A stretch of 64,000 nucleotides of DNA from Synechococcus sp. CC9605 (GTDB taxonomy: Bacteria > Cyanobacteriota > Cyanobacteriia > PCC-6307 > Cyanobiaceae), in NCBI RefSeq assembly GCF_000012625.1, contig NC_007516.1, forward strand, positions 186,001 through 250,000, written 5' to 3'. The notes under the pieces are model-generated. The model had not been told where the DNA came from. It worked only from the letters and a program-made list of their open reading frames with translations, and ran no database searches. This document shows positions 1 to 64,000 of the stretch, one piece after another. How positions within the stretch are numbered: position 1 is the first letter of the stretch; every line of letters begins with the position of its first letter. A program made the translations under genes and the position numbers.

Positions 1-284
1 ATTGCAGCCGCTGCACCAAGCTCACGCCCGATTACGTGAACACAGCCACGGGGTTGGAGCTTCACCGCTTCCACTGGCTGGAGGGTGATCATGAGATCGG
101 CGCCATCCAGGGGGGCTGGAATCATCTGGTGGATGTGCAGGCTCCACCGGAGTCCGAGCAGGCTGCTCCAATGCTGCACTGGACCCTGGGTGGCCCCTGG
201 TTCCGCGAACAGCGCACCATGGGTGGCCCTCTGGCTGCTGAATGGTTCAGCGCCCGCGACGATGCAATGAAACTCTGGGATTGA
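1..284 (+). CDS. C-terminal end of a protein cut by the window edge, possibly a glycosyltransferase
   Basis: Only the last 93 or so residues are visible. The reading frame is open from base 3 and ends in TGA at 282-284. A GTG at 36 exists, but the frame continues upstream of it with sensible sequence (SRCTKLTPDY), so I treat this as the tail of a longer gene. The segment LHWTLGGPWF resembles a motif I associate with sugar-transferase-like proteins, but this is a weak recollection. The stop overlaps the kdsB start (TGATG), so the two genes are probably co-transcribed, which would fit a role in surface-sugar metabolism. Function is not established from the visible part. Confidence 0.7.
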   Translation, partial: CSRCTKLTPDYVNTATGLELHRFHWLEGDHEIGAIQGGWNHLVDVQAPPESEQAAPMLHWTLGGPWFREQRTMGGPLAAEWFSARDDAMKLWD

Positions 285-1063
285 TGGCGATTCGTAAGTG
301 TGTGGTGGCCGTTCCGGCCCGGCTTCAGTCATCTCGACTCCCCAACAAGGTGCTGGCCGACATCGGCGGTAAGCCGATGATTCAGCGCGTGCTGGAACGC
401 TGCAGTGAGGCTCAGGGTGTTGAAGCGGTGGTGCTGTGCACCGACAGCACCGAACTTCAGACCCTGGCTGAGGGTTGGGGGTTCCCAGTGTTGATGACGT
501 CGGAATCCTGCAACTCCGGCAGTGAGCGCATCGCATCGGTGGCTCACCCTCTGATGGCCCTGGGCTGGGGCGATGCGGATCCTGTGGCTGAAGAGACCGC
601 AGTGATCAACGTTCAGGGCGATCAACCGTTCATCGAACCTGCTGTGATCGATGCCATGGCCGAGGAATTTCGGAGTCAGGATCCTGTGCCGGCGGTCGTG
701 ACCCCCGTCTACGGGCTGAAGCCCGAATCGGTCCACAATCCCAATGTGGTGAAGACCCTGCTGGCCCATGACGGCCGTGCGCTCTATTTCTCACGGTCCG
801 CCATCCCCCACGTGCGGGATATAGCTGAGGCGGATTGGCATCAGCACACCACCTACTGGGGGCATGTGGGCATGTACGGCTTCCGGGGAGATGTATTGGC
901 TGCATGGGATCAGCTGCCGGCCTCACCGCTGGAGGATCTGGAACGGCTCGAACAGCTGCGGCTGATCGAGGCCGGCCTCACCATTGCCACCTTCCGGGTC
1001 GAGGGCACCTCGTTGTCGGTGGACACCGCCGAACAGCTGGAGCAGGCCCGGGCGATGGTCTGA
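284..1063 (+). CDS. kdsB: 3-deoxy-manno-octulosonate cytidylyltransferase (CMP-Kdo synthetase)
   Basis: This cytoplasmic enzyme activates Kdo with CTP to CMP-Kdo for transfer into lipopolysaccharide or another glycan. The 259-aa product has the usual length (E. coli KdsB is 248 aa). Near the N-terminus it shows the nucleotide-binding motif VPARLQSSRLPNK, and around residue 108 the NVQGDQPF motif of the family. I chose ATG 284 because it begins MAIRKCVVAVPAR, which fits the family, and because it overlaps the upstream stop as TGATG. An in-frame GTG at 242 would add an unlikely 14-residue extension inside the upstream gene. kdsC and kdsD lie 2.3 kb downstream on the other strand. Confidence 0.95.
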   Translation: MAIRKCVVAVPARLQSSRLPNKVLADIGGKPMIQRVLERCSEAQGVEAVVLCTDSTELQTLAEGWGFPVLMTSESCNSGSERIASVAHPLMALGWGDADPVAEETAVINVQGDQPFIEPAVIDAMAEEFRSQDPVPAVVTPVYGLKPESVHNPNVVKTLLAHDGRALYFSRSAIPHVRDIAEADWHQHTTYWGHVGMYGFRGDVLAAWDQLPASPLEDLERLEQLRLIEAGLTIATFRVEGTSLSVDTAEQLEQARAMV

Positions 1064-1137
1064 GTCGCTGACGCAACCGCAAAAGATCAATACCTTGAGG
1101 CTTCAGCTCACACCCCCTCCATTGGGGTTGAAGTCTC

Positions 1138-3327
1138 GTGTCTGATCTGAAGTGCCCGTTTAGTGGTCATACCGGAGCCGTCACCGCATCGGCCCATACG
1201 GGAAACCGCCAGTGGTGGCCCATTCAGATTGACCTTGGCCTCCTGCACCAGCACCATCCGGCCTCGAATCCATTGGGGGACACTTTCGACTACCCCGCTG
1301 CCTTTGCTGGCTTGGATCTGGAGGCCTTGAAGGCAGATCTGGCGGCACTGATGACCGACTCCCAGGACTGGTGGCCAGCGGACTGGGGACACTACGGCGG
1401 TCTGTTCATTCGCATGGCCTGGCACAGCGCTGGCACCTACCGCGGCGCGGATGGTCGCGGTGGCGCCGGTCATGGCAACCAACGCTTCGCACCTCTCAAT
1501 AGCTGGCCAGACAACACCAACCTCGACAAGGCACGACGGTTGCTCTGGCCGCTGAAGCGGAAGTACGGCAATGCCATCTCATGGGCTGACTTGATCATCC
1601 TCAGCGGCAATGTGGCGCTGGAATCCATGGGGTTTCGCACGTTCGGTTTCGCCGGCGGCCGCACCGATATTTGGCAGCCCGAAGAGGATGTGTTCTGGGG
1701 CAAGGAAACCGAGTGGCTCTCCGATGAGCGCCACACCACTGAGGGAGCGCTTGATCAGCCCCTGGCGGCAGTTGAGATGGGGTTGGTCTACGTCAACCCT
1801 GAGGGCCCCCACGGCCATCCGGATCCAGTGGCCTCCGGTCCAGACGTCAGGGATACCTTCGCGCGGATGGGGATGACTATGGAAGAGACCGTTGCCCTTG
1901 TCGCTGGTGGCCACACCTTCGGTAAATGTCACGGTGCGGCGCCAGTGTCACAGCTGGAGGCGGAACCGGAGGGGGCAGAACTTCATCAGCAGGGCCTGGG
2001 TTGGCACAACCGCTTCGAGAGCGGCAAGGGGGAGCACACCATCACCAGTGGCATCGAAGGCGCCTGGAAACCCCATCCCACCCGGTGGGACCAGGGCTAC
2101 TTCGAGATGATGTTCACCTACGAATGGGAATTGACCAAGAGTCCGGCGGGAGCCTGGCAGTGGGTGGCCAAAGATGTGAAGCCGGAGCACATGATTCCGG
2201 ATGCCCATGTCCCCGGTCGTGCGTCGGCGCCGATCATGACCACAGCGGATCTGTCACTGCGTCATGACCCGCTGATGGAGCCGGTGGCCCGTCGTTTCCA
2301 TCAGGATCAGGACGCTTTCGCTGATGCGTTTGCTCGGGCCTGGTTCAAGCTCACCCACAGGGATTTGGGGCCCCGGGCTCTTTATCTGGGTGCCGATGTG
2401 CCGGAGGAGATTCAGATCTGGCAGGACCCCGTTCCAGCCTTGGATCATCCCTTGATCGGTGCGGTCGAGATTAAAGCCTTGAAGCAGAAGCTTCTGGCCA
2501 CCGGTTGCAGTGTCGGTGCGTTGGTGGCCACTGCATGGGGGGCTGCTTCAACATTCCGTGGATCCGATCGACGCGGTGGTGCCAATGGCGGCCGGATCCG
2601 CTTTCAACCTCAAAACACCTGGGAAGTGAACGATCCCGAGCAGTTGCGCAGTGTCCTTCAGACGCTAGAGACGGTGCAGCAGCAGTTCAATGCTGAAGCC
2701 ACCGGTGGTCAACGGGTGTCCATGGCGGATTTGATCGTGCTGGCCGGATCCGCTGCTGTGGAGCAGGCTGCTGCTGCCGGCGGTCACAGCGTGACAGTGC
2801 CGTTCTTGCCCGGACGGATGGACGCGTCCGCGGATCAGACCGATACCGCATCGTTCAATCTGCTCAAGCCGATTGCCGATGGTTTCCGGAACTGGCAGCG
2901 CAGTGGGCTGCCGCTTCGCGCGGAAGAGTGCCTGGTGGACCGTGCCCAACAGCTCGGCCTCAGTGCACCGGAGATGACGGTGCTGCTGGCCGGCTTGCGG
3001 GTTTTGGGAGCCAACAACGGCGGCAACCGCCAAGGGGTCTTGACCGATCGCGTTGGCGTGTTGAGCAACGATTTCTGCGTGAATCTGCTCGATATGTCGA
3101 TCCGTTGGTCGCCGACCAGCGAGGCGATGGAGGGTTACATCGGTCGGGATGCCCAAGGCTCCGAGCGTTGGACCGCCAGCCGTGCCGATCTGGTGTTTGG
3201 CTCCAACAGTCAGCTGCGAGCCATCGTGGAGGTGTACGCCCAGGATGATGGCGCCAGTCGTTTTGTCAGCGACTTCGTTCAGGCCTGGGTGAAGGTGATG
3301 AACCTCGATCGCTTCGATGTTCGTTGA
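1138..3327 (+). CDS. katG: Catalase-peroxidase KatG
   Basis: This bifunctional haem enzyme removes hydrogen peroxide in the cytoplasm. The 729-aa length and two-domain layout are typical, with an N-terminal haem domain and a C-terminal non-haem copy. The catalytic set is intact. Distal Arg92, Trp95 and His96 lie in [13 protein letters not shown], and proximal His259 is in AGGHTFGK. Trp95, Tyr218 (LVYVNPEGP) and Met244 (FARM, 26 residues after the Tyr) can form the Met-Tyr-Trp cross-link needed for catalase activity. The start is a [14 protein letters not shown] is the expected N-terminus. The gene sits between kdsB and the convergent kdsC, with only 13 nt before the kdsC end, so it looks like a single-gene unit placed inside a Kdo neighbourhood. 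Confidence 0.97.
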
Positions 3328-3340
3328 GGGATCCCATCCT

Positions 3341-3892
3341 TCAGTCGTTGCGGTCTTTCCAACCGTCGCGGCTCAGTCGTCCCCAGCGTCCACGCTCCTG
3401 AAGGATTCGCTCCGCCAGCTCCCGGACGGCTCCATGGCCGCCTTGGCGGCGGAGCACCGCATCGGCTCCGCAACGAACGGGCCGACAGGCATCGGCGGGT
3501 GCAAATAACAGCCCGACCACCGGCCGAACGGCCAGATCGTTGAGGTCATCTCCGACAAAGGCCGTTTTCTGGGCGCTCACCCCCAGTTGGTTCTGAAGGG
3601 CCGTGAGGGCGGCAGGCTTGTCCTTGATTCCCACAAGGCAATGGCTGATGCCCAGTTGCCGTGCCCGCACCTCCGTCGCTCCTCCTTGACCACCACTGAG
3701 AAAGGCGATGTGAAGCCCCGCCTGTTGCAGCAGGCGGATGCCAAGGCCATCGCGGACATCGAAGCGCTTGCTCAGTTGCCCCGCGGCGTCAAACCAGAGG
3801 CCCCCATCGGTGAGCACACCATCAACATCCAGCACAAGCAGCTGAATCGATCTGAGGCGGCGCCGCAGCAACCACCAGCGCAGTTTGTTCAC
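3341..3892 (-). CDS. kdsC: 3-deoxy-manno-octulosonate-8-phosphate phosphatase (KdsC, HAD family)
   Basis: The enzyme dephosphorylates Kdo-8-phosphate to Kdo. The 183-aa product is a short C0-type HAD phosphatase, about the length of known KdsC. It carries DVDGVLTDG with nucleophile Asp22 and Asp24 near the N-terminus, SGG as motif II, and VGDDLNDL as motif IV. The start is GTG at 3892 (MNKLRWW), which overlaps the kdsD stop in a GTGA arrangement. A longer frame reaches 4087 but only by running antiphase through kdsD, so it is rejected. Translation is probably coupled to kdsD. Confidence 0.93.
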   Translation of the reverse strand: MNKLRWWLLRRRLRSIQLLVLDVDGVLTDGGLWFDAAGQLSKRFDVRDGLGIRLLQQAGLHIAFLSGGQGGATEVRARQLGISHCLVGIKDKPAALTALQNQLGVSAQKTAFVGDDLNDLAVRPVVGLLFAPADACRPVRCGADAVLRRQGGHGAVRELAERILQERGRWGRLSRDGWKDRND

Positions 3893-4902
3893 GCGAGTCC
3901 GGCCTGAACTAGATCGTGCAGGCGCAGCAAGCCCATCAGCTGTTTGTCTTGATTCACCACGGGAAGCACGGAGATGGGTTTCCGCCGGTTGCGTTCCATC
4001 TGCTCCAGGGCCTTCACCACCAGTACATCGGTCTGCACCGTGATCGGATCGGCAGTCATCAGATCCTTCGCTGTCAGATGGGTCCATGTCTCAGCACCGT
4101 GATCCTGAAGGGCACGGCGTAGATCTCCATCCGTGAGGATCCCGAGAAGGCTTCCTGGGCTGTCTGGGTTTTCGACCCAACCACTGCCGATTCCGTCGCG
4201 TGTCAGGCCGCCGATCACCTCGGGTAGTGGGGTGTGGGGTTGCAGGGGGTGCAGTTGGCTGGCGGGCACCATCAGGTCGGAGGCCGTGAGGGTGAGCTGT
4301 TTGCCAAGGGATCCGGCGGGGTGATTCAAGGCGAAATCCGCTGGCGAGATGCCCCTTCGTTCCATCCAGACCGCAGCCAGGGCGTCGCCGATCGCCATGG
4401 CCACCGCGGTGCTGGCAGTGGGAGCCAAATTCAGGGGACACACCTCACGGTCAACGCTGGCTTCCAGCACCACGTCACTGCCGCGAGCCAAGGAGGAGTC
4501 AGCACGTCCGACGATGGCGATTCGCCCGGTTCCGCGTCGGGTCAGATGGGGCAGCACCTCCAGCAGTTCGGTGGTCTCTCCGCTGTTCGAGAGCAGCAGG
4601 CAGACGTCTTCGGCGGCTACCACACCCAGATCGCCATGCAGTGCGTCGGTGGGATTGAGGAACAGGGCCATGAGCCCGATCGAAGAGAACGTGGCTGCGA
4701 TCTTGCGGGCCACGATGCCGCTTTTGCCCACACCGGTTATCACCAGCTTGGCCTTGCGGTTTGCACAGCGATCCAGGAGAGCAAGAGCGGCTTCCACCTG
4801 GTCGCTGCTCAAGCGTGCGGCAGCAGTGGCGATCGCTGAGGCTTCCTCCTCAAGGCAGCGGGTGAGTGCGGACAAGGACCTGATCCGTGATGATCGGCCC
4901 AT
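3889..4902 (-). CDS. kdsD: D-arabinose-5-phosphate isomerase (KdsD/KpsF family)
   Basis: The enzyme converts ribulose-5-phosphate to arabinose-5-phosphate, the first committed precursor of Kdo. The product of about 337 aa has an N-terminal SIS sugar-isomerase domain, with VITGVGKSGIVARKIAATFSS and LLLSNSGETTELLEV as the sugar-phosphate loops. Two C-terminal CBS domains follow, with motifs around DLMVPASQL and DLMTADPITV. I chose ATG 4902 (MGRSSRIRS); an ATG at 4977 would extend into the divergent cca gene. The gene is upstream of and coupled to kdsC. kdsA and the Kdo transferase are not in this window. Confidence 0.93.
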   Translation of the reverse strand: MGRSSRIRSLSALTRCLEEEASAIATAAARLSSDQVEAALALLDRCANRKAKLVITGVGKSGIVARKIAATFSSIGLMALFLNPTDALHGDLGVVAAEDVCLLLSNSGETTELLEVLPHLTRRGTGRIAIVGRADSSLARGSDVVLEASVDREVCPLNLAPTASTAVAMAIGDALAAVWMERRGISPADFALNHPAGSLGKQLTLTASDLMVPASQLHPLQPHTPLPEVIGGLTRDGIGSGWVENPDSPGSLLGILTDGDLRRALQDHGAETWTHLTAKDLMTADPITVQTDVLVVKALEQMERNRRKPISVLPVVNQDKQLMGLLRLHDLVQAGLA

Positions 4903-4920
4903 TCTCCTGCACGCCCCGCA

Positions 4921-6132
4921 ATGGATCTTCCAGGTGTGCCGTCTTCCGTTCTGGAGGCGTTGCAGCGTGCTGGGCAATCACGCGACGTTCGTTGTCTGGC
5001 CCTGGTTGGCGGCGTTGTCCGTGATCAGCTGCTGCATCAGCGTTGTGGTCGCTCTTGGTCGGGTGTTCCTGATCTGGACTGGGTGGTCGAGGGTGATGCC
5101 GCTGCCCTGGTGGCGGAGCTGGTCGTTCAGGTGGGCTCTGAACGCATCAGCGGTGTTCAGGAGCATGGGGCCTTCGGAACGGTGGCATTTCAGCTGGATG
5201 GGATTCCGCTTGATCTGGCCACAGCGCGACAGGAGCACTACCCCGCGCCAGCCGAGAATCCCATCGTGCGAGCCGGCACCCTCGAGGCTGACCTTGCTCG
5301 CCGGGATTTCACGATCAATGCCATGGCCCTCGATCTGGTGGCCGGTGAGCTGATCGATCTCCACCATGGCCAGGAGGACCTGGCCTCAGGCCAGATCCGC
5401 TTTCTGCACGCGGGCAGCGTTCAGGACGACCCAACCCGGGTCATTCGAGCTGCCCGTTACGCCGCTCGGCTGGGTTTCGAGCTTGCGAAGGAAAGCCGTG
5501 AGCAGATCCGCAGCACCATGCAGCAGTGGCCCTGGGCCTGGGGCCAGGGCGATGCGGCGTTGACCGCACCGCCGGCCCTGGCCAGTCGACTGCGGATGGA
5601 GTTGGAGCGGCTGCTGGAGCGGGAACCCTGGCCGCAGGCGTTGGACCTGTTGGAGCAGTGGCAAGCACTGCCGCTGTTGGACGCCCAACTTCAGCGGGAT
5701 CCTGGGCGCACCCAGCGGCTGCATTGGGCCCGACGTCTGGGTCTCCCGTTAATGCCGGCGCTGCTTGCAGGAGCAGCCGATCCAGTCGCACTCGCGGAAC
5801 GGTTGCAGATTCCTGGTAAGCAACAGCAATGGTTGAAACAGTGCGGGGCCCTCTGCGACTGGCTGATGGACAACCCCCCGGTCCTGCAGGCCAGCCCATC
5901 GATCTGGTCGACGGCCCTTGAGCAGAAGGGTTGGCAGCCGGAGGCCGTGGCCCTGGCGGTCACCCTTCGGCCGAAGCAATGGAGACCGCTGCTGCGCTGG
6001 TGGGGCCGTTGGCGCAGGATTCAGGCGCCGCAGACCGCGCGTAACCTGATCGCTGCGGGTTGGCAGCCGGGGCCGGCGATCGGGGAGGAGTTGCGCAGGC
6101 AGCGCAGTGCAGCGCAGGACCGCAGCCGATGA
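4921..6132 (+). CDS. cca: CCA-adding tRNA nucleotidyltransferase / poly(A) polymerase family
   Basis: This is a class II nucleotidyltransferase that adds or repairs the CCA end of tRNAs. The one tRNA in this window lacks an encoded CCA, so such an activity is needed. The 403-aa protein shows the head-domain motif LVGGVVRDQLL, then PDLDWVVEGD with the metal-binding aspartates, RRDFTINAMALD, and the DDPTRVIRAARYAARLGF motif of the neck domain. Some cyanobacteria split CCA and A addition between two homologues, and I cannot decide that here. The gene is divergent from kdsD, with starts 18 nt apart, and overlaps the next gene by ATGA. Confidence 0.9.
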   Translation: MDLPGVPSSVLEALQRAGQSRDVRCLALVGGVVRDQLLHQRCGRSWSGVPDLDWVVEGDAAALVAELVVQVGSERISGVQEHGAFGTVAFQLDGIPLDLATARQEHYPAPAENPIVRAGTLEADLARRDFTINAMALDLVAGELIDLHHGQEDLASGQIRFLHAGSVQDDPTRVIRAARYAARLGFELAKESREQIRSTMQQWPWAWGQGDAALTAPPALASRLRMELERLLEREPWPQALDLLEQWQALPLLDAQLQRDPGRTQRLHWARRLGLPLMPALLAGAADPVALAERLQIPGKQQQWLKQCGALCDWLMDNPPVLQASPSIWSTALEQKGWQPEAVALAVTLRPKQWRPLLRWWGRWRRIQAPQTARNLIAAGWQPGPAIGEELRRQRSAAQDRSR

Positions 6133-7553
6133 AACGCAGCTGGATCGTGGTGGTGGCTGCCGTCTGTCTGGCCTTTGGTTTGCGGGCTTTGGTGTTGATC
6201 GATGCCACGGCGCTTTGGAGCGATGAGCTCTACAGCGTCGGCAAGAGTTTTCAGCCCAGTTTCAGCCACCTTTTGGCCATGCTGCGGGAGGACACCCATC
6301 CCCCGGCCTATTACGGCTTGCTCTGGCTCTGGGGGCATCTGGTCGGTCAGAGCCCAGTCAGCCTGCGCTTCCTGTCCTGGTTGGCTTATCTGGCGGGTGG
6401 CCTGGTCATGGTCCGTCAGGCGATGGCCCTTGGCCATGCCGGCACTCGGGCCAGGGTGGGAGCGGTCGCAGCGCTCTTGGCCTTTTGCAGTCCTTATCCG
6501 GTTCGGTTCGCGATCGAGGGCAAGAGCTATGCCGTGCTGGTGCTGCTGGTGGCTCTGGCCTGGTGGTGGCGCCGTTCCGCCCATCCCGTCGCTTACGGGG
6601 CGGTGGCCGGGCTGGCCGGACTGACCCACTTCTATGGGTTGTTTCTGGTGCTGGCGGCCGCGGCATGGGATGGCTGGCGACGCCGCTGGAGCTTTTTTAC
6701 CGCCGCCTTGATCGGAGTCATCCCGGCCTTGGCCTGGATGACTTATGCCGCGGACTATCTCTTCAGCTCCCGGGCCGGCAGTTGGATCGGTGTGCCGGAT
6801 TACGCCTTAGTGGAGGAAACCTTGGCTCGCGGCCTTGGTCTCTGGCCGTTGCCCAAATTGGCTCTGATCCTGCTGTTGCTGGTGGTGTTGCGGCGTTGGG
6901 GAGGGCTGCGTCGGGTGCCGTGGCCGGCTTGGAATCTTCTCGATCGAAGCGGTCTGATCCCGTCCCTGCTGATGGTTCTTGGGGTGGTTGTCGTGTCGTT
7001 TGTGAAGCCGATGGCCTTCAGCCGCTACTTCGTCGTGTTGCTGCCGGCGGTGGTGCCCGTTCTGGCCGTGCAGATCGGTGCTTTTGAGCTGAACCGCTTC
7101 GGCCGCGGCTGCGGTCTGATCATCCCGGTGCTGCTGGTGGTCAGCTGGTGGGGGCCAGGGTTCAGCGAGCTCGATGCAGGCGCCGGTGGTGTTCGGGAAC
7201 AGGACCAGTTTCGTCTGATCAGCCAGCGGACCATGGGACTTGAGGATCGCTACAGCCCCAGGCCGCGACTGTTCAACCTCAGTGATCGGATGGAGGCGGC
7301 AATGGGCCGGATTCCCTTGCCTTCATCCCCATGGGGGGGGAAGGGGGATCTAAAGCAACGGCTGCAGGGGCCGGATCTGCCCAGGCAGCTCTGGCTGGCC
7401 AGCAGTGGGCCGCCGCCCGCCATGGAGCGCAAGCTCAAACCCCTGCAATCACGGGTTGAGAAGGTGGGGTATCGCTGTGACCCACAGGCCACCGACCTCA
7501 CCCATGCCCGGTTGTTGCATTGCCGATCCGAAGCCATGGGCCCTTCTGAGTGA
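6129..7553 (+). CDS. Polytopic membrane glycosyltransferase of the GT-C fold (GT39/ArnT-like)
   Basis: This 474-aa membrane protein has about ten hydrophobic segments. Its N-terminal periplasmic loop carries the acidic SDELYS motif, followed by DTHPPAYYGLLW, which together are typical of GT-C enzymes using polyprenyl-phosphate sugars (family GT39/PMT/ArnT). Donor and acceptor cannot be read from sequence. ATG 6129 overlaps the cca stop (ATGA). A longer frame from 6060 lies inside cca and is rejected. The last 56 nt overlap the convergent NDH-SelD gene, an unusually long tail-to-tail overlap. A role in glycosylating a lipid, protein or surface glycan is inferred. Confidence 0.8.
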   Translation: MKRSWIVVVAAVCLAFGLRALVLIDATALWSDELYSVGKSFQPSFSHLLAMLREDTHPPAYYGLLWLWGHLVGQSPVSLRFLSWLAYLAGGLVMVRQAMALGHAGTRARVGAVAALLAFCSPYPVRFAIEGKSYAVLVLLVALAWWWRRSAHPVAYGAVAGLAGLTHFYGLFLVLAAAAWDGWRRRWSFFTAALIGVIPALAWMTYAADYLFSSRAGSWIGVPDYALVEETLARGLGLWPLPKLALILLLLVVLRRWGGLRRVPWPAWNLLDRSGLIPSLLMVLGVVVVSFVKPMAFSRYFVVLLPAVVPVLAVQIGAFELNRFGRGCGLIIPVLLVVSWWGPGFSELDAGAGGVREQDQFRLISQRTMGLEDRYSPRPRLFNLSDRMEAAMGRIPLPSSPWGGKGDLKQRLQGPDLPRQLWLASSGPPPAMERKLKPLQSRVEKVGYRCDPQATDLTHARLLHCRSEAMGPSE

Positions 7554-9525
7554 GTTGTGCCGCGGCTTTGCTGCTGCACGCCAGCAGCAGCGGGCCGCAG
7601 GTCTGCGGGTCCACCAGCAGCTCCAGCAAGGCTGCGGATGGGGGCTGTTGCAGCTGAACCGGGCCGTCCAGCCAGCACCAGGCGGTCCGGTTGGAGGGGG
7701 CCAGGGTGCTGGAGATGCCGCGTTCGAACAGGTCAAGCGCACCGGAGTAAGCCGGGATGGCAGCTCCGTTCAGCAAGATCTTGAGCCCTGTTCTGTTCTG
7801 GAGCATCTCGCCCAGGTGGCCAAGCAGGCCGAAACCGGTGATGTCGGTGCAGGCGTGAATGTCCCCTCGAACCGGCTCAAGCTGCTCAAGCAGCGTGTGC
7901 TGGCTGCCGGCCATGCCTTTCAGCGCAGCATCCAGATCAGTCGCCTTGGTGGCGCCGGTCATGGCCCCTGCAAACAGCACTCCGGTGCCGAGGGGGCGGC
8001 TGATCAGTAGGGCATCACCGGGTTGCAGCCCAGATTTCAGCCAGGGTGATTGGCTGCTTCTGCCGTTCACCGAGAGGGTGATCTGCACCCCGAGGCTTGC
8101 TGGGAGGGGTGATGCGCTGCGGGACTCCATCGTGTGTCCACCGATCAGCTCAGCGCCCTGTTCATCCAGAACCGAGCGGATTCCGGCCAGGGTCTGAACC
8201 AGCAGCTCCTGCTGCTCATTAGCCGGCACCATCGGCAGAGTGATCGTTGCCATGGCGCTGGAGACACGGGCACCGCAAGCCCAGAGATCCGAGCAGGCAT
8301 GCAGGGCCGTCAAGCGGCCGTTCAGCCAGGGGTCACTCACCAGGGCTGGAAAGCCATCCACGCTTTGCAGCAACTCTTCGCTGCCAGGGAGATGGGCGGC
8401 GTCTTCCGGTTGTCCCCCCAGTCCCACCCGCTCCAGAGCAGCGGCCAGGGGTTGGGCCGGCAATTTGGCCGCGCAACCCCGGCAGGTCATCGGAGCTGCA
8501 TCAGCCATCGTTGCTGGCTGCTGAAAGCCGGCCATGAAGGCATGATCGATGCGTTGCTTCAGACGCCAAAGCAGGGGGGATGGCCCCAGTCGCCACCTCC
8601 CCCATCGCGCCCAGGCGGCATCTTCATGGCTCCCAATCAGTTGCAGGGCCTCTCGCTGGGGATGCCAGGGGCGTAGTTGTTGGCCCTGACAGGCTGCCTC
8701 CAGATTGGCGGCCAAGGGGCGTCCGGCTCGCACGGCCCACACCCCGGATGCCGGCCGGGGTTCTGTGCTGATCACGGCACAGTCTCCGCTGGCGAACAGG
8801 CACGGATGGCCTTCCACCCTCAGGCAGCGATCGGTGCGGATTCGGCCATCGCGATCCAGCGGTAGACCGCTCACCGCCAGCCAGGCAGGCCCCTGACTTC
8901 CGGTGCAGAGCAGGCTGGGTCCCCCGTAATCGCGTTCGTCGTCGATCAAGGCGATCTTCGCCCGTTGCAGCACCTTCTGCACAGTTGGATCCAGTTGTCC
9001 GCAGCGCTGTTGCAGTTGCAGCGCTCGCTGCGGCCAGCGGCGACGCAGCGCCAAGATAACTTCCAGACCGGCAGCTCCCGCGCCGATCACCCTCAGAGGC
9101 TTGGGGTCGCATGGGTCTTCGCTCTCGAGAAAGGCGAGAGAGGTTTCCAACGGCTTGATCGGAACACCTGTGGCACTCGGTCTGCTGACGCCCCCCACAT
9201 CCAGGCTGAGCCAATCGAAGTGGAGTGCCGGGCGTTTGCGCAGTCTCAGGCATCTGTCCTGAGGGTCCAATCCAGTGATTTCCGCCTCCACGAAGGCCAC
9301 CCCGGCCTGGTCACACAGCTGGCGCAGATCGATGGCGAGCTCGTCGAGCTGATAGAGGCCTGCGATCCACCCCGGCACCATGCCGGAATACAGGGTTGTG
9401 CTGCTGCGGTTCACCAGCACGATGCTCTGCCTGGGCCGCTGCTCTGGCTTCATGGCCCAGCGTTTCAGCACGAGTGCATGGCTGTGCCCTCCGCCGGCCA
9501 TGACCAGCATGCCACCCCTGCTCAT
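7498..9525 (-). CDS. selD: NDH-like FAD oxidoreductase fused to selenide, water dikinase (SelD)
   Basis: This 675-aa fusion has two parts. Residues 1-335 are a pyridine-nucleotide-disulfide oxidoreductase domain, with an N-terminal VMAGGGHSH dinucleotide-binding motif, a second GAGAAGLE motif near 148-155, and a SGDCAV flavin motif near 246-251. Residues 345-675 are SelD, which makes selenophosphate from selenide and ATP. In the SelD part, Cys351 and Lys354 align with the catalytic Cys17/Lys20 pair of E. coli SelD, Asp374 and Asp389 fit the metal-binding aspartates, and TDITGFGLLGHL is intact. Fusions of this kind are known in cyanobacteria; the oxidoreductase may supply reduced selenium. It overlaps galE by ATGA and the GT-C gene by 56 nt. 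Confidence 0.93.
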   Translation of the reverse strand: MSRGGMLVMAGGGHSHALVLKRWAMKPEQRPRQSIVLVNRSSTTLYSGMVPGWIAGLYQLDELAIDLRQLCDQAGVAFVEAEITGLDPQDRCLRLRKRPALHFDWLSLDVGGVSRPSATGVPIKPLETSLAFLESEDPCDPKPLRVIGAGAAGLEVILALRRRWPQRALQLQQRCGQLDPTVQKVLQRAKIALIDDERDYGGPSLLCTGSQGPAWLAVSGLPLDRDGRIRTDRCLRVEGHPCLFASGDCAVISTEPRPASGVWAVRAGRPLAANLEAACQGQQLRPWHPQREALQLIGSHEDAAWARWGRWRLGPSPLLWRLKQRIDHAFMAGFQQPATMADAAPMTCRGCAAKLPAQPLAAALERVGLGGQPEDAAHLPGSEELLQSVDGFPALVSDPWLNGRLTALHACSDLWACGARVSSAMATITLPMVPANEQQELLVQTLAGIRSVLDEQGAELIGGHTMESRSASPLPASLGVQITLSVNGRSSQSPWLKSGLQPGDALLISRPLGTGVLFAGAMTGATKATDLDAALKGMAGSQHTLLEQLEPVRGDIHACTDITGFGLLGHLGEMLQNRTGLKILLNGAAIPAYSGALDLFERGISSTLAPSNRTAWCWLDGPVQLQQPPSAALLELLVDPQTCGPLLLACSSKAAAQLTQKGPWLRIGNATTGHG

Positions 9526-10556
9526 GTGGGGCCTCGGTATCCGGATGGATTGGCCTGCTGCCAGGCCCAGCCATCACGGCACATTTCTTCCAGGCTTCGG
9601 CGGGCGCGCCAGCCCAGCACGGTCTGTGCGGTCTGGGGGCAGGCCTCCAGGCGGGGCACGTCGCCGGGTCGACGCTCCACGATCTCGTAGGGGATGGCCA
9701 ATCCTGTGGCCTGTTCGAAGCCGTGCACCACGTCCAGCACGCTGAGTCCGCAGCCGGTGCCGATGTTCAGCGTCAAGGGATCCGATGCTTGCCGCTTGAA
9801 CAAGTGGTCAAGGGCCGAGCCATGGGCTTCAGCCAGATCCATCACGTGCAGGTAATCACGGATGCCGGTGCCATCGGGCGTGGGGTAGTCGTTACCGAAG
9901 ATTCGCAAGCGCTCCCGACGCTCTGCGGCCACCTGTGTGATGAAGGGGAAGAGGTTGTTGGGAATTCCCAGCGGGTCTTCACCGATTCGTCCGCTGGGGT
10001 GTGCACCCACTGGATTGAAGTAGCGCAGGCAGGCCACCTGCCACGAGCCCGAGCGGCAGAGGGCCGCCAGCATTTGTTCCACCGCCACCTTGGTCTGGGC
10101 ATAGGGGTGCACCGGTGCCGTTGGCATGTCTTCCCTCAGCGGGAACGTTTCGGGCTCTCCGTAGGCGGTGGAGGTGCTGCTGAACACCAGGGTGCGGCAA
10201 CCATGGCGCTCCATGGCCGCCGCCAGAACGCGGCTGCCATTCACATTCACATCCCAGTAGCGGAGTGGGTTGGCGACCGATTCGCCTACGGCTTTCAGCC
10301 CAGCGAAATGAATCACCCCATCCACGGCTCCACCGGAGCTGAAGGCCTGATCCACAGCGCTGGGGTCGCGCACATCCCCCTCCACCAGGGTCAATTGGGT
10401 TGAACCCGCCAGCTCCTGCACCCGTCGCAAAGCCTCAGGACTGCTGTTGTCGAAGTTGTCCAGCACCACAAGCTCGTGGCCCTGCTCCAGCAGCACAAGA
10501 CAGGTGTGACTCCCGATGAAGCCGGCACCGCCGGTGATGAGGACGCGTCGGCCCAT
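9522..10556 (-). CDS. galE: UDP-glucose 4-epimerase
   Basis: GalE interconverts UDP-glucose and UDP-galactose and supplies galactose for surface polysaccharides and galactolipids. The 344-aa protein is an extended short-chain dehydrogenase. It shows the NAD-binding motif [10 protein letters not shown] at the N-terminus, FSSTSTAYG with the catalytic Ser/Thr, and YAQTKVAVE with the Tyr-x3-Lys pair. [12 protein letters not shown] is typical of GalE. I chose ATG 10556 ([10 protein letters not shown]); an in-frame start at 10574 adds six residues and cannot be excluded. It is divergent from hisS and translationally coupled (ATGA) to the NDH-SelD fusion. Confidence 0.93.
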
Positions 10557-10657
10557 GTCTTTACTCCCTCTCATCCCTTAATTCTCAAGCAGATCCCCGG
10601 CTTTGTTCCACAGTGCTTCCACCCGGCAGACTGAGCCGCTGTACCTGCATCCTGCAC

Positions 10658-11950
10658 GTGAGTCAGCTCCAGAGCCTCAGGGGCATGGTCGATCTGTTGC
10701 CGGAGGTGCTTCAGCGTTGGCAGGCGGTTGAGGCCAAAGCGCGCGAGCACTTCCAGCGTTCTGGGTTCGGTGAAATTCGGACGCCGCTGTTGGAGACAAC
10801 GGATCTGTTCTGCCGAGGCATCGGTGAGGGCACCGATGTGGTGGGTAAGGAGATGTACAGCTTTCAGGATCGGGGCGATCGCTCCTGCACATTGCGGCCC
10901 GAAGGAACTGCATCGGTGGTGCGTGCCGCCCTGCAGCACGGCTTGCTCAGCCAGGGCGCTCAGAAGCTCTGGTATGCCGGGCCGATGTTTCGCTATGAGC
11001 GCCCCCAGGCTGGCCGACAGCGGCAGTTCCATCAGATCGGGGTGGAGTGGCTTGGAGCTGAGCGGGCCCGCAGTGATGTTGAGGTGATTGCCCTGGCCTG
11101 GGATCTGCTGGCTTCCCTCGGTGTGGGCGGTTTGCAGTTGGAGCTGAACAGCCTTGGCACCGCTGAAGACCGTAAGGCCTATCGCAATGCTCTGGTGGCC
11201 TGGCTTGAGCAGCGATCGGAGGTCCTTGATCCTGATTCCCAGGCGCGGCTGAGCACCAATCCCCTGCGCATCCTGGATTCCAAAAACAAGAACACCCAGG
11301 CGCTGCTGGAAGATGCACCCACGCTGGTGGATGCTCTCTCTGATGCCAGCCGTGAGCGTTTCGAAGAGGTACAGCGTGGGCTGACTTCCCTTGGGATTCA
11401 CTTCCTGTTGAATCCCCGATTGGTGCGTGGCTTGGATTACTACAGCCACACAGCTTTCGAGATCACCAGCGATCAACTTGGGGCCCAGGCCACTGTTTGT
11501 GGGGGTGGTCGTTACGACGGCCTGATCGGCCAGTTGGGAGGTCCTCAGACCCCTGCCATCGGATGGGCCCTTGGCATGGAACGGTTGTTGCTGGTGTTGG
11601 AAGCGGCAGCGAAGGCGGATCCTCAGGGTGACGCTGCTCGGCTGACGGCAGCTGCAGCCCCTGACGTTTTTCTCGTGAACCGTGGTGACGAGGCCGAGTG
11701 TGTCGCTCTTGCCTTGGCACGGGACCTCCGGGCCGCTGGGCTGCGGGTGGAGTTGGATGGGTCGGGCTCGGCCTTCGGAAAGCAGTTCAAACGGGCGGAT
11801 CGAAGTGGTGCGAGCTGGGCCATGGTGCTCGGAGACGAGGAGGTCGAGCGCGGTGAGGTGCGCCTGAAGCGGTTACAGCAGCAGGCTGAGGAATCCACCG
11901 TTGCGCTTGCGCCAGTTGCCGCGATCGTGGAGAAACTGCTCACCCCCTGA
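10658..11950 (+). CDS. hisS: Histidyl-tRNA synthetase
   Basis: This class II aminoacyl-tRNA synthetase charges tRNA-His. The 430-aa product begins with the expected [14 protein letters not shown]. It has class II motif 2 around [21 protein letters not shown], the His-specific [12 protein letters not shown] segment, and the motif 3 region [13 protein letters not shown]-terminal anticodon-binding domain follows ([21 protein letters not shown]). I chose GTG 10658; a longer frame from 10613 adds residues that do not fit the family. The gene is divergent from galE and is followed after 2 nt by the UDP-sugar genes, so read-through into that cassette is plausible. Confidence 0.96.
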
Positions 11951-11952
11951 GG

Positions 11953-12903
11953 ATGCAGATCCACCTCGTCACTGGCGGTGCCGGCTTCCTTGGCTCTCAC
12001 CTGATCGATCGTCTGATGGAGGCCGGTGATGAGGTGATCTGCCTCGACAACTACTTCACGGGGCGTAAGGCCAACATTGCCCGCTGGATTGGCCATCCAC
12101 GGTTCGAACTCATCCGTCACGACGTCACCGAACCGATCAAGCTCGAGGTGGATCGGATCTGGCATCTAGCTTGCCCTGCCTCGCCGATTCACTATCAGTT
12201 CAATCCGGTCAAGACAGCCAAAACCAGCTTTCTCGGCACTTACAACATGCTGGGCCTGGCGCGGCGGGTGGGTGCGCGGCTGCTGCTCGCCAGCACAAGT
12301 GAGGTCTACGGAGATCCTGAGGTCCACCCTCAACCGGAGAGTTACTGGGGCTCCGTCAATCCCATCGGTGTCCGCAGTTGCTACGACGAGGGCAAGCGCA
12401 TCGCAGAAACCCTCTGTTTCGATTACCAACGCATGAATGATGTGGAGGTGCGGGTGGCGCGCATCTTCAACACCTATGGCCCCCGAATGCTCCCCGATGA
12501 CGGCCGGGTGGTGAGCAACTTCATCGTGCAGGCCCTGCGGGGCGAACCGTTGACGCTGTACGGCGATGGCAGTCAGACCCGCTCCTTTTGTTATGTGAGC
12601 GATCTGATTGAGGGCTTGATCCGCCTGATGAACGGCGATCACACCGGCCCCATCAACTTGGGCAATCCCGCTGAATTCACGATCCGTGAGCTGGCGGAGC
12701 TGGTCCGCCAGCAGATAAGGCCGAATCTGCCGTTGATGGAAAAGCCATTGCCGCAAGACGACCCTCGCCAGCGGCAGCCCGCGATAAATTTTGCCCGTCA
12801 GCAGCTCAACTGGGAGCCGACTGTGTCACTGGAGCAGGGTCTGGCTCCCACCATCCACTCCTTCCGTAATCTCCTCGAAATCGCCGAAGGCTGCGGGACG
12901 TGA
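11953..12903 (+). CDS. uxs: UDP-glucuronate decarboxylase (UDP-xylose synthase), extended SDR
   Basis: The enzyme converts UDP-glucuronate to UDP-xylose through a bound 4-keto intermediate. The 316-aa protein starts with the NAD motif [11 protein letters not shown]. It then shows [11 protein letters not shown], the catalytic Ser/Thr region [11 protein letters not shown], and YDEGKRIAE with the Tyr/Lys pair. The ASP and SCYDEGKR signatures favour decarboxylase over epimerase. It is the first gene of a three-gene cassette, with its stop overlapping the next start (GTGA). The next gene makes its substrate, UDP-glucuronate, so the cassette is metabolically coherent. It sits 2 nt after hisS. Confidence 0.92.
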
Positions 12904-14303
12904 CCATTCAACGGATCTGCTGCATCGGTGCGGGCTATGTGGGTGGTCCGACCATGGCGGTGATCGCCGATCACTGCCCGCAGATTCAAGTGCAGGTGGT
13001 GGACATCAACCAGGCGCGCATCGATGCCTGGAATGACGCTGACCTCAGCAAGTTGCCGGTGTACGAACCGGGGCTCGACCGCGTTGTGGAACGAGCGCGG
13101 GGGCGCAACCTGCATTTCTCCACTGATGTGGCTGAGTCAATCGCTGCTGCAGACATGGTGTTCATTTCGGTGAACACGCCCACCAAGACCAAGGGATTGG
13201 GAGCTGGACAGGCCAGTGATCTCCGCTGGGTGGAAGCTTGTGCACGCGAGGTGGCTCAAGCGGCTACCGAACACACCATTGTGGTGGAGAAAAGCACCCT
13301 GCCGGTGCGTACCGCTGCTGCAATCAAAACCATCCTGCAGGCAGCGAGTAATGGGGAAGGTCAGCGCACCTTTTCGGTGCTCTCCAATCCGGAATTTTTG
13401 GCGGAAGGCACGGCCATCCGTGATCTGGAGGCTCCCGACCGGGTGTTGATCGGTGGTGATGATCCAGCATCCATTGATGCACTCGCGGCGATCTACGCCC
13501 ACTGGGTTCCGCAGGAGCAGATTCTCCGCACCAACCTCTGGAGCAGTGAGCTCTCCAAGCTCACTGCCAATGCTTTTCTGGCGCAGCGGATCAGCTCGAT
13601 CAACTCGATTGCCGCGTTTTGTGAGGCCAGCGGAGCAGATGTGCGTGAGGTGGCCAGGGCGATTGGCACCGATAGTCGGATTGGTCCGAAATTCCTGAAT
13701 GCTGGCCCGGGGTTCGGTGGCAGTTGTTTTCAGAAAGATATCCTCAACCTGGTGTATCTCTGCCGGCATTTCGGGCTGCCGGAAGTGGCGGATTACTGGG
13801 AGAGTGTGGTGGCCCTGAACACTTGGCAGCAGCACCGCATTGCCAGGTTGGTGGTGGAAAAATTGTTTGGCACGGTGACAGGAAAGCGGCTGGCGATTCT
13901 TGGTTTTGCCTTCAAAGCCAACACCAACGACACCCGTGAAGCCCCGGCAATCCGTATCTGCCGCGACCTCCTTGAGGAAGGTGCTCAGCTGGCCATTCAC
14001 GATCCCAAAGTGGTTGCTCGCCAGATGACCAGGGATCTGCAGCAGGAGGCAGCCCCTCAGGCGGACGCACTCAGTGCAACTGGAAGTTGGGCTGAAGCTT
14101 GCAGTGTTGAAGAGGCGGTAACGGGGGCCGATGCGGTGCTGGTGCTCACCGAGTGGCAGGACTACCGCAACCTGAACTGGATGTCTCTTGCTGGTCGGAT
14201 GCGAAAGCCGGCATGGGTTTTTGACGCCCGCGCGATCACTGATCACGGGCAGGTCAGAGCGTCAGGTCTCAACCTCTGGTGCGTGGGGGATGGAGAGGGC
14301 TGA
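12900..14303 (+). CDS. ugd: UDP-glucose 6-dehydrogenase
   Basis: The enzyme oxidises UDP-glucose twice with NAD to UDP-glucuronate. The 467-aa product begins with the Rossmann motif [16 protein letters not shown]. Its catalytic cysteine lies in [18 protein letters not shown]-terminal UDP-binding domain contains [17 protein letters not shown]. The length and the [16 protein letters not shown] stretch look closer to animal-type UGDH than to the shorter bacterial Ugd. The GTG start at 12900 overlaps the uxs stop, and the gene stop overlaps the next start (TGATG). It provides UDP-glucuronate to both neighbours, which decarboxylate or epimerise it. Confidence 0.95.
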
Positions 14304-15322
14304 TGTCGAGAACGGTTCTGGTCACCGGGGCAGCCGGCTTCATCGGTGCAGCGTTGTCGAAGCGGTTGTTGCAACGCGGTGATCGCGTTGTCGGCCTTGA
14401 CAATTTGAATGACTATTACGACCCCGGCCTCAAGCAGTCGAGGTTGCGTCAGGTTGAAGCCATTGCCCCGGCCGGGGCCTGGCGGTTTGAGCGCCTAGCC
14501 CTCGAAGATGATCAGGGATTGATGGCGTTGTTCGTCGAAGAGCGTCCACAGGTGGTGGTGAATCTGGCGGCACAGGCCGGCGTTCGTTACTCGCTGGAAA
14601 ACCCTGCGGCCTACATCCAAAGCAACCTGGTGGGGTTTGGCAACCTGCTGGAGGGATGCCGGTATCACGGCACGCAAAACCTGGTTTACGCCTCAAGCAG
14701 TTCCGTGTACGGCGGCAATCGCAATCTTCCCTTTCACGAACGTCAGCCGGTGAACCACCCGGTGAGCCTTTATGCCGCCAGCAAAAAAGCCAATGAGCTG
14801 ATGGCTCACACCTACAGCCATCTCTATGGGCTGCCTGCCACCGGGCTGCGATTTTTTACGGTTTATGGACCTTGGGGTCGTCCTGATATGGCTCCGATGC
14901 TGTTTGCTAGGGCAATCCTGGCTGGTGAGCCAATCAAGGTTTTCAACCACGGCAAGATGCAGCGCGACTTCACCTATATCGATGACATCGTTGAGGGGGT
15001 GCTGCGCTGCTGCGATAAACCAGCGACGTCCAATCCGGAGTTTGATCCGCTTCAACCTGATCCTGCAACGGCGGCAGCACCGCACCGGGTGTTCAATATT
15101 GGCAACAGCCAGCCGACAGAACTTTTGCGTTTTATCGAGGTGATGGAGCAGGCACTTGGTCGTGAAGCTATTAAAGATTTTCAACCGATTCAGCCTGGCG
15201 ATGTAATAGCTACTGCTGCTGATACTTCCGCTTTGGAAAAATGGATTAATTTCACCCCATCAACATCTATTGAAGATGGAATTCAAAGATTTGCGAATTG
15301 GTATTTTGAATATTTTAATTAA
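14303..15322 (+). CDS. UDP-glucuronate 4-epimerase (NAD-dependent epimerase family)
   Basis: The enzyme probably converts UDP-glucuronate to UDP-galacturonate for acidic surface polysaccharide. The 339-aa SDR shows TGAAGFIGAAL, SSSSVYGGN with the catalytic Ser, YAASKKANE with the Tyr/Lys pair, and RFFTVYGPWGRPDMA, the signature of the CapI/GAE-type epimerases. ATG 14303 overlaps the ugd stop. Base composition changes inside the gene: from about 15165 to the stop, third positions become AT-rich, so the 3' end already has the character of the neighbouring island. This suggests the island boundary or an old recombination junction lies within the last 150 nt. Confidence 0.9.
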   Translation: MSRTVLVTGAAGFIGAALSKRLLQRGDRVVGLDNLNDYYDPGLKQSRLRQVEAIAPAGAWRFERLALEDDQGLMALFVEERPQVVVNLAAQAGVRYSLENPAAYIQSNLVGFGNLLEGCRYHGTQNLVYASSSSVYGGNRNLPFHERQPVNHPVSLYAASKKANELMAHTYSHLYGLPATGLRFFTVYGPWGRPDMAPMLFARAILAGEPIKVFNHGKMQRDFTYIDDIVEGVLRCCDKPATSNPEFDPLQPDPATAAAPHRVFNIGNSQPTELLRFIEVMEQALGREAIKDFQPIQPGDVIATAADTSALEKWINFTPSTSIEDGIQRFANWYFEYFN

Positions 15323-15514
15323 TTTGCTTATTCTGTTTTGCTAAATAATTAGGGTAAAAATATTTTTTATACCAATTTCGTAACCGTTTTTAACGACTTT
15401 TTATCTTGTTTTGAGGATGGAGGACGTTCTGATAGGGTTTTCAATAACAGAACGATTGTTATCTCTAAGCTTGCATAATGCAGCTCAGATTAATTACACT
15501 CGGCATTGAAATAT

Positions 15515-15772
15515 CTAACATTTGAAAAAGTTGTTTAGGCGGTCAAACGCTGATTTTTTTTGAATTGGTTCTGCTTTCTTTGCGGCTTGTTCTGCTTTTC
15601 TGGACCTTGCTTTTTCTAAATCTTTGGCATTTATTTTAAAACCAAGCTCTCGAGCTGCTTTAATAATTTCGTTGGGCTTTGCATTCCTGAGCCTAAATCG
15701 CAATAAATGATCATAGCGACGTCGGAATCTAAATTCTTTGAACTCTTGACTTAGTTTGCTTGAATCAGGCAC
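15515..15772 (-). CDS. Small Nif11-like domain protein
   Basis: This 85-aa protein is basic (rich in Arg and Lys) and AT-rich in its DNA. Residues about 10-55 contain a helical pattern with NAKPNEIIKAARELGFKINA and KDLEKA, which resembles the Nif11 domain (leader-type sequence of nitrile-hydratase-like/Nif11 peptides and stand-alone cyanobacterial Nif11 proteins). The C-terminus is a charged tail ending FFKC, without a GG or GA cleavage site and without a Ser/Thr/Cys-rich core. It therefore does not look like a lanthipeptide precursor. No modification enzyme or transporter is visible nearby. A matching promoter is seen upstream on the same strand. Confidence 0.5.
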   Translation of the reverse strand: MPDSSKLSQEFKEFRFRRRYDHLLRFRLRNAKPNEIIKAARELGFKINAKDLEKARSRKAEQAAKKAEPIQKKSAFDRLNNFFKC

Positions 15773-16311
15773 TGTAGTTCTCTTGATTTGTTATGGAATG
15801 CCTCAATGGTGTGAATGCACCATGGGAGTAGCGACTTAAATCTAGGCATAATTTTTCTAATTATATCACTGCCTTGTTGTGACCTCAACCTATTGCTCAT
15901 AAAAGCTTGTTTACTAACCTAAGTTAGCTGTCGATCCTGGCGTATTGAGAGGTACCAGCAATGTAAATTCTTCCTGTTCGCTTTTCAGTGAATTGGCATC
16001 AAAGGTGTAATTTGTGAATTGTCCACCGTCAAGGGTGACTTTGATTTTACCTCGAATAAAAAGACGAGATCTCTTTGTTGCCGTCAATAAAGGGTGAGCA
16101 CACAAATTATTCCTGTGTAAATAAGGATTAACGCTTTATAATATTTATTCTCGATGTTTATTTTGGACTTTAAAAATCATATTTGTTCCTTTGGGACTTT
16201 CTATTTGATCTTTCTATCTACCTGCTGTGAGAGCTCTCATGCTGAATTCGATAGCAATTAAGCTTATTTGAGCGCGCATGGTTTAGAATAAGTAAAATCG
16301 CTGATTGGTGG
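15773..16311. other. AT-rich stretch without a convincing gene
   Basis: These 539 nt hold the promoter of the Nif11-like gene. A 63-codon minus-strand frame (15914-16105, GTG start) has no recognisable domain, no clear ribosome site and low-complexity AT-rich DNA. I treat it as chance or a remnant. A TATAAT lies at 16137-16142 on the plus strand, without a good -35 at 17 nt; it is the only promoter-like element ahead of the 590-aa gene. The preceding gap (15323-15514) also shows no gene, only A/T runs. Confidence 0.5.
15860..15888 (-). promoter_or_regulatory. Sigma-70-type promoter for the Nif11-like gene
   Basis: Read on the minus strand, TTGAGG (15888-15883) and a perfect TATAAT (15865-15860) are separated by 17 nt. 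This places transcription start near 15853, leaving a leader of about 80 nt before the ATG at 15772. The leader contains a short near-palindrome around the sequence CACCATGG, of unknown meaning. The call rests on consensus match only. Confidence 0.45.
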
Positions 16312-18084
16312 ATGCTTGCTAAGATTACTAGTATTAATCCAATTGATCATTTTGGCTTCAATATAACATTAAAGCATTTAAGTATTGCCCTTGACGAGTT
16401 TTCTTTTGTTGGTGTGATCGTACCAAAACATCAGCTATCACCACCAGCTTTTTCACTTTTACTGGTTAGTGGCTCTCGTAGTTGGTCTTTTCCGTGCCAT
16501 TTTCACGAAGGCAATCATATTATTCAGGGCGAGATCCCAACCAAAGAGCTAGATATTGATGTCTCTTTTAAGCTTCTTCTTAACAATATCCAATGCCCGT
16601 GGATGCAGATGAGGCTTGATATGACGAATCTTGATGATGCAACCAAATGGACTAATTATTTCTCGGGTTATAAGAGGCTAATGCCTGCTCTAAATCTTGG
16701 GGGATTAGCGAAGAGCATATTAAGTACGGTTGAAGTTGTCCATGCTGGAAATCCTCCATCTCAATTTTCTGCTTTCTGTGACCTTGTAACAAGACCAGAT
16801 TTTGTTGTTCATATGGCCCGGCTGTCTCGGCTTGGTCGTTTTCCAGCTGTTTTCTCACAAGAAGATGGTGTTTTGCTTGGAAGCCGGCTTTTGGTGGACT
16901 GGAATGTTTTGATGATCCAAGAGGCAGATCAGCGTCTGTTTGTTTTCCAGGGTGTGACAAGTTGTGATGCTATTTTTATTCCAGGACTGAATAAATTAAT
17001 TATTGTTTGTCATATCACCCCCCAAAATATTTTGTCGTGTTTACGCGAATTATCTCTCACGCCTGATTTTTATCAACTTGATAGATCACGTTCTTTTCAT
17101 GGCTATCTTGTTGGACATGCACGCCCCTATCACTGCAACTACGATTCACTTTTAGCGTTACAGCGCATTCGGGATGAAGGGGAACTTCTTTCCGAAGATG
17201 CCCTTTTTTCCAAGGATGATGAAGCTTTTATTGATTTAGGTGCTGGATTGGGGCTTGTTCAACAGCATCAGATTTGCACCAAGGCTAGTTTAAATAAATT
17301 GACCGAATCCCAAGAAGGATACTTATTAAAATTGGGTTTGTGGTTTTATTGTAATTCTAAACCTGATCCCCACTCATTTACACTTGCCACCACAACTGAT
17401 ACTTCATTGCGTGAATTTGCAGATACCAGTTCACACTTAGCATCCTCAGGTGCTTTGGAGTTCTTAGAAGAATCTCAACCACTTCTATGGGTAGGAATTA
17501 CGGGACAAAAGCGCCGTTGGTTAGAACAAGTTGAAGGTACTGCGGCAATCTTAAATAAGCTTTATGAGCATTACCCCAACCTAGCAGTTGTTTTTGATGG
17601 ATGGACTCCGCCATTGGTCAGTGGAGATCGTTCGGATTATCATCGAAAAGAATCACGTAAAGATAATGATGTTATTCAAGAAATTATAAAGAAATTGCCC
17701 TTTAGAAAGCATGGACGTTTTGGTGTTATTGCTGGTTTACCTATGTTGGAAAAAATTCGTATTGGTATGTCAGTTGATTTATTTATGGCTAATTATACTA
17801 CAGGCTCTATAAATATAGCAAGAATATGCCAAAAGCCTGGGGTAGGGCACATGAGTAATAAAATGGCAGATCATAAGGCTCAACATATACATTATTGTAC
17901 TAAAACTGTTGATAAGGCATTAGTAGAAGACCAACCTGATCCTGAAAATCGCGTTGGATATATGGATTACAGTTTACCTTGGCAGGCCGTTTACAATAAA
18001 CTATTGGAAACCTTAATCGAGCTCAAGATTGAACCAGTAACTCCTTTGGCGCCACTGACTCTTCCAAATCACAGTGAAAAGTAA
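16312..18084 (+). CDS. Unknown 590-aa protein, possibly a GT-B-like glycosyltransferase
   Basis: I do not recognise the family with certainty. The protein has no signal peptide or membrane segment. The N-terminal third is beta-rich. The C-terminal 200 residues look like the nucleotide-sugar half of a GT-B fold: a strand-turn start at LLWVGITGQKRRWLEQVEG, then YPNLAVVFDGW, and later SVDLFMANYTTGSINIA, which parallels the donor-binding helix region of heptosyltransferase-like enzymes. This is inference from pattern. The DNA is AT-rich with many AT-ending codons, unlike the GC-rich cassette upstream. It lies in an island next to a GT2-RgpF glycosyltransferase, so a role in a variable surface polysaccharide is plausible. 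The start at ATG 16312 has no strong ribosome site. Confidence 0.7.
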   Translation: MLAKITSINPIDHFGFNITLKHLSIALDEFSFVGVIVPKHQLSPPAFSLLLVSGSRSWSFPCHFHEGNHIIQGEIPTKELDIDVSFKLLLNNIQCPWMQMRLDMTNLDDATKWTNYFSGYKRLMPALNLGGLAKSILSTVEVVHAGNPPSQFSAFCDLVTRPDFVVHMARLSRLGRFPAVFSQEDGVLLGSRLLVDWNVLMIQEADQRLFVFQGVTSCDAIFIPGLNKLIIVCHITPQNILSCLRELSLTPDFYQLDRSRSFHGYLVGHARPYHCNYDSLLALQRIRDEGELLSEDALFSKDDEAFIDLGAGLGLVQQHQICTKASLNKLTESQEGYLLKLGLWFYCNSKPDPHSFTLATTTDTSLREFADTSSHLASSGALEFLEESQPLLWVGITGQKRRWLEQVEGTAAILNKLYEHYPNLAVVFDGWTPPLVSGDRSDYHRKESRKDNDVIQEIIKKLPFRKHGRFGVIAGLPMLEKIRIGMSVDLFMANYTTGSINIARICQKPGVGHMSNKMADHKAQHIHYCTKTVDKALVEDQPDPENRVGYMDYSLPWQAVYNKLLETLIELKIEPVTPLAPLTLPNHSEK

Positions 18085-18100
18085 GCCCAATTTACTTTTT
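18077..18100 (+). terminator. Hairpin at the stop codon of the 590-aa gene
   Basis: AAAAGTAA (18077-18084) and TTACTTTT (18092-18099) form a perfect 8-bp inverted repeat around a 7-nt loop, and T residues follow. The left arm contains the TAA stop. The stem has a single G-C pair, so stability is low and termination efficiency is uncertain. Confidence 0.4.
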
Positions 18101-18724
18101 TGTCTATATTGCTTTTATTGATTTATTTAGTTAAATGATCCCAAAATAAACAATATTTAAATAGCTTATAATTTAGCGCGCTTTCAATCGTTGATTTGTA
18201 ATAAATAATTATAAAAACTGGTTTGAACTGATGTTTATTATATTAATTGATTTTGGGATGTGTTTATGCACTTGCGCTTGCTTGTGTGCATATAGATAGC
18301 ATTTTTTGCTTTTTGTGGAGATTAGCCTCTAATCAGCAGATCTCAGCGATTAGAATGTTGCTTTTTATTTCCTTTTTCTGATAATCAGTTCGGTGGGTTT
18401 TGGTTGGTTTTTGCAGTGGTTATCCAGAGAAGCGGATGACTCTCTGCAGTTCAGTTGAGCGGCATCTATTTTGGTACAATAAAACAACGAATCATTCCCA
18501 ATGAACCCCTCTTTCATTATAAATTGCATTCGATCTTGCATGCAGCTACTCCTGTCGTTGCGGGGTAATATTTGGCAACGGATTCTAAGAATCAATTGTT
18601 GTTATTTTAAATACCCTGTTTCTGAAAATAGGTATTTTAGGAGATTTTATTTGTAAAAGCCTATTTATCTATTTCGCAAATTTTTGTACCGCATAAACCA
18701 AACCTTCTCTAGAGTCATTCCTCC
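18085..18724. other. Long AT-rich intergenic region
   Basis: No convincing gene is seen in these 640 nt. A 76-codon minus-strand frame (18365-18595) is cysteine-containing but has no family resemblance or ribosome site. A 7-bp inverted repeat, AAATACC (18609-18615) with GGTATTT (18631-18637), lies about 90 nt before the start of the 1030-aa gene and could be a leader structure or weak terminator. The region may hold the promoter of the 1030-aa gene, but no clear -35/-10 pair was found. Confidence 0.5.
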
Positions 18725-21700
18725 ATGGACAATTCCCTCGCTAAGCAGTTCTCACATTTTCTTTCCTCTGGAGATTACAGTTCAGCCAACCAAATCGTAA
18801 ATCAAGCACGTAATTTAAATTATCCTGTTGGTCTAATCAGTTCATGGGAAAATCTTCTTGCAAAGACAAATCCTGGCTTTGTTCACCCATTAGATGCTGT
18901 TGTAAGTCAAGAATATAATGTTGATAATTTATGTAGCGAGTTGACCCCTGATTTAAGAGCAGTTTTTGAAGAAAAAATTTCTGAGTATAGCAAAAAAAAT
19001 AATATAGATTCGAATTTAATTGACAAAATAGTCGAATTAGTTTTTGACAATTTTCAAATCGATACCGGAAGAATAATTATTCCTGATTTAACGTCCAATG
19101 ATCCAATAGCCAATCTCTTTCATTACTCCGTCAAGGAATACTCAATTGATAATCCTGATGTCCCTGAAGCCGTTGATCGTGGAGTTTGTGTTTCAGTAAT
19201 TGATCATTTTCTAAGATACGGTTATATAGAAATTCTGGAAGGTAGGCGTCATTCATCACTTTCTTTCTCTCATGCTAAGAAAAAATATGACGGGAATCTT
19301 CTTTATATCGTAGATAATTACGATGATTTGGATGAATCTGAAAGGCTAGATCTAAAGTCTCTTCAATTATCTAAGTTGCATGCAGATGTATACAGTATAA
19401 AGGATACTTGTGTGTATACACACAATGGTTCATCCATGACTATAGAGCAATATCTCTTTTATAATATCTCAGATGATCACAATCTCTGCATACTTTTAAA
19501 GGGTAAGACGTTGACCCGATCTGCAGCAAAATGGATTGTTGATATCAAACTAGAAGATCGGACTGCTATTTTCGGCTATTCAGCTAATAACGGAAGATTT
19601 TGTGCTGTTACCGAGTACTCACGACCTAATATGTTGATTTCTGATATTACAAATGGCTGCATTATTGCAAACTCAATTGAAGTCTTGGCCGTTGTAAGTA
19701 GTCTTAAAGATTATCAAACTGCATATGGATATTTTCATGCTTTGGTGCTCGAGTTAGAGGATTTTGGAGTAGAATTTAACTTGAAGAGAGAAATCTTGAG
19801 TGAATCATTTAGCAAAGCTATTGCTAATTTTGATTCCACTCATTCTACTTATTGGTCGCCTTTTTACTACTTGAATGATTATAAATCAAGTTTTTTCCCA
19901 ATTAGGAGAGACTTGGTGAAGACCTGGCAGAAACAGCTAGCTTCTATTGACCAATCTGATAAATCTGAAAGTACTAAAAGTTCACTTCATGTTGATGGTG
20001 AAAATTCAATTGTTAAATTTATACCGAGCCTGAATAATTCTGTTGGCGTTGTAATACCCTTCAAAGATAAGATTCACCTTTTAGAAGATTGTGTAAAATC
20101 TCTCATTCTTAACGAAGAAGAGGTAGCATTGAAAATCTATGCTATTAATAATGGTTCAATTGAACCTAAAACATTTGAGGTATTGGATCGCCTAAAAAAT
20201 CAATATGAAGATCTTTTTGTTTGCATTGATTTTCCTGGTGAGTTTAATTACGCTAAAATTAACAATTACGCCGTAGATTTTGTTGAAGAGGAATATCTAT
20301 TATTTTTAAATAACGATATCGTAATTGAATCTAGTTTCGCGGTCACCACATTGCTTAAAACGCACTGTTTTTATAACGCCGTTATTACTGGTTCAAAATT
20401 GTTATATCCAAGTGGAAAAATTCAGCACAATGGTCTTTCTTCGACCATGGAAAAACATATTGCGATCAACAGTCCATTCTCTCGTCACTATACACATTCA
20501 AACCACGGATTCTCTTTAGACCATTATGTTCATCCATGGGAGCGGACTCATGAATGCTCTGCTGTAACAGCTGCATGTATGATTATGAAGAAGGAAGAAT
20601 TTCTTAGAATAGATGGCTTTGATGAGGATTTCAAAGTTGCTTATAATGATGTTGATCTATGCTTTAGAGCCACAAAAGAATATCATCAGCGACCTATAAT
20701 TTGCTCTACTGAGGTAAAGATATATCATTTAGAATCTGAATCTAGAGGTGATGATAACGATGATGAATCTGGAACCCGGCTTTATCATGAAAGGGTAAAT
20801 TTAGTTTCTCGTCACGAGGATATATTCTCTCGTCCAGATAAATTCACTGGTGTTAGTACAGTCTTCAATAATCTTCAGAAAATTGTAAAAACAAGTTTTG
20901 ATCGTAAGTTTATTGATCATACTTCAAAGCCTAGCTCAGATATAGAGCTTGACGATCTCGTACTTCATCAGGTGCATAACTCGATGAAACAAAGATATGC
21001 CTGTATATTTGTACATTATGATATAGATCCTTTGATTACAGATGATTGTGTTTATCATCTTGAAAAACTAAGTGAATATTGCGATATCTTCTTCGTGTCC
21101 AGCTCAGAATGTTTGGCCAATGCTCCTGAAGAAGTTGAAAAAATCAAGCCTCTTTGTTCCCAAATTCTAATTCGTAAAAATAGTGGATATGATTTTGGAT
21201 GTTGGTCTCATGTAATCAGAAAAAATTATGCTCGTTTGTGTAATTACGAAGGCGTCTTACTTGCTAATGACAGCAATTGGGGCCCTTTGAATGATTTTTC
21301 GGATACTTTCGCCAGGATCAATCGTTATTCTTCAGAAGCAGATTTCATGGGATTAACTTCGTCAATTACTCCGTCGTGGCACTTGCAAAGCTTTTTCATA
21401 TTTTACTCTAGAAAGGTGTTTAGTTCTTCGTTTTTTAAGTTGTATTGGTTTAATATAGGCATATTAGATTCTAAATATGAAATTATAATGAACTACGAGG
21501 TTGGCTGGTCTGCTCGCCTGGTCCGTCTTGGCTTCAAAGGAATTGCTCTATACGGAACCTCTGAGGCTACAAATCCAACTCATGTTAATTGGGAGTCCCT
21601 GCTTCGCTCAAGATATCCTTATCTGAAGAAAGAGCTGATTAGAGATAATCCTTTAAAAATTAATCTAGATAATTTGCCGAATATACTTAGATCGCAAGAC

Positions 21701-21817
21701 TTAAACTGGCAGGCTTCAATTTTGGATTACTTAAAACGTTATAATCGTGAGAACTCTGAGACAGCGAAATTATTTTCATCCTCTAAATCATCAGTGATAA
21801 AATCTGGCATGGACTAA
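18725..21817 (+). CDS. Large glycosyltransferase with GT2 domain and C-terminal RgpF domain
   Basis: This 1030-aa cytoplasmic-type protein has three parts. Residues 1-430 are unrecognised, acidic and AT-rich in codon use. Residues about 440-700 are a GT2 (GT-A fold) domain beginning VGVVIPFKDK. It has NND at 529-531 as the metal-binding DXD equivalent, FDEDF, and the acceptor-site motif ND at 641-642. Residues about 757-970 match the rhamnan-synthesis protein F family (RgpF): CIFVHYDID, RKNSGYDFGCW, GVLLANDSNWGP and the WHLQSFFIFY segment are typical. RgpF-type domains act in rhamnose-rich polysaccharide assembly. Donor specificity is not readable. Base composition indicates acquisition from elsewhere or relaxed selection. 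No signal peptide is present. Confidence 0.85.
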   Translation: MDNSLAKQFSHFLSSGDYSSANQIVNQARNLNYPVGLISSWENLLAKTNPGFVHPLDAVVSQEYNVDNLCSELTPDLRAVFEEKISEYSKKNNIDSNLIDKIVELVFDNFQIDTGRIIIPDLTSNDPIANLFHYSVKEYSIDNPDVPEAVDRGVCVSVIDHFLRYGYIEILEGRRHSSLSFSHAKKKYDGNLLYIVDNYDDLDESERLDLKSLQLSKLHADVYSIKDTCVYTHNGSSMTIEQYLFYNISDDHNLCILLKGKTLTRSAAKWIVDIKLEDRTAIFGYSANNGRFCAVTEYSRPNMLISDITNGCIIANSIEVLAVVSSLKDYQTAYGYFHALVLELEDFGVEFNLKREILSESFSKAIANFDSTHSTYWSPFYYLNDYKSSFFPIRRDLVKTWQKQLASIDQSDKSESTKSSLHVDGENSIVKFIPSLNNSVGVVIPFKDKIHLLEDCVKSLILNEEEVALKIYAINNGSIEPKTFEVLDRLKNQYEDLFVCIDFPGEFNYAKINNYAVDFVEEEYLLFLNNDIVIESSFAVTTLLKTHCFYNAVITGSKLLYPSGKIQHNGLSSTMEKHIAINSPFSRHYTHSNHGFSLDHYVHPWERTHECSAVTAACMIMKKEEFLRIDGFDEDFKVAYNDVDLCFRATKEYHQRPIICSTEVKIYHLESESRGDDNDDESGTRLYHERVNLVSRHEDIFSRPDKFTGVSTVFNNLQKIVKTSFDRKFIDHTSKPSSDIELDDLVLHQVHNSMKQRYACIFVHYDIDPLITDDCVYHLEKLSEYCDIFFVSSSECLANAPEEVEKIKPLCSQILIRKNSGYDFGCWSHVIRKNYARLCNYEGVLLANDSNWGPLNDFSDTFARINRYSSEADFMGLTSSITPSWHLQSFFIFYSRKVFSSSFFKLYWFNIGILDSKYEIIMNYEVGWSARLVRLGFKGIALYGTSEATNPTHVNWESLLRSRYPYLKKELIRDNPLKINLDNLPNILRSQDLNWQASILDYLKRYNRENSETAKLFSSSKSSVIKSGMD

Positions 21818-22382
21818 CTTGGTTATTTCTAGATGATTGAAAATTATTAAATGCTTAATATTTTTCAATTGTCTATCCATCCAAAAATTCTATTATTTGA
21901 ATTTTAGATTAACGTCTTAGATTATTTATAGCATTATGTGGTTTGTGCTGTGTAGGAAATGCGTTAGTGAGTTTTGTTTTAATAAATCATCGATCTATGA
22001 GTAATTAATTTGATTATGATTTGTGTGGGTGTTTTAGTGTTTGGCTTTCGTCATCTCAATAGTCGAAATTTTTTGTGTGTAGGTTCAATCGACACTCTCT
22101 GTCAATCTGCATTATTTAATTTTATTGATAGAGACAATATTTTTGCTTTCGTCTGTTCTTCAGTACTAAGAGGGTCGCGTCACCGGTTTTTGTCAAATCT
22201 TTTTATAGCCATCTTCATCCTTGCCATGATGACGCTCAGTCATGAAGTTGTCTCAAGCTCGATCTCTCAGAATAGGATTCGTCTCAATTAAAAGGACGGT
22301 TTGATCTCAAGCTTACTCTGATGTTACGGCAAATCACAGTGCGGGTTGTTCTGGTATAGTTGGAATGTAGATCTAGTCTGCG
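21818..22382. other. AT-rich gap between the large glycosyltransferase and a coiled-coil gene
   Basis: A 93-codon plus-strand frame at 22010-22291 (TTG start) has one possible membrane segment (FLSNLFIAIFILAMM), but no ribosome site and no family resemblance. I do not call it a gene. A TATAGT at about 22353 lies 30 nt before the ATG at 22383 and may be the -10 of the next gene. Nothing else was recognised. Confidence 0.45.
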
Positions 22383-22682
22383 ATGATGCATCCAATAAAT
22401 TCCTCTCTTGTGAATCAAGACTCCGATGTCAATAACTCTAGTTCTGAAATCAAAAGTCTGGAGAGGCGCATTCGTGAGTTAAAACTGCAAGTGGAATGCC
22501 AGGACGCAAAATACAAGCAATCTCTGGCCGATGGGAAGTTGGCAATGCAGCATATAGAAAAACTCCAAGAAGAAGTCGAGTATTATTTTTTACTTAGTGA
22601 AAAAAAGCAAAAAATTATTGAATCACTCGAAGAGCTCCAGGCTAAATCAACTGAAATTATTTATAATTATGTTCAAAAATAA
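22383..22682 (+). CDS. Small coiled-coil protein
   Basis: This 99-aa hydrophilic protein is predicted from sequence to be mostly alpha-helical. Heptad-like spacing runs from about residue 22 to 90 (IKSLERRIRELKLQ, then EKLQEEVEYYFLLSEKKQK). The LQEEVEYYFLLS stretch recalls LQEELEHYFLLS-type helices that I have seen at the ends of cyanobacterial surface-polysaccharide and TPR proteins; this is recollection, not proof. It could be a cut-down relic or a partner of the glycosyltransferase upstream. A strong inverted repeat follows its stop. Confidence 0.6.
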   Translation: MMHPINSSLVNQDSDVNNSSSEIKSLERRIRELKLQVECQDAKYKQSLADGKLAMQHIEKLQEEVEYYFLLSEKKQKIIESLEELQAKSTEIIYNYVQK

Positions 22683-22707
22683 CATCTACATGTTTCCAGC
22701 GGAAATA

Positions 22708-22743
22708 CCTTGGATATATACTGCCTTAGGTATATATCCAAGG
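22708..22743. terminator. Perfect 14-bp inverted repeat between convergent genes
   Basis: CCTTGGATATATAC (22708-22721) and GTATATATCCAAGG (22730-22743) pair perfectly around an 8-nt loop. The repeat sits between the plus-strand coiled-coil gene (ends 22682) and the minus-strand psbJ (ends 22764), so it can serve both. A T-rich run (GATTTGTTTTGC) follows on the plus strand. It probably ends the psbEFLJ transcript and shields it from the island. Confidence 0.7.
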
Positions 22744-22763
22744 GATTTGTTTTGCTTAATCTA

Positions 22764-22964
22764 TTAAGCGGAGCCAACGCCAGTGTAGGAGCCGTAGAAG
22801 AACAGTCCCACAACAAAAAGAACGGCCATGCCTCCCGCAGTGGCAACCAGCCATAGAGGAAGAACACCTTCTGTCCAGCGGCTTCTCCAGGGCACAGCAG
22901 GTGTGCCATCAGGGTTGCGATCGGGAATTCGACCGTCGGGATACGGGGATTTTTTTCCGCTCAT
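22764..22964 (-). CDS. psbJ: Photosystem II reaction centre protein J
   Basis: PsbJ is a one-span subunit of the PSII core near cytochrome b559, involved in plastoquinone flow and assembly. The 66-aa product has the expected single membrane helix ([20 protein letters not shown]) and ends GSYTGVGSA. The soluble N-terminal extension ([19 protein letters not shown]) is typical of marine picocyanobacteria and longer than the 39-40 aa plastid form. It is the last gene of the psbEFLJ unit, 10 nt after psbL, and is followed by a strong hairpin. Confidence 0.97.
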
Positions 22965-22974
22965 CGAATAGTCC

Positions 22975-23094
22975 TCAGTTGAAGAAGTAGCTGGACATGA
23001 GCACGCCGGTCACGAAAACAAACAGCAGGCCCAGATACAGGCTTGTGCGGTTGAGCTCAACTGGCAGGTTGTTGGGATTGGGATTGCGTTCCAT
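22975..23094 (-). CDS. psbL: Photosystem II reaction centre protein L
   Basis: PsbL is a 39-aa one-helix PSII subunit at the dimer interface that is needed for QA function and stable water splitting. The sequence [20 protein letters not shown] followed by [19 protein letters not shown] is nearly invariant in the family. ATG 23094 gives exactly 39 residues; the longer frame upstream overlaps psbF and is rejected. It lies 7 nt after psbF. Confidence 0.97.
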
Positions 23095-23101
23095 GGGTAG
23101 A

Positions 23102-23242
23102 TCAGCGGCGGATGAACTGCATCGCGGCGAGGGCGCCAAGGAAAAACACCGTTGGGATGCCGAGGGTGTGCAAAGCAAGCCAACGCACCGTGAAGATTGG
23201 ATAGTTGCGTGGCGTTGTGGCGACGGGAGGTGCTTGTGTCAT
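23102..23242 (-). CDS. psbF: Cytochrome b559 beta subunit
   Basis: PsbF with PsbE forms cytochrome b559, the haem protein at the PSII core. The frame from ATG at 23242 to TGA at 23104-23102 encodes 46 aa beginning [20 protein letters not shown] and ending AMQFIRR. His25 in [10 protein letters not shown] is the axial haem ligand, paired with the PsbE histidine. The remainder is one membrane helix. It is 3 nt from psbE, so the two subunits are made from one transcript. Confidence 0.97.
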
Positions 23243-23245
23243 TGC

Positions 23246-23494
23246 TTATTTCAGACGGATGTCGAGTTCAGACTTGCCTTCGTAGCGCTGGCTCACCACG
23301 GGAGCCTTGCTTTCTGAGGCCTGGAAGTAGGCATCGGGACGAGGTGTTCCGAAGGCGTCGTAAGCCAGGCCGGTGGAAACGAACAGGAAGCCCGCCAGGA
23401 AGATGGAAGGCAGTGTCACGGCGTGGATCACCCAGTAACGGATGCTCGTGATGATTTCGAAGAACGGACGTTCTCCTGTTGAGCCGGCGGCCAT
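23246..23494 (-). CDS. psbE: Cytochrome b559 alpha subunit
   Basis: PsbE provides the larger half of cytochrome b559 in the PSII reaction centre; loss prevents PSII assembly. The 82-aa protein has the stromal segment [15 protein letters not shown], haem ligand His24 ([10 protein letters not shown]), one membrane helix, and a lumenal tail with GTPRPDAYF and [15 protein letters not shown]. It follows ycf48 by 71 nt and starts the psbEFLJ run. Confidence 0.98.
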
Positions 23495-23565
23495 GGCGTT
23501 GGGCGTATCAGGAAGATGATCTTAGGAGGTGGCTCAGGTGAGCTGGGGCTGAGGCGTTGCTGCAG

Positions 23566-24567
23566 TTACACAGCGTTGTCCACCCAACGGAGCAGATTGC
23601 CCCGCTCACCCAGCACGAAGGCGTGCTCCCCGTCGAACACCATGCGGGTGAAGTTGCTGGGTTGACGGTCCCCGACGGGGTCGTTCTCCCAGCTGTCGCC
23701 GCCATCCCGGCTCACCAGCAGGGTGCCGTTGCCTCCGCCGGCCCAGATGGCGCCGTCGTCATCCCAGGCCAGATCCATGTAGCCGTAGCCATTGGTGATC
23801 GGGATGATGGCTTTGCTCCAGCTGTCGAAGTCGCCTGGCTCATCGTTAAGGCGAATCTGCGCGCCGCGGGCCACCATCCAGAGATTGCCGTCGGGCTGGA
23901 AGCCGATGCTCTGCAGCCGCTGGCTGCTCACCCGTTGGTGGACTTGCCAGACGGAATCACCTGGTTCCCATGTTGCGTAGAAGTTGCCCAGGCCACTCAC
24001 GCTCACGTAGCTGCCGTCCTTGCTGCGTCGCAGGTCGCGGACGGCACCGGCGGCGTCGGTGACCTTGGCTTCCCAGCTGCTGCCGTCGTTGTGCGTCTCG
24101 TAGACCGCACCTACATTGGTTGCAAGCTCTGCGGAATGGCTGCCCAGGGCCGTGATCAGGTAAGGCTCACCAGGCAATTTGGTGTCGAGGAACAACCGAG
24201 TCCAGTTCTGACCGCCGTCGTCGCTGTGCATCAGCAGCCCTGGCTGTCCGGCGATCCAGCCTTCATCGCCACTGAAGTCGATGCTGATCAGGCGGAAGTT
24301 TTCTTCGTCGGGAAGATCCAGGCTGCGCTCATTCCAGTGGGCGCCTCCGTCGTTGGTTTCCCGGATCATCCGATTGCTGCCCACCAGGTAGCCGTGGCTG
24401 CTGTCGGTGAAGGCCACATCCAGCGGGTTGGCCTGAGTGTCGAGATCCATAGCCTGCCATGGGCTTGTGGTGGCCGTGGGGACGTGCGTGGTGACGCAGC
24501 CGCTGAGGCTGATCCCCAGCACAAGCACCAGCAAGAGCTGGGTCGCAGAGTTCAACAGACGTTTCAT
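23566..24567 (-). CDS. ycf48: Photosystem II assembly factor Ycf48 (HCF136)
   Basis: Ycf48 binds precursor D1 and helps build and repair the PSII reaction centre in the thylakoid lumen. The 333-aa protein starts with a lipoprotein signal (LLLVLVLGISLSGC) with the lipobox cysteine near residue 24. A seven-bladed beta-propeller follows, seen as repeats of SxDGGxxWE type (NDGGAHWNE, DDGGQNWTR, RDGGDSWEN). Arg-rich patches known to bind D1 cannot be judged by eye. It lies 9 nt after rubA and before psbE, the conserved rubA-ycf48-psbEFLJ order. Confidence 0.96.
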   Translation of the reverse strand: MKRLLNSATQLLLVLVLGISLSGCVTTHVPTATTSPWQAMDLDTQANPLDVAFTDSSHGYLVGSNRMIRETNDGGAHWNERSLDLPDEENFRLISIDFSGDEGWIAGQPGLLMHSDDGGQNWTRLFLDTKLPGEPYLITALGSHSAELATNVGAVYETHNDGSSWEAKVTDAAGAVRDLRRSKDGSYVSVSGLGNFYATWEPGDSVWQVHQRVSSQRLQSIGFQPDGNLWMVARGAQIRLNDEPGDFDSWSKAIIPITNGYGYMDLAWDDDGAIWAGGGNGTLLVSRDGGDSWENDPVGDRQPSNFTRMVFDGEHAFVLGERGNLLRWVDNAV

Positions 24568-24576
24568 GGGTTGGCC

Positions 24577-24996
24577 TCAGCGCAGGGAATAAAGGGATAA
24601 GAAGAAGGCGAAGCCGAGGGCAAGGCCGCCAAAGATCAGTACATTCTTCTGCCCTGGGGTCATTCGGTTGACACCGAGGCCGAAATTCAAATTTTCGTCG
24701 AAGCCGCTGGCCTTGGCCCGCGGGCCGATGTCGCGGAATGCTGCCACCCTGCTCCTGCATACCGGACAACGAAACGACATCGGGTCGAGATCTTCGAAAG
24801 CCGTGCCGGCCTCGATACCAACCTTTTTGACTCCTTCCTCAGGGTCGTAGACGTAGCCGCAGCTTCGACATTCGAAACGGTGAGTCCGTGGATCGCTCTC
24901 TGAAGCGGTTTCGATCGCTGGCTTAACCGCTTCGATCGCTGGCTCTACCGCTTCGGTCGCTTCGACCGGCTGGACGGACTGTTGTTCGTCGCTCAC
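24577..24996 (-). CDS. rubA: Membrane-anchored rubredoxin RubA
   Basis: RubA is a thylakoid rubredoxin needed for photosystem assembly. The 139-aa protein has an acidic, variable N-terminal extension (residues 1-35), then the iron site with [13 protein letters not shown] and RCPVCRSR giving the two Cys-x2-Cys pairs. A flexible linker follows, with a C-terminal membrane helix ([20 protein letters not shown]). It is first in the rubA-ycf48-psbEFLJ unit and divergent from ndhC, with 83 nt between the starts, which must hold the promoters of both. Confidence 0.96.
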
Positions 24997-25079
24997 CGTT
25001 GTGCTGCTTGGTGGCTCGACTCTATCTGCGACAACTCCCGGCAGTGAATGCCAGACTGGCTCGGTCTACGGGGACCTCC

Positions 25080-25442
25080 ATGTTTGCCCTGCCCGGCTAC
25101 GACGCCTTCCTGGGGTTTCTGCTGATTGCAGCAGCAGTACCTGTGTTGGCTCTGGTTACTAACAAGCTTGTAGCACCGAAAAGCCGTGCCGGTGAGCGCC
25201 AGCTCACCTACGAATCCGGCATGGAACCCATTGGCGGCGCCTGGATTCAATTCAATATTCGCTACTACATGTTTGCGCTGGTCTTCGTCATCTTCGATGT
25301 CGAGACCGTGTTCCTTTATCCCTGGGCTGTGGCGTTCAACCGTCTTGGCTTGTTGGCCTTTATTGAGGCCCTGATTTTCATCGCCATCCTGCTGGTGGCC
25401 TTGGCCTATGCCTGGCGCAAAGGCGCCCTCGAGTGGAGCTAG
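25080..25442 (+). CDS. ndhC: NAD(P)H-quinone oxidoreductase subunit 3 (NdhC)
   Basis: NdhC is a membrane subunit of the NDH-1 complex for cyclic electron flow, respiration and CO2 uptake. The 120-aa protein has three hydrophobic segments and the conserved loop [20 protein letters not shown], with [12 protein letters not shown] following. I chose ATG 25080 ([10 protein letters not shown]); an upstream GTG at 24999 extends the frame into the rubA promoter area without homology. It is 2 nt from ndhK, in the conserved ndhC-K-J order. Confidence 0.97.
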
Positions 25443-25444
25443 TC

Positions 25445-26185
25445 ATGTCTGAGAACACATCCCCCTCCATTGCTGCTGTTCGCGATCTGCGCGAAGCCAG
25501 CTGCAGTCCGATTGGTGCCCCGACGGTCACCAACGACCTCAGCGAGAATGTCATCCTCACCAGTTTGGATGACCTGCACAACTGGGCTCGCTTAAGCAGT
25601 CTTTGGCCTCTCCTTTACGGAACAGCCTGCTGCTTTATTGAATTCGCAGCGCTTCTTGGTTCCCGCTTCGATTTCGACCGCTTCGGTCTGGTTCCCCGCA
25701 GTTCCCCGCGTCAGGCCGACCTTCTAATCGTGGCCGGCACCGTGACCATGAAGATGGCACCCGCCCTGGTGCGGCTTTATGAGCAGATGCCTGAGCCGAA
25801 GTACGTGATCGCCATGGGCGCTTGCACCATTACGGGTGGCATGTTCAGCGCTGACTCCACCACCGCAGTGCGCGGCGTCGACAAGTTGATTCCTGTTGAT
25901 CTTTATCTTCCCGGCTGTCCGCCTCGCCCCGAGGCCATCTTTGACGCCGTGATCAAGCTGCGCAAGAAAGTTGGCGATGAGTCGCTGGCTGAGCGGCGCA
26001 AGCATCAGCAGACCCATCGCTACGTGACGGTCTCTCACCAGATGAAGCGTGTGGAGCCTGTGGTGAACGGTTCTTACCTTCGGGCTGAATCCCAGAAAGC
26101 AGCCCTGGCTGCAGCGCCCGCTGGTCAGACGCTTGCCACCGATGCCGCCGTGCTTACCCCTGCTGCTGAACCTCTCGAGTCATGA
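25445..26185 (+). CDS. ndhK: NAD(P)H-quinone oxidoreductase subunit K
   Basis: NdhK carries the N2-type [4Fe-4S] cluster at the hydrophilic arm of NDH-1. The 246-aa protein has the four cluster cysteines: the CC pair in GTACCFIEF, one in MGACTITGG and one in [10 protein letters not shown]. The C-terminal 50 residues, rich in Ala, are a picocyanobacterial extension with no obvious function. I chose ATG 25445 (MSENTSPS), 2 nt after the ndhC stop. Its stop overlaps the ndhJ start (ATGA). Confidence 0.97.
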
Positions 26186-26748
26186 GCGAAACCCCTTCCA
26201 AACAGACTGCCGCCTCGGATGAAACGGGTGCTGTTGTTGCTCCCGAGCCTGGTCCGGTGAGCCAATGGCTGAACAAGCAAGGCTTTGATCACAACATCCT
26301 CGAGCCTGATCATCTTGGCGTTGAGCAGATCGGTGTTGACGCTGCCGTTCTTCCGATGATCGCTGCTGCACTCAAGAGCAACGGTTTCGACTATCTGCAG
26401 TGCCAAGGGGGCTACGACGAAGGCCCCGGTGAGCAGCTGGTTTGCTTCTATCACCTGTTGGCGATGGCTGAACAGGTCGAGGCGATGGTGGCCGATCCCT
26501 CAGCCAAGCTGCGGGAAGTGAGGATCAAAGTCTTCCTCAATCGAGAAGGCACCCCCTCATTGCCGTCGATCTATGGGTTGTTCCGCGGCGCCGATTGGCA
26601 GGAGCGTGAAACCTTCGACATGTATGGCATCCAATTCGAGGGACATCCCCATCCCAAACGGTTGCTAATGCCTGAGGACTGGAAGGGATGGCCTCTGCGA
26701 AAAGATTACGTCCAGCCCGATTTCTATGAAATGCAGGACGCCTATTGA
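26182..26748 (+). CDS. ndhJ: NAD(P)H-quinone oxidoreductase subunit J
   Basis: NdhJ is the 30-kDa-type subunit of the NDH-1 hydrophilic arm. The 188-aa product has the family signature [20 protein letters not shown] and ends [17 protein letters not shown]. The N-terminal 35 residues are variable and hydrophilic. It is the last gene of ndhCKJ. The next gene, yvcK, converges after 7 nt, so termination signals must lie within coding sequence; none was seen. Confidence 0.97.
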
Positions 26749-26755
26749 AAGGCGT

Positions 26756-28150
26756 TTATGCGGCGTTCTGCGAGCGGTGGCTGCGGTAAAACCGCATCAC
26801 CGCAAGAGCAAGGCTACGCGAATCGTGGCGCAGTGTTGCCGTTGGTCGCACCCCCTGCAGGGGTGCCTGTGTGACGTCATAGCCGTCGGAGCGTAGCCCT
26901 TCGGCATCGCAGTGCACTGGATGGGCACCGCGGGTTTGATAATACCGCACCAGATCTGAATCGGGGAGGTCGTCCTGGGCCAGGACGGCAGTGAACAGCC
27001 TGGGTTCAATTCCAAGGCTGGCGAGCTGTGCTTCGATCGCTCGGATGTGACCGCGTACATCCAGGCCATCGGTCTCGCCGGGCTGGGTCATCAGGTTGCA
27101 GATGTAGAGCCGTGGAGCGCGGCTGCGTTTGATGGCGTTCACCAGTTCCGGCACCAGCAGATTGGGTAGTAGGGATGTGTAGAGGCTGCCCGGCCCGAGC
27201 ACGATTAGGTCAGCATTGGCGATAGCTTCGAGTGCCCGCGGCAGAGCCGGCGGTCGTTCAGGGCTGCAGCCCAGACGAACAATGGGGCTGGGGGCGTGAC
27301 CGATGTTGCTTTCCCCTTCGATCCGTTGGCCGTTTTCAAGTTCGGCCCAGAGCTGCACATCCACGTTGGTGGCCGGCACCACCTGACCCTGCACGGCCAG
27401 CACGCGACTTGATGCCGTGATGGCGGTTTCCAGATTGCCCGTGATCGCTGATAAGGCCGAGAGAAACAGATTGCCGAAGCTGTGCCCCTCCAGACCGCTC
27501 CCAGCCGCAAAGCGGTATTGGAACAGGCGGGTGAGCAGTGGCTCTTCTGTGGAGAGGGCGGCCAGACAATTGCGGATGTCACCTGGTGGAAGGACTCCCA
27601 GTTCCCGCCGGAGCACCCCACTGCTGCCGCCGTCGTCAGCGACGGTGACGATGGCGGTGATGTGGCTGCTGTAACGCTTCAGGCCGCTCAGCAGGGTCGA
27701 TAAGCCTGTTCCGCCGCCGATGGCCACGATGTTCGGGCCTCGGTTTAAGCGGCTTTTGGCCCGCAGGGCATCCACCAGAACGGTGTCCTTGTCGGGAGCG
27801 AGAGCCTGTTGAATCGAGCCGAAGCTGCGGCTTTGCCCCCAAAGCAAGAGGCCACTGCCGATCAGCACCACCAGGGGGCCGGTGATCTCGCGGGGCAACA
27901 CGGTGGTGAGCGTGCCCAGAATCCAGCTGAGGGTTTCCAGAATCCAGTAGATCGGTTTCAGGTCGGCCCAGACGGCGGCCCCAAGCAATGCCATCAACAG
28001 GCCCAAGCCGGAGGTCAGCAGCCAGCGTTTGACCACCAGGCCGGGTTGCAACCAGCGAACGGCCCGTTGGGATCGGGTCATCAGATCCCGTCGCCGCTGA
28101 TCGCGCATCATCCGGGCTTGGCGTCTGCTTGTCGGGGGCTTCGGCGCCAA
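26756..28150 (-). CDS. yvcK: YvcK/CofD-like protein (gluconeogenesis factor family) with N-terminal membrane segments
   Basis: YvcK-family proteins bind UDP-sugars and affect cell shape and carbon source use in other bacteria. The 464-aa protein adds two or three N-terminal hydrophobic segments (residues about 40-110: LLTSGLGLLMALLGAAVW, ITGPLVVLIGSGLLLWG) to the core CofD-like domain. That domain starts VAIGGGTGLSTLLSGLK and contains TVADDGGSSGVLRRELG, PPGDIRNCL and GPGSLYTSLLPNLLV. Cyanobacterial members with the same membrane anchor are common. The role here is inferred only. It converges with ndhJ and is divergent from the ABC gene. Confidence 0.85.
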   Translation of the reverse strand: MAPKPPTSRRQARMMRDQRRRDLMTRSQRAVRWLQPGLVVKRWLLTSGLGLLMALLGAAVWADLKPIYWILETLSWILGTLTTVLPREITGPLVVLIGSGLLLWGQSRSFGSIQQALAPDKDTVLVDALRAKSRLNRGPNIVAIGGGTGLSTLLSGLKRYSSHITAIVTVADDGGSSGVLRRELGVLPPGDIRNCLAALSTEEPLLTRLFQYRFAAGSGLEGHSFGNLFLSALSAITGNLETAITASSRVLAVQGQVVPATNVDVQLWAELENGQRIEGESNIGHAPSPIVRLGCSPERPPALPRALEAIANADLIVLGPGSLYTSLLPNLLVPELVNAIKRSRAPRLYICNLMTQPGETDGLDVRGHIRAIEAQLASLGIEPRLFTAVLAQDDLPDSDLVRYYQTRGAHPVHCDAEGLRSDGYDVTQAPLQGVRPTATLRHDSRSLALAVMRFYRSHRSQNAA

Positions 28151-28233
28151 GGAACGTCTTGGTTCGCAAGTTGTACGAACTGTACGGAGCTTGTGGAAAG
28201 GCGGCAGGATGTGTGTGTCTTTCGGCCCAGACC

Positions 28234-29019
28234 GTGCCGCAGCTTCAATCCGTCGTGGAGATGCGGGACCTCATGATGCAGTGGGGGCCTCGGCCTGTTC
28301 TCGATCGGGTCAATTTGACCCTGCGTGCGGGGGAGCGTTTGGCCGTGGTGGGTCCATCGGGGGCTGGCAAATCAACGGTGTTGCGCTTGCTGGCTGGTTT
28401 GCAGTTGCCCACCAGTGGTGAGCTGCGCTTGTTCAACCAGCCGCAGACCTATCTGCGGCTGGACCAAACCGATCCGCCGGACGTGCGGCTGGTGTTCCAG
28501 AACCCCGCTTTGCTGGCATCGCTCACTGTTGAAGATAACGTTGGCTTCCTGCTGCGGGAACGGGCTCAGCTGTCTCGGCAGGAGATCCGTGATCGTGCGC
28601 ATGCCTGCCTGGAGGCGGTGGGGCTCTATGACGTGGCCCATCTCTATGCCGGGGAATTGAGTGGTGGCATGCAGAAGCGGGTCAGCTTTGCCCGAGCTCT
28701 GATTGATGATCCCCAGCGGGGGGATCAGTCGATGCCCCTGCTGCTGTATGACGAGCCCACGGCAGGACTCGACCCCGTGGCTTGCACGCGGATCGAGGAT
28801 CTGATTGTGAAAACCACCACCGTGGCGCAGGGCTGTTCTGTGGTGGTGAGTCACGTGCGCAGCACGATCGAACGCTCTGCGGAAAGGGTGGTGATGCTCT
28901 ACGACGGCAGGTTCCAGTGGGAAGGCTCGGTGGATGCGTTTCGCACCACCGACAACCCCTATGTCGTGCAGTTCAGGACGGGTAGCCTGCGCGGACCGAT
29001 GCAACCTGCGGAGCACTGA
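28234..29019 (+). CDS. ABC transporter ATP-binding protein of an MCE/Mla-type lipid transporter
   Basis: This 261-aa ATPase has Walker A GPSGAGKST, Q-loop LVFQNPALL, signature LSGGMQKRVSFA and Walker B LLLYDEPTAGLDP. This matches the MlaF/plastid TGD3 group that works with MCE substrate-binding proteins in moving lipids between membranes. The adjacent downstream gene is an MCE protein. The permease (MlaE/Ycf63) is not in this window, so the complex is incomplete here. The start is uncertain: GTG 28234 gives MPQLQSVVEM, ATG 28261 is also possible, and an upstream frame start at 28129 overlaps yvcK. Confidence 0.88.
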   Translation: MPQLQSVVEMRDLMMQWGPRPVLDRVNLTLRAGERLAVVGPSGAGKSTVLRLLAGLQLPTSGELRLFNQPQTYLRLDQTDPPDVRLVFQNPALLASLTVEDNVGFLLRERAQLSRQEIRDRAHACLEAVGLYDVAHLYAGELSGGMQKRVSFARALIDDPQRGDQSMPLLLYDEPTAGLDPVACTRIEDLIVKTTTVAQGCSVVVSHVRSTIERSAERVVMLYDGRFQWEGSVDAFRTTDNPYVVQFRTGSLRGPMQPAEH

Positions 29020-29024
29020 CCACC

Positions 29025-29885
29025 ATGCGACGCAGCGTTCGTGATGCCATCGTCGGATTCACGGTGATCGGCGGCATCATCGGATTTGCTTCCACGGCTC
29101 TGTGGCTGAGAGGCGTTCGATTGGGGGCTAGCCACTGGACCCTGACCGCCCGGTTCGATGATGCGGCGGGTCTGGCGGAGCGCTCCCCCGTCACCTATCG
29201 GGGCATCCTCATTGGTGCGGTGCGCTCGATTGAGGTCACCCCTGAGGCTGTGGTGGCTGAGCTTGAGATCAACAAAGGGGATCTGCGCCTGTCTCGTCCC
29301 GTGACAGTCACGGTGGGGGCGGGCTCGCTGCTGGGGGGTGACGCCCAGGTGGCCCTGGTCAGCAGTGGTGAGCCACTGCCCCAGGACGCACCCCTCCCCC
29401 GAGGGGTTGATTGTCAGCCAACGCGCCAGCTCTGCAACGGGGGAACTGTGGTGGGACGAGAAGCCCCCAGTCTCTCCACCGTTACGGCAACCATGCAAGA
29501 GCTGCTGGCACAGGTTCAGGACGAACGGGTGATTCCCAATGTGGCGGCCTCGCTTGAGCAGATGGAGGCCACCACAAAGGAATTCGAGGCGCTGACGGTG
29601 CAGCTGCTGAATGAACTGGCCAAGGCCGCTCCTGTGATTCGCAATCTCGAGTCGGCAACGGCTCATGTGAACAACATCGCTGCCTCGCTCGACAATCCCC
29701 AGACGGTGAGTGAGTTCAAGCAGACGGCCGCCAATGCAGCTCAGCTCACCGCCAAGATTGATGCTGTGGGTGGCGATGTGGCTCAACTCACCGGCGATCC
29801 TGAGTTCATGAAGGGCGTGCGCAATCTCACCATCGGCTTGGGTGAATTGTTCAGCGAAATCTACCCGGCACAAACCGCCCAATAG
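29025..29885 (+). CDS. MCE-domain protein, lipid-binding partner of the ABC ATPase
   Basis: This 286-aa protein has one N-terminal membrane anchor (IVGFTVIGGIIGFASTALWL) and an MCE (MlaD) domain over residues about 35-120, with FDDAAGLAERSPVTYRGILIG, the hallmark MCE segment. A helical C-terminal half follows (residues about 140-270, NNIAASLDNPQTVSEFKQ) that may form the tube or coiled part. Such proteins shuttle lipids between inner membrane and outer membrane or thylakoid (MlaD, plastid TGD2). It starts 5 nt after the ATPase stop, so the two are one operon. Confidence 0.9.
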   Translation: MRRSVRDAIVGFTVIGGIIGFASTALWLRGVRLGASHWTLTARFDDAAGLAERSPVTYRGILIGAVRSIEVTPEAVVAELEINKGDLRLSRPVTVTVGAGSLLGGDAQVALVSSGEPLPQDAPLPRGVDCQPTRQLCNGGTVVGREAPSLSTVTATMQELLAQVQDERVIPNVAASLEQMEATTKEFEALTVQLLNELAKAAPVIRNLESATAHVNNIAASLDNPQTVSEFKQTAANAAQLTAKIDAVGGDVAQLTGDPEFMKGVRNLTIGLGELFSEIYPAQTAQ

Positions 29886-29932
29886 GCACAATATCGAGTC
29901 GAAATCGCATCAATATCGACTCGATATTGTGC
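29886..29932. terminator. Perfect 17-bp inverted repeat between the MCE gene and chlD
   Basis: GCACAATATCGAGTCGA (29886-29902) and TCGACTCGATATTGTGC (29916-29932) pair perfectly around a 13-nt loop. It begins 1 nt after the MCE stop and ends 4 nt before the chlD stop on the other strand. Position suggests a two-way terminator or RNA-stability hairpin, but no T tract follows on either strand, so Rho-independent termination is not certain. Confidence 0.6.
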
Positions 29933-29935
29933 TGC

Positions 29936-32041
29936 TCAGATGTTGCTAATGGCGTCCATCGCAACCGCTGCAATCGCCTGATCGCTGGCCTTGGGCAGCT
30001 GAACGTATTTGCCGCCTGCGGCTTCGGCAAGGTCTTTGCCCATGCCGCTGCCGATGAACTTGCGCTCGGTGTCGATCACCAGCAGCTTGATGCCGAGCAT
30101 CCGGTAGCGGGCAGCGACATCCAGCACCTCCTGCTTGAGGTCGGGTTTCTCTTCACCCTCCAGCTCGGGTTGGCCCAGAGAGGTACTCAAGGGAACGTTG
30201 CCGCGTCCATCGGTGATGGCCACCACCACCACCTGACCAAGGTCGCCTGTGGCCAGAGCATTGGCACCAACGCGGGCCGCCTGGGTGAGGCCGTGGGCGA
30301 GGGGGGAACCGCCGCCACAGGGCATCGATTCAAGGCGGCGCCGGGCCGCCGTGATCGAGCGGGTCGGCGGCAGCAGCACCTCGGCCTGATCGCCACGGAA
30401 GGGGATCAGAGCAACTTCATCGCGGTTTTCGTAGGCCTCGGTGAGCAGACGGATCACGGCGCCTTTGGCGCTCTGCATTCGGTTCAGGGCCATTGAGCCG
30501 CTGGCATCCACAAGGAACACCACCAGGGCGCCGGCCTTGCGCTGCAGCAACTTGGCCCGCAGATCTCCCTCCTCCACGATCACTGAGCGGCCTGGTTCAC
30601 GTTCGCGGCGGATCTTTTGGTATGGCGCCGCTGCCCGCAGGGTGGCGTCTACGGCGATCCGGCGGACCGGCCCACGGGGCAGCATCGGTTTCACATAGCG
30701 ACCGCGGCTATCGCTCAGCACCACGGAGCGGCTGCCGCTGTTGCCACTTTTCGCTTTCGCGGCATTGAACAGCAGCAGATCAGGGTCCACCTCGATCGCT
30801 TCAGGATCGAGCATGAACTCCTCGGGCACCGCCGGCGGAGCCTGGTCCTCTTCGTCGTCACCTTCGTCATCGTCGGTGCTGTCGTCTTCGCTGTTGTCTT
30901 CCGGAGGTTCGTTCTCTTCCTCGCCGGATCCCTCCGGTGGTGGTGGGTTGTCCTGTTGTTGGTCGCCCTGGTCCTGGGGCGGCGGCGGCGGTTCCTGGTC
31001 CTGCGGTGGCGGTGGTTCCATCTGCTGGTCCGGTGGCGGCATCTGGGAGGCCCGCGGCGCGATCACCAGGGCGACGGCCACTTGCAAGTCGTCGGCTTCC
31101 ACCTGATCCCGTCCGCTGAGGGCTGCATGGGCCTTGGCCACCCGCACCGCATAGAGCTCGGAACGATGGCCCTCCACGCCACCGCGGATGGCTTCGGTGA
31201 CGAGGTATTCGATCTGTTCGCCGCTGATCTGCACATCCGGCAGCCACTGGCGAGCCAGCAGCAGCTGGGTGGCCAGGGCATCGGTTTCCTCGCCCCACTT
31301 CTCAGCAAAGCTGCGGCTGCATTGGCCATGGCTGATCACCGCATTGGTGATTTCCACCCGCTGCTCCGTACTCACCAGCTGATTGGCCGAGAGCGCGATT
31401 GCAAAGCGATCCAGCAGGTGATCGCGGACGTTGCCCTCCTCAGGGTTGTAGGTGGCGATCAGCAGGGGCCGGCAGGGGTGGCTGAGGCTGAGACCTTCCC
31501 TCTCAACGCGGTTTTCGCCGCTGCCCACGGCCGCCAGCATCAAGTTGACGATGCCGTCATCCAGGAGATTGAGTTCGTCGACGTAGAGAACCCCACGGTG
31601 GGCATCTGCCAGTAGGCCGGGCTGAAACACGGCACTGCCACTGGACAGCGAGGCGGCGACATCGACGGCGCCCACCAGGCGGTCTTCGGTGATGCCAAGA
31701 GGGATCTGAACGAAGGGGGCGGGGATGACCGTTGACGGAGCTTCGCCACTGACGCTTTCCCGGGTGGCGTCATCCCATTCCTCTGGGTTTTGTGGGTCGA
31801 GATTTCGCCCCACGCCTCCTTCGGCATCTAGAACGTCGATCGGGGGGAGCAGAGCATGAAGACCCCGCGCCAAGACTGATTTGCCGGTGCCGCGCCCACC
31901 CGCGATGACGACGCCCCCAAGGCCTGGGTCGACCGCCGCCAACAAAAGAGCAAGCTTGAGGGTTCCGTGGCCCGTAATGGCAGCCAACGGAAAGGCGCGT
32001 GTTGCCTGGTCGTCCTTGATCGCTAAACCGCTTGACACCAT
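29936..32041 (-). CDS. chlD: Magnesium chelatase subunit D
   Basis: ChlD with ChlI and ChlH inserts Mg into protoporphyrin IX, the first step of chlorophyll synthesis. The 701-aa protein has an N-terminal AAA-type domain ([25 protein letters not shown]). A low-complexity linker rich in Pro, Gln and acidic residues follows over about residues 360-430 (PPPPQDQ repeats and DDST/EDD runs). The C-terminal von Willebrand A domain has [16 protein letters not shown] chose ATG 32041 ([11 protein letters not shown]); a TTG at 32053 is an alternative that overlaps the upstream stop. The linker DNA is repetitive, which explains the long open frame on the other strand. Confidence 0.96.
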
Positions 32042-32049
32042 GGAGGCGT

Positions 32050-33543
32050 TCAACCCGCTTTTGAGGCAGTCTTGCTGATTGCGTCGGGCTTTTCAGCTGG
32101 TGAGTGATTCTTTGAATTGGATTGATTAATTAATTGAGCCTCAAGACGTTGGATGACAATGGTGTTGAACTGCAGTTGAAGCTGATGGTGTTCGAGTTCG
32201 GGATCGAACAAAGTTTCATCGCCTGGCCCAAACTGATTGAGGATCGGTGCGATCAGTTCATTAAATGTTGGGGCGAGATTAATCTTCAAATGCTCGTCTA
32301 TAAAAATCGAGAGCGCTTCCTGAGGGGATTTGTTAGCGCTGATTAGAAGGGCTTTCTGAGCTAAAAGTTGTGAAATGGATTTACGCGCTTTGTCTGCTGT
32401 TTCTTCATGTTCCGAGTGGGCTAGTTTCGTCCAGACATTGATTGCTTCTTTGTCCCTTTTTAGTTCGGCCAGAGCCTCGCCTTTAAGTTGCATTGAGGCG
32501 CCGTCGTCGGGAAAATAGTCTAAGATTGAATTTACTATTCTTAAGCAAGCTTTTGGGTTTGTCTTGATGCAATTGATTGCTACTCCAAAAATCAATGACT
32601 TGACCTCGAGTTCTGTGTTTGCATTAAATTCATCAGGGATGTGTTTAGCTTCTATCCCACTACTGATGGCGAGCAGTTTCGATTGCTTGATTAGATAGAT
32701 TGACTTTTTAGCTTGGTGATGGTTGGCTGATTTTTCCAGATTCGTGATGCTTTCTTTAATCGTGTTTTTAATTGATGGATTTTTAATTTCTTGCTCTAGT
32801 GATGTGAGGATTTCCAGCGCTTTTTTGTGCTGCCCCAGCATGCCCATTGAAAGAGCCTTGTCGTTGATTAGTAGTGGCGATTCAAGCCCAGCTTGTAAGG
32901 TCTGTTCGATGATGTCTGATGAGAGCTTTGGAAGTTCATAGGTGCGAGCTATTTCAGCTTCTCGTCTAATTGCTGGGATGATATTTTCACCAGAATATTC
33001 GTCTTTTGATGAAGGAAGGTGATTTAGTTTCTGCTGGTATTTCTGAGCTATCGCATGGCAAGTTTCTATGAGGAGTTTGACGGAATTAATTTGATTTGCT
33101 TGTAAATGTTTCGACATTTCAAGCGATTTTTTAGCAAGAGCTGCAATTTTTGGCTTGTTTGTTAAATTGCTGAGTCTTTCCCAAATTGCGTGAGCATCGG
33201 TATATTGCCCAATTTGAGAAAGAAGAAATGCTTTTTTGAGTAATATTTTGTTGGTTTTGGCTCCGCTTTTGATTGACGTAGTAATTAATTTAAGTGCTTT
33301 CTTATATTTCTTTTCCGAGATTAATGAGTCAACTTCTTTTAAGGTGAGGCGCTCAATTTCGTCTTTACTAGGGTTGAGTAAGGGTATGGATTTTTTACGT
33401 TCGTATTTACTAAAATTAAGAAATGAGAGCTTTTTGATGAATTTTTTGATAATCATTTCGTCTTCGTCACTATTAAATCGCACAATATTATTACATGACG
33501 TCTTCTTAGAGTCGACAGACGCATTGGTCTGATTTTGTGTCAT
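32050..33543 (-). CDS. TPR-like repeat protein, AT-rich
   Basis: I do not recognise a specific function. The 497-aa hydrophilic protein is mostly helical, with degenerate TPR-like pairs: [18 protein letters not shown] near residue 80, [14 protein letters not shown] near 115, [13 protein letters not shown] near 240 and [18 protein letters not shown] near 360. It has no signal peptide. The DNA is clearly AT-rich compared with chlD and folK on both sides, so it looks like a transferred single gene. ATG 33543 overlaps the folK ATG head-to-head (CATG); an internal ATG at 33456 (MIIKKF) would leave a promoter gap and may be the real start. It ends 8 nt before the chlD start, so it may influence chlD transcription. 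Confidence 0.65.
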
Positions 33544-34039
33544 GGCACCGTTTCCCCTTCAACAGGCTCTCGCGATTGGGCTTGGTGCCAACGTCCGTAG
33601 CTGTCACGGTCCTCCTGAAGCCACGCTGCGTTTGATTGCTCCGCTCCTGAGCGGCTGGCTTCTGACGTGGGGCGATGTTGATTCTTGTGATGTGCGTTGC
33701 TCCTCATTCCTTACAACCCAGCCGATTGGGGGCCCCTTAGGTCAGGACGCGTATTGCAACGCCGTTCTTCTGCTCACCCGTGTTCAGCGTTTGCCGTCTG
33801 AGCTAGCCGCGCTTGAGTTGCTGGAGCACCTCCAGCGATTGGAACAGAGTTGCGGCCGCGATCGGCAGCGAGAGCAGCGCTGGGGCCCACGGCCATTGGA
33901 TCTTGACCTGTTGTTTTGGGGTGAGCTGCGGCTCGAACATCCCCGCCTGGTCTTGCCCCATCCGCGGATGCACCTGCGCAGTTTTGTGCTGGAGCCATTG
34001 CTTCAGGCAATGCAAGGCATCCACCCGCCATGCTGGTGA
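33542..34039 (+). CDS. folK: 2-amino-4-hydroxy-6-hydroxymethyldihydropteridine pyrophosphokinase
   Basis: HPPK transfers pyrophosphate from ATP to the pterin in folate synthesis. The 165-aa protein starts ALAIGLGANV and has the signature WGPRPLDLDLLFWG, followed by LVLPHPRMHLRSFVLEPL, both diagnostic. The ATG shares two bases with the start of the divergent TPR gene, so its promoter must lie inside that gene, or the TPR gene starts later. It precedes a NUDIX and a photolyase gene on the same strand. Confidence 0.94.
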   Translation: MAPFPLQQALAIGLGANVRSCHGPPEATLRLIAPLLSGWLLTWGDVDSCDVRCSSFLTTQPIGGPLGQDAYCNAVLLLTRVQRLPSELAALELLEHLQRLEQSCGRDRQREQRWGPRPLDLDLLFWGELRLEHPRLVLPHPRMHLRSFVLEPLLQAMQGIHPPCW

Positions 34040-34057
34040 CCCTTTTCGCCTGATCCC

Positions 34058-34618
34058 ATGGCGCCGCTGCCGGCCCCGGAACCGTTCGAGCTGCTGGACA
34101 CAGTGGAGGCGGTTGATGCGCGCAAGATTCGCTTCGAGCGAAACCGCATCAAGTTGCCGATGGGGGTGGAGGCCACCTTTGGGATGATCCGCCACCCCGG
34201 CGCCTCCCTGGCTGTACCAATTACCGGTGACGGTCAGGTGGTGCTGCTGCGGCAGTACCGCTTCGCGGTGCAGGCACGTCTGCTGGAATTCCCCGCCGGC
34301 ACCCTGGAAGAAGGCGAAGACCCTCTGATGTCGATGCAGCGGGAGTTGGGGGAAGAGGCCGGCTACAGCGCAGCCAAGTGGGATGCGCTTGGCCCGATGC
34401 TGCCCTGCCCCGGGTATTCCGATGAGGTGATCCACTGCTTCCTGGCCCGGGCGCTCACCCCCCTGGAGAACCCACCGGCTGGCGATGACGACGAAGACCT
34501 TGAGGTGGTGCTGATGACGCCGGCGGCGCTGGATGCGGCCCTTGCCTCCGGGGATGAATGGCTTGATGGCAAGAGCGTCACCGCCTGGTACCGCGCCAAG
34601 CAACTTCTCGGACTCTGA
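34058..34618 (+). CDS. NUDIX hydrolase (ADP-ribose pyrophosphatase type)
   Basis: This 186-aa protein carries a complete Nudix box, GTLEEGEDPLMSMQRELGEEAGY, at about residues 86-108 (Gly-x5-Glu-x7-Arg-Glu-x2-Glu-Glu). LLRQYRFAVQARLLEFPAG upstream is typical of ADP-ribose pyrophosphatases. Substrate is inferred. It lies 18 nt after folK. Its stop overlaps the photolyase start (TGATG), so the two are co-translated and may both serve DNA or nucleotide housekeeping. Confidence 0.85.
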   Translation: MAPLPAPEPFELLDTVEAVDARKIRFERNRIKLPMGVEATFGMIRHPGASLAVPITGDGQVVLLRQYRFAVQARLLEFPAGTLEEGEDPLMSMQRELGEEAGYSAAKWDALGPMLPCPGYSDEVIHCFLARALTPLENPPAGDDDEDLEVVLMTPAALDAALASGDEWLDGKSVTAWYRAKQLLGL

Positions 34619-36051
34619 TGCCAACGTCTCGCGTTCTGTTCTGGCACCGGCGCGACCTGCGTCTGGCGGACAACCTCGGTCTGGTGGTTGCGGCGCAGAT
34701 CAGCCCGGCGGTGACCGGGGTGTACGTGCTCGATCCTGCGGTGATCAACCCGCCGCCGGAGCTGCCACCAATGGCGCCGGCCCGGCTCTGGTTCCTGATC
34801 GAAAGCCTGGTGGAACTGCAACAGCGCTGGCGGGAGGCCGGAAGCCGCTTGCTCGTTGTTGAAGGCGACCCGGTGGCGGTGTTGCCTCAAGTGGCCCAGC
34901 AGATCAGTGCTGAGGCTGTGGTGTGGAACCGCGATGTGGAGCCCTACGCCCGTAAGCGGGATCGCCAGGTGGCCAAAACGTTGCAGGCTGATGGCCGGCG
35001 GGTGGTAGCGGATTGGGATCAGCTGCTGATCGCTCCGGAGCTGCTCAAGACCGGCGCTGGTGATCCTTATCGCGTGTATGGCCCGTTTCTGCGCAACTGG
35101 CGTGGTCAGGTGCTGGCTCAGAAGCCAGCCACCGTTGCAGCTCCGACAGGCTTGGTGGATCTTCCGCCTGAGCTGATGCCGGCTGGGGATCCCCTGCCAG
35201 CCCTGCGCGAGAGCCATGGGTTCCAGGGCTCCGAGATATGCCCTTGCCGCCCTGGAGAGGCGGCGGCCCTGGAGCAACTCACCACCTTCTGTAATGGACC
35301 GCTGCTCGGTTACGAACCCGACCGCAATTTTCCCGGCACCGCCGGCACCTCGTATCTAAGCGCGGCCCTGAGCGTGGGCACCCTCAGCCCGCGTCAGGCC
35401 TGGTGTGCCGCCCAGGATTCCCGAGAGCAAGCCCGCAGTGAGGAGCAGTTGCAGGCGATCGCTGTTTGGGAACAAGAGCTGGGCTGGCGCGAGTTCTACC
35501 AGCAGGCCCTGTTCTATTTCCCGGAGCTCGCCGATGGCCCCTATCGCGAGCAGTGGCGCCGCTTCCCCTGGGAGAACAACGAGGACTGGTTCGACTTCTG
35601 GAAGGAAGGGCAGACCGGCATGCCGATCATTGATGCCGCCATGCGTCAGCTCAACCAGACCGGTTGGATGCACAACCGCTGCCGCATGATCGTGGCCTCC
35701 TATCTGGTCAAAGACCTGATCTGCGACTGGCGCTGGGGTGAGCGCGCCTTCATGGAACTGGAGGTGGACGGCGACCTGGCGGCCAATAACGGCGGCTGGC
35801 AATGGAGCGCCAGCAGCGGCATGGATACCAAGCCCCTGCGCATCTTCAATCCCGCGACTCAGGCCTCCAAATTTGATTCAGCCGGCGATTACATCCGCCG
35901 TTGGGTGCCTGAGCTCCGCCATGTGAACACTAAAGATCTTCTCAGTGGTGAGATCGGTGCGCTTGAGCGGCGCGACTATCCCGAACCGCTGGTGGATCAC
36001 AAGAACCAGCAGGCTCGTTTTAAAGCGCTTTACGCCACCATCCGGTCCTGA
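34618..36051 (+). CDS. phrA: DNA photolyase (class I CPD type)
   Basis: The enzyme uses light to split pyrimidine dimers. The 477-aa protein has a complete N-terminal alpha/beta antenna domain (LFWHRRDLRLADNLGL) and the FAD domain, with GTSYLSAALSVGTLSPRQ, LGWREFYQQALF, GWMHNRCRMIVASYLVKDL and NNGGWQWSASSGMDTKPLRI. The NGGWQW segment and the Trp residues of the electron-transfer chain appear intact. The antenna cofactor (8-HDF or MTHF) cannot be determined by eye. It is coupled to the NUDIX gene and overlaps the convergent aminotransferase gene by 22 nt. Contrast it with the split pair at 38.4-39.8 kb. Confidence 0.94.
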   Translation: MPTSRVLFWHRRDLRLADNLGLVVAAQISPAVTGVYVLDPAVINPPPELPPMAPARLWFLIESLVELQQRWREAGSRLLVVEGDPVAVLPQVAQQISAEAVVWNRDVEPYARKRDRQVAKTLQADGRRVVADWDQLLIAPELLKTGAGDPYRVYGPFLRNWRGQVLAQKPATVAAPTGLVDLPPELMPAGDPLPALRESHGFQGSEICPCRPGEAAALEQLTTFCNGPLLGYEPDRNFPGTAGTSYLSAALSVGTLSPRQAWCAAQDSREQARSEEQLQAIAVWEQELGWREFYQQALFYFPELADGPYREQWRRFPWENNEDWFDFWKEGQTGMPIIDAAMRQLNQTGWMHNRCRMIVASYLVKDLICDWRWGERAFMELEVDGDLAANNGGWQWSASSGMDTKPLRIFNPATQASKFDSAGDYIRRWVPELRHVNTKDLLSGEIGALERRDYPEPLVDHKNQQARFKALYATIRS

Positions 36052-37271
36052 TCGCCTTCATCGCTCCGGCGGAACTGGGCCGGCACCTTGGGTGCCATCA
36101 GCTGGCGCACCGTGTCGATCACAGCTTGTTGCTGAGTATCACTCAACTCAGGGAAGGTCGGCAGGCTTAGCACCTGGCTGCAGAGCTGTTCCGTCACCGG
36201 TAGGGAGCCCTGTTTCAAACCCAGATGGGCGTAGGCCGGCTGGCGGTGGATCGGAATCGGGTAGTAAATGATCGTGCTCACCCCATGCTCCTGCAGGGTC
36301 TGCTTGACCCAGTCGCGGCAACAGCTCTCCGGAATTCCGTGGCGTGCGCTGGTGCTGGAGGGATTGCAGCTGGCGTTGCAGAGCTGCTGGCCGTTGGGGC
36401 AACTGCCGATGCGCACCACGAACTGATTCCAGCTGTGGCCGTCGTCGGCTGTCGGCAGGGTGAGTCCGTTGAGATCACCGAGGGCATCCCGATAGCGCTC
36501 AGCGATGGCGGTTCGTTTGCTGATCCACGCTTCCAGCTTTGGCAGCTTCACATTCAGCACCGCAGCCTGGATTGCATCCAGTCGGCTGTTGTAGCCAAGG
36601 CTGGTGTGCAGGTAGCGCTCGGGCATGCCGTGCACGGCGAGCTCGCGCATAGCCTGGGCCAGTCCTGCATCGCTGGTGGTGACAACTCCGCCGTCTCCCG
36701 CCGCACCGAGGTTCTTGGTGGGGAAGAAGCTGAAGCAGCCTGCATCGCCGAAGCTGCCCACCGCCTGGCCCTGCCAGCGGGCTCCCGTCGCCTGGGCGCA
36801 GTCTTCGATCACCTTCAGCTGATGGCGTTCGGCAATGGCCATTAGCCGGGTCATGTTCACCGCACGCCCAAACAGGTGCACCGGCATCAGGGCCCTGGTG
36901 GCGGGGGTGATCGAGGCTTCGATCTGATCAAAATCGATCAGGTAAGTGCTGGGGTCGACATCCACGAACACTGGCGTGGCGCCGACGGCGCTGATGGCCT
37001 CAGCTGTGGCGAAAAAACTGAACGAGCAGGTGATCACCTCATCGCATGCTCCGATCCCCAGGCCGCGCAGGGCAAGGATCAATGCATCGGTGCCGCTGTT
37101 GCAGCCCACGGCGTGCTCGCAACCAACGCTGGCGGCAAAGGCCTCCTCGAAGCGTTTGATTTGCGGTCCACCGATGTACTGGCCGCTGCGCAACACCTCG
37201 AGCACCGCCTCTTCGAGGTCCACACCGAGATCGTCGATCTGCTGGCTGAGGCTGAAGGGAGGAACCTGCAT
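36030..37271 (-). CDS. DegT/DnrJ/EryC1-family PLP aminotransferase
   Basis: Enzymes of this family aminate keto-sugars on nucleotide carriers for surface glycans. The 413-aa protein has GCNSGTDALILALRGLGIG, IEDCAQATGARWQG with the PLP-binding Asp, and SFFPTKNLGAAGDGG with the PLP lysine. YYPIPIHRQPAY is the usual C-terminal family motif. It carries an extra loop of about 25 residues with four to five cysteines before the C-terminal domain, between VVRIG and RDWVKQTL, which is not usual. Product sugar is unknown. It overlaps the photolyase 3' end by 22 nt and follows the thioredoxin-like gene by 19 nt. Confidence 0.9.
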   Translation of the reverse strand: MQVPPFSLSQQIDDLGVDLEEAVLEVLRSGQYIGGPQIKRFEEAFAASVGCEHAVGCNSGTDALILALRGLGIGACDEVITCSFSFFATAEAISAVGATPVFVDVDPSTYLIDFDQIEASITPATRALMPVHLFGRAVNMTRLMAIAERHQLKVIEDCAQATGARWQGQAVGSFGDAGCFSFFPTKNLGAAGDGGVVTTSDAGLAQAMRELAVHGMPERYLHTSLGYNSRLDAIQAAVLNVKLPKLEAWISKRTAIAERYRDALGDLNGLTLPTADDGHSWNQFVVRIGSCPNGQQLCNASCNPSSTSARHGIPESCCRDWVKQTLQEHGVSTIIYYPIPIHRQPAYAHLGLKQGSLPVTEQLCSQVLSLPTFPELSDTQQQAVIDTVRQLMAPKVPAQFRRSDEGDQDRMVA

Positions 37272-37290
37272 GAAGGAAAGCTTAAGTGGC

Positions 37291-37875
37291 TTAGCCGAAC
37301 CACTCCGGTTCGTGTCCGGGGTTCCACTTCACATTGCAGCCCACAGAGGCGGTCTGGTCTGGGTTGACGGGAGATCCCGTCAGTACGGCATCGAGGGCGG
37401 CGCGCAGCTCTCGGCCGTCGAGGGGAAGATCGTTGCTGGGTCGGCTGCCGTCCAATTGGCCGCGGTAGCGCAGGCTCTGTAGGCCTTCGCCATCGGGTGA
37501 AAACAGGTAGAACTCCGGCGTGCAGGCGGCCCGCAGATCCCTGGCCAGAGTTTGCTGTTCATCCAGAAGGTAGGGAAAGCTCCAGCCCTGGCGCTTGGCC
37601 TGATCCGCCAGTTGTTCCGGTCCGTCCTGGGGGTGGGTGATCAGGCTGTTGCTGCTGACGCCCACCAGCTGCACCGCTTCGCTGAAGTCGTGATCCAGCC
37701 GGCTGAGCTCGGGCTCCACATGTTTCACAAAGGGGCAATGGGCGCAAAGCACCATCAGCAGCACCGGACGTTCGACCAGCGATTGGCTGTTCAGCCGCCC
37801 GTCCGTCACCTGGGGAAGATCAAAATCGGGCAGGCGTGTGCCGAGCGCCAGCATCGTGGATGGTGTTAGGGCCAT
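37291..37875 (-). CDS. Thioredoxin-fold redox protein (peroxiredoxin/AhpC-TSA-like)
   Basis: This 194-aa protein has a thioredoxin-like fold with the active-site-like motif LMVLCAHCPFVKHV (Cys-x2-Cys) near residue 46, then an AhpC/TSA-type continuation ([33 protein letters not shown]). Proteins of this type are annotated as thioredoxin family proteins in cyanobacteria; the target is unknown. I chose ATG 37875 (MALTPSTM); a longer frame to 38088 runs antisense to the lipoprotein gene. It precedes the aminotransferase gene on the same strand. Confidence 0.8.
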   Translation of the reverse strand: MALTPSTMLALGTRLPDFDLPQVTDGRLNSQSLVERPVLLMVLCAHCPFVKHVEPELSRLDHDFSEAVQLVGVSSNSLITHPQDGPEQLADQAKRQGWSFPYLLDEQQTLARDLRAACTPEFYLFSPDGEGLQSLRYRGQLDGSRPSNDLPLDGRELRAALDAVLTGSPVNPDQTASVGCNVKWNPGHEPEWFG

Positions 37876-37932
37876 AAGGCGCGGGCAGATGCGGCGAATC
37901 TGCTTCAGGATGGCCACCTCCGGTGGTGATGG

Positions 37933-38451
37933 ATGCCGCGCCCGCGTCTGCTTTGGGGAGTTGCCTTGCTGCTGGGGGCCTGCGCTGCTCCGAAGGAGCC
38001 GCCCAGCTGGCGGTTGTTTCCTTTGCAGCGCCATGTCTCCCATGACGGGGTCGCTGTGGTGAACCAGCCCGATGGCTTCGGGCTCCACATTTATCTGGAG
38101 ACAGACACCAGCTTCCCGGGGGTGTGTCGTCCCCGATGGCTGCCTGATCCAGCCCGCCTGTTCAACGGCAACGGGTCAACACCGTTCAGTTCCGGGCTGG
38201 CGACCCGTCAGGAGTTTTTCGATGCAGTAGCCCGAATCGACGTGCGTGCGCTGTTGAAGGGCGAGCTGAAGGCTTTATGCCTTGCCCGCGCTCCGGAAGA
38301 CCGATGGCAGTGGACCGAGCCGCCCCGTAAGGAGGATCAGGTGGTCCCTGTGCAGCTGCCCTCCCTCGAAGAGGAAGACCTGCTCACCAATCCCGTGGAG
38401 GAATTGAAGCGGGCCCGGCAGCTGCTGAGGGATCAACGGGCTGGTGAGTAG
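37933..38451 (+). CDS. Small lipoprotein of unknown function
   Basis: This 172-aa protein has a short lipoprotein signal (LLWGVALLLGACAAP), with the lipobox LGAC placing the modified Cys near residue 17. The mature part is hydrophilic and has no recognised domain; it ends in an acidic helix (EEEDLLTNPVEELKRARQLL). It is likely anchored to a membrane facing the periplasm. It is divergent from the thioredoxin-like gene, and its last 19 nt overlap the convergent photolyase-N gene. Function is not known. Confidence 0.75.
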   Translation: MPRPRLLWGVALLLGACAAPKEPPSWRLFPLQRHVSHDGVAVVNQPDGFGLHIYLETDTSFPGVCRPRWLPDPARLFNGNGSTPFSSGLATRQEFFDAVARIDVRALLKGELKALCLARAPEDRWQWTEPPRKEDQVVPVQLPSLEEEDLLTNPVEELKRARQLLRDQRAGE

Positions 38452-38876
38452 CCCTCCCAAACAACCGCTTCGGCTTCGCGCCAGTAGCGGCTGAACCGCC
38501 CCAGCCGGGGAGGCCGCGGCAGTTCCACGAACTGTGCGGGATCCAGCAGGTCTAGCGGCAGTTCAGCATCGATGGCCTCACCGATGCGCCCCAGACGTGG
38601 ATCCACTGCGCTGCTGCTCACTACACCATCGGCCTGATGGCGACGGGCAAAGGCCAGCACCTCATCGGCGACGTTCCCCTTGCGCAGGGTGACGGGAAGG
38701 TCGAGGGCGTTTTCGTAGAGGAAGCCGAGCCGTTTGCGGCTGATTCGTGCGTCCTGGATCCATTGGGTGTCGAACACGAACACCGCAGGTGCCTCGGGCC
38801 AGGCCTGCAGCGCTGGATTGTTGGCACCAAGGGCCTCCTCGTGAATCCAGAGGATCGGGCGTTGAAATGTCATCAA
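38433..38876 (-). CDS. Stand-alone N-terminal (antenna-type) photolyase domain
   Basis: This 147-aa protein matches only the N-terminal alpha/beta domain of photolyases and cryptochromes: PILWIHEEALGANNPAL, then PAVFVFDTQWIQ, LPVTLRKGNVADEVLAF and HQADGVVSSSAVDPR follow that fold in order. It stops where the FAD domain would begin. The FAD domain is encoded by the gene immediately upstream on the same strand (38889-39800, 12 nt gap), so the two probably form a split photolyase/cryptochrome. Whether it binds an antenna pigment is unknown. The 3' end overlaps the lipoprotein gene by 19 nt. Confidence 0.8.
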   Translation of the reverse strand: MMTFQRPILWIHEEALGANNPALQAWPEAPAVFVFDTQWIQDARISRKRLGFLYENALDLPVTLRKGNVADEVLAFARRHQADGVVSSSAVDPRLGRIGEAIDAELPLDLLDPAQFVELPRPPRLGRFSRYWREAEAVVWEGYSPAR

Positions 38877-38888
38877 TGAATCTCCTGC

Positions 38889-39800
38889 TTATCGCTTGGG
38901 ACGGGCCAGGGCGGCACTGGCGCCCCCGCTGCTCCGGCGCTGGCGGTTGCGCTGCTGGTTGCGGTTGTTGCCGGTCTCCCGAATGGCTGGCATAGGAGCG
39001 AACAGCTGGTTTTCGAGTTGGTCGTAGCTGCCTTCAAAGGGGCAGCTGTTCGCGCTGGGGCAGCTGTTGCAGTACTGCCCTTCGCTGTAGCGCTCCAGAT
39101 TGCCGCGGTTGAAGAAGTAAGGCTTGTGGCTGAAGGTGCTGGCCACCCACTGCCAGCTCAGATGGTTGCTGGCCGGGTCGCCATCCAGCAGGTGCTCCAG
39201 GAACCAGTCGGCTCCAGCCTTCCAGTGGACCCGTCGCCAATGCACGAGCCAGGCGGCCATCCACATGCGGGCGTGGTTGTGAAGCCAGCCGGTGCTCACC
39301 AGTTGATCACGGAAGCCATCCATGCAGGCCAGCCCTGTGGTCCCGGCGCGCACATCGGCCGGCAGCTCCTGGGCATAGGCACCAGCGTCATGGCCCGTCT
39401 TGAACGGTTCCTGATCGTCATGGATGCCATCCCCCAGATCGAGCCACATCCGTTGCCAGAAGTCTCGCCAGCCGAGTTCGTTGATTAGCTTTCCGCCCTC
39501 ATCGCGGTTGCGGATCCGTTCAAACACTGAATCGCGCACCTCCGCGAGGGTCAGCACGCCGTGGCGGATGTAGGGCGACAGCCCGGTAACCGCGCCCCTG
39601 AGGTGATTTCGGCTTTTGGCGTAGCGCCTCGCGTCAATGCGCCGCAGTTTCTCTTCAGCTGGCACACGCCCACCGCGGATCGGGCTGAGCTCCCCTTCCG
39701 CTCCTGGGAACTCTTGCGCCAGCAGGGTGTTGAGGGCTTCGCGGGACGCGAATTGCCGCGGCAGGTCGCCGTTGATCGGGGGTGACGCAGCGCTGGGCAC
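38889..39800 (-). CDS. FAD-binding photolyase/cryptochrome domain protein lacking the antenna domain
   Basis: This 303-aa protein matches the C-terminal FAD domain of the photolyase/cryptochrome family: RNHLRGAVTGLSPYIRHG, LGWRDFWQRMW, TGWLHNHARMWMAAWLVHW and NHLSWQWVASTFSHKPY. The N-terminal antenna domain is missing and is encoded by the next gene. The C-terminus carries YCNSCPSANSCPF (three Cys), which could bind a metal or an Fe-S cluster, then a basic Asn/Arg-rich tail. Class CPD, 6-4 or cryptochrome cannot be decided by eye. It is first in the pair and divergent from fabI, whose start is 84 nt away. Confidence 0.85.
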   Translation of the reverse strand: MPSAASPPINGDLPRQFASREALNTLLAQEFPGAEGELSPIRGGRVPAEEKLRRIDARRYAKSRNHLRGAVTGLSPYIRHGVLTLAEVRDSVFERIRNRDEGGKLINELGWRDFWQRMWLDLGDGIHDDQEPFKTGHDAGAYAQELPADVRAGTTGLACMDGFRDQLVSTGWLHNHARMWMAAWLVHWRRVHWKAGADWFLEHLLDGDPASNHLSWQWVASTFSHKPYFFNRGNLERYSEGQYCNSCPSANSCPFEGSYDQLENQLFAPMPAIRETGNNRNQQRNRQRRSSGGASAALARPKR

Positions 39801-39883
39801 CGGCCTTTGTCAGCAAGGGAGCGGTGATCTTGGCGGGGGATGGGGGAGAATCGCGCGAATTCAACCCGTTCCGGTCTGTCCCG

Positions 39884-40666
39884 ATGCTGCTTGATCTCAC
39901 CGGCAAGAAGATTCTCGTCACCGGCATCGCCAACAACCGTTCGATCGCTTGGGGCATTGCTCAGCAACTGAAGGCGGCCGGTGCTGAACTCGGCATCACT
40001 TATCTGCCTGATGACAAGGGCCGTTTTGAGGCCAAGGTGCGCGAACTCACCGCTCCCTTGGAACCCAGCCTGTTCCTGCCTCTGAATGTGCAGGATGCCG
40101 ACCAGATGGCTGAGGTCTTCGGCGAGATCAAGGAGAAGTGGGGTGTTCTCGACGGTCTGGTGCACTGCCTGGCCTTTGCCGGTAAGGAAGAGCTGATCGG
40201 TGACTACAGCGCCACCACCGCTGAAGGTTTTGCCCGCTCCCTCGACATAAGCGCCTACTCCCTGGCCCCCCTCTGCGCCCATGCCAAGCCGCTGTTCAGC
40301 GAGAAGGCCGGTGTGATCACGCTGTCGTACCTCGGCGCTGAGCGGGCCATCCCCAACTACAACGTGATGGGCGTCGCCAAGGCGGCTCTGGAGGCGTCTG
40401 TTCGCTATCTCGCGGCAGAGCTGGGTCCCGAAAAGCAGGTGCGCGTCAATGCCATCAGCGCCGGCCCGATCCGCACCCTGGCCAGCTCCGCCATCGGCGG
40501 CATTCTCGACATGATCCACAACGTGGAGGAGAAGGCTCCCCTGCGCCGCACCGTGACCCAGATGGAAGTGGGCGGCACCGCTGCCTTCCTGCTCAGCGAT
40601 CTGGCCAGCGGCATCTCCGGTCAGACCATCTACGTGGATGCGGGCTATTGCGTCACCGGAATGTGA
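39884..40666 (+). CDS. fabI: Enoyl-[acyl-carrier-protein] reductase (NADH)
   Basis: FabI performs the last reduction step of fatty-acid elongation. The 260-aa SDR begins [20 protein letters not shown], with the atypical [16 protein letters not shown] motif of FabI. It shows the catalytic Tyr-x6-Lys pair in [12 protein letters not shown] and the segment [18 protein letters not shown] chose ATG 39884; an earlier start at 39782 lies antisense to the FAD gene and adds non-homologous residues. It precedes hisB by 29 nt. Confidence 0.96.
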
Positions 40667-40695
40667 GGCACGATGAGGGCACTGAAGCTCGGGTG

Positions 40696-41304
40696 ATGGC
40701 ACGTCAGGGAACGATCCATCGGGTCACTGGTGAAACCGATGTGAAGGTGCGTCTGGATCTGGACGGCTCCGGCCAATGCCAGGCCAGCACCGGTGTGCCG
40801 TTTCTCGACCACATGCTTCATCAGATCAGCAGCCACGGCCTGATCGACCTGGAGATCAATGCGGTGGGAGATACCCACATCGACGACCACCACACCAACG
40901 AGGACGTGGGAATTGCCGTGGGGCAAGCCCTGGCCCAGGCCTTGGGAGACCGGCGCGGCATTCATCGCTTCGGTCACTTCGTGGCACCGCTGGATGAGGC
41001 CCTGGTGCAGGTGGCCCTGGATTGTTCCGGTCGCCCTCATCTCAGCTACAGCCTCGCGATTCCCAGCCAGAGGATCGGCACCTATGACACCGAGCTGGTG
41101 AAGGAGTTCTTCGTGGCGGTGGTCAACAACAGCGGGCTGACCCTCCACATCCGGCAGTTGGATGGGGTCAACTCCCACCACATCGTGGAAGCCTGCTTCA
41201 AGGCTTTTGCTCGGGCCCTGCGCATGGCCACGGAGGTGGATCCACGCCGGGCTGGCGCCATCCCCAGCAGCAAAGGGGTGCTTGAGCAGGCTGGCGCCAG
41301 CTGA
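40696..41304 (+). CDS. hisB: Imidazoleglycerol-phosphate dehydratase
   Basis: This Mn-dependent enzyme catalyses the sixth step of histidine synthesis. The 202-aa protein has [23 protein letters not shown] and [18 protein letters not shown], the conserved metal-binding histidine motifs. It is the monofunctional form, without the phosphatase domain of enteric HisB. I chose ATG 40696 ([11 protein letters not shown]); a GTG directly before it at 40693 is possible. It is co-directional with fabI. Confidence 0.96.
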
Positions 41305-41364
41305 AGCCTCCTCCGCGCTTCACAGTCCGTTACGAGAGGATGGGCGAACGTTGATCATTCGCCC

Positions 41365-42831
41365 GTGACTGTCGCCCCCACCCGCAGCTACGACCGCAGC
41401 GACTGGGCCAGTTCCTTCGTCAATGTGGAGCAGGAACTCACCGACGTGGCGCTGACGCCGGTGCGTGGAACGGTGCCGGCGGAGCTTCAGGGCACCTTTT
41501 ATCGCAATGGCCCCGGACGTCTTGAGCGGGATGGGCATCGCGTTCATCACCCCTTTGATGGCGACGGCATGATCGCGGCGATGCGGTTTGAGAACGGCAG
41601 CGTTTCCCTCAGCAATCGTTATGTGCGCACCGAGGGTTGGCTGGCGGAGGAGAAGGCCGGGAAGATTCTCTACCGAGGTGTGTTCGGCAGCCAGAAGCCA
41701 GGTGGTCGGCTGGCTAACGCCTTTGATCTGCGCCTGAAGAACATCGCCAACACCAATGTCGTGCGTCTCGGCGATCAGCTGCTTGCCCTCTGGGAGGCGG
41801 CGGAACCCCATGCGCTCGATCCCCGCAGCCTGGAGACCCGCGGTCTTTCACGCCTCGATGGCGTCTTGAAAAAGGGCGAGGCTTTCAGTGCCCACCCCCG
41901 CTTCGATCCTGGTCATAACGGCCGGCCCTGCATGGTGACCTTCGGAGTGAAGACCGGGCCCCGCAGCACCATCCGTCTGATGGAGTTCGCCACCGATGGC
42001 CCGGAGGCCGGCGCCTTGCTGCATGACCGTTCCGACAGCTTCCCCGGTTTCGCCTTTCTTCACGACTTCGCCATTACCCCCAACTGGGCGGTGTTCCTCC
42101 AGAATGCCATCGCCTTCAATCCCTTGCCGTTTGTGACCGGCGAAAAGGGTGCGGCCCAGTGCCTGGCATCTCAACCCGGCGGCAAGGGGCGTTTCTGGCT
42201 GATCCCCCGTGATTCCGGTCGCTTCGCTGGTCAGAAGCCCCGCATCCTCGAAGCCCCCGACGGCTTCGTTTTCCACCACCTCAATGCCTTTGAGGATGGC
42301 GATCACGTTGTGGTGGAGAGCATCGTCTACGACGATTTCCCGTCCATCGGACCTGACGAGGATTTCGCTGAGGTGGATTTCGACACGGTGCCGGAGGGCA
42401 CCCTGCACCGTTGCCGTCTTGATCTCAGCCGTGAATCGGTTCAGACCGAGCGGATCAGCGAGCGCACCTGTGAGTTCGCCATGGTCAACCCCGAGCGTCA
42501 GGGCCTCAGTGCCCGCTACGCCTGGATGGCGGTGGCGGAGCGGGAGACGGGCAACGATCCGTTGCAGGCCATTCAGAAACTTGATCTGGACTCCGGGGCG
42601 ACCCACACCTGGAGTGCGGCGCCCCGCGGTTTTGTCAGTGAGCCCCTGATGGTGCGGCGCCCTGGCGCTGAATCGGAGGACGACGGTTGGGTGCTGGACC
42701 TGGTTTGGAACGGTGCCCGGGTTGCCTCCGATCTGGTGATCCTCAACGCCCGTGATCTGTCGGAGGTGGCGGTGCTGGAGCTGCCATTGGCCGTTCCCCA
42801 TGGTTTGCATGGGAGCTGGGCGGCGGGGTGA
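41365..42831 (+). CDS. Carotenoid oxygenase (apocarotenoid-15,15'-oxygenase type)
   Basis: Enzymes of this RPE65-related family cleave carotenoids or apocarotenals, some producing retinal. The 488-aa protein has the four Fe-binding histidines of the beta-propeller: His177 (FSAHPRFD), His233 (FLHDFAIT), His304 (FVFHHLNAF) and His482 (PHGLHGSW). LQGTFYRNGPGRLERDG is the family start motif. The GTG start at 41365 (MTVAPTRSYD) gives the expected N-terminus. Substrate is not readable. No rhodopsin gene is in the window to pair with it. Confidence 0.92.
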   Translation: MTVAPTRSYDRSDWASSFVNVEQELTDVALTPVRGTVPAELQGTFYRNGPGRLERDGHRVHHPFDGDGMIAAMRFENGSVSLSNRYVRTEGWLAEEKAGKILYRGVFGSQKPGGRLANAFDLRLKNIANTNVVRLGDQLLALWEAAEPHALDPRSLETRGLSRLDGVLKKGEAFSAHPRFDPGHNGRPCMVTFGVKTGPRSTIRLMEFATDGPEAGALLHDRSDSFPGFAFLHDFAITPNWAVFLQNAIAFNPLPFVTGEKGAAQCLASQPGGKGRFWLIPRDSGRFAGQKPRILEAPDGFVFHHLNAFEDGDHVVVESIVYDDFPSIGPDEDFAEVDFDTVPEGTLHRCRLDLSRESVQTERISERTCEFAMVNPERQGLSARYAWMAVAERETGNDPLQAIQKLDLDSGATHTWSAAPRGFVSEPLMVRRPGAESEDDGWVLDLVWNGARVASDLVILNARDLSEVAVLELPLAVPHGLHGSWAAG

Positions 42832-42918
42832 GTCATGGCTTGAAACAAGCCGGTCATGGTTGAGCAGGGTTTGCTTGTCCAAGCTCGCCAGAATAAAGAT
42901 CCCAACTGAAGGCTCGGC

Positions 42919-43620
42919 ATGACGAATCGACTCTGGGGCGTTGCCAAGGTTGCCGTGTCCGTTCTCTTCGGGCTCAGTGTTGTTGCGCCATCGCCCCTGA
43001 GGGCAGCAGAGCGCGTTTGCAATGGCACCCTGCTTCAGATCCAGGTGAATGAGCGTGGAACGAGCCATAGCGATCGCTTTCGTTTTTCGCTCGGGATCGA
43101 CGCTGAAAAGGCCAACAAGGATGCTGCGATGACCGCTCTGAACGGCCGTTTGGCTGAGGCGCGTCAGGTCATTCAGCCGCTTGCTCTGGGTCGGCTCACG
43201 ATCCCTGCACCCCGTAGCTACTCCGTTGGGGGAGGCACGTCGGGACCACGATTGGAGCGGGCGAGCACCACCATCACGGGCGAGGTCAGCCGTGACAACT
43301 ACAACGCGCTGATCCAAGCCGTTGGTCGCTTGCCGGGTGTTCGGCTGCGAGGCATGACGTCTTTGGCGACCAGCGACAGCCGTGCCTCATTGGCTGATCA
43401 GTTGCTGAAGAAAGCTCTCGAGACAGGGCAACGTCGTGCGCAGGCCACAGCCCGGGCTCTCGGTCTGCGCAAGGTGGAGCTGTTGCTGATTGACCAGCGT
43501 GGTTCGACCCAACGACCCATGCAGATGGCTGTACGCAGGGAGAACACCAGCTTCAGGCCTGGGGAGGCTCCCAAGCCAAGTCAGAGCCTCGCTCTCAAAC
43601 TGGATTACTGCCTGCGTTGA
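42919..43620 (+). CDS. Secreted SIMPL-domain (DUF541) protein
   Basis: This 233-aa protein has a Sec signal peptide (VAKVAVSVLFGLSVVAPSPLRAAE, cleavage likely after ARA/AAE). A SIMPL-type domain follows, recognisable by the VNERGTS start, ADQLLKKALETGQRRAQATARALGL and the closing KLDYCLR strand. SIMPL proteins are periplasmic and of poorly defined role. Two cysteines near each end (C34 and C231) could form a disulfide. Its 3' end overlaps the convergent BCCT gene by 16 nt. Confidence 0.8.
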   Translation: MTNRLWGVAKVAVSVLFGLSVVAPSPLRAAERVCNGTLLQIQVNERGTSHSDRFRFSLGIDAEKANKDAAMTALNGRLAEARQVIQPLALGRLTIPAPRSYSVGGGTSGPRLERASTTITGEVSRDNYNALIQAVGRLPGVRLRGMTSLATSDSRASLADQLLKKALETGQRRAQATARALGLRKVELLLIDQRGSTQRPMQMAVRRENTSFRPGEAPKPSQSLALKLDYCLR

Positions 43621-45161
43621 TCGGCAGTGCGGTGCCATTCTTTCCAGGCCAGCCGTGGTGCGCTCCACAGGGTGGCCAGCACCAAGGGGGTGACCGGTAC
43701 CGCGGTGATCACGATGAAGGCCTGCAGGGCATCGATGGAGGTGCTGTCCCCCAGCCCTGAGCCGATGCGTAGCAGCACCAAGGTGAGGCTGCCGATCATC
43801 AAGGCCCAGAACAGGCGCAGCAGAGCAGGGGGCTCGTTGCGGCCGCTCACCACCATGGCCGCGGCGTAACTCATCGAGTCGGCGCTGGTGCACATGAACA
43901 GCACCACCAGCACCAGGCCGATCGGAATCAGCAGCCCTGCCAGGGGCAGCTGGCTGAGGATGGTGAGCAGGGCCGCAGCGGCTCCGTTCTGGGCCAGGGC
44001 GTCGCTGATGACGCCCCCGGCCAACTCCAGATGCAGTCCGGTGCCACCTAGCAGGGTGAACCAAAGATTGGTCACGATCGGGCAGAGGATGGCCACCGCC
44101 AGCACCAGTTCACGGATGCTGCGGCCGCGGCTGACGCCGGCGGTGAACAGGCCCATCAATGGGGCATAGCCAAGGAACCAGCCCCAGTAGAACACCGTCC
44201 AGCCGTTCACCCAGTTCGCCGGCACGGCATTGGGGGTGAGGGCCATCTGCGGCAGGTGGATCAGGTAGGTGATGAAGCCGCTGAAGAAGTGCTGAATCAG
44301 CCAGAGGCCCGGCCCAAGCAGCAGCAGGCCCGCCGCCAAGGCCAGGGTGAGCCACACATTGAGTTCCGACAGCCACTTGATGCCCTTTTGAATGCCGCTG
44401 ACGGTGGATGTCGCGAAGACGGCAGTCAGCAGCACCACCACCAGGGATTGCAGTCCGGCACTGTCGCTGAGCCAGGGCAGTTGCCCTGCGGCATTGCTGA
44501 GCTGCAGCGAGAGGAAGCCCAGGGGGCCAACGGTTCCGGCGATCGCGGCCACCACAGACAACCCATCCGCCAGGTGACCGAGCGGACCATCCACCCAGCT
44601 GCGCGGCACGATGTTCACCAGCAGGGTGCGGGGACGCAGGGGCTCACCGCGTCGCTCCAGGATTGAGAAGGTGATCGTGGTGGTCGTGGCCACAAGAGCC
44701 CAGGCGAGGAAGCCCCAGTGCAGAAAACTCACCGCCAGGGCGGGATCCACTGCTGCGGCTGTGCTGCCTTCGACCCCTTCGAACACCGGTGATGGGGTCT
44801 GGAAGTGATAAAGCGGTTCGGCTGCCGACCAGAACACACCACCCCCCGCCAGCAGGGTGCAGATCAGCACCGCGCACCAATCAAAGAATTTCAGACTGGG
44901 TTTGGCTTCCGCCCCCCCAAGCCGAAGTTTTCCGACTGGGCTGATGGCCAGGATCAGCGCGATCAGAAACAGCAGCACCACCATCCACTGCCAGACCCCG
45001 CCAAGGGCATCACTGATCACGGCTTTGCCGTTGTCGGTGAATTGCTTGGCCAGCGCCAGGTCGATGGCCGACACCAGCAGAAAAATCAGTAGGGGAGCAG
45101 CGCCCACCCAGAGGGGGGGCTGCCGCCACCAGGAACGCTGGTTCGTGGGGATGTCAGACAT
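43605..45161 (-). CDS. BCCT-family transporter
   Basis: BCCT transporters move betaine, choline, carnitine or related quaternary amines, usually with sodium. The 518-aa protein has about 12 membrane segments and the family signature FYWGWFLGYAPLMGLFTAGVSRGRSIRE. Compared with BetP from memory, the aromatic box seems altered: the Trp at the position of W374 is Phe and that of W377 is Tyr, and Tyr197 appears to be Val. The substrate may therefore differ from glycine betaine. It is the last gene of a four-gene operon with a sarcosine-oxidase-like enzyme, a dehydrogenase and a SABATH methyltransferase (18 nt after the oxidase), so it may import their substrate. Confidence 0.9.
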   Translation of the reverse strand: MSDIPTNQRSWWRQPPLWVGAAPLLIFLLVSAIDLALAKQFTDNGKAVISDALGGVWQWMVVLLFLIALILAISPVGKLRLGGAEAKPSLKFFDWCAVLICTLLAGGGVFWSAAEPLYHFQTPSPVFEGVEGSTAAAVDPALAVSFLHWGFLAWALVATTTTITFSILERRGEPLRPRTLLVNIVPRSWVDGPLGHLADGLSVVAAIAGTVGPLGFLSLQLSNAAGQLPWLSDSAGLQSLVVVLLTAVFATSTVSGIQKGIKWLSELNVWLTLALAAGLLLLGPGLWLIQHFFSGFITYLIHLPQMALTPNAVPANWVNGWTVFYWGWFLGYAPLMGLFTAGVSRGRSIRELVLAVAILCPIVTNLWFTLLGGTGLHLELAGGVISDALAQNGAAAALLTILSQLPLAGLLIPIGLVLVVLFMCTSADSMSYAAAMVVSGRNEPPALLRLFWALMIGSLTLVLLRIGSGLGDSTSIDALQAFIVITAVPVTPLVLATLWSAPRLAWKEWHRTADQRRQ

Positions 45162-45179
45162 TGGATGACGGGTGAGGGG

Positions 45180-46370
45180 TCAGGCGCGGACGGCGGTGCG
45201 TTGGTGGCTCCAGCAGGAGAGATCGACGGCGGGTTGTTCGCCGCTGGCGAGGCGTGCCAGGGAATCACCGATCAGGGGGGCGAACTTGAAGGCCTGGCCG
45301 GAGCCTCCTGCGAACAGGCTCAGCTTCGGGGTGAGCCGGTCCAGCACGAAGTTCACGTCGCTTGCCATGGAGTAAGGGCTGATCACGGTCTCCACCCGCT
45401 CCTGCACACCGTCCAGTTCGTTGAACAGGAAGGCATCGAGCAACTCCACCAATCGGGCTGGTGGTCCGGTGACCATGGCGTTGGGTTCGGCGACGCGCAG
45501 CTCACTCGGGGCCCAGTCGATGCCCGCTTTGATCCGGGGGCGGCCATCCGCCGTTTGGCTCAGAACAGGAAAGCCGTAGTAGAGGCCACCGTCATCGCCA
45601 CGTTCCTGCTGGAAGCAGAACCACTGGGGGTAGCGATCGGCCAGTGCCGGGTCGACCGTGTAATGGGCCCAGAGCATCGGCCACACCTCCAGTTTTGGTG
45701 CGAGGCCCAGAGGGGCCAGCAACAGTTGGCTCCAGATCCCGCAGGCCACCACCAGCTGTCCGGCGGCAATGTGTTCGCCACTCTCCAGGGTGACGCCTCC
45801 GCCGTCTGGATCGAGGCCTGCCACGGGGCAGTGCTCGATCAGCTGATGGGACGCGTTGCGGGCGGTGTTGATCCAGTGGGCCACGACCCTGTCGCTGCGC
45901 ACGGCACCAGCGGTGGGCTCGAACAGTCCCGTGAAGCCCGCTTTCGGCTTCAGCGGGAAGCGGGCTGCAATCTGGTTGGCATCGAGGGCTTCATAAGGGA
46001 TGCCCTGATTGTCCATGACCCGTCGGGCCCCAGGGATCGACCCCTCGATCGTCTCTTCATCCCAGCTTTCGCCATAGAAGAGCAGGCCGTGGGTCTCCCG
46101 CAATTGCTGTCCGGCGTGGTTTTCTTCCTCGCGCCAGAGGCGGTTGGCCTCCTGGGCGAGACGGCAGAGCACCGGGTCGGAATACATCTCCCGGAACATC
46201 CGGGTTTCGCCATAACTGCTGGCTTTGGCGTGGGCCAGGGTCTGGGCTTCCAGCAGCACCACATCGCGCACGCCGCGGCGGGCCAGGGATGCAGCGCAGC
46301 TGAGGCCGGCCATGCCGCCGCCAACGATCACGACAGCTGCCCGGCTGGGTATGGAGGTGGGTGTGCTCAT
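45180..46370 (-). CDS. Sarcosine-oxidase-like FAD amine oxidase (MSOX/SolA family)
   Basis: This family oxidises N-methyl amino acids, releasing formaldehyde and hydrogen peroxide. The 396-aa protein begins with the FAD motif VVIVGGGMAGLSCAASLARRG and has SSYGETRMFREMY and GGSGQAFKFAPLIG, matching MSOX and SolA. The covalent-flavin cysteine of MSOX (Cys315 in a CMYT context) appears to be Ser or Pro here (ISPYSMASD), so the flavin may be non-covalent. ATG 46370 overlaps the dehydrogenase stop (ATGA). The substrate may be a methylated amine brought in by the BCCT transporter downstream. Confidence 0.88.
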   Translation of the reverse strand: MSTPTSIPSRAAVVIVGGGMAGLSCAASLARRGVRDVVLLEAQTLAHAKASSYGETRMFREMYSDPVLCRLAQEANRLWREEENHAGQQLRETHGLLFYGESWDEETIEGSIPGARRVMDNQGIPYEALDANQIAARFPLKPKAGFTGLFEPTAGAVRSDRVVAHWINTARNASHQLIEHCPVAGLDPDGGGVTLESGEHIAAGQLVVACGIWSQLLLAPLGLAPKLEVWPMLWAHYTVDPALADRYPQWFCFQQERGDDGGLYYGFPVLSQTADGRPRIKAGIDWAPSELRVAEPNAMVTGPPARLVELLDAFLFNELDGVQERVETVISPYSMASDVNFVLDRLTPKLSLFAGGSGQAFKFAPLIGDSLARLASGEQPAVDLSCWSHQRTAVRA

Positions 46371-47422
46371 TCGCTTTCTCCAAAGCTGAGGCCGATGGGC
46401 TCGGTGGAGGGTGTGGCTGCCACTTCATCAAGGGCGGCACCCACCGACAAGCCCTGTTCGCGCCGGTTCAAATAGTCGCTGGCCCGTCGGCGCACCTCAT
46501 CGCGAACGAAGGCATAGACGTCCACGGCACCAGCGTCTTTCCAGGCGTCGGGGGAGAACCGCTCGATTGAATCGGCGATCACAGCTCCGGCATTCACCAG
46601 GGGGTCCGGCAGCACCTTCACACCGCGGCGACGCAGGTCATCCGCCAATTGGGGTTGCTGGAAGGGGGCATTGGCGGCAGGCACCACGGCGGGGGTTTTC
46701 AGCGCCGTGGCCATTTCGGCGTTGATCAATCCCGAGATCGAGCAGGGCAGCAGCAGGTCGTGGTTCAGCTCCCACCAGGCGCAGCTGTCCGGTAGCGGCG
46801 TCGCCCCGGTAAAACTGGCTTTCTCGCGATTCAGATCCACGGTGAACACGGTCCAACCGTGCTCGACGAGATGGCGGGCAACGGTGCCACCAACGGCGCC
46901 GCAGCCGTGCACCAGGGCCCGTCCGGGTTGGGCGTCATTGAGGGCCTTGTCCAGAACGGCCTCCACGGCCCCAAGAGTGCCGTGGGCGGTGGCCGCACTG
47001 GCGTCCACGGGGCTGCCGACCGCCGCCAGCACATGGGGGGTGAGCGCCGTCAGACGCTCCATGTCCTCCAGGCTGGTGTTGAGATCGCAGCCGGTGATCA
47101 TTGCGCCATCAAGCGACTCCAGCAGCTCGGCGGTGACGCTGATCAGTTCATCCTTGACGGCATCGGGTTCAGCAGCCCGGGCCACGATCTTGCCTCCGGC
47201 GAAACCAGTGCCGTAAAGATCGTGCTTGTGGGTCATTAACCCCGCCAGCCGCTGTCCGTCTGCGATGCAGGCCTCATCGCTCGGGTAATTGAGCACACGC
47301 AGGCCTCCGTTGGCGGGGCGCTTGGCATCGGTGTCTTCCGCCACGACGAACACCGAGAGGTGGTCGGAGACGTGTTCCGCCAGCACCGACACGGTCGGCG
47401 CTGTTTTCTTGCCGCTGCTCAT
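46367..47422 (-). CDS. Glu/Leu/Phe/Val-dehydrogenase-family protein
   Basis: This 351-aa protein follows the leucine-dehydrogenase pattern. GGLRVLNYPSDEACIADG and MTHKHDLYGTGFAGGKIV hold both conserved lysines of the substrate site. A Rossmann domain follows, with VHGCGAVGGTVARHLVEHG for NAD and PAANAPFQQPQLADDL. The family deaminates or reductively aminates amino acids; the true substrate is unknown. I chose ATG 47422 (MSSGKKTAPTVS), which overlaps the methyltransferase stop (TGATG). It overlaps the oxidase start as well, so all four genes are translationally linked, a strong hint of one pathway. Confidence 0.85.
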   Translation of the reverse strand: MSSGKKTAPTVSVLAEHVSDHLSVFVVAEDTDAKRPANGGLRVLNYPSDEACIADGQRLAGLMTHKHDLYGTGFAGGKIVARAAEPDAVKDELISVTAELLESLDGAMITGCDLNTSLEDMERLTALTPHVLAAVGSPVDASAATAHGTLGAVEAVLDKALNDAQPGRALVHGCGAVGGTVARHLVEHGWTVFTVDLNREKASFTGATPLPDSCAWWELNHDLLLPCSISGLINAEMATALKTPAVVPAANAPFQQPQLADDLRRRGVKVLPDPLVNAGAVIADSIERFSPDAWKDAGAVDVYAFVRDEVRRRASDYLNRREQGLSVGAALDEVAATPSTEPIGLSFGESE

Positions 47423-48447
47423 CAGGCCACCTTCTCCATCATCTGGTGGTGTTCGACGTAGTCGAGGCTCCATTCGCTGGGGGCTTCGGCAATGCGCTGC
47501 TGCAGCCGCTCGAACACCGTGTCTGCTGCGGTATCACCGGCAGCACTGGCGAAGCTGTGGCGGCTCCAGCTGCGGATCGTCGCCATCAATCCGGCGGCGA
47601 AAGTCGCCGTGTCACCGTTCTCGTTCCAGCGGCGTCGGTAGGGGCACTTCACGTAAACGGTGCGCTCGTCCACCAGCCGTAGGCCGTTGCGGTATGCGGC
47701 GCTGGTCTCGTCCTTCAGTGGAGCCATGAACTCCTCGGGGGACTTGTAGAAGTTCAGAACCGTGCCTTGTTGGTACTGCTCCTGGCTGATCAGGCCTTCC
47801 TCGGCCATGCCCCGCCAGATCTGGTGCAGCTGGTCGTGCACGTTGCGGGTTTCGCCGCCGTTGTGGCCGAGATAGAGGCCTGCTTCATCACGGGAGAGGT
47901 TCACCGTCAGCAGGCGGCCACCCACCTTCAGTTCGCGGCTGCGCAGCTCGAGGATGTGGTTCCAGTCCTTCATCGCCTGGGCGGTGAAGCGCTGAAGCGC
48001 TCCGGCATCACCGGAGGCCAGCACATGGGTGTGGCTGTTCAGGGGGCCGGGGGAGGCGCTCAGCCAGTGCATGGCCGTGGCGGAGAAGCCGAAGCTCACT
48101 GAGTTCGGCGCCACGGAGGGCTCATAGAAGCTGCGGGCACTCACCAGCACCGTTGGCCTTGGATCCCGGGGGATCTGCAGGGCCAGGTTGTTGGCCAGAG
48201 CAGTGTTGTCGTTGCTCGGCAGGTCGTTGCCGATCACCGTCAGGTGCGCCTTTGGCTGGTTGGCATGCAGGCGATCCAGCACCTGGTTCCAGAGCCCAAC
48301 GGCAGTGCCGCCATCGGCAGCTCCGTAATCGATCAGGACATGGCTGTCAGCGACAGCCAGTTCATCTACACAAGTCAAGGCCCAGTCCGAAGCGGCTTCA
48401 ATGCAGAGGAGAGCCCCTTCGGTCTGCGCGCTGTAACCCGTGGTCAT
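47422..48447 (-). CDS. SABATH-type methyltransferase
   Basis: This 341-aa protein resembles the SABATH family of plant carboxyl- and N-methyltransferases (Methyltransf_7). It has the SAM region VLIDYGAADGGTAVGLW, IGNDLPSNDNTAL, the acceptor-side FGFSATAMHWLSASP (compare the SSYSLHWLS motif) and NHILELRSRELKVGGRLLTVN. Bacterial members are known but poorly characterised. It lies first in a four-gene operon with a dehydrogenase, a sarcosine-oxidase-like enzyme and a BCCT transporter. I chose ATG 48447 (MTTGYSAQTEG); a start at 48459 is also possible. Substrate is unknown. Confidence 0.85.
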   Translation of the reverse strand: MTTGYSAQTEGALLCIEAASDWALTCVDELAVADSHVLIDYGAADGGTAVGLWNQVLDRLHANQPKAHLTVIGNDLPSNDNTALANNLALQIPRDPRPTVLVSARSFYEPSVAPNSVSFGFSATAMHWLSASPGPLNSHTHVLASGDAGALQRFTAQAMKDWNHILELRSRELKVGGRLLTVNLSRDEAGLYLGHNGGETRNVHDQLHQIWRGMAEEGLISQEQYQQGTVLNFYKSPEEFMAPLKDETSAAYRNGLRLVDERTVYVKCPYRRRWNENGDTATFAAGLMATIRSWSRHSFASAAGDTAADTVFERLQQRIAEAPSEWSLDYVEHHQMMEKVA

Positions 48448-48528
48448 GGCGATGGCCATGGACCTCGTCAGCGGCAGGCCTCACCGTACAGACCATGGCC
48501 TGGGGGCCGGGGAATCGGTGGTTCCTCT

Positions 48529-49110
48529 TCAGCTTGCTTGGAGCAACTGGCGCAGCCTGGGTTCCAGGAGGGTGAAGGCCTTGCCGCGGTGGCCGTGCTG
48601 CTTTTTCTCCGCCAACGGCATCTCCGCGAAGGTGCGGCCGGTTCCAGCAACTTCGAAGATCGGGTCGTAGCCGAAACCCTGATCTCCACGGGGTGCGGCC
48701 GTGATCAAGCCGTCGCAACGGCCTTCCACCTCCAGCAGGATCGTGCCGTCTGGGGCGGCAACGCACAGCGCGGCGCAGAAATAGGCCTGGCGTTGGTCTG
48801 AGCCGTTGAGGGCCTGAAGCAGCCGGGCAATGCGTTCCGGGTCGGTGGGGGCGTAGCGGGCGGAATGAACCCCCGGAGCTCCATCAAGCGCATCAACGCT
48901 TAGGCCTGAATCGTCGGCCAGGGCCCATTCCCCTGTTGCGGCGGCAACCGCTTGGGCCTTGAGCTGGGCATTGGCGGCAAAGGTGGTGCCCGTCTCCTCC
49001 ACCTCCAAGCCTTCCCGCTGGGGTTGCACGCTGACAGGCAGGGACTGCAGCAGGCCCTGGAATTCCCGAATCTTGCCGGCGTTGCCGCTGGCGATCACAA
49101 GGGTCTTCAT
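48529..49110 (-). CDS. rdgB: Non-canonical purine NTP pyrophosphatase (dITP/XTPase)
   Basis: RdgB removes dITP and XTP so they are not built into DNA. The 193-aa protein has the Ham1 signature: IASGNAGKIREF at the start, ADDSGLSVDALDGAPGVHSARYA, and GFGYDPIFEV. It overlaps the phosphohexomutase gene by ATGA and ends 81 nt before the SABATH operon start. The gap could hold the operon promoter or allow read-through. Confidence 0.95.
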   Translation of the reverse strand: MKTLVIASGNAGKIREFQGLLQSLPVSVQPQREGLEVEETGTTFAANAQLKAQAVAAATGEWALADDSGLSVDALDGAPGVHSARYAPTDPERIARLLQALNGSDQRQAYFCAALCVAAPDGTILLEVEGRCDGLITAAPRGDQGFGYDPIFEVAGTGRTFAEMPLAEKKQHGHRGKAFTLLEPRLRQLLQAS

Positions 49111-50570
49111 GCGGCCTCCGCGAACTGGCGGGCCCAGGCGAGCACCTCGTTCACCCGACTGGCATCAGGTCCTTCGCAGTAAAGCCGTAGCAGCGGTTCC
49201 GTGCCGGAGAAGCGCAGCATCAGCCAGTGGTTCGGACCCATTCTCAGTTTGATCCCGTCGGTGCTGATCACTTCCAGCACCTCGGCGCCGGCGACGCTCG
49301 AGGGCGTGCTCTGGGCCAGCAGCGTCTCGAGACGCCGGCGTGCCTCCATGTCGGCCAGGCGCAGGTCGAGTCGGTCGTAGTGACTGCTGCCACCGTGCTG
49401 TTGCTGGAGTGCATCCAGACGTGCACCCAGGGGTTGCTTCCCTTCCACCAGGGCTTCCAGCACCAGCATCGCCGCGAACAGGGCGTCCCGCTCGGGCAGG
49501 TGCATGCCGAAGCCGACACCACCGGATTCCTCGCCGCCGATCAGCACATCTCCGGCCAGCATCTCTGCGGCGATGTATTTGAAGCCCACCGCGAGTTCCA
49601 GAACCTTCCGCCCCTGGGCTTCCGCCACCAGCCGCATCAGATCCGAGCCACTCACGGTCTTGACAACGGCGCCCGGCAGCTGGCGGGCCCGGGCCAGGTG
49701 ATCGATCAACAGGGGCATCAGCAGCTGGGTGCTGCAGAACCGGCCGGTTTCATCCACGGCGGCGATGCGGTCACCATCGCCATCGAACACCAGTCCCACG
49801 GCAGGGGTTCCGGCGGCGGTTGAGGCTTTCACCGCCGTGATCAACCCCCCGAGGTAGGGCGCCAGGGGTTCCGGCGGATGACCGCCGAACAAGGGATCTC
49901 GTTCGCTGCGGATTTCCTCCACAACGCCAGCGGCTTCAGGGCCGAGCAGCTCCGTCACACACCCGGCAGCTGATCCGTGCATCGGATCGACGATCACCTT
50001 GAGGTTGATGGCCTTGAGGCCCTCAACCAGGGCATTCAGGTCCAGCTTGCGGCGCAGCCCTTCGAGATGCTCGCCGCGTCCATCAAACCGGGGGACCTGC
50101 GCCTTGATCGGGGCCGTGATGCCGCCGGCAGCCAGACGTCGTTCCACGGCGGCCGTGAAGTCTCCCTCGACCGATCCACCAAAGGGGCCTTTTATCTTCA
50201 GCCCCAGCCATTCCGGGGGGTTGTGACTGGCGGTGATCACCAATGCTCCCAGGGCTTTGCGCTCCACCACGGCCCAGCTGCATGCCGGCGTGGGGACAGC
50301 GGTGTCGGTGAGCAGGGGTTCGAGTTCACAACCCCGCACAGCGGCCGCGATGGCTTCCGCCAGTTCTGGAGCCAGAAAGCGGCGGTCGTAACCGATTACC
50401 ACCGTTCGGCTGCTGAGACCCTCGGGAGCGCGATGGGCGAGCTCTTGAGCCGCGGCGGCGGCAACGGGCAACAACCGCTCCACCGTGATGTCGACGCCTG
50501 TGATCCCGCGCCAGCCATCGGTACCGAACTTGATCGGAGCTGGACTCAGAGGGAGGGGAGCCGATGCCAT
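49107..50570 (-). CDS. Phosphoglucomutase/phosphomannomutase family protein
   Basis: The enzyme interconverts hexose-1- and 6-phosphates for sugar-nucleotide and glycogen metabolism. The 487-aa protein has FGTDGWRGITG, the active-site phospho-Ser loop ITASHNPPEWLGLK, the metal loop VFDGDGDRIAAVDE and the sugar-binding loop GGEESGGVG. It could serve glucose, mannose or glucosamine; I cannot choose between them. It is coupled to rdgB and divergent from the RecB-like nuclease gene. Confidence 0.92.
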   Translation of the reverse strand: MASAPLPLSPAPIKFGTDGWRGITGVDITVERLLPVAAAAAQELAHRAPEGLSSRTVVIGYDRRFLAPELAEAIAAAVRGCELEPLLTDTAVPTPACSWAVVERKALGALVITASHNPPEWLGLKIKGPFGGSVEGDFTAAVERRLAAGGITAPIKAQVPRFDGRGEHLEGLRRKLDLNALVEGLKAINLKVIVDPMHGSAAGCVTELLGPEAAGVVEEIRSERDPLFGGHPPEPLAPYLGGLITAVKASTAAGTPAVGLVFDGDGDRIAAVDETGRFCSTQLLMPLLIDHLARARQLPGAVVKTVSGSDLMRLVAEAQGRKVLELAVGFKYIAAEMLAGDVLIGGEESGGVGFGMHLPERDALFAAMLVLEALVEGKQPLGARLDALQQQHGGSSHYDRLDLRLADMEARRRLETLLAQSTPSSVAGAEVLEVISTDGIKLRMGPNHWLMLRFSGTEPLLRLYCEGPDASRVNEVLAWARQFAEAA

Positions 50571-50623
50571 GGCACAGCCTGCACTTCAGTGGATCTAGCA
50601 GCTGGCAGCCGTAGGGTCGGCGG

Positions 50624-52099
50624 ATGGGTGACACCCCGCCTGCCGACAACGCTCTCACCGACCGGTTGCTGCGCAGTTGGCTGCGCTGCCGTCGTAAGGC
50701 CTGGCTCGACCGCCACGGCAATCCAGCCGAGCGGCGCTGGACGGCCCATCGCAATCTGCTGCTGGACGACCAGCAGCGCTGTTTTGTGGCCTTGCTGCCT
50801 CGCAAGCCTGGCCATGGCATCGCCGCCTGTGCTGCCGGTGCCGAGGCTGTGGTGGGTCTGCGCCTCAAGGGCCTTGGTCCATCCGGTGAGCCGTTGGAGG
50901 CACACCCTCCACTGCTGCGGCGGGTCAAGGGCCAGAGCCGCTGGGGTGACTTCGCCTACCAACCGGTGCTCGCCCGTCAGGGCCGCCGCACGACCCGGGA
51001 ACACCAGCTGCCGCTGGCGCTGATGGCTCTGTTGCTTGAGCAGATTCAGCAGGGCGACGTTCCGTCCATGCTGGTGCTCGGCGGTGGTGGTCGGCGCCTG
51101 GAACAGGAGCGGCTGCATCTCTCCAGTGGTCTGCGCCGACAGCTGTCGGAGGGGCTGCGCAAATTGCACGCTGACCTCGAACGCCCTGTTCCTCCTCCGC
51201 TGGCCGCCGACCGGCGCAAGTGTTCACTTTGCAGCTGGCGTGTCGCCTGCAATGCGGTGGCGGTGGAGGAAGGACATCTGAGCGAGGTCAGCGGTATTGG
51301 GGCCAAGCGGCGCGAGATGTTGCTGGAGCTTGGGATTCGCGGCTTGTCCGATCTGGCCGCGGCTGATCCGTTGCAGCTCGCCGAGCGGCTGCAACGTTTT
51401 GGGGATCAGCACGGTGAGGTGGCCGCATCCCTGGTGGCTCAGGCCCGGGCGCAGCGCGATGGACGGGTGGAGCGTTTGAGTGCCTCAGCGGCGCTGCCGG
51501 AACTGCAGGACTGCCCGGGTGTGCTGCTCTACGACATCGAATCCGACCCCGACGCTCGTCACGACTTCCTTCACGGTTTTCTGGTGTTGCCCAGAACCCA
51601 AAGCGGAGACTGGGATCTGGCATCAGTGGCGTATCACCCGATCCTGGCCCTGGCGGAGCATGGTGAAGCCCGTTGCTGGCTGCGGCTGCAGCGGCTGCTG
51701 AATCGCTATCGGGGTTGGCCGATCCTTCACTACGGGGAGACAGAAAGCCTGGCCTTAAGGCGTATGGCTGAGCGGCAGGGTGCTGCAGAGGCTGAGGTGC
51801 TGCAGCTTCGTCAGCGGTTGGTGGATGTGCATGCCCGAGTGCGGCATTACTGGCGCCTGCCCCTGGCCAGCTATGGCCTCAAGGCCGTGGCCGCTTGGCA
51901 GGGGTTCCAATGGAGTCAGGCCGGTGTGGACGGGGCCCGGGCCCTGCTCTGGTGGCGGCAGTGGCAGGGGGAGGGACCCGATCGACGCGGCAACAGGTAC
52001 GGACTGCGCTGGATCTTCGATTACAACCGCGACGACTGCTTGGCCACCTGGGCCGTTGCCGCTTGGTTGCTTGAACAGGATCAGGCGTCGGGATCCTGA
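50624..52099 (+). CDS. TM0106-family RecB-like putative nuclease
   Basis: This 491-aa protein has an N-terminal Cas4/RecB-like nuclease part, with LLRSWLRCRRKAWLD at the start and a CSLCSWRVAC cluster near residues 200-210 that may bind Fe-S. A helix-hairpin-helix-like segment follows (VSGIGAKRREMLLELGI). The C-terminal RNase H-like part begins LLYDIESDPD and ends FDYNRDDCLATWAVAAWLL, with conserved acidic residues. The family (TM0106) has no assigned role. No CRISPR array is near. It overlaps the convergent ygfZ by 19 nt. Confidence 0.83.
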   Translation: MGDTPPADNALTDRLLRSWLRCRRKAWLDRHGNPAERRWTAHRNLLLDDQQRCFVALLPRKPGHGIAACAAGAEAVVGLRLKGLGPSGEPLEAHPPLLRRVKGQSRWGDFAYQPVLARQGRRTTREHQLPLALMALLLEQIQQGDVPSMLVLGGGGRRLEQERLHLSSGLRRQLSEGLRKLHADLERPVPPPLAADRRKCSLCSWRVACNAVAVEEGHLSEVSGIGAKRREMLLELGIRGLSDLAAADPLQLAERLQRFGDQHGEVAASLVAQARAQRDGRVERLSASAALPELQDCPGVLLYDIESDPDARHDFLHGFLVLPRTQSGDWDLASVAYHPILALAEHGEARCWLRLQRLLNRYRGWPILHYGETESLALRRMAERQGAAEAEVLQLRQRLVDVHARVRHYWRLPLASYGLKAVAAWQGFQWSQAGVDGARALLWWRQWQGEGPDRRGNRYGLRWIFDYNRDDCLATWAVAAWLLEQDQASGS

Positions 52100-52875
52100 A
52101 ACGCCTCGGGTTGACGGATCTGGAGCTGTTCTCCGTTGGGACCTTCCAGCGTTGGACTGGCCAGGCACTGGCGGCGCACCAGGGCCAGCCCAAGCCAAGT
52201 GCCGTCGCGTTCGAGAGCACTAGTGATCACCCCTGCTCGCTCTCCCTCCAGCGTGAGCTTTGCCGTTGGCGAGAGTGCACTGCTGCAGCTCCAACGGCGC
52301 AGCTGTTGTTTCACTCCTGCCTGACCGATGAGTTTGGCCATGGTCTCCTGGCCGAGGTAGCAGCCTTTTTCCGTGCTGATCTGAGCGACGAGCCCCAGTT
52401 CCAGGGGATTGGTCTCGCCATTGAGTTCACCGGGGCCCGGGGGGAATCCGCTCTGGAGCCGCCATTGCTCCAGAGCCATCACGGTGGCAGCTTCTCCTGA
52501 TGCCCAGGGCTCCGGCAGTTCCGCTTCCGCATCGCACCAGACTGCGGCAGCGTTGGGCTCAAGCCACTGCAGTCGGCGCAACTCAGCCAGGGGTTGGAGG
52601 CGAACCCGATCGGCTGGAAAAATCACCTGATCAAATCCAGCGTGAACGGCAGAGGCCTCTCCCGCCAGAACGATCACATCGGCTCCCTCTGCATCGAAAC
52701 GAAGTTCCAGCACCGCCCGCAAGCGTCCCGTAGCGGTCAGCCAGCAGGTCTGAAGAAGATCGCCGGATTGGAGTGCGTTGAGGTCAGCACTGGTCTGCCC
52801 CTGAAGAAACTGGCGAGCTCCACTGCCGTTCAAGCGCAGCCAGGGCACCTGGGCGTCCCAAAACAACTTGCTCAT
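52081..52875 (-). CDS. ygfZ: Folate-binding YgfZ-like protein
   Basis: YgfZ proteins (GcvT-related) support repair or assembly of certain Fe-S enzymes and bind folate. The 264-aa protein has the signature [13 protein letters not shown] near residue 170 and the N-terminal [18 protein letters not shown] typical of the family. It overlaps pyrE by ATGA and the RecB-like gene by 19 nt. The Cys of the signature is the conserved redox-active one. Confidence 0.92.
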
Positions 52876-53444
52876 GCCGGCACGAAGGCGGCGATTTCAG
52901 ACAGCTTGTAAAGGCTGATCAGTTCAAGATTGTCTGCCGCCATGGCGGCGTCACCGCCTTCCTCACGGTCGACGATGGTGACAACACGGGTCACCTTGTA
53001 ACCGGCGTCGCGCAGCTGACGCACTGCCTTCAGGGAGGAACCTCCTGTGGTCACAACGTCTTCCAGGACGGTGATCAGGGTCCCGGGGGCGGGTAGCGGA
53101 CCTTCCAGCCAGGCCCCGGTGCCGTGGCCTTTGGCTTCCTTGCGCACGATCAGCGCATCAAGCTCACGACTTTGATCGGCGGCGGCCATGGCAACACCGC
53201 TCACCAGTGGGTCTGCTCCGAGGGTGAGACCAGCCACGGCCCGCGCATCGGCCTCCACGTGGGTGAGCATCGCTCGGCTGATCAGCGCCAGGCCGGAACC
53301 GCTCAGGCTCACGGGTTTGCAGTTCACGTAGTGCTCGCTCTTGCGGCCTGAAGCCAGGGTGAAGTCTCCGCGTCGGTAGGCCAGGGTGGCCAGACGGTTC
53401 AGCAGTTGCTCCCGCTCAGTCGGGACACTCGACGATTCAGACAT
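52872..53444 (-). CDS. pyrE: Orotate phosphoribosyltransferase
   Basis: PyrE joins orotate with PRPP to form OMP in pyrimidine synthesis. The 190-aa protein carries the PRPP loop [21 protein letters not shown] and the flexible-loop region [12 protein letters not shown], in the usual positions. It is coupled to ygfZ by ATGA. The divergent neighbour is a secreted protein, with 32 nt between starts. Confidence 0.95.
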
Positions 53445-53476
53445 GGGACTGGCCGCACTTCGCAGATGTCCTTAGT

Positions 53477-54001
53477 TTGCGCATAGAGCTGTTTCATTCG
53501 GTGCTGCTGCGGTCGTTTCTTGGCTCGAGCCTGCTCCTGCTCGTCGGCCCGTCGGTGCTGGCGGGTCCGTTGGTCTGCACCACCAGTGTCGAGGCCCCTC
53601 CGTCCGGCAGTGGTTCCGCCCCCGTCGAAGTCACGGTGTGCCACCCAATGGAGACCACCAGTGAGCTGATCAACCGTTGCTTTTACACCTGGACCTCGCC
53701 CATGGCCCGGGGCATGGACCCCCTGCATCAATTGACCGATGTTCTGGGGATTGCTGTCGGCGGCATCGAGGGAAATCGGTTCATGGGATTCGGCTTCCCC
53801 GACCAGACACTGGTATGGGATGGTTCGGCACTTCAGAACACGACGGGAGCTCTGCTGGAGGAGCAGAGTCCGCCGCTGCCGACGCGAACCCTGGACATCT
53901 CGAGCGGGTTCAACGGCAGCCTGGCGGCCACCGAGGTCAACGAATCCATGCCGGACGCGCCCATGGCGGACCACTTCCCCGACGCGACTTCCCTGTGGTA
54001 A
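53477..54001 (+). CDS. Secreted protein of unknown function
   Basis: This 174-aa product has a long N-terminal hydrophobic signal (LLRSFLGSSLLLLVGPSVLAG, cleavage likely near VLAG). The mature part has paired cysteines (LVCTTSV, VTVCHPM, NRCFYTW) that suggest disulfides. No known domain is recognised. It is followed by the tRNA-Met gene after 11 nt. It may be conserved in marine picocyanobacteria, but that was not checked. The start (ATG 53477) is 32 nt from pyrE, so the divergent promoters are tightly packed. Confidence 0.65.
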   Translation: MRIELFHSVLLRSFLGSSLLLLVGPSVLAGPLVCTTSVEAPPSGSGSAPVEVTVCHPMETTSELINRCFYTWTSPMARGMDPLHQLTDVLGIAVGGIEGNRFMGFGFPDQTLVWDGSALQNTTGALLEEQSPPLPTRTLDISSGFNGSLAATEVNESMPDAPMADHFPDATSLW

Positions 54002-54012
54002 CAATCATTCGA

Positions 54013-54085
54013 GGGGGTCTAGCAATCTGGTGAATGCAGCGAACTCATAATTCGCCTAAGGCGAGTTCGATCCTCGCGACCCCCA
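54013..54085 (+). tRNA. tRNA-Met (CAT anticodon), elongator type
   Basis: The 73-nt sequence folds as a full cloverleaf. The acceptor is GGGGGTC paired with GACCCCC, and the D-arm begins GCA. The anticodon stem GCGAA/TTCGC closes the loop CTCATAA, giving anticodon CAT, and the T-arm is GCGAG-TTCGATC-CTCGC. The acceptor starts with a normal G-C pair rather than the C1:A72 mismatch of initiator tRNA, so elongator is likely; a lysidine-modified Ile tRNA is an alternative I judge less likely. CCA is not encoded. It ends 13 nt before the CBS/CorC gene. Confidence 0.92.
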
Positions 54086-54098
54086 TTCCCCCCTGTTG

Positions 54099-55382
54099 AT
54101 GCGGCTTCTTCTGCTGGCTGTTCTGCTCGCTCTGCCGGCCTTCTTCGCGGCTGCAGAGGTGGCCCTGCTGCGGCTTCGCCCAAGCCGCGTTGAAGTGCTG
54201 GTGGAGGAACAGCAGGCCGGGGCCCGTTCCATCCAGCGTCTCCAGCGACGCCTGCGGCGCGCTTTGCTGGTATCCCAATTGGGTGCAACCCTCGCTCTGG
54301 TGGCCCTTGGCTGGGCCGGCCGTGGTCTGGGGGGGCGGCTCTGGTCGGATGGGTCTGTGGGTGTCGTTTGGCGCGATACAGCCTTGTTTCTCAGCATTGT
54401 TCTGCTGGCCACGCTGGTGGCTGGTTTGCTGCCCAAGGCCTGGGTGTTGAACCGTCCGGAATCCTCGGCGCTTCGTCTGGCGCCGCTGCTGGAGGCGGTG
54501 ATGCGCTGCCTGGCTCCCCTGCTCAACCTGCTTGAGGCGCTGGCGGGCCTGCTGATGCGCCTGCTCGGCCTGGCTCCCCAATGGGATGTGCTGGTGCCAG
54601 CCCTGTCAGCTGGTGAGCTGGAAACTTTGGTGGAATCCGGTCGGGTGACGGGTCTGTTCCCTGATGAGAAGAACATCCTGGAAGGGGTTTTCGCCCTGCG
54701 GGACACCCAGGTGCGGGAGGTGATGGTGCCGCGCTCGGGGATGGTCACCCTGCCGGCCACGGTCCGTTTCGCGGAAATGATGGAGGCGGTGCATCACACC
54801 CGTCATGCCCGCTTCCCGGTGATCGGCCAGTCGCTGGATGACGTGCGTGGCGTGCTGGATCTGCGCCAGATGGCCGAACCGATCGCACGGGGTGAGCTCC
54901 AGGCCGATTCGCTGCTCGAGCCCTATCTCCAGCCTGCGGTGCCCGTGCTGGAGACCTGCACGTTGGCGGAGCTGCTGCCGATGATCCGCAGTGGTCAGCC
55001 GCTGCTGCTGGTGGTGGATGAGCACGGCGGCACCGAGGGTCTGGTGACTGCAGCGGATCTCACCGGAGAAATCGTTGGTGATGAGGATCCCGGCGAGACC
55101 GATGAGCCGGATCTGCTCGAAGACAAGGACTACCCCGGTGCCTGGCTGGTGGCTGGAGATCTGGAGATCTTCGAGCTCAACCGGCAGCTCAATCTTGATC
55201 TCCCAGAGGCCGATGACCATCACACCCTGGCGGGCTTCCTGCTGGAACGGCTCCAGCACATTCCATCCGCGGGGGAAGGGCTGCATTTCAATGGCCTTCA
55301 GTTCGAGATCACAGCCATGGCAGGCCCGCGGATCGAGCGGGTCAGGCTTGTTCTCCCCAGCTCAGAAGAAGAATTCGACTGA
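54099..55382 (+). CDS. CorC/HlyC-type (CNNM-like) membrane protein with CBS domains
   Basis: This 427-aa protein has an N-terminal DUF21 membrane domain (three to four hydrophobic segments to about residue 150; LLLLAVLLALPAFFAAAEVALLRLR), then two CBS domains (REVMVPRSGMVTLP, HARFPVIGQSLDDVRGVL) and a C-terminal CorC_HlyC domain (AGFLLERLQHIPSAGEG). Members are often called hemolysins but act in Mg/Co transport regulation. I chose ATG 54099 (MRLLLLAVLL); a TTG directly before it at 54096 is in frame. The gene starts 13 nt after the tRNA. Confidence 0.88.
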   Translation: MRLLLLAVLLALPAFFAAAEVALLRLRPSRVEVLVEEQQAGARSIQRLQRRLRRALLVSQLGATLALVALGWAGRGLGGRLWSDGSVGVVWRDTALFLSIVLLATLVAGLLPKAWVLNRPESSALRLAPLLEAVMRCLAPLLNLLEALAGLLMRLLGLAPQWDVLVPALSAGELETLVESGRVTGLFPDEKNILEGVFALRDTQVREVMVPRSGMVTLPATVRFAEMMEAVHHTRHARFPVIGQSLDDVRGVLDLRQMAEPIARGELQADSLLEPYLQPAVPVLETCTLAELLPMIRSGQPLLLVVDEHGGTEGLVTAADLTGEIVGDEDPGETDEPDLLEDKDYPGAWLVAGDLEIFELNRQLNLDLPEADDHHTLAGFLLERLQHIPSAGEGLHFNGLQFEITAMAGPRIERVRLVLPSSEEEFD

Positions 55383-55419
55383 AGGCCGATAGTCTTCCCT
55401 CAATCGACCGCCTGTGCTG

Positions 55420-56427
55420 ATGTCTCCCGACCCCATGGTCCCAGTCAAGGTCGGGGTGATCGGCATCGGCAACATGGGTTGGCATCACGCTCGGGTGCTC
55501 AGTCTTCTGCGGGATGCCGATCTGGTTGGAGTCGCGGATCCGGATGCTGAGCGCGGCAAGCTCGCCACTGAGCAATTCGGCTGCCGCTGGTTCGCCGACT
55601 ACTACGCCATGCTTTCGGAGGTGGAGGCCGTTTGCATCGCGGTTCCCACGGTGCTGCACCATCCCGTCGGTCTGGCCTGCCTGCGTGCGGGCGTACACGT
55701 TCTGATCGAAAAGCCGATTGCGGCAAGTCAGGATGAAGCCACCGCACTGATTGAGGCCGCTTCTGCGGCGGGATGTCTGCTGCAGGTGGGCCACATCGAG
55801 CGGTTCAACCCAGCCTTTCGTGAGCTCACCAAGGTGGTGGCCAACGAGGAGGTGGTGGTTCTTGAGGCCCGTCGCCACAGTCCCCACTCCGATCGGGCCA
55901 ATGACGTCTCCGTGGTGCTGGATCTGATGATCCATGACATCGACCTCGTGCTGGAGCTGGCGAAGGCACCAGTGGTGCAGCTCGCCGCTGCCGGTGGTCG
56001 CAGTGCCGAAGGCCCGATCGATTACGTCAACGCCACGTTGGGTTTCAAGAACGGTGTTGTGGCCAGCCTCATGGCCAGCAAAATGAGCCACCGCAAAATC
56101 CGCAGCCTCAGTGCGCACTGCCGTTCGAGCCTGGTGGAGACGGACTTCCTCAACCACACTCTGCACATCCACCGCCGGGCCCATGAGTGGTATTCCGCCG
56201 ATCATGGTGAGCTGCTCTATCGGAATGACGGCTTCATCGAGGAGGTGAGCACCACCTCGATCGAGCCGCTCTATGCCGAGCTCGAGCATTTTCTGCAGTG
56301 CGTGCGCGGCCGTGAGACCCCTGCGGTGGATGGTCTTCAGGCCTCGCGGGCTCTCAAGTTGGCAGACCTGATCGAGCAGGCCGTTGAACACCCGGATACG
56401 GGAGCGCCCCTGTGCGCACCGATCTGA
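55420..56427 (+). CDS. Gfo/Idh/MocA-family oxidoreductase
   Basis: This 335-aa NAD(P)-dependent dehydrogenase starts VGVIGIGNMGWHHARVLSL, the dinucleotide fold. It has the family motif VLIEKPIAAS and the DLMIHDIDLVLELA segment with a catalytic His. Members oxidise or reduce sugars and nucleotide sugars; 3-oxo-sugar formation for amino-sugars would fit the DegT aminotransferase at 36-37 kb but is inference. ATG 55420 (MSPDPMVPVKVG) is preferred over a GTG at 55414; an internal ATG at 55435 is possible. It converges with the phosphorylase-kinase-like gene after 15 nt. Confidence 0.86.
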   Translation: MSPDPMVPVKVGVIGIGNMGWHHARVLSLLRDADLVGVADPDAERGKLATEQFGCRWFADYYAMLSEVEAVCIAVPTVLHHPVGLACLRAGVHVLIEKPIAASQDEATALIEAASAAGCLLQVGHIERFNPAFRELTKVVANEEVVVLEARRHSPHSDRANDVSVVLDLMIHDIDLVLELAKAPVVQLAAAGGRSAEGPIDYVNATLGFKNGVVASLMASKMSHRKIRSLSAHCRSSLVETDFLNHTLHIHRRAHEWYSADHGELLYRNDGFIEEVSTTSIEPLYAELEHFLQCVRGRETPAVDGLQASRALKLADLIEQAVEHPDTGAPLCAPI

Positions 56428-56442
56428 GAGCTTTCTCTGGGA

Positions 56443-59400
56443 TCACACCAGCCCCTGCTGTTCGGCCAGTTCCCGCAATGCCGTGACTTGCCAGCGGCGG
56501 CAATCACCGGGTGAGGAGCGATAAAACTGCCCCCAGGCCTGGGCCTTGTGTTGTGGGTAGTTCTCTGGACGTAGAGAGGGATGGCTCTGCTGCCAGCCGA
56601 CCCGAACGGCATGACCGATCACCACATCGAGGGCCAGGTCATCCTCGAACCGCACCTCTGGATTGGCTTCGACGAAGGCCATCAGTGAAAGCAGGCATTC
56701 GCTGCAGAGTTGGCGGTATTCAGGTGCCTTGATCCGACTCAGCAAATGGTCGACCTGGGCGGCGAAATTGCGCTCCCCTGGCGTTTTCTCGAGAATGAGG
56801 CTGCTGTTGAGGCGATTGCGCCGTTCCAGCTTGTCGCCAATCACCAGGCCGCGGCAGTGCTGCAGCAGCGACCAGATCCCGGCATAGAAATCGCGGGGAA
56901 CTTTTTGGAAGGATCCCAGGCGGATACGGTGTTGAAGCCAGTCCCCACCCCCAGGTGTTTCCTCCAAGGGGTCAGGCACTGACCACTGCACCCGGCCGCT
57001 CACGTGCAGCTGTTCGCCGCGTTGCAGGGCTGCTCTGGCATGGTCCACATCGGAGAGCACGCCGTGCAAGCGCTTGCGAATCGCGTGGGGTGCTTCGCTG
57101 CAGAGGGCTTCAAAGGCTTCGTCCTGACTGAGCATTTTCTCCACGGCCAGCTCTGATGTGAGCAGCAGCATCAGCTGCCCCAGCTGCAGGGTGAGGCTCC
57201 CCTTCAGCAGAGCTGGCTCCCGCCGCGCCACGCTATCGAGGGCGAGCAGTAGTTCCTGTTCGAGCATGCGCTCACGGCCGTCGATGCCGCTGGTGGTTTC
57301 AATCCGTTCGGCGATGGCGGCACTGTCCATCGGTTGACGAAGTCGGGAGTCGCCGGTGTAGTTGCGCCCCACCACCACCTGTTTCTGGCGCACGAGAAGA
57401 TCGGTGAGGGCATCCTCGAGTTGGGGATGCACCATCCCCATGGCGCCAGCACAGCGCCGCACCACATTCCAGTCTTCACAACGCAAGCCCCGTTGATACA
57501 CCTCCTCGAGCAGGTTGCGCAGGGCCACCGGATGACTCTCGGGGCTGTGTTGAATCTCCTGGCGGCCAAGACGCCGTTGCAGCAACTCGAGCACTTCGGC
57601 CTGTTCATGCAACAGCTCACTGCTCCAGAGGCGTTGACTCAACTGTTCGATCGGAGTGTCATCCAGCTCCTGCTCCTCTGCAGCGGTCAGATCCCGTAGA
57701 TCGGTGGCATCGCGCAGAAGGGGCTGGGGTGGCTCGGTTGTTGGTACTGGTTTCTCCTCTAGCGCAGGCAGCTGCACCTCCTGCGCCTGATCCACAAGCT
57801 TGCTGAGGCAGCCCAAGTGCACGGGGATGCTTTCAATAACGCCGCTGCTGAGTTGCCGCGCCATTTTGAGGATGACGTCGCGATGCTGCTGGAGGGCCGC
57901 GTCGCGAATGGGTATCACCAGAAGGGGACATCCCACGCCGCACCAGTGCCGTTGCAGCAGATGCAGCTCGTCGATAACGGTCTCCAGCAGCTCCTCCGGG
58001 TCATCGGCCAGATAGCTGCTGACGTCTTCCAGCACGGACGGGGTGAACACCCTGATGACGCCGCCCTGGCGGTAAACCCGAGCTGCGTCCTCAGTTTCCA
58101 CCCTGTGCCCGGGGCGCCCGGTGAGCTCAAGCCGTGGATTGGTGCCTGCAGCCTTCAACCGTTGCTTCAGCTCGTCGGATGACTGCACCGAAATCACTGA
58201 GGTTGGATCGATCGGCACCTCTGCAGCCAGCAGCTCCTGGCGCACAGCATCCGATTCGGGTGCCATCGCTACAAGAATTTTTTTGGCGCCGAGGGGCTCC
58301 GGCTCCCTACGGCCACAGGGGTCAATGTCTTCGGGGCAGATCAGATCGTCGAGCAGCATTTCCCCGAGCCAGACGAGGCTCTGGGTCCAGATCAGCGGCA
58401 GGTTGGTGTTGGCCACCCGCTTTTGGCTGCCGGGATTCATCCGTTCCTGCTCGATTGCACTGGCCGGGACCTGGTACAGCTCGGGATAGAGACGTTCTCC
58501 ATCCTGTTCAACGGCCAGTGTCTTGAGCTGGCTGTGCAAGCGCCGGGCCTTGTCCCAGTTCTCCTCGCAGCATGTGGTGACCAGTTCGAAGGCCAGAAAC
58601 AACGGCCACTCCGACTCGATCCCTTCAAAGACGGCGAGCTCCTCAGGTTCGTAGTGCAGGCGGGTGACGTCTTCCACCGCCGTCTGGTGACCATCCCGGA
58701 GAAAGCGTTTGTAGCCGTAGGCCCCACCGAGTTCACGTCGAATCCGACGGCCGGTACGCTCCACCAAGGCAGCGTCTTCCACCGCCCAGGCGGGATAACC
58801 AATCACCGAGAGGCATGCACTGTCGGCTTCCTTGCTGGCGGATTCCCTTGGCAAGAGTCCTTCCAGGGCTCGACGAAGGCGCACGATGGCCCCCTGGGGA
58901 ATCAGCAGGACGCAGCTGCCGTCGCCATGGGGTCCGTAGAGGTCAAGCCCATCGAGTGCTTCCAGGGCTGCTTTGGCCATGCCGATTGAGCTGGCATTGC
59001 GCTCCGGCAAACCATGGTTGCCTTTGTCGCCCCGTTCCCAGATTCCGTAGTCCGGGGTGCGATAGGCCCTGGCGATGTAATGCACCAGGTTTTGGAGAAA
59101 ATCCACCTCATCACGGCTTTGCACCACGGCGCAGCCGCCTTTGGTCAACTGCGCCAGCTGCAGCATGAACAGCGAGGTGGCATCCAGTTGAAGATGCCCC
59201 CAGGCGTCATCGGCTACCACCGGCTCGCCGGTGGTGCTGTCGTACTTGGCGTGGAGCGCGTCGAGGGGGTTGAGACTCTCTTTGAAGCGCTCCACCTTCC
59301 CGGCTTGCCGCATCATCGAGCGCAGCAGCCCGCGCATTAGGGCCACCACCCGCTGCTCCAGTTCCCAGGCACGCCGGCTGGTCTGCCCCTGCTGACGGCT

Positions 59401-59598
59401 GTGGGCCAGCGCCAGTCCCCAAACGCATTGCACCGAATAGACGCAGTCCCGCACCCAGGCATCTCCGTAGTTGCCATGGATGGTGTGGGCTGTGCTGGCG
59501 GGGAGCAGGCCACTGATCGGGTCCTGTCGATCGAGAACCACGCGTTGAATGGATTGATCCAGACGCTGAAGGCTTTTGGTTTGGTTCTCTTTGAGCAT
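56443..59598 (-). CDS. Homologue of eukaryotic phosphorylase b kinase alpha/beta regulatory subunits (GH15-like)
   Basis: This protein of about 1051 aa closely follows the PHK alpha/beta layout. The first 430 residues are the glucoamylase-like (alpha/alpha)6 barrel, with GLLPAS, DAWVRDCVYSVQCVWGLALA, LMRGLLRSMMRQ, LHAKY, WGHLQLDATSLF, IWERGDKGNHG and NASSIGMAKAALEALD. The central part has ELYQVPASAIEQERMNPGSQ and EDIDPCGRREPEPLG. The C-terminal half (LKGSLTLQLGQLMLLL, DFYAGIWSLLQHCRGLVIGD) is also conserved. There is no PHK gamma kinase or calmodulin gene in the window, so its role in bacteria is unclear; a glucan-binding or glycogen function is inferred. I chose ATG 59598 (MLKENQTKSLQRL); starts at 59619 and 59637 are alternatives. 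Confidence 0.92.
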   Translation of the reverse strand: MLKENQTKSLQRLDQSIQRVVLDRQDPISGLLPASTAHTIHGNYGDAWVRDCVYSVQCVWGLALAHSRQQGQTSRRAWELEQRVVALMRGLLRSMMRQAGKVERFKESLNPLDALHAKYDSTTGEPVVADDAWGHLQLDATSLFMLQLAQLTKGGCAVVQSRDEVDFLQNLVHYIARAYRTPDYGIWERGDKGNHGLPERNASSIGMAKAALEALDGLDLYGPHGDGSCVLLIPQGAIVRLRRALEGLLPRESASKEADSACLSVIGYPAWAVEDAALVERTGRRIRRELGGAYGYKRFLRDGHQTAVEDVTRLHYEPEELAVFEGIESEWPLFLAFELVTTCCEENWDKARRLHSQLKTLAVEQDGERLYPELYQVPASAIEQERMNPGSQKRVANTNLPLIWTQSLVWLGEMLLDDLICPEDIDPCGRREPEPLGAKKILVAMAPESDAVRQELLAAEVPIDPTSVISVQSSDELKQRLKAAGTNPRLELTGRPGHRVETEDAARVYRQGGVIRVFTPSVLEDVSSYLADDPEELLETVIDELHLLQRHWCGVGCPLLVIPIRDAALQQHRDVILKMARQLSSGVIESIPVHLGCLSKLVDQAQEVQLPALEEKPVPTTEPPQPLLRDATDLRDLTAAEEQELDDTPIEQLSQRLWSSELLHEQAEVLELLQRRLGRQEIQHSPESHPVALRNLLEEVYQRGLRCEDWNVVRRCAGAMGMVHPQLEDALTDLLVRQKQVVVGRNYTGDSRLRQPMDSAAIAERIETTSGIDGRERMLEQELLLALDSVARREPALLKGSLTLQLGQLMLLLTSELAVEKMLSQDEAFEALCSEAPHAIRKRLHGVLSDVDHARAALQRGEQLHVSGRVQWSVPDPLEETPGGGDWLQHRIRLGSFQKVPRDFYAGIWSLLQHCRGLVIGDKLERRNRLNSSLILEKTPGERNFAAQVDHLLSRIKAPEYRQLCSECLLSLMAFVEANPEVRFEDDLALDVVIGHAVRVGWQQSHPSLRPENYPQHKAQAWGQFYRSSPGDCRRWQVTALRELAEQQGLV

Positions 59599-59666
59599 TC
59601 GCGTCGTCTTTAAGACCATGCCCCCACGTATTAACAACCCTAAATTCTTTGAGACAACACGCAGCC

Positions 59667-60401
59667 ATGGACTTTGTCAGCACCGCTCCCGATGACCGTC
59701 GCCGCTGCCAGGTGCTCGGCGTGCCGGTTGATGCCTGTCGTGATGTCTGTGCTGCAGCCTTAGGTCTGCATGCCCGCGGCGGCGGACGCATCGTCACCCT
59801 CAACGCTGAGATGACGATGTCGGCCCGGGCCGATACCGCTTTGGGGCAGGCGATTCGAACAGCTGATTTGGTGATCCCCGATGGTGCGGGAGTGGTTTGG
59901 GCCTTGGGCCGTCAGCAGATCCGGGTCGTCAAAACGGCGGGCATCGAACTGGCCTGGACCTTGCTGGAGTACGCCGCAGCCCATCAATGGCGCGTGGCGC
60001 TGGTGGGGGCGACACCTGAGGTGATGGAAACTATGCGTGCGGAGTTGCCGCAACGGATCCGTGGCCTCTATCTGGCGCTCGCTGTCGACGGTTATCAAGC
60101 TCCTGAGGCCTGGCCGGGCCTTGAGGATCAGCTCAAGGCGTTGAAGCCGGATCTCGTTTTGGTGGCCCTGGGGGTGCCGCGCCAGGAAACCTGGGCGGAA
60201 CGCGTGGCGGCCGGACAGCCAGGGTTATGGATGGGTGTCGGCGGCAGTTTTGACGTTTGGGCCGGTACTAAGAAACGTGCCCCCGCCTGGATGTGCCGGA
60301 TGCAGCTTGAGTGGCTTTATCGGCTCATCCAGGAACCATCACGCTGGCTACGCATGCTGTCGCTGCCAGCGTTTGCTCTGAAGGTGATCCGGTTGGGCTG
60401 A
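59667..60401 (+). CDS. WecG/TagA/CpsF-family glycosyltransferase (GT26)
   Basis: This family transfers ManNAc or ManNAcA to polyprenyl-linked GlcNAc in teichoic-acid or enterobacterial-antigen synthesis. The 244-aa protein has RIVTLNAEMTMSARAD, VIPDGAGVVWALG with the catalytic Asp, and GVGGSFDVWAGTKKRAPAWM followed by LEWLYRLIQEPSRW, the diagnostic C-terminal motif. I chose ATG 59667 (MDFVSTAPDD); a frame start at 59649 is possible. Its place is a single gene between the phosphorylase-kinase-like gene and psbK, not in a cluster. Donor sugar is unknown. Confidence 0.9.
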   Translation: MDFVSTAPDDRRRCQVLGVPVDACRDVCAAALGLHARGGGRIVTLNAEMTMSARADTALGQAIRTADLVIPDGAGVVWALGRQQIRVVKTAGIELAWTLLEYAAAHQWRVALVGATPEVMETMRAELPQRIRGLYLALAVDGYQAPEAWPGLEDQLKALKPDLVLVALGVPRQETWAERVAAGQPGLWMGVGGSFDVWAGTKKRAPAWMCRMQLEWLYRLIQEPSRWLRMLSLPAFALKVIRLG

Positions 60402-60405
60402 GGCT

Positions 60406-60549
60406 TCAGCGGAAGCCCACAGAAGCCTGCCAAACGAAGGCCAGCAGCAGGAAGAAGACCGGGATCAACGGAAGAATGTCGATCAGCGGAGAGAAGGCCT
60501 GATAGGCCTCGGGCAGCTGTGCCAGCAGGTCGAGGGTGAAGGCGGCCAT
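60406..60549 (-). CDS. psbK: Photosystem II reaction centre protein K
   Basis: PsbK is a one-helix PSII subunit near CP43. The minus-strand frame from ATG 60549 to TGA at 60408-60406 encodes 47 aa beginning [20 protein letters not shown], with [20 protein letters not shown] forming the membrane helix and a QASVGFR end. The mature protein normally starts near the Gln-Leu-Pro-Glu-Ala-Tyr stretch after removal of the N-terminus. An ATG at 60558 would add three residues (MQG). It is convergent with the WecG-like gene, with only 4 nt between stops. Confidence 0.96.
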
Positions 60550-60580
60550 CCCTTGCATCAAAAAGGCGTTGGGCTGGACG

Positions 60581-61699
60581 CTACCACGTGTGATGGGCTG
60601 GCGAGTCTGGCTCCCAGGGAGCGAAATCCTCTGAAAAACAGCCGTCGCGGATGGCTTGTGCCATGGCTGAGGTGAAACGCACCAGCTGGGTGATGTTGTG
60701 AATGCTCAACAAGGTGAGGCCCAGCAGTTCCTCGCTGCGGATCAGGTGATGCAGGTAGGCCCGGGTGTGACCGGTGCAGGCCACGCAGGAGCAGCTCGGA
60801 TCCAGGGGGGTGTGGTCGTGGCGGAAGCGGGCGTTGCGCAGGTTCCAGCGTTCGCCGCCCACCAGAACGGTGCCGTGACGGCCGAGTCGGGTGGGCAAGA
60901 CGCAGTCGAACAGGTCGATCCCGTTGGCCACGGCAATGGCCATCTCACGCAGGGTGCCGATGCCCATCAAGTAGCGCGGTTTGTGTGAGGGAAGCAGGGG
61001 CGTGACATCCCGCACGATGCGATGCATCTCCTCTGCGGGCTCGCCAACGCTGACGCCGCCGACGGCAGTACCCGGCAGATCAAAGGAGGCAACGGCCATG
61101 GCACTTTCCCGTCGCAGATGGGGGAAACAGCCGCCTTGAACGATGCCGAACAGCGCTTGATCCTCGCGGGTGTGGGCTGTGACGCAGCGCTCGAGCCAGG
61201 CATGGGTGCGGCGACAGGCATCGATGACGTCGTTCTCCGTCGCCGGATAGGGCGGGCACTGGTCGAAGGCCATGGCCACATCCGCCCCAAGGGCCATCTG
61301 GATTTGGGTGGCATGTTCCGGAGTCATGTCGATGGTGCGTCCATCGCGGGGGTTTCGGAACACCACCCCACGGTCATCGATCTTGTTCAGGTCCCCCAGG
61401 CTGAACACCTGAAAGCCGCCGGAGTCGGTAAGCATCGGGCCGTTCCAGCCCATGAACCGGTGCAGGCCACCGGCCGCCGCCACGATCTCCTCGCCCGGTT
61501 GCAAGTGCAGGTGGTATGTGTTTGAGAGCACCATCTGGGCTCCCGTGCGCCCCAGTTGCTCCGTGCTGATGCCCTTGACGGTCGCCAGGGTTCCCACCGG
61601 CATGAAGCGTGGTGTGTTCACCGGCCCGTGCGGCGTCTCGAAGGTGCCGCACCGTGCTGATGTGTTGGCGCAATGCGCGTTGATCTCGAAGCCGAACAC
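60581..61699 (-). CDS. tgt: Queuine/preQ1 tRNA-guanine transglycosylase
   Basis: Tgt exchanges the wobble guanine of GUN-anticodon tRNAs for preQ1. The 372-aa protein has [13 protein letters not shown] with the active-site Asp, the catalytic Asp in [12 protein letters not shown], and the Zn site [17 protein letters not shown] (three Cys and a His). The GTG start at 61699 ([10 protein letters not shown]) gives the expected N-terminus. It lies 31 nt upstream of psbK on the same strand and is divergent from cobS. Confidence 0.96.
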
Positions 61700-61728
61700 G
61701 ACTGATCCGCCCCTGCAATGACCCTACG

Positions 61729-62499
61729 GTGAGGGCCGATTGCATCCATCGCGCCATTTCCAGGATCGTTCTGCCCTGGCTTTCCGATCTGGCGGGAGCC
61801 TGGATCTTCTACACGGTGCTGCCGCCATGGCCCTGGCCGCAGCCGTCGTTTCAGCGCATTGCCCGCTTCGCCCCCTGGATGGGGCTGCTGATCGGTGCAC
61901 TGCAGGGGCTGCTCTGGATCGGTCTGTCCAGGCTCGCTTGGCCTCCGGCGGCCTGTGCCCTTTGCGTGGTGGCTCTCGGCATCCAACTCAGTGGTGGGTT
62001 GCACCACGACGGCCTGATCGACACGGCGGATGGCCTCGGGGCGCCAGCGGAGCGGCGGCTCGAGGCGATGGAGGACAGCCGGGTGGGCGCCAGTGGTGTG
62101 CTGGCTCTCGTGATTGTGCTGCTGCTGCAGGTTGCGGCATTGATTCAGCTGGGGGGGCAGGCGCCGCTCGGGCTGTGCCTGGCTGCGTTCTGGGCTCGCG
62201 TGGCACCGCTCTGGGCCATGGCACGTTTCAACTACCTCCGCGCTGATGGAACCGCGGCGTTTCATCGCGATAACGGCAGGCCGCTCTGGGATGCCCTGCC
62301 CTCACTTCTTGTGGTTGTTGCGTTGGCCGGTTGGGTGCGGCCCCTGCCCCTTCTTCTGGGAGGCGTGGTGGCGATCCTGGTCGCCCAGAGCCTTGGGCGA
62401 CGCCTGGGGGGGCACACCGGTGACAGCTATGGAGCGGTTCTTGTGCTCACCGAGATGATCACGTTGTTGGGTCTGGCTTTGCTTCTGCCGGCCAGCTGA
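61729..62499 (+). CDS. cobS: Adenosylcobinamide-GDP ribazoletransferase (cobalamin synthase)
   Basis: CobS joins the lower ligand to the corrin in the membrane, finishing (pseudo)cobalamin. The 256-aa protein has five to six hydrophobic segments and the family motif SGGLHHDGLIDTADGLGA. DNGRPLWDALPS and GHTGDSYGAVLVLTEM follow in order. The GTG start at 61729 is uncertain; a later start near 61768 (VLPWLSDLAGAW) is possible. Its 3' end overlaps the convergent histidine-kinase gene by 41 nt. Confidence 0.9.
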   Translation: MRADCIHRAISRIVLPWLSDLAGAWIFYTVLPPWPWPQPSFQRIARFAPWMGLLIGALQGLLWIGLSRLAWPPAACALCVVALGIQLSGGLHHDGLIDTADGLGAPAERRLEAMEDSRVGASGVLALVIVLLLQVAALIQLGGQAPLGLCLAAFWARVAPLWAMARFNYLRADGTAAFHRDNGRPLWDALPSLLVVVALAGWVRPLPLLLGGVVAILVAQSLGRRLGGHTGDSYGAVLVLTEMITLLGLALLLPAS

Positions 62500-63580
62500 G
62501 CACGAATGCGTTGCCCTGAGCGGGCAGATCCGGAGCGATCGTGGAAGGCTCCACGCAGAGCGTGAGCTTGCGGCCCTGCTGCTCCGCCAGGGAGCGTGCC
62601 AAAGCGAGGCCAAGGCCGGTGCCCGCTCGGTCGTGCCCGGTGGACCCCCGTGCTCCTCGCTCGAAAATCAGCTCGCGCTCCTCCAGGGGGATCGGCGGCC
62701 CGTTGTCCCAGACGCAGAGCCCGTCGGGCAACAGGCACAGCCCCACGCTGCAGCCCGCTGGGCTGTAACGGAAGGCATTTTCAAGGAGGTTGGCGACGAT
62801 CTCCGCGATCGTTCCGTCCTGGGACGGTTGATCAATCCACTGGGGCCACAGGTCGGGACCCCGCCAGGGGCGGCCCTGCAGGCTTGCCGTCGCTTCTGCC
62901 CGCTCCAGCAGAGGCATCAGCAGGGTTTGCATGGTTGCCTCACCTTCGGCAGGGCCGGGGGGCAACAGGGTGGGGCCAAGGGGTTCCTGTTGGGGAAGAC
63001 GTTGCTGCCCGAGGCCTTCGAGCACGTCGATGTACTGGCCGAGTTGGCGTTGCTCCGAGAGCATTCCCTCCACGAGTGGACGGTGGGAGCTGTCGGCTTC
63101 GAGCCGCCGCAGCAGCAGTTGGGCGTAGGTGCGCAGGGCAGCCAGTGGGTTGCGCAGCTGATGCACGAGGGTGCGCAGCTGATCGTTTTGTTGGTTGAGT
63201 TCCTGGCGAAGTTGCAGGCATTCCAGGTCACGCCCCAGGGCGTGGCTGATGGCGGCGGCACTGCGCCGCATCCGTTGGTCCAGGGTCTGCGTCCAGCTCC
63301 GCTGGGGATCCAGGTCCGCGCGCAGGGCTCCCAGGATTAGGCCGGCATCCTGGAGGGGATACCAGCGCCGGCTCTCGTGAGGCAGGCGCAGGTTCGGGTC
63401 TGCGTCGGCAGGGGGGAGCGATCGTTCATTGGCCGACCATTGCCGGATCAGCAACAAGGGCGGGCCTTGCTGATTGGGTGGCGCACTGACGTACAGCCCC
63501 AGATGCTGAATGCCTTCTTTGGCGGTTAGATCAACAAGCTGTTGATCGGTGAAATCGAAGAATCGATCGGTGAGCTGCAT
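62459..63580 (-). CDS. Sensor histidine kinase, soluble
   Basis: This 373-aa protein has a non-membrane N-terminal sensor-like region (residues 1-120) whose fold is not recognised; a GAF-like domain is possible. A HisKA-like helix follows, with His140 in LVHQLRNPLAALRTY. The HATPase part has EIVANLLENAFRYSP (N-box), VWDNGPPIP (G1) and GTGLGLALARSL (G2). No response regulator is next to it. It converges with cobS (41-nt overlap). The 5' flank is a 337-nt gap. The signal sensed is unknown. Confidence 0.88.
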   Translation of the reverse strand: MQLTDRFFDFTDQQLVDLTAKEGIQHLGLYVSAPPNQQGPPLLLIRQWSANERSLPPADADPNLRLPHESRRWYPLQDAGLILGALRADLDPQRSWTQTLDQRMRRSAAAISHALGRDLECLQLRQELNQQNDQLRTLVHQLRNPLAALRTYAQLLLRRLEADSSHRPLVEGMLSEQRQLGQYIDVLEGLGQQRLPQQEPLGPTLLPPGPAEGEATMQTLLMPLLERAEATASLQGRPWRGPDLWPQWIDQPSQDGTIAEIVANLLENAFRYSPAGCSVGLCLLPDGLCVWDNGPPIPLEERELIFERGARGSTGHDRAGTGLGLALARSLAEQQGRKLTLCVEPSTIAPDLPAQGNAFVLSWPAEAKPDPTT

Positions 63581-63917
63581 CAGATCCGGACGATCAATTC
63601 AGGCGCTTGCGCAAGCCTGCGCCAGGGGGACTTGAAAAATCTGGGAAAAGTCTTAAGATCCTTTTATCGACCGAAGCGCTGTTCAATGTGAACAGGCGCC
63701 CGCCAGCTCTCACAAAGGTTGCAATCGCTTTGCGACCAAAGCTACAGCAGAGGTTGCAGTGTCCTCCGCTGGTTCCTGCTTGGGTGTTGGTGTCCTGCCG
63801 GTGATTGTGGTGTGTCTGCAATTGCCCCGACGCTTCCCTCGCGTCTGGCGTTTTCGTGCCGACGGCGCCTGTTTGTTCTGACGATCCACCCTCTTCCTCT
63901 CGTACCGGAGCCCTTCC
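63581..63917. other. Intergenic region between the histidine kinase and a small basic protein gene
   Basis: No gene was recognised in these 337 nt. Next to the kinase start lies the palindrome GCTTGCGCAAGC (63606-63617). A promoter-like pair is at 63632-63659 on the plus strand, giving a leader of about 250 nt for the next gene. The leader has no recognisable riboswitch. A minus-strand frame of 133 codons through this stretch is low-quality and is not called. Confidence 0.5.
63632..63659 (+). promoter_or_regulatory. Sigma-70-type promoter ahead of the small basic protein gene
   Basis: TTGAAA (63632-63637) and TAAGAT (63654-63659) are spaced 16 nt apart, matching the -35 in five of six and the -10 in four of six positions. 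It points at the gene starting at 63918, leaving an unusually long leader. Confidence 0.4.
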
Positions 63918-64000
63918 ATGTCCAAGAAGCGCAAGCGCATTAGCCGTCGTCGCCTGGCAGGCCAGCGGGTTTTGGCCCACGTGCCTACCCATCACCTCGA
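63918..64000 (+). CDS. Start of a small basic protein, cut by the window edge
   Basis: ATG 63918 opens a frame that runs off the window after 27 codons. It begins MSKKRKRISRRRLAGQRVLA, strongly basic, followed by HVPTHHL. This looks like the start of a short conserved picocyanobacterial protein of unknown role, possibly nucleic-acid binding, given the Arg/Lys run. The frame has no upstream extension and the promoter-like pair at 63632 points to it. Nothing more can be said from the visible part. Confidence 0.6.
   Translation, partial: MSKKRKRISRRRLAGQRVLAHVPTHHL

Follow-up and report, generated by a model that had tools for sequence, protein, structure and literature searches.

A conserved four-gene cassette of marine Synechococcus proposed to make the betaine osmolyte homarine from lysine

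RESULTS

The window analyzed here is a 64,000-nt stretch of Synechococcus sp. CC9605 (NC_007516.1, positions 186,001 to 250,000), and its ORF coordinates place four genes on the minus strand in the order MT, DH, OX, and BCCT. MT (47422..48459, 345 aa) encodes a SABATH-family SAM-dependent methyltransferase (Pfam Methyltransf_7, E = 6.2e-24); DH (46367..47422, 351 aa from Met18, with the ORF extending to 47473) an ELFV-family amino-acid dehydrogenase (ELFV_dehydrog, 2e-15; ELFV_dehydrog_N, 2e-6); OX (45180..46370, 396 aa) a NikD-like FAD oxidase of the DAO/MSOX family (DAO, 2e-43); and the last gene (43605..45161, 518 aa) a BCCT-family carrier (BCCT, 8.8e-129). DH and OX overlap by 4 nt, and OX is separated from the carrier gene by 18 nt; MT and DH overlap by 1 nt if DH begins at Met18 (47422) or by 52 nt if it begins at the upstream ATG at 47473. 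Met18 is common to 19/19 operon rows, and the Met at 47473 is replaced by Leu in one row (L077). The spacing given in the earlier note (a 1-nt overlap, a 4-nt overlap, and an 18-nt gap) is right provided that DH starts at Met18. MT may start at 48459 or 48447; the Met at either position is conserved throughout the 19 rows.

A promoter scan of 43400-50700 found no sigma-70-like promoter. Upstream lies a HAM1/rdgB-like gene (48529..49110, minus strand; Pfam Ham1p_like), and because it ends 69 nt before MT on the same strand, the transcript may exceed four genes. This gene is the immediate upstream neighbor in 16 of 18 operon regions and is retained in genomes without the operon; it marks the border of the cassette and is probably outside the pathway.

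The four-gene operon is confirmed as real and correctly placed. That it is more than a chance arrangement follows from the recurrence of the same four genes, contiguous and in the same order, in 18/18 further regions (chosen because they held matches) and from dN/dS values of 0.055 to 0.172 across 20 comparisons, with dS near saturation in several. Strong matches to MT, DH, OX, and the carrier occur in the identical 19 of 151 sampled family genomes, and of 32 named loci, 29 carry the operon uninterrupted and three are cut by contig ends. The earlier note had taken the four genes to be one unit and had named their conservation together as a check, which the operon passes. The genes act as a single cassette, and relatives that are missing the operon show empty sites. 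Left out before counting were MT matches in G102 (25% identity) and G122 (a fragment), DH fragments in G076, G164, and G170, and OX matches with E values of 1.7e-8 or weaker (74/151 genomes have some OX match at 1e-3); a DH match in G030 (60%) was kept apart. The 151 family genomes hold no other BCCT match except two extra fragments in G025.

Across the phylum, MT is present in 13 of 291 genomes that are at least 90% complete, all within two genera of its own family. A scan of genome contigs, including contigs outside the phylum, returned 32 MT loci, 31 titled Synechococcus and one titled "Cyanobacteria bacterium TMED177"; the scan relied on two strict peptide patterns, which distant clusters elsewhere could escape. 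Carriage of OX by phages was considered and rejected, as none of 20 candidate stretches from IMG/VR viral contigs, searched with the OX profile only, encodes a relative.

By sequence profile, the closest solved structure to OX is NikD (2oln; E = 2.1e-39, 138.6 bits), compared with sarcosine oxidase 7exs (129 bits), MSOX 1zov (110.9 bits), and N-methyltryptophan oxidase (90.9 bits). OX Arg60, Glu109, Tyr265, Asp285, and Lys362 are invariant in 18/18 rows (the frameshifted copy L078 was excluded) and correspond to NikD Arg53, Glu101, Tyr258, Asp276, and Lys358, numbered by counting from the printed alignment, all of which we take to be active-site residues. At the Glu109 and Asp285 columns, 0 of 15 control oxidases match at either; these controls are L206-L213 and L222-L228, with the operon copies L214-L221 and the weaker matches L229-L235 excluded. 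His occupies the Asp285 column in 5/15 controls and 0/18 OX rows, and the flavin-linking Cys is present in 8/15 controls and 0/18 OX rows, where that column is Val or Ser and the NikD Trp355 column is Gln (18/18). Set against monomeric sarcosine oxidase/SolA, the columns of the flavin Cys and the active-site His read Ser and Asp in 18/18 rows. We presume that NikD binds FAD covalently through Cys321 and that Trp355 lies over the flavin; since OX is without equivalents of both, it is classed from its alignment as NikD-like and not as NikD. The best NCBIfam match is N-methyl-L-tryptophan oxidase, under the cutoff (184 versus 257 bits); despite this name, a role as sarcosine or N-methyltryptophan oxidase was rejected on the active-site columns. 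We propose that OX is a putative aromatizing piperideine-2-carboxylate (P2C) oxidase yielding picolinate.

DH is nearest by sequence to LeuDH/TrpDH, and its structure model (pLDDT 80.1), compared with PDB structures only, matches PheDH 1c1d (Z = 35.0). Its Pfam ELFV_dehydrog score is only 57.9 bits, against 284 bits for the other ELFV match of the genome. Numbering from the ATG at 47473, the catalytic residues K83, K95, and D130 and the conserved N268 are found in 20/20 rows, as are Asn55 and Asp301, whose columns are presumably the side-chain specificity positions of ELFV dehydrogenases. The Asn55 column is Lys in 29/29 GDH-type controls; the Asp301 column is Ser in the same 29, Val or Ala in 8 other ELFV controls, and Asp in 0/37 (38 loci were given, and L202 had no match). 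DH thus fits neither the Leu..Val nor the Lys..Ser specificity pattern, being Asn..Asp in 20/20 rows. Asn and Asp at these columns would suit lysine, and we propose that DH is a deaminating L-lysine 2-dehydrogenase.

MT is well over the curated Methyltransf_7 cutoff (85.2 versus 29.8 bits), and 18 other aligned orthologs share 79 to 98% identity. Among solved structures FAMT is the closest, ahead of SAMT-type and further SABATH enzymes; MT also matches the chain IpCS3 (8uzd), which we take to be a caffeine synthase and N-methyltransferase. The structure model of MT was of low confidence (pLDDT 55.5) and was hence kept out of the fold comparison. By analogy, MT is proposed to be a picolinate N-methyltransferase giving homarine.

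The carrier scores 430.5 bits against a Pfam BCCT cutoff of 27, and its nearest solved relatives are the trimethylamine transporter 8zw8, 8ybq, DddT, a choline carrier, and BetP. The trimethylammonium-type box of 8zw8 (TM4 W..W..Y, TM8 WWxxW), positions that we take to form the aromatic box, is unmatched in 20/20 sequences (Y to V, W to F, and W to Y). The proposed role is uptake or recapture of homarine or a similar betaine.

DISCUSSION

We favor the reading, at a probability of roughly 0.6, in which the cassette converts L-lysine to the betaine osmolyte homarine (N-methylpicolinate) and takes homarine back up from the surroundings. DH would oxidatively deaminate L-lysine at C2 to 6-amino-2-oxohexanoate, which would close spontaneously to P2C; OX, an FAD enzyme, would remove four electrons from P2C in two rounds to give picolinate, like NikD; MT would transfer the methyl group of SAM to the ring nitrogen, giving homarine; and the BCCT carrier would import or recapture homarine or a similar betaine. 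The substrates, products, and directions that we infer here build on observed gene families, co-inheritance, cassette behavior, and conserved active-site residues. The link to a betaine-type osmolyte that the earlier note had offered as one option appears likely.

Homarine has been reported from axenic Synechococcus in both strains tested, with corrected values of up to 18 mM in WH8102 and about 0.2 mM in WH7803 (PMC8269262; PMC10134881). In a North Pacific transect it reportedly made up to 0.25% of particulate carbon, a corrected value (PMC10134881). The operon is present in WH7803 (locus L121), and a published table, which sets a WH8102 BetT gene, SYNW0229, in the predicted operon SYNW0229-0233, suggests that WH8102 carries it as well (PMC2874817). 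Homarine is described in one source as lacking characterized biosynthetic or degradation pathways (PMC8269262), and it was absent from KEGG as used in another (PMC8269247). Within the literature covered, mainly open-access journals and often partial texts, we found neither homarine biosynthesis genes nor this four-gene set as a pathway, in agreement with the earlier note, which was aware of no published route that combines exactly these enzymes; the biosynthetic genes for homarine appear to be so far undescribed.

Several observations count against homarine. A DH match is absent from G155, which belongs to the same genus and is 99% complete, and two copies look damaged, with a frameshift in OX of G112 and a stop within DH of G175. 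Homarine is not confined to Synechococcus, being present in diatoms and E. huxleyi as well. OX departs from NikD in having no flavin-linking Cys and in carrying Gln in place of Trp355. The best NCBIfam match of DH is tryptophan dehydrogenase ScyB, far under the cutoff (102 versus 600 bits), and we are not aware of any ELFV enzyme with activity at C2 of lysine. MT is SABATH by sequence, which cannot tell N- from O-methylation, and its solved relatives are mostly carboxyl methyltransferases. By the published values, WH7803 makes about 100-fold less homarine than WH8102, and against the lysine route, PMC8269262 gives quinolinate as the origin of homarine, citing shrimp work.

Most solved SABATH relatives of MT, among them FAMT and the enzymes that methylate salicylate, geniposidic acid, and loganic acid, act on carboxyl groups, which favors a variant in which lysine still yields picolinate but MT methylates the carboxylate, giving methyl picolinate as a volatile or signal while the carrier moves another solute. 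His131-Trp132 of MT is as in 8wwq, although the pair is Gln-Trp in FAMT and Met-Trp in SAMT. We consider this variant improbable, as it leaves strict co-inheritance with a betaine-type carrier unexplained, IpCS3, which we take to be an N-methyltransferase, also matches MT, and the compound reported from Synechococcus in the texts covered is homarine and not methyl picolinate (PMC8269262; PMC10134881). The reports of homarine also argue against another N-methylated cyclic amino acid made by the same enzyme logic, whether from ornithine (a pyrroline or pyrrole carboxylate) or as an unsaturated piperideine or pipecolate betaine. The DH pocket, which shows only an acidic residue fit for a distal amine, would allow ornithine, and OX might perform just one two-electron step; the NikD-type residues of OX point instead to P2C, and such products seem doubtful.

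The earlier note had put forward a catabolic role, with a methylated amine or betaine taken up and broken down, MSOX style, for nitrogen or formaldehyde. The BCCT and DAO/ELFV families are established in amine catabolism, and the sub-cutoff NCBIfam name of OX would fit. This part of the note is not supported: OX scores higher by profile against NikD than against any of the sarcosine oxidases (maximum 129 bits) or N-methyltryptophan oxidase, carries NikD-type and not MSOX-type residues at two active-site positions, and has neither the His nor the flavin Cys in any row. A SAM-dependent methyltransferase spends methyl groups, and its place in the operon points to making a methylated product; by Pfam, no demethylase or formaldehyde-handling gene lies within the four-gene block. 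Breakdown of amines by these enzymes is therefore judged unlikely.

Returning to homarine, we lean slightly toward the fuller description of the locus as the gene cluster for making homarine, a surface-ocean betaine, comprising an ELFV lysine 2-dehydrogenase, an aromatizing P2C oxidase that lacks the usual covalent bond to its flavin, a bacterial picolinate N-methyltransferase of the SABATH family, and a BCCT carrier adapted to homarine, found as a transferable cassette in marine Synechococcus and absent from the sampled small-genome relatives, presumably Prochlorococcus. Such genes would let ocean surveys trace homarine producers, would link metabolite and transcript data, and would explain a trait that may vary among Synechococcus lineages. 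If true, the ELFV family would gain a lysine-type member and bacterial SABATH enzymes an osmolyte role.

The nearest known parallel is the picolinate branch of nikkomycin biosynthesis (NikC/SanL and NikD), in which an aminotransferase converts lysine to P2C and an enzyme of the MSOX family then forms picolinic acid (PMC4021061); the route proposed here would pass through the same intermediates with an MSOX-family oxidase. It would differ in using a dehydrogenase instead of the L-lysine 2-aminotransferase NikC/SanL, in an oxidase with Ser or Val for the flavin-linking Cys and Gln for Trp355, and in a picolinate that would be methylated, whereas in nikkomycin it is joined to CoA. DH shares its fold and catalytic Lys/Lys/Asp/Asn with the ELFV dehydrogenases (LeuDH, PheDH, TrpDH/ScyB, and GluDH) but departs from them in having Asn and Asp at the two presumed specificity columns and in its weak Pfam score. 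The coffee trigonelline synthases, which N-methylate nicotinate, are SABATH enzymes (PMC8877179), and pyridine-carboxylate N-methylation is likewise what we propose for MT. Unlike them, MT is bacterial, and its predicted substrate is picolinate, not nicotinate. The glycine betaine methyltransferases GsmT and SdmT of WH8102 are, we assume, unrelated to MT. In that system (GsmT/SdmT and ProVWX, SYNW1913-1917), as in the cassette described here, osmolyte methyltransferases are numbered beside an osmolyte carrier (PMC2874817), although the betaine there is another one and the carrier is of the ABC type, not BCCT.

Distribution of the operon

An earlier note had placed four adjacent genes in one operon. 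They encode a SABATH methyltransferase (MT), an ELFV amino-acid dehydrogenase (DH), a DAO-family FAD oxidase (OX) and a BCCT carrier, and all four were confirmed in the window, on the minus strand. The spacing holds: MT and DH overlap by 1 nt (taking Met18 as the DH start), DH and OX by 4 nt, and 18 nt separate OX from BCCT. The family assignments are secure, and the host genome is a single contig of 2,510,659 bases. Each protein served as a query against 151 family genomes, an even sample of a larger group; a match was counted only if it was near full length and at least 70% identical. MT, DH, OX and BCCT were each present in 19 genomes, and the 19 were identical for all four. In the one-contig genome G112, a frameshift near codon 55 splits the OX match (L078:6966-8154) and MT, DH and BCCT are matched almost full length; this may be either natural loss or a sequencing error. 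Genome G141 has one TAG within the span of its BCCT match. Within the genus, 28 of 34 genomes gave a strong DH match (one, G175, with an internal stop) and six gave none, including G155 and G174, which are at least 98% complete. MT was found in 13 of 291 genomes of the phylum sample, every one from its own family. Named records, WH7803 and RCC307 among them, contain all four genes in order at 29 of 32 loci, an end gene being partly cut in three of them (L117, L129 and L130), and contig ends cut the other three loci earlier; these records are partly the same genomes as those sampled, so the two counts overlap.

Genomic context

The operon has the rdgB-like gene HAM1 on one side and, no more than ~1.5 kb off on the other, a SIMPL (DUF541) or RPE65 gene in 16 of the 18 regions fetched; the regions from G025 and G092 showed none of these genes next to the operon. 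In six of eight genomes examined for HAM1, this gene directly adjoins SIMPL or RPE65 and the operon is absent from the junction; one of the six is G155, of the same genus, and another is G092, whose operon lies elsewhere. In G064, ~1 kb separates HAM1 from the SIMPL/RPE65 side, and the only HAM1 match in G174 was a distant one (43%). Because the operon genes of G141 are closer to those of the window (83-92% identity) than its RPE65, HAM1 and PGM genes are (75-80%), the sequences suggest that the operon was transferred as a unit. Between the window and five other copies, dN/dS was 0.055-0.172 (20 comparisons), with dS near saturation in distant pairs.

The SIMPL gene adjoining the cassette (42919-43620) is far more variable than its neighbours, at 37-86% identity between strains, and was not found in some of the compared loci. 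A YgfZ-like ORF of the folate-binding GcvT type, named by eye (52081-52875, ~3.6 kb upstream of MT), is probably unrelated to the operon. Elsewhere, a low-GC island (15000-23000; 34-51% against ~63%) contains ORFs that, judged by eye, resemble sugar epimerases and glycosyltransferases; it has the look of a surface-polysaccharide region acquired by import. A lysine-rich, repeat-like protein gene (32050-33543) lies in a low-GC stretch between chlD-like and folK-like ORFs, also named by eye.

Dehydrogenase, carrier and methyltransferase

The predicted DH model (pLDDT 80.1) matched PheDH with a Z score of 35.0 and LeuDH and GluDH entries with Z scores of ~26 to 31, and the catalytic residues are retained; the nearest named NCBIfam relative is the tryptophan dehydrogenase ScyB, at a score far under the cut-off. 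At the two columns that we take to determine the substrate side chain (Leu40 and Val294 in LeuDH, Lys89 and Ser380 in GluDH), the DH family has Asn55 and Asp301 (numbered from the ATG at 47473) in 20/20 rows. Among 37 ELFV controls, the first column holds Lys in 29, Leu in 3, Met in 2, Ile in 2 and a gap in 1, and the second holds Ser in 29, Val in 6 and Ala in 2. In GluDH these columns presumably bind the carboxylate of the substrate; the amide and acidic side chains found there in DH thus fit a substrate with a distal amine, e.g., lysine. The alignment with 8gxd has a two-residue gap after Ile299, those with 7vid and 6acf lack that gap, and a helix spans residues 296-306 in the model. One additional family genome, G030, a larger-genome relative, has a lone DH homologue (L091:8049-9173; 60% identity) that shares the Asn and Asp of the pocket, and no match to MT, OX or BCCT was found in the 17.5 kb region fetched from it; this homologue may produce piperideine-2-carboxylate (P2C) for another use.

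Because three BCCT positions, which we take to belong to the aromatic box, differ from the trimethylamine transporter 8zw8 (and are the same in 20/20 sequences), a substrate outside the trimethylammonium class would fit. MT is clearly a SABATH protein, a class in which sequence does not separate N- from O-methylation; passages of one study describe coffee trigonelline synthases as SABATH enzymes that methylate nicotinate (PMC8877179).

A candidate route to homarine

Homarine (N-methylpicolinate) is present also in diatoms and E. huxleyi. In axenic Synechococcus, the reported values, as corrected, are up to 18 mM in WH8102 and ~0.2 mM in WH7803 (PMC10134881 and passages of PMC8269262), a hundred-fold difference, and the operon is present in WH7803; the same passages of PMC8269262 term homarine pathways uncharacterized and mention a quinolinate origin. 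For WH8102, PMC2874817 assigns the BetT gene SYNW0229 to an operon predicted to span SYNW0229-0233 and takes its neighbours as possible transporter subunits; judged by gene numbering, these five genes would fit the order BCCT, OX, DH, MT, HAM1.

In nikkomycin producers, as described in part of PMC4021061, an aminotransferase and an MSOX-family oxidase convert lysine via P2C to picolinic acid. We infer all substrates and products of the operon enzymes: DH would replace the aminotransferase in converting lysine to P2C, OX would act as a NikD-like oxidase from P2C to picolinic acid, and MT, a candidate N-methyltransferase added to this route, would give homarine. By profile, OX is nearest to the P2C oxidase NikD (2oln, 138.6 bits), followed by 7exs (129 bits) and 1zov (110.9 bits). 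Profile alignments equate NikD Arg53, Glu101, Tyr258, Asp276 and Lys358 with OX Arg60, Glu109, Tyr265, Asp285 and Lys362, all invariant in 18 aligned rows. When 15 DAO proteins of other cyanobacterial genomes were aligned as controls, none had Glu at column 109 (L228 has Asp) or Asp at column 285 (L212 has Glu); column 362 holds Lys in nine and Met in six, and some controls are therefore distant family members. Where NikD has its flavin-linking Cys, OX has Val or Ser according to the alignment used, and Gln stands in the place of Trp355; because both are replaced, OX is, by its sequence, NikD-like and not a NikD.
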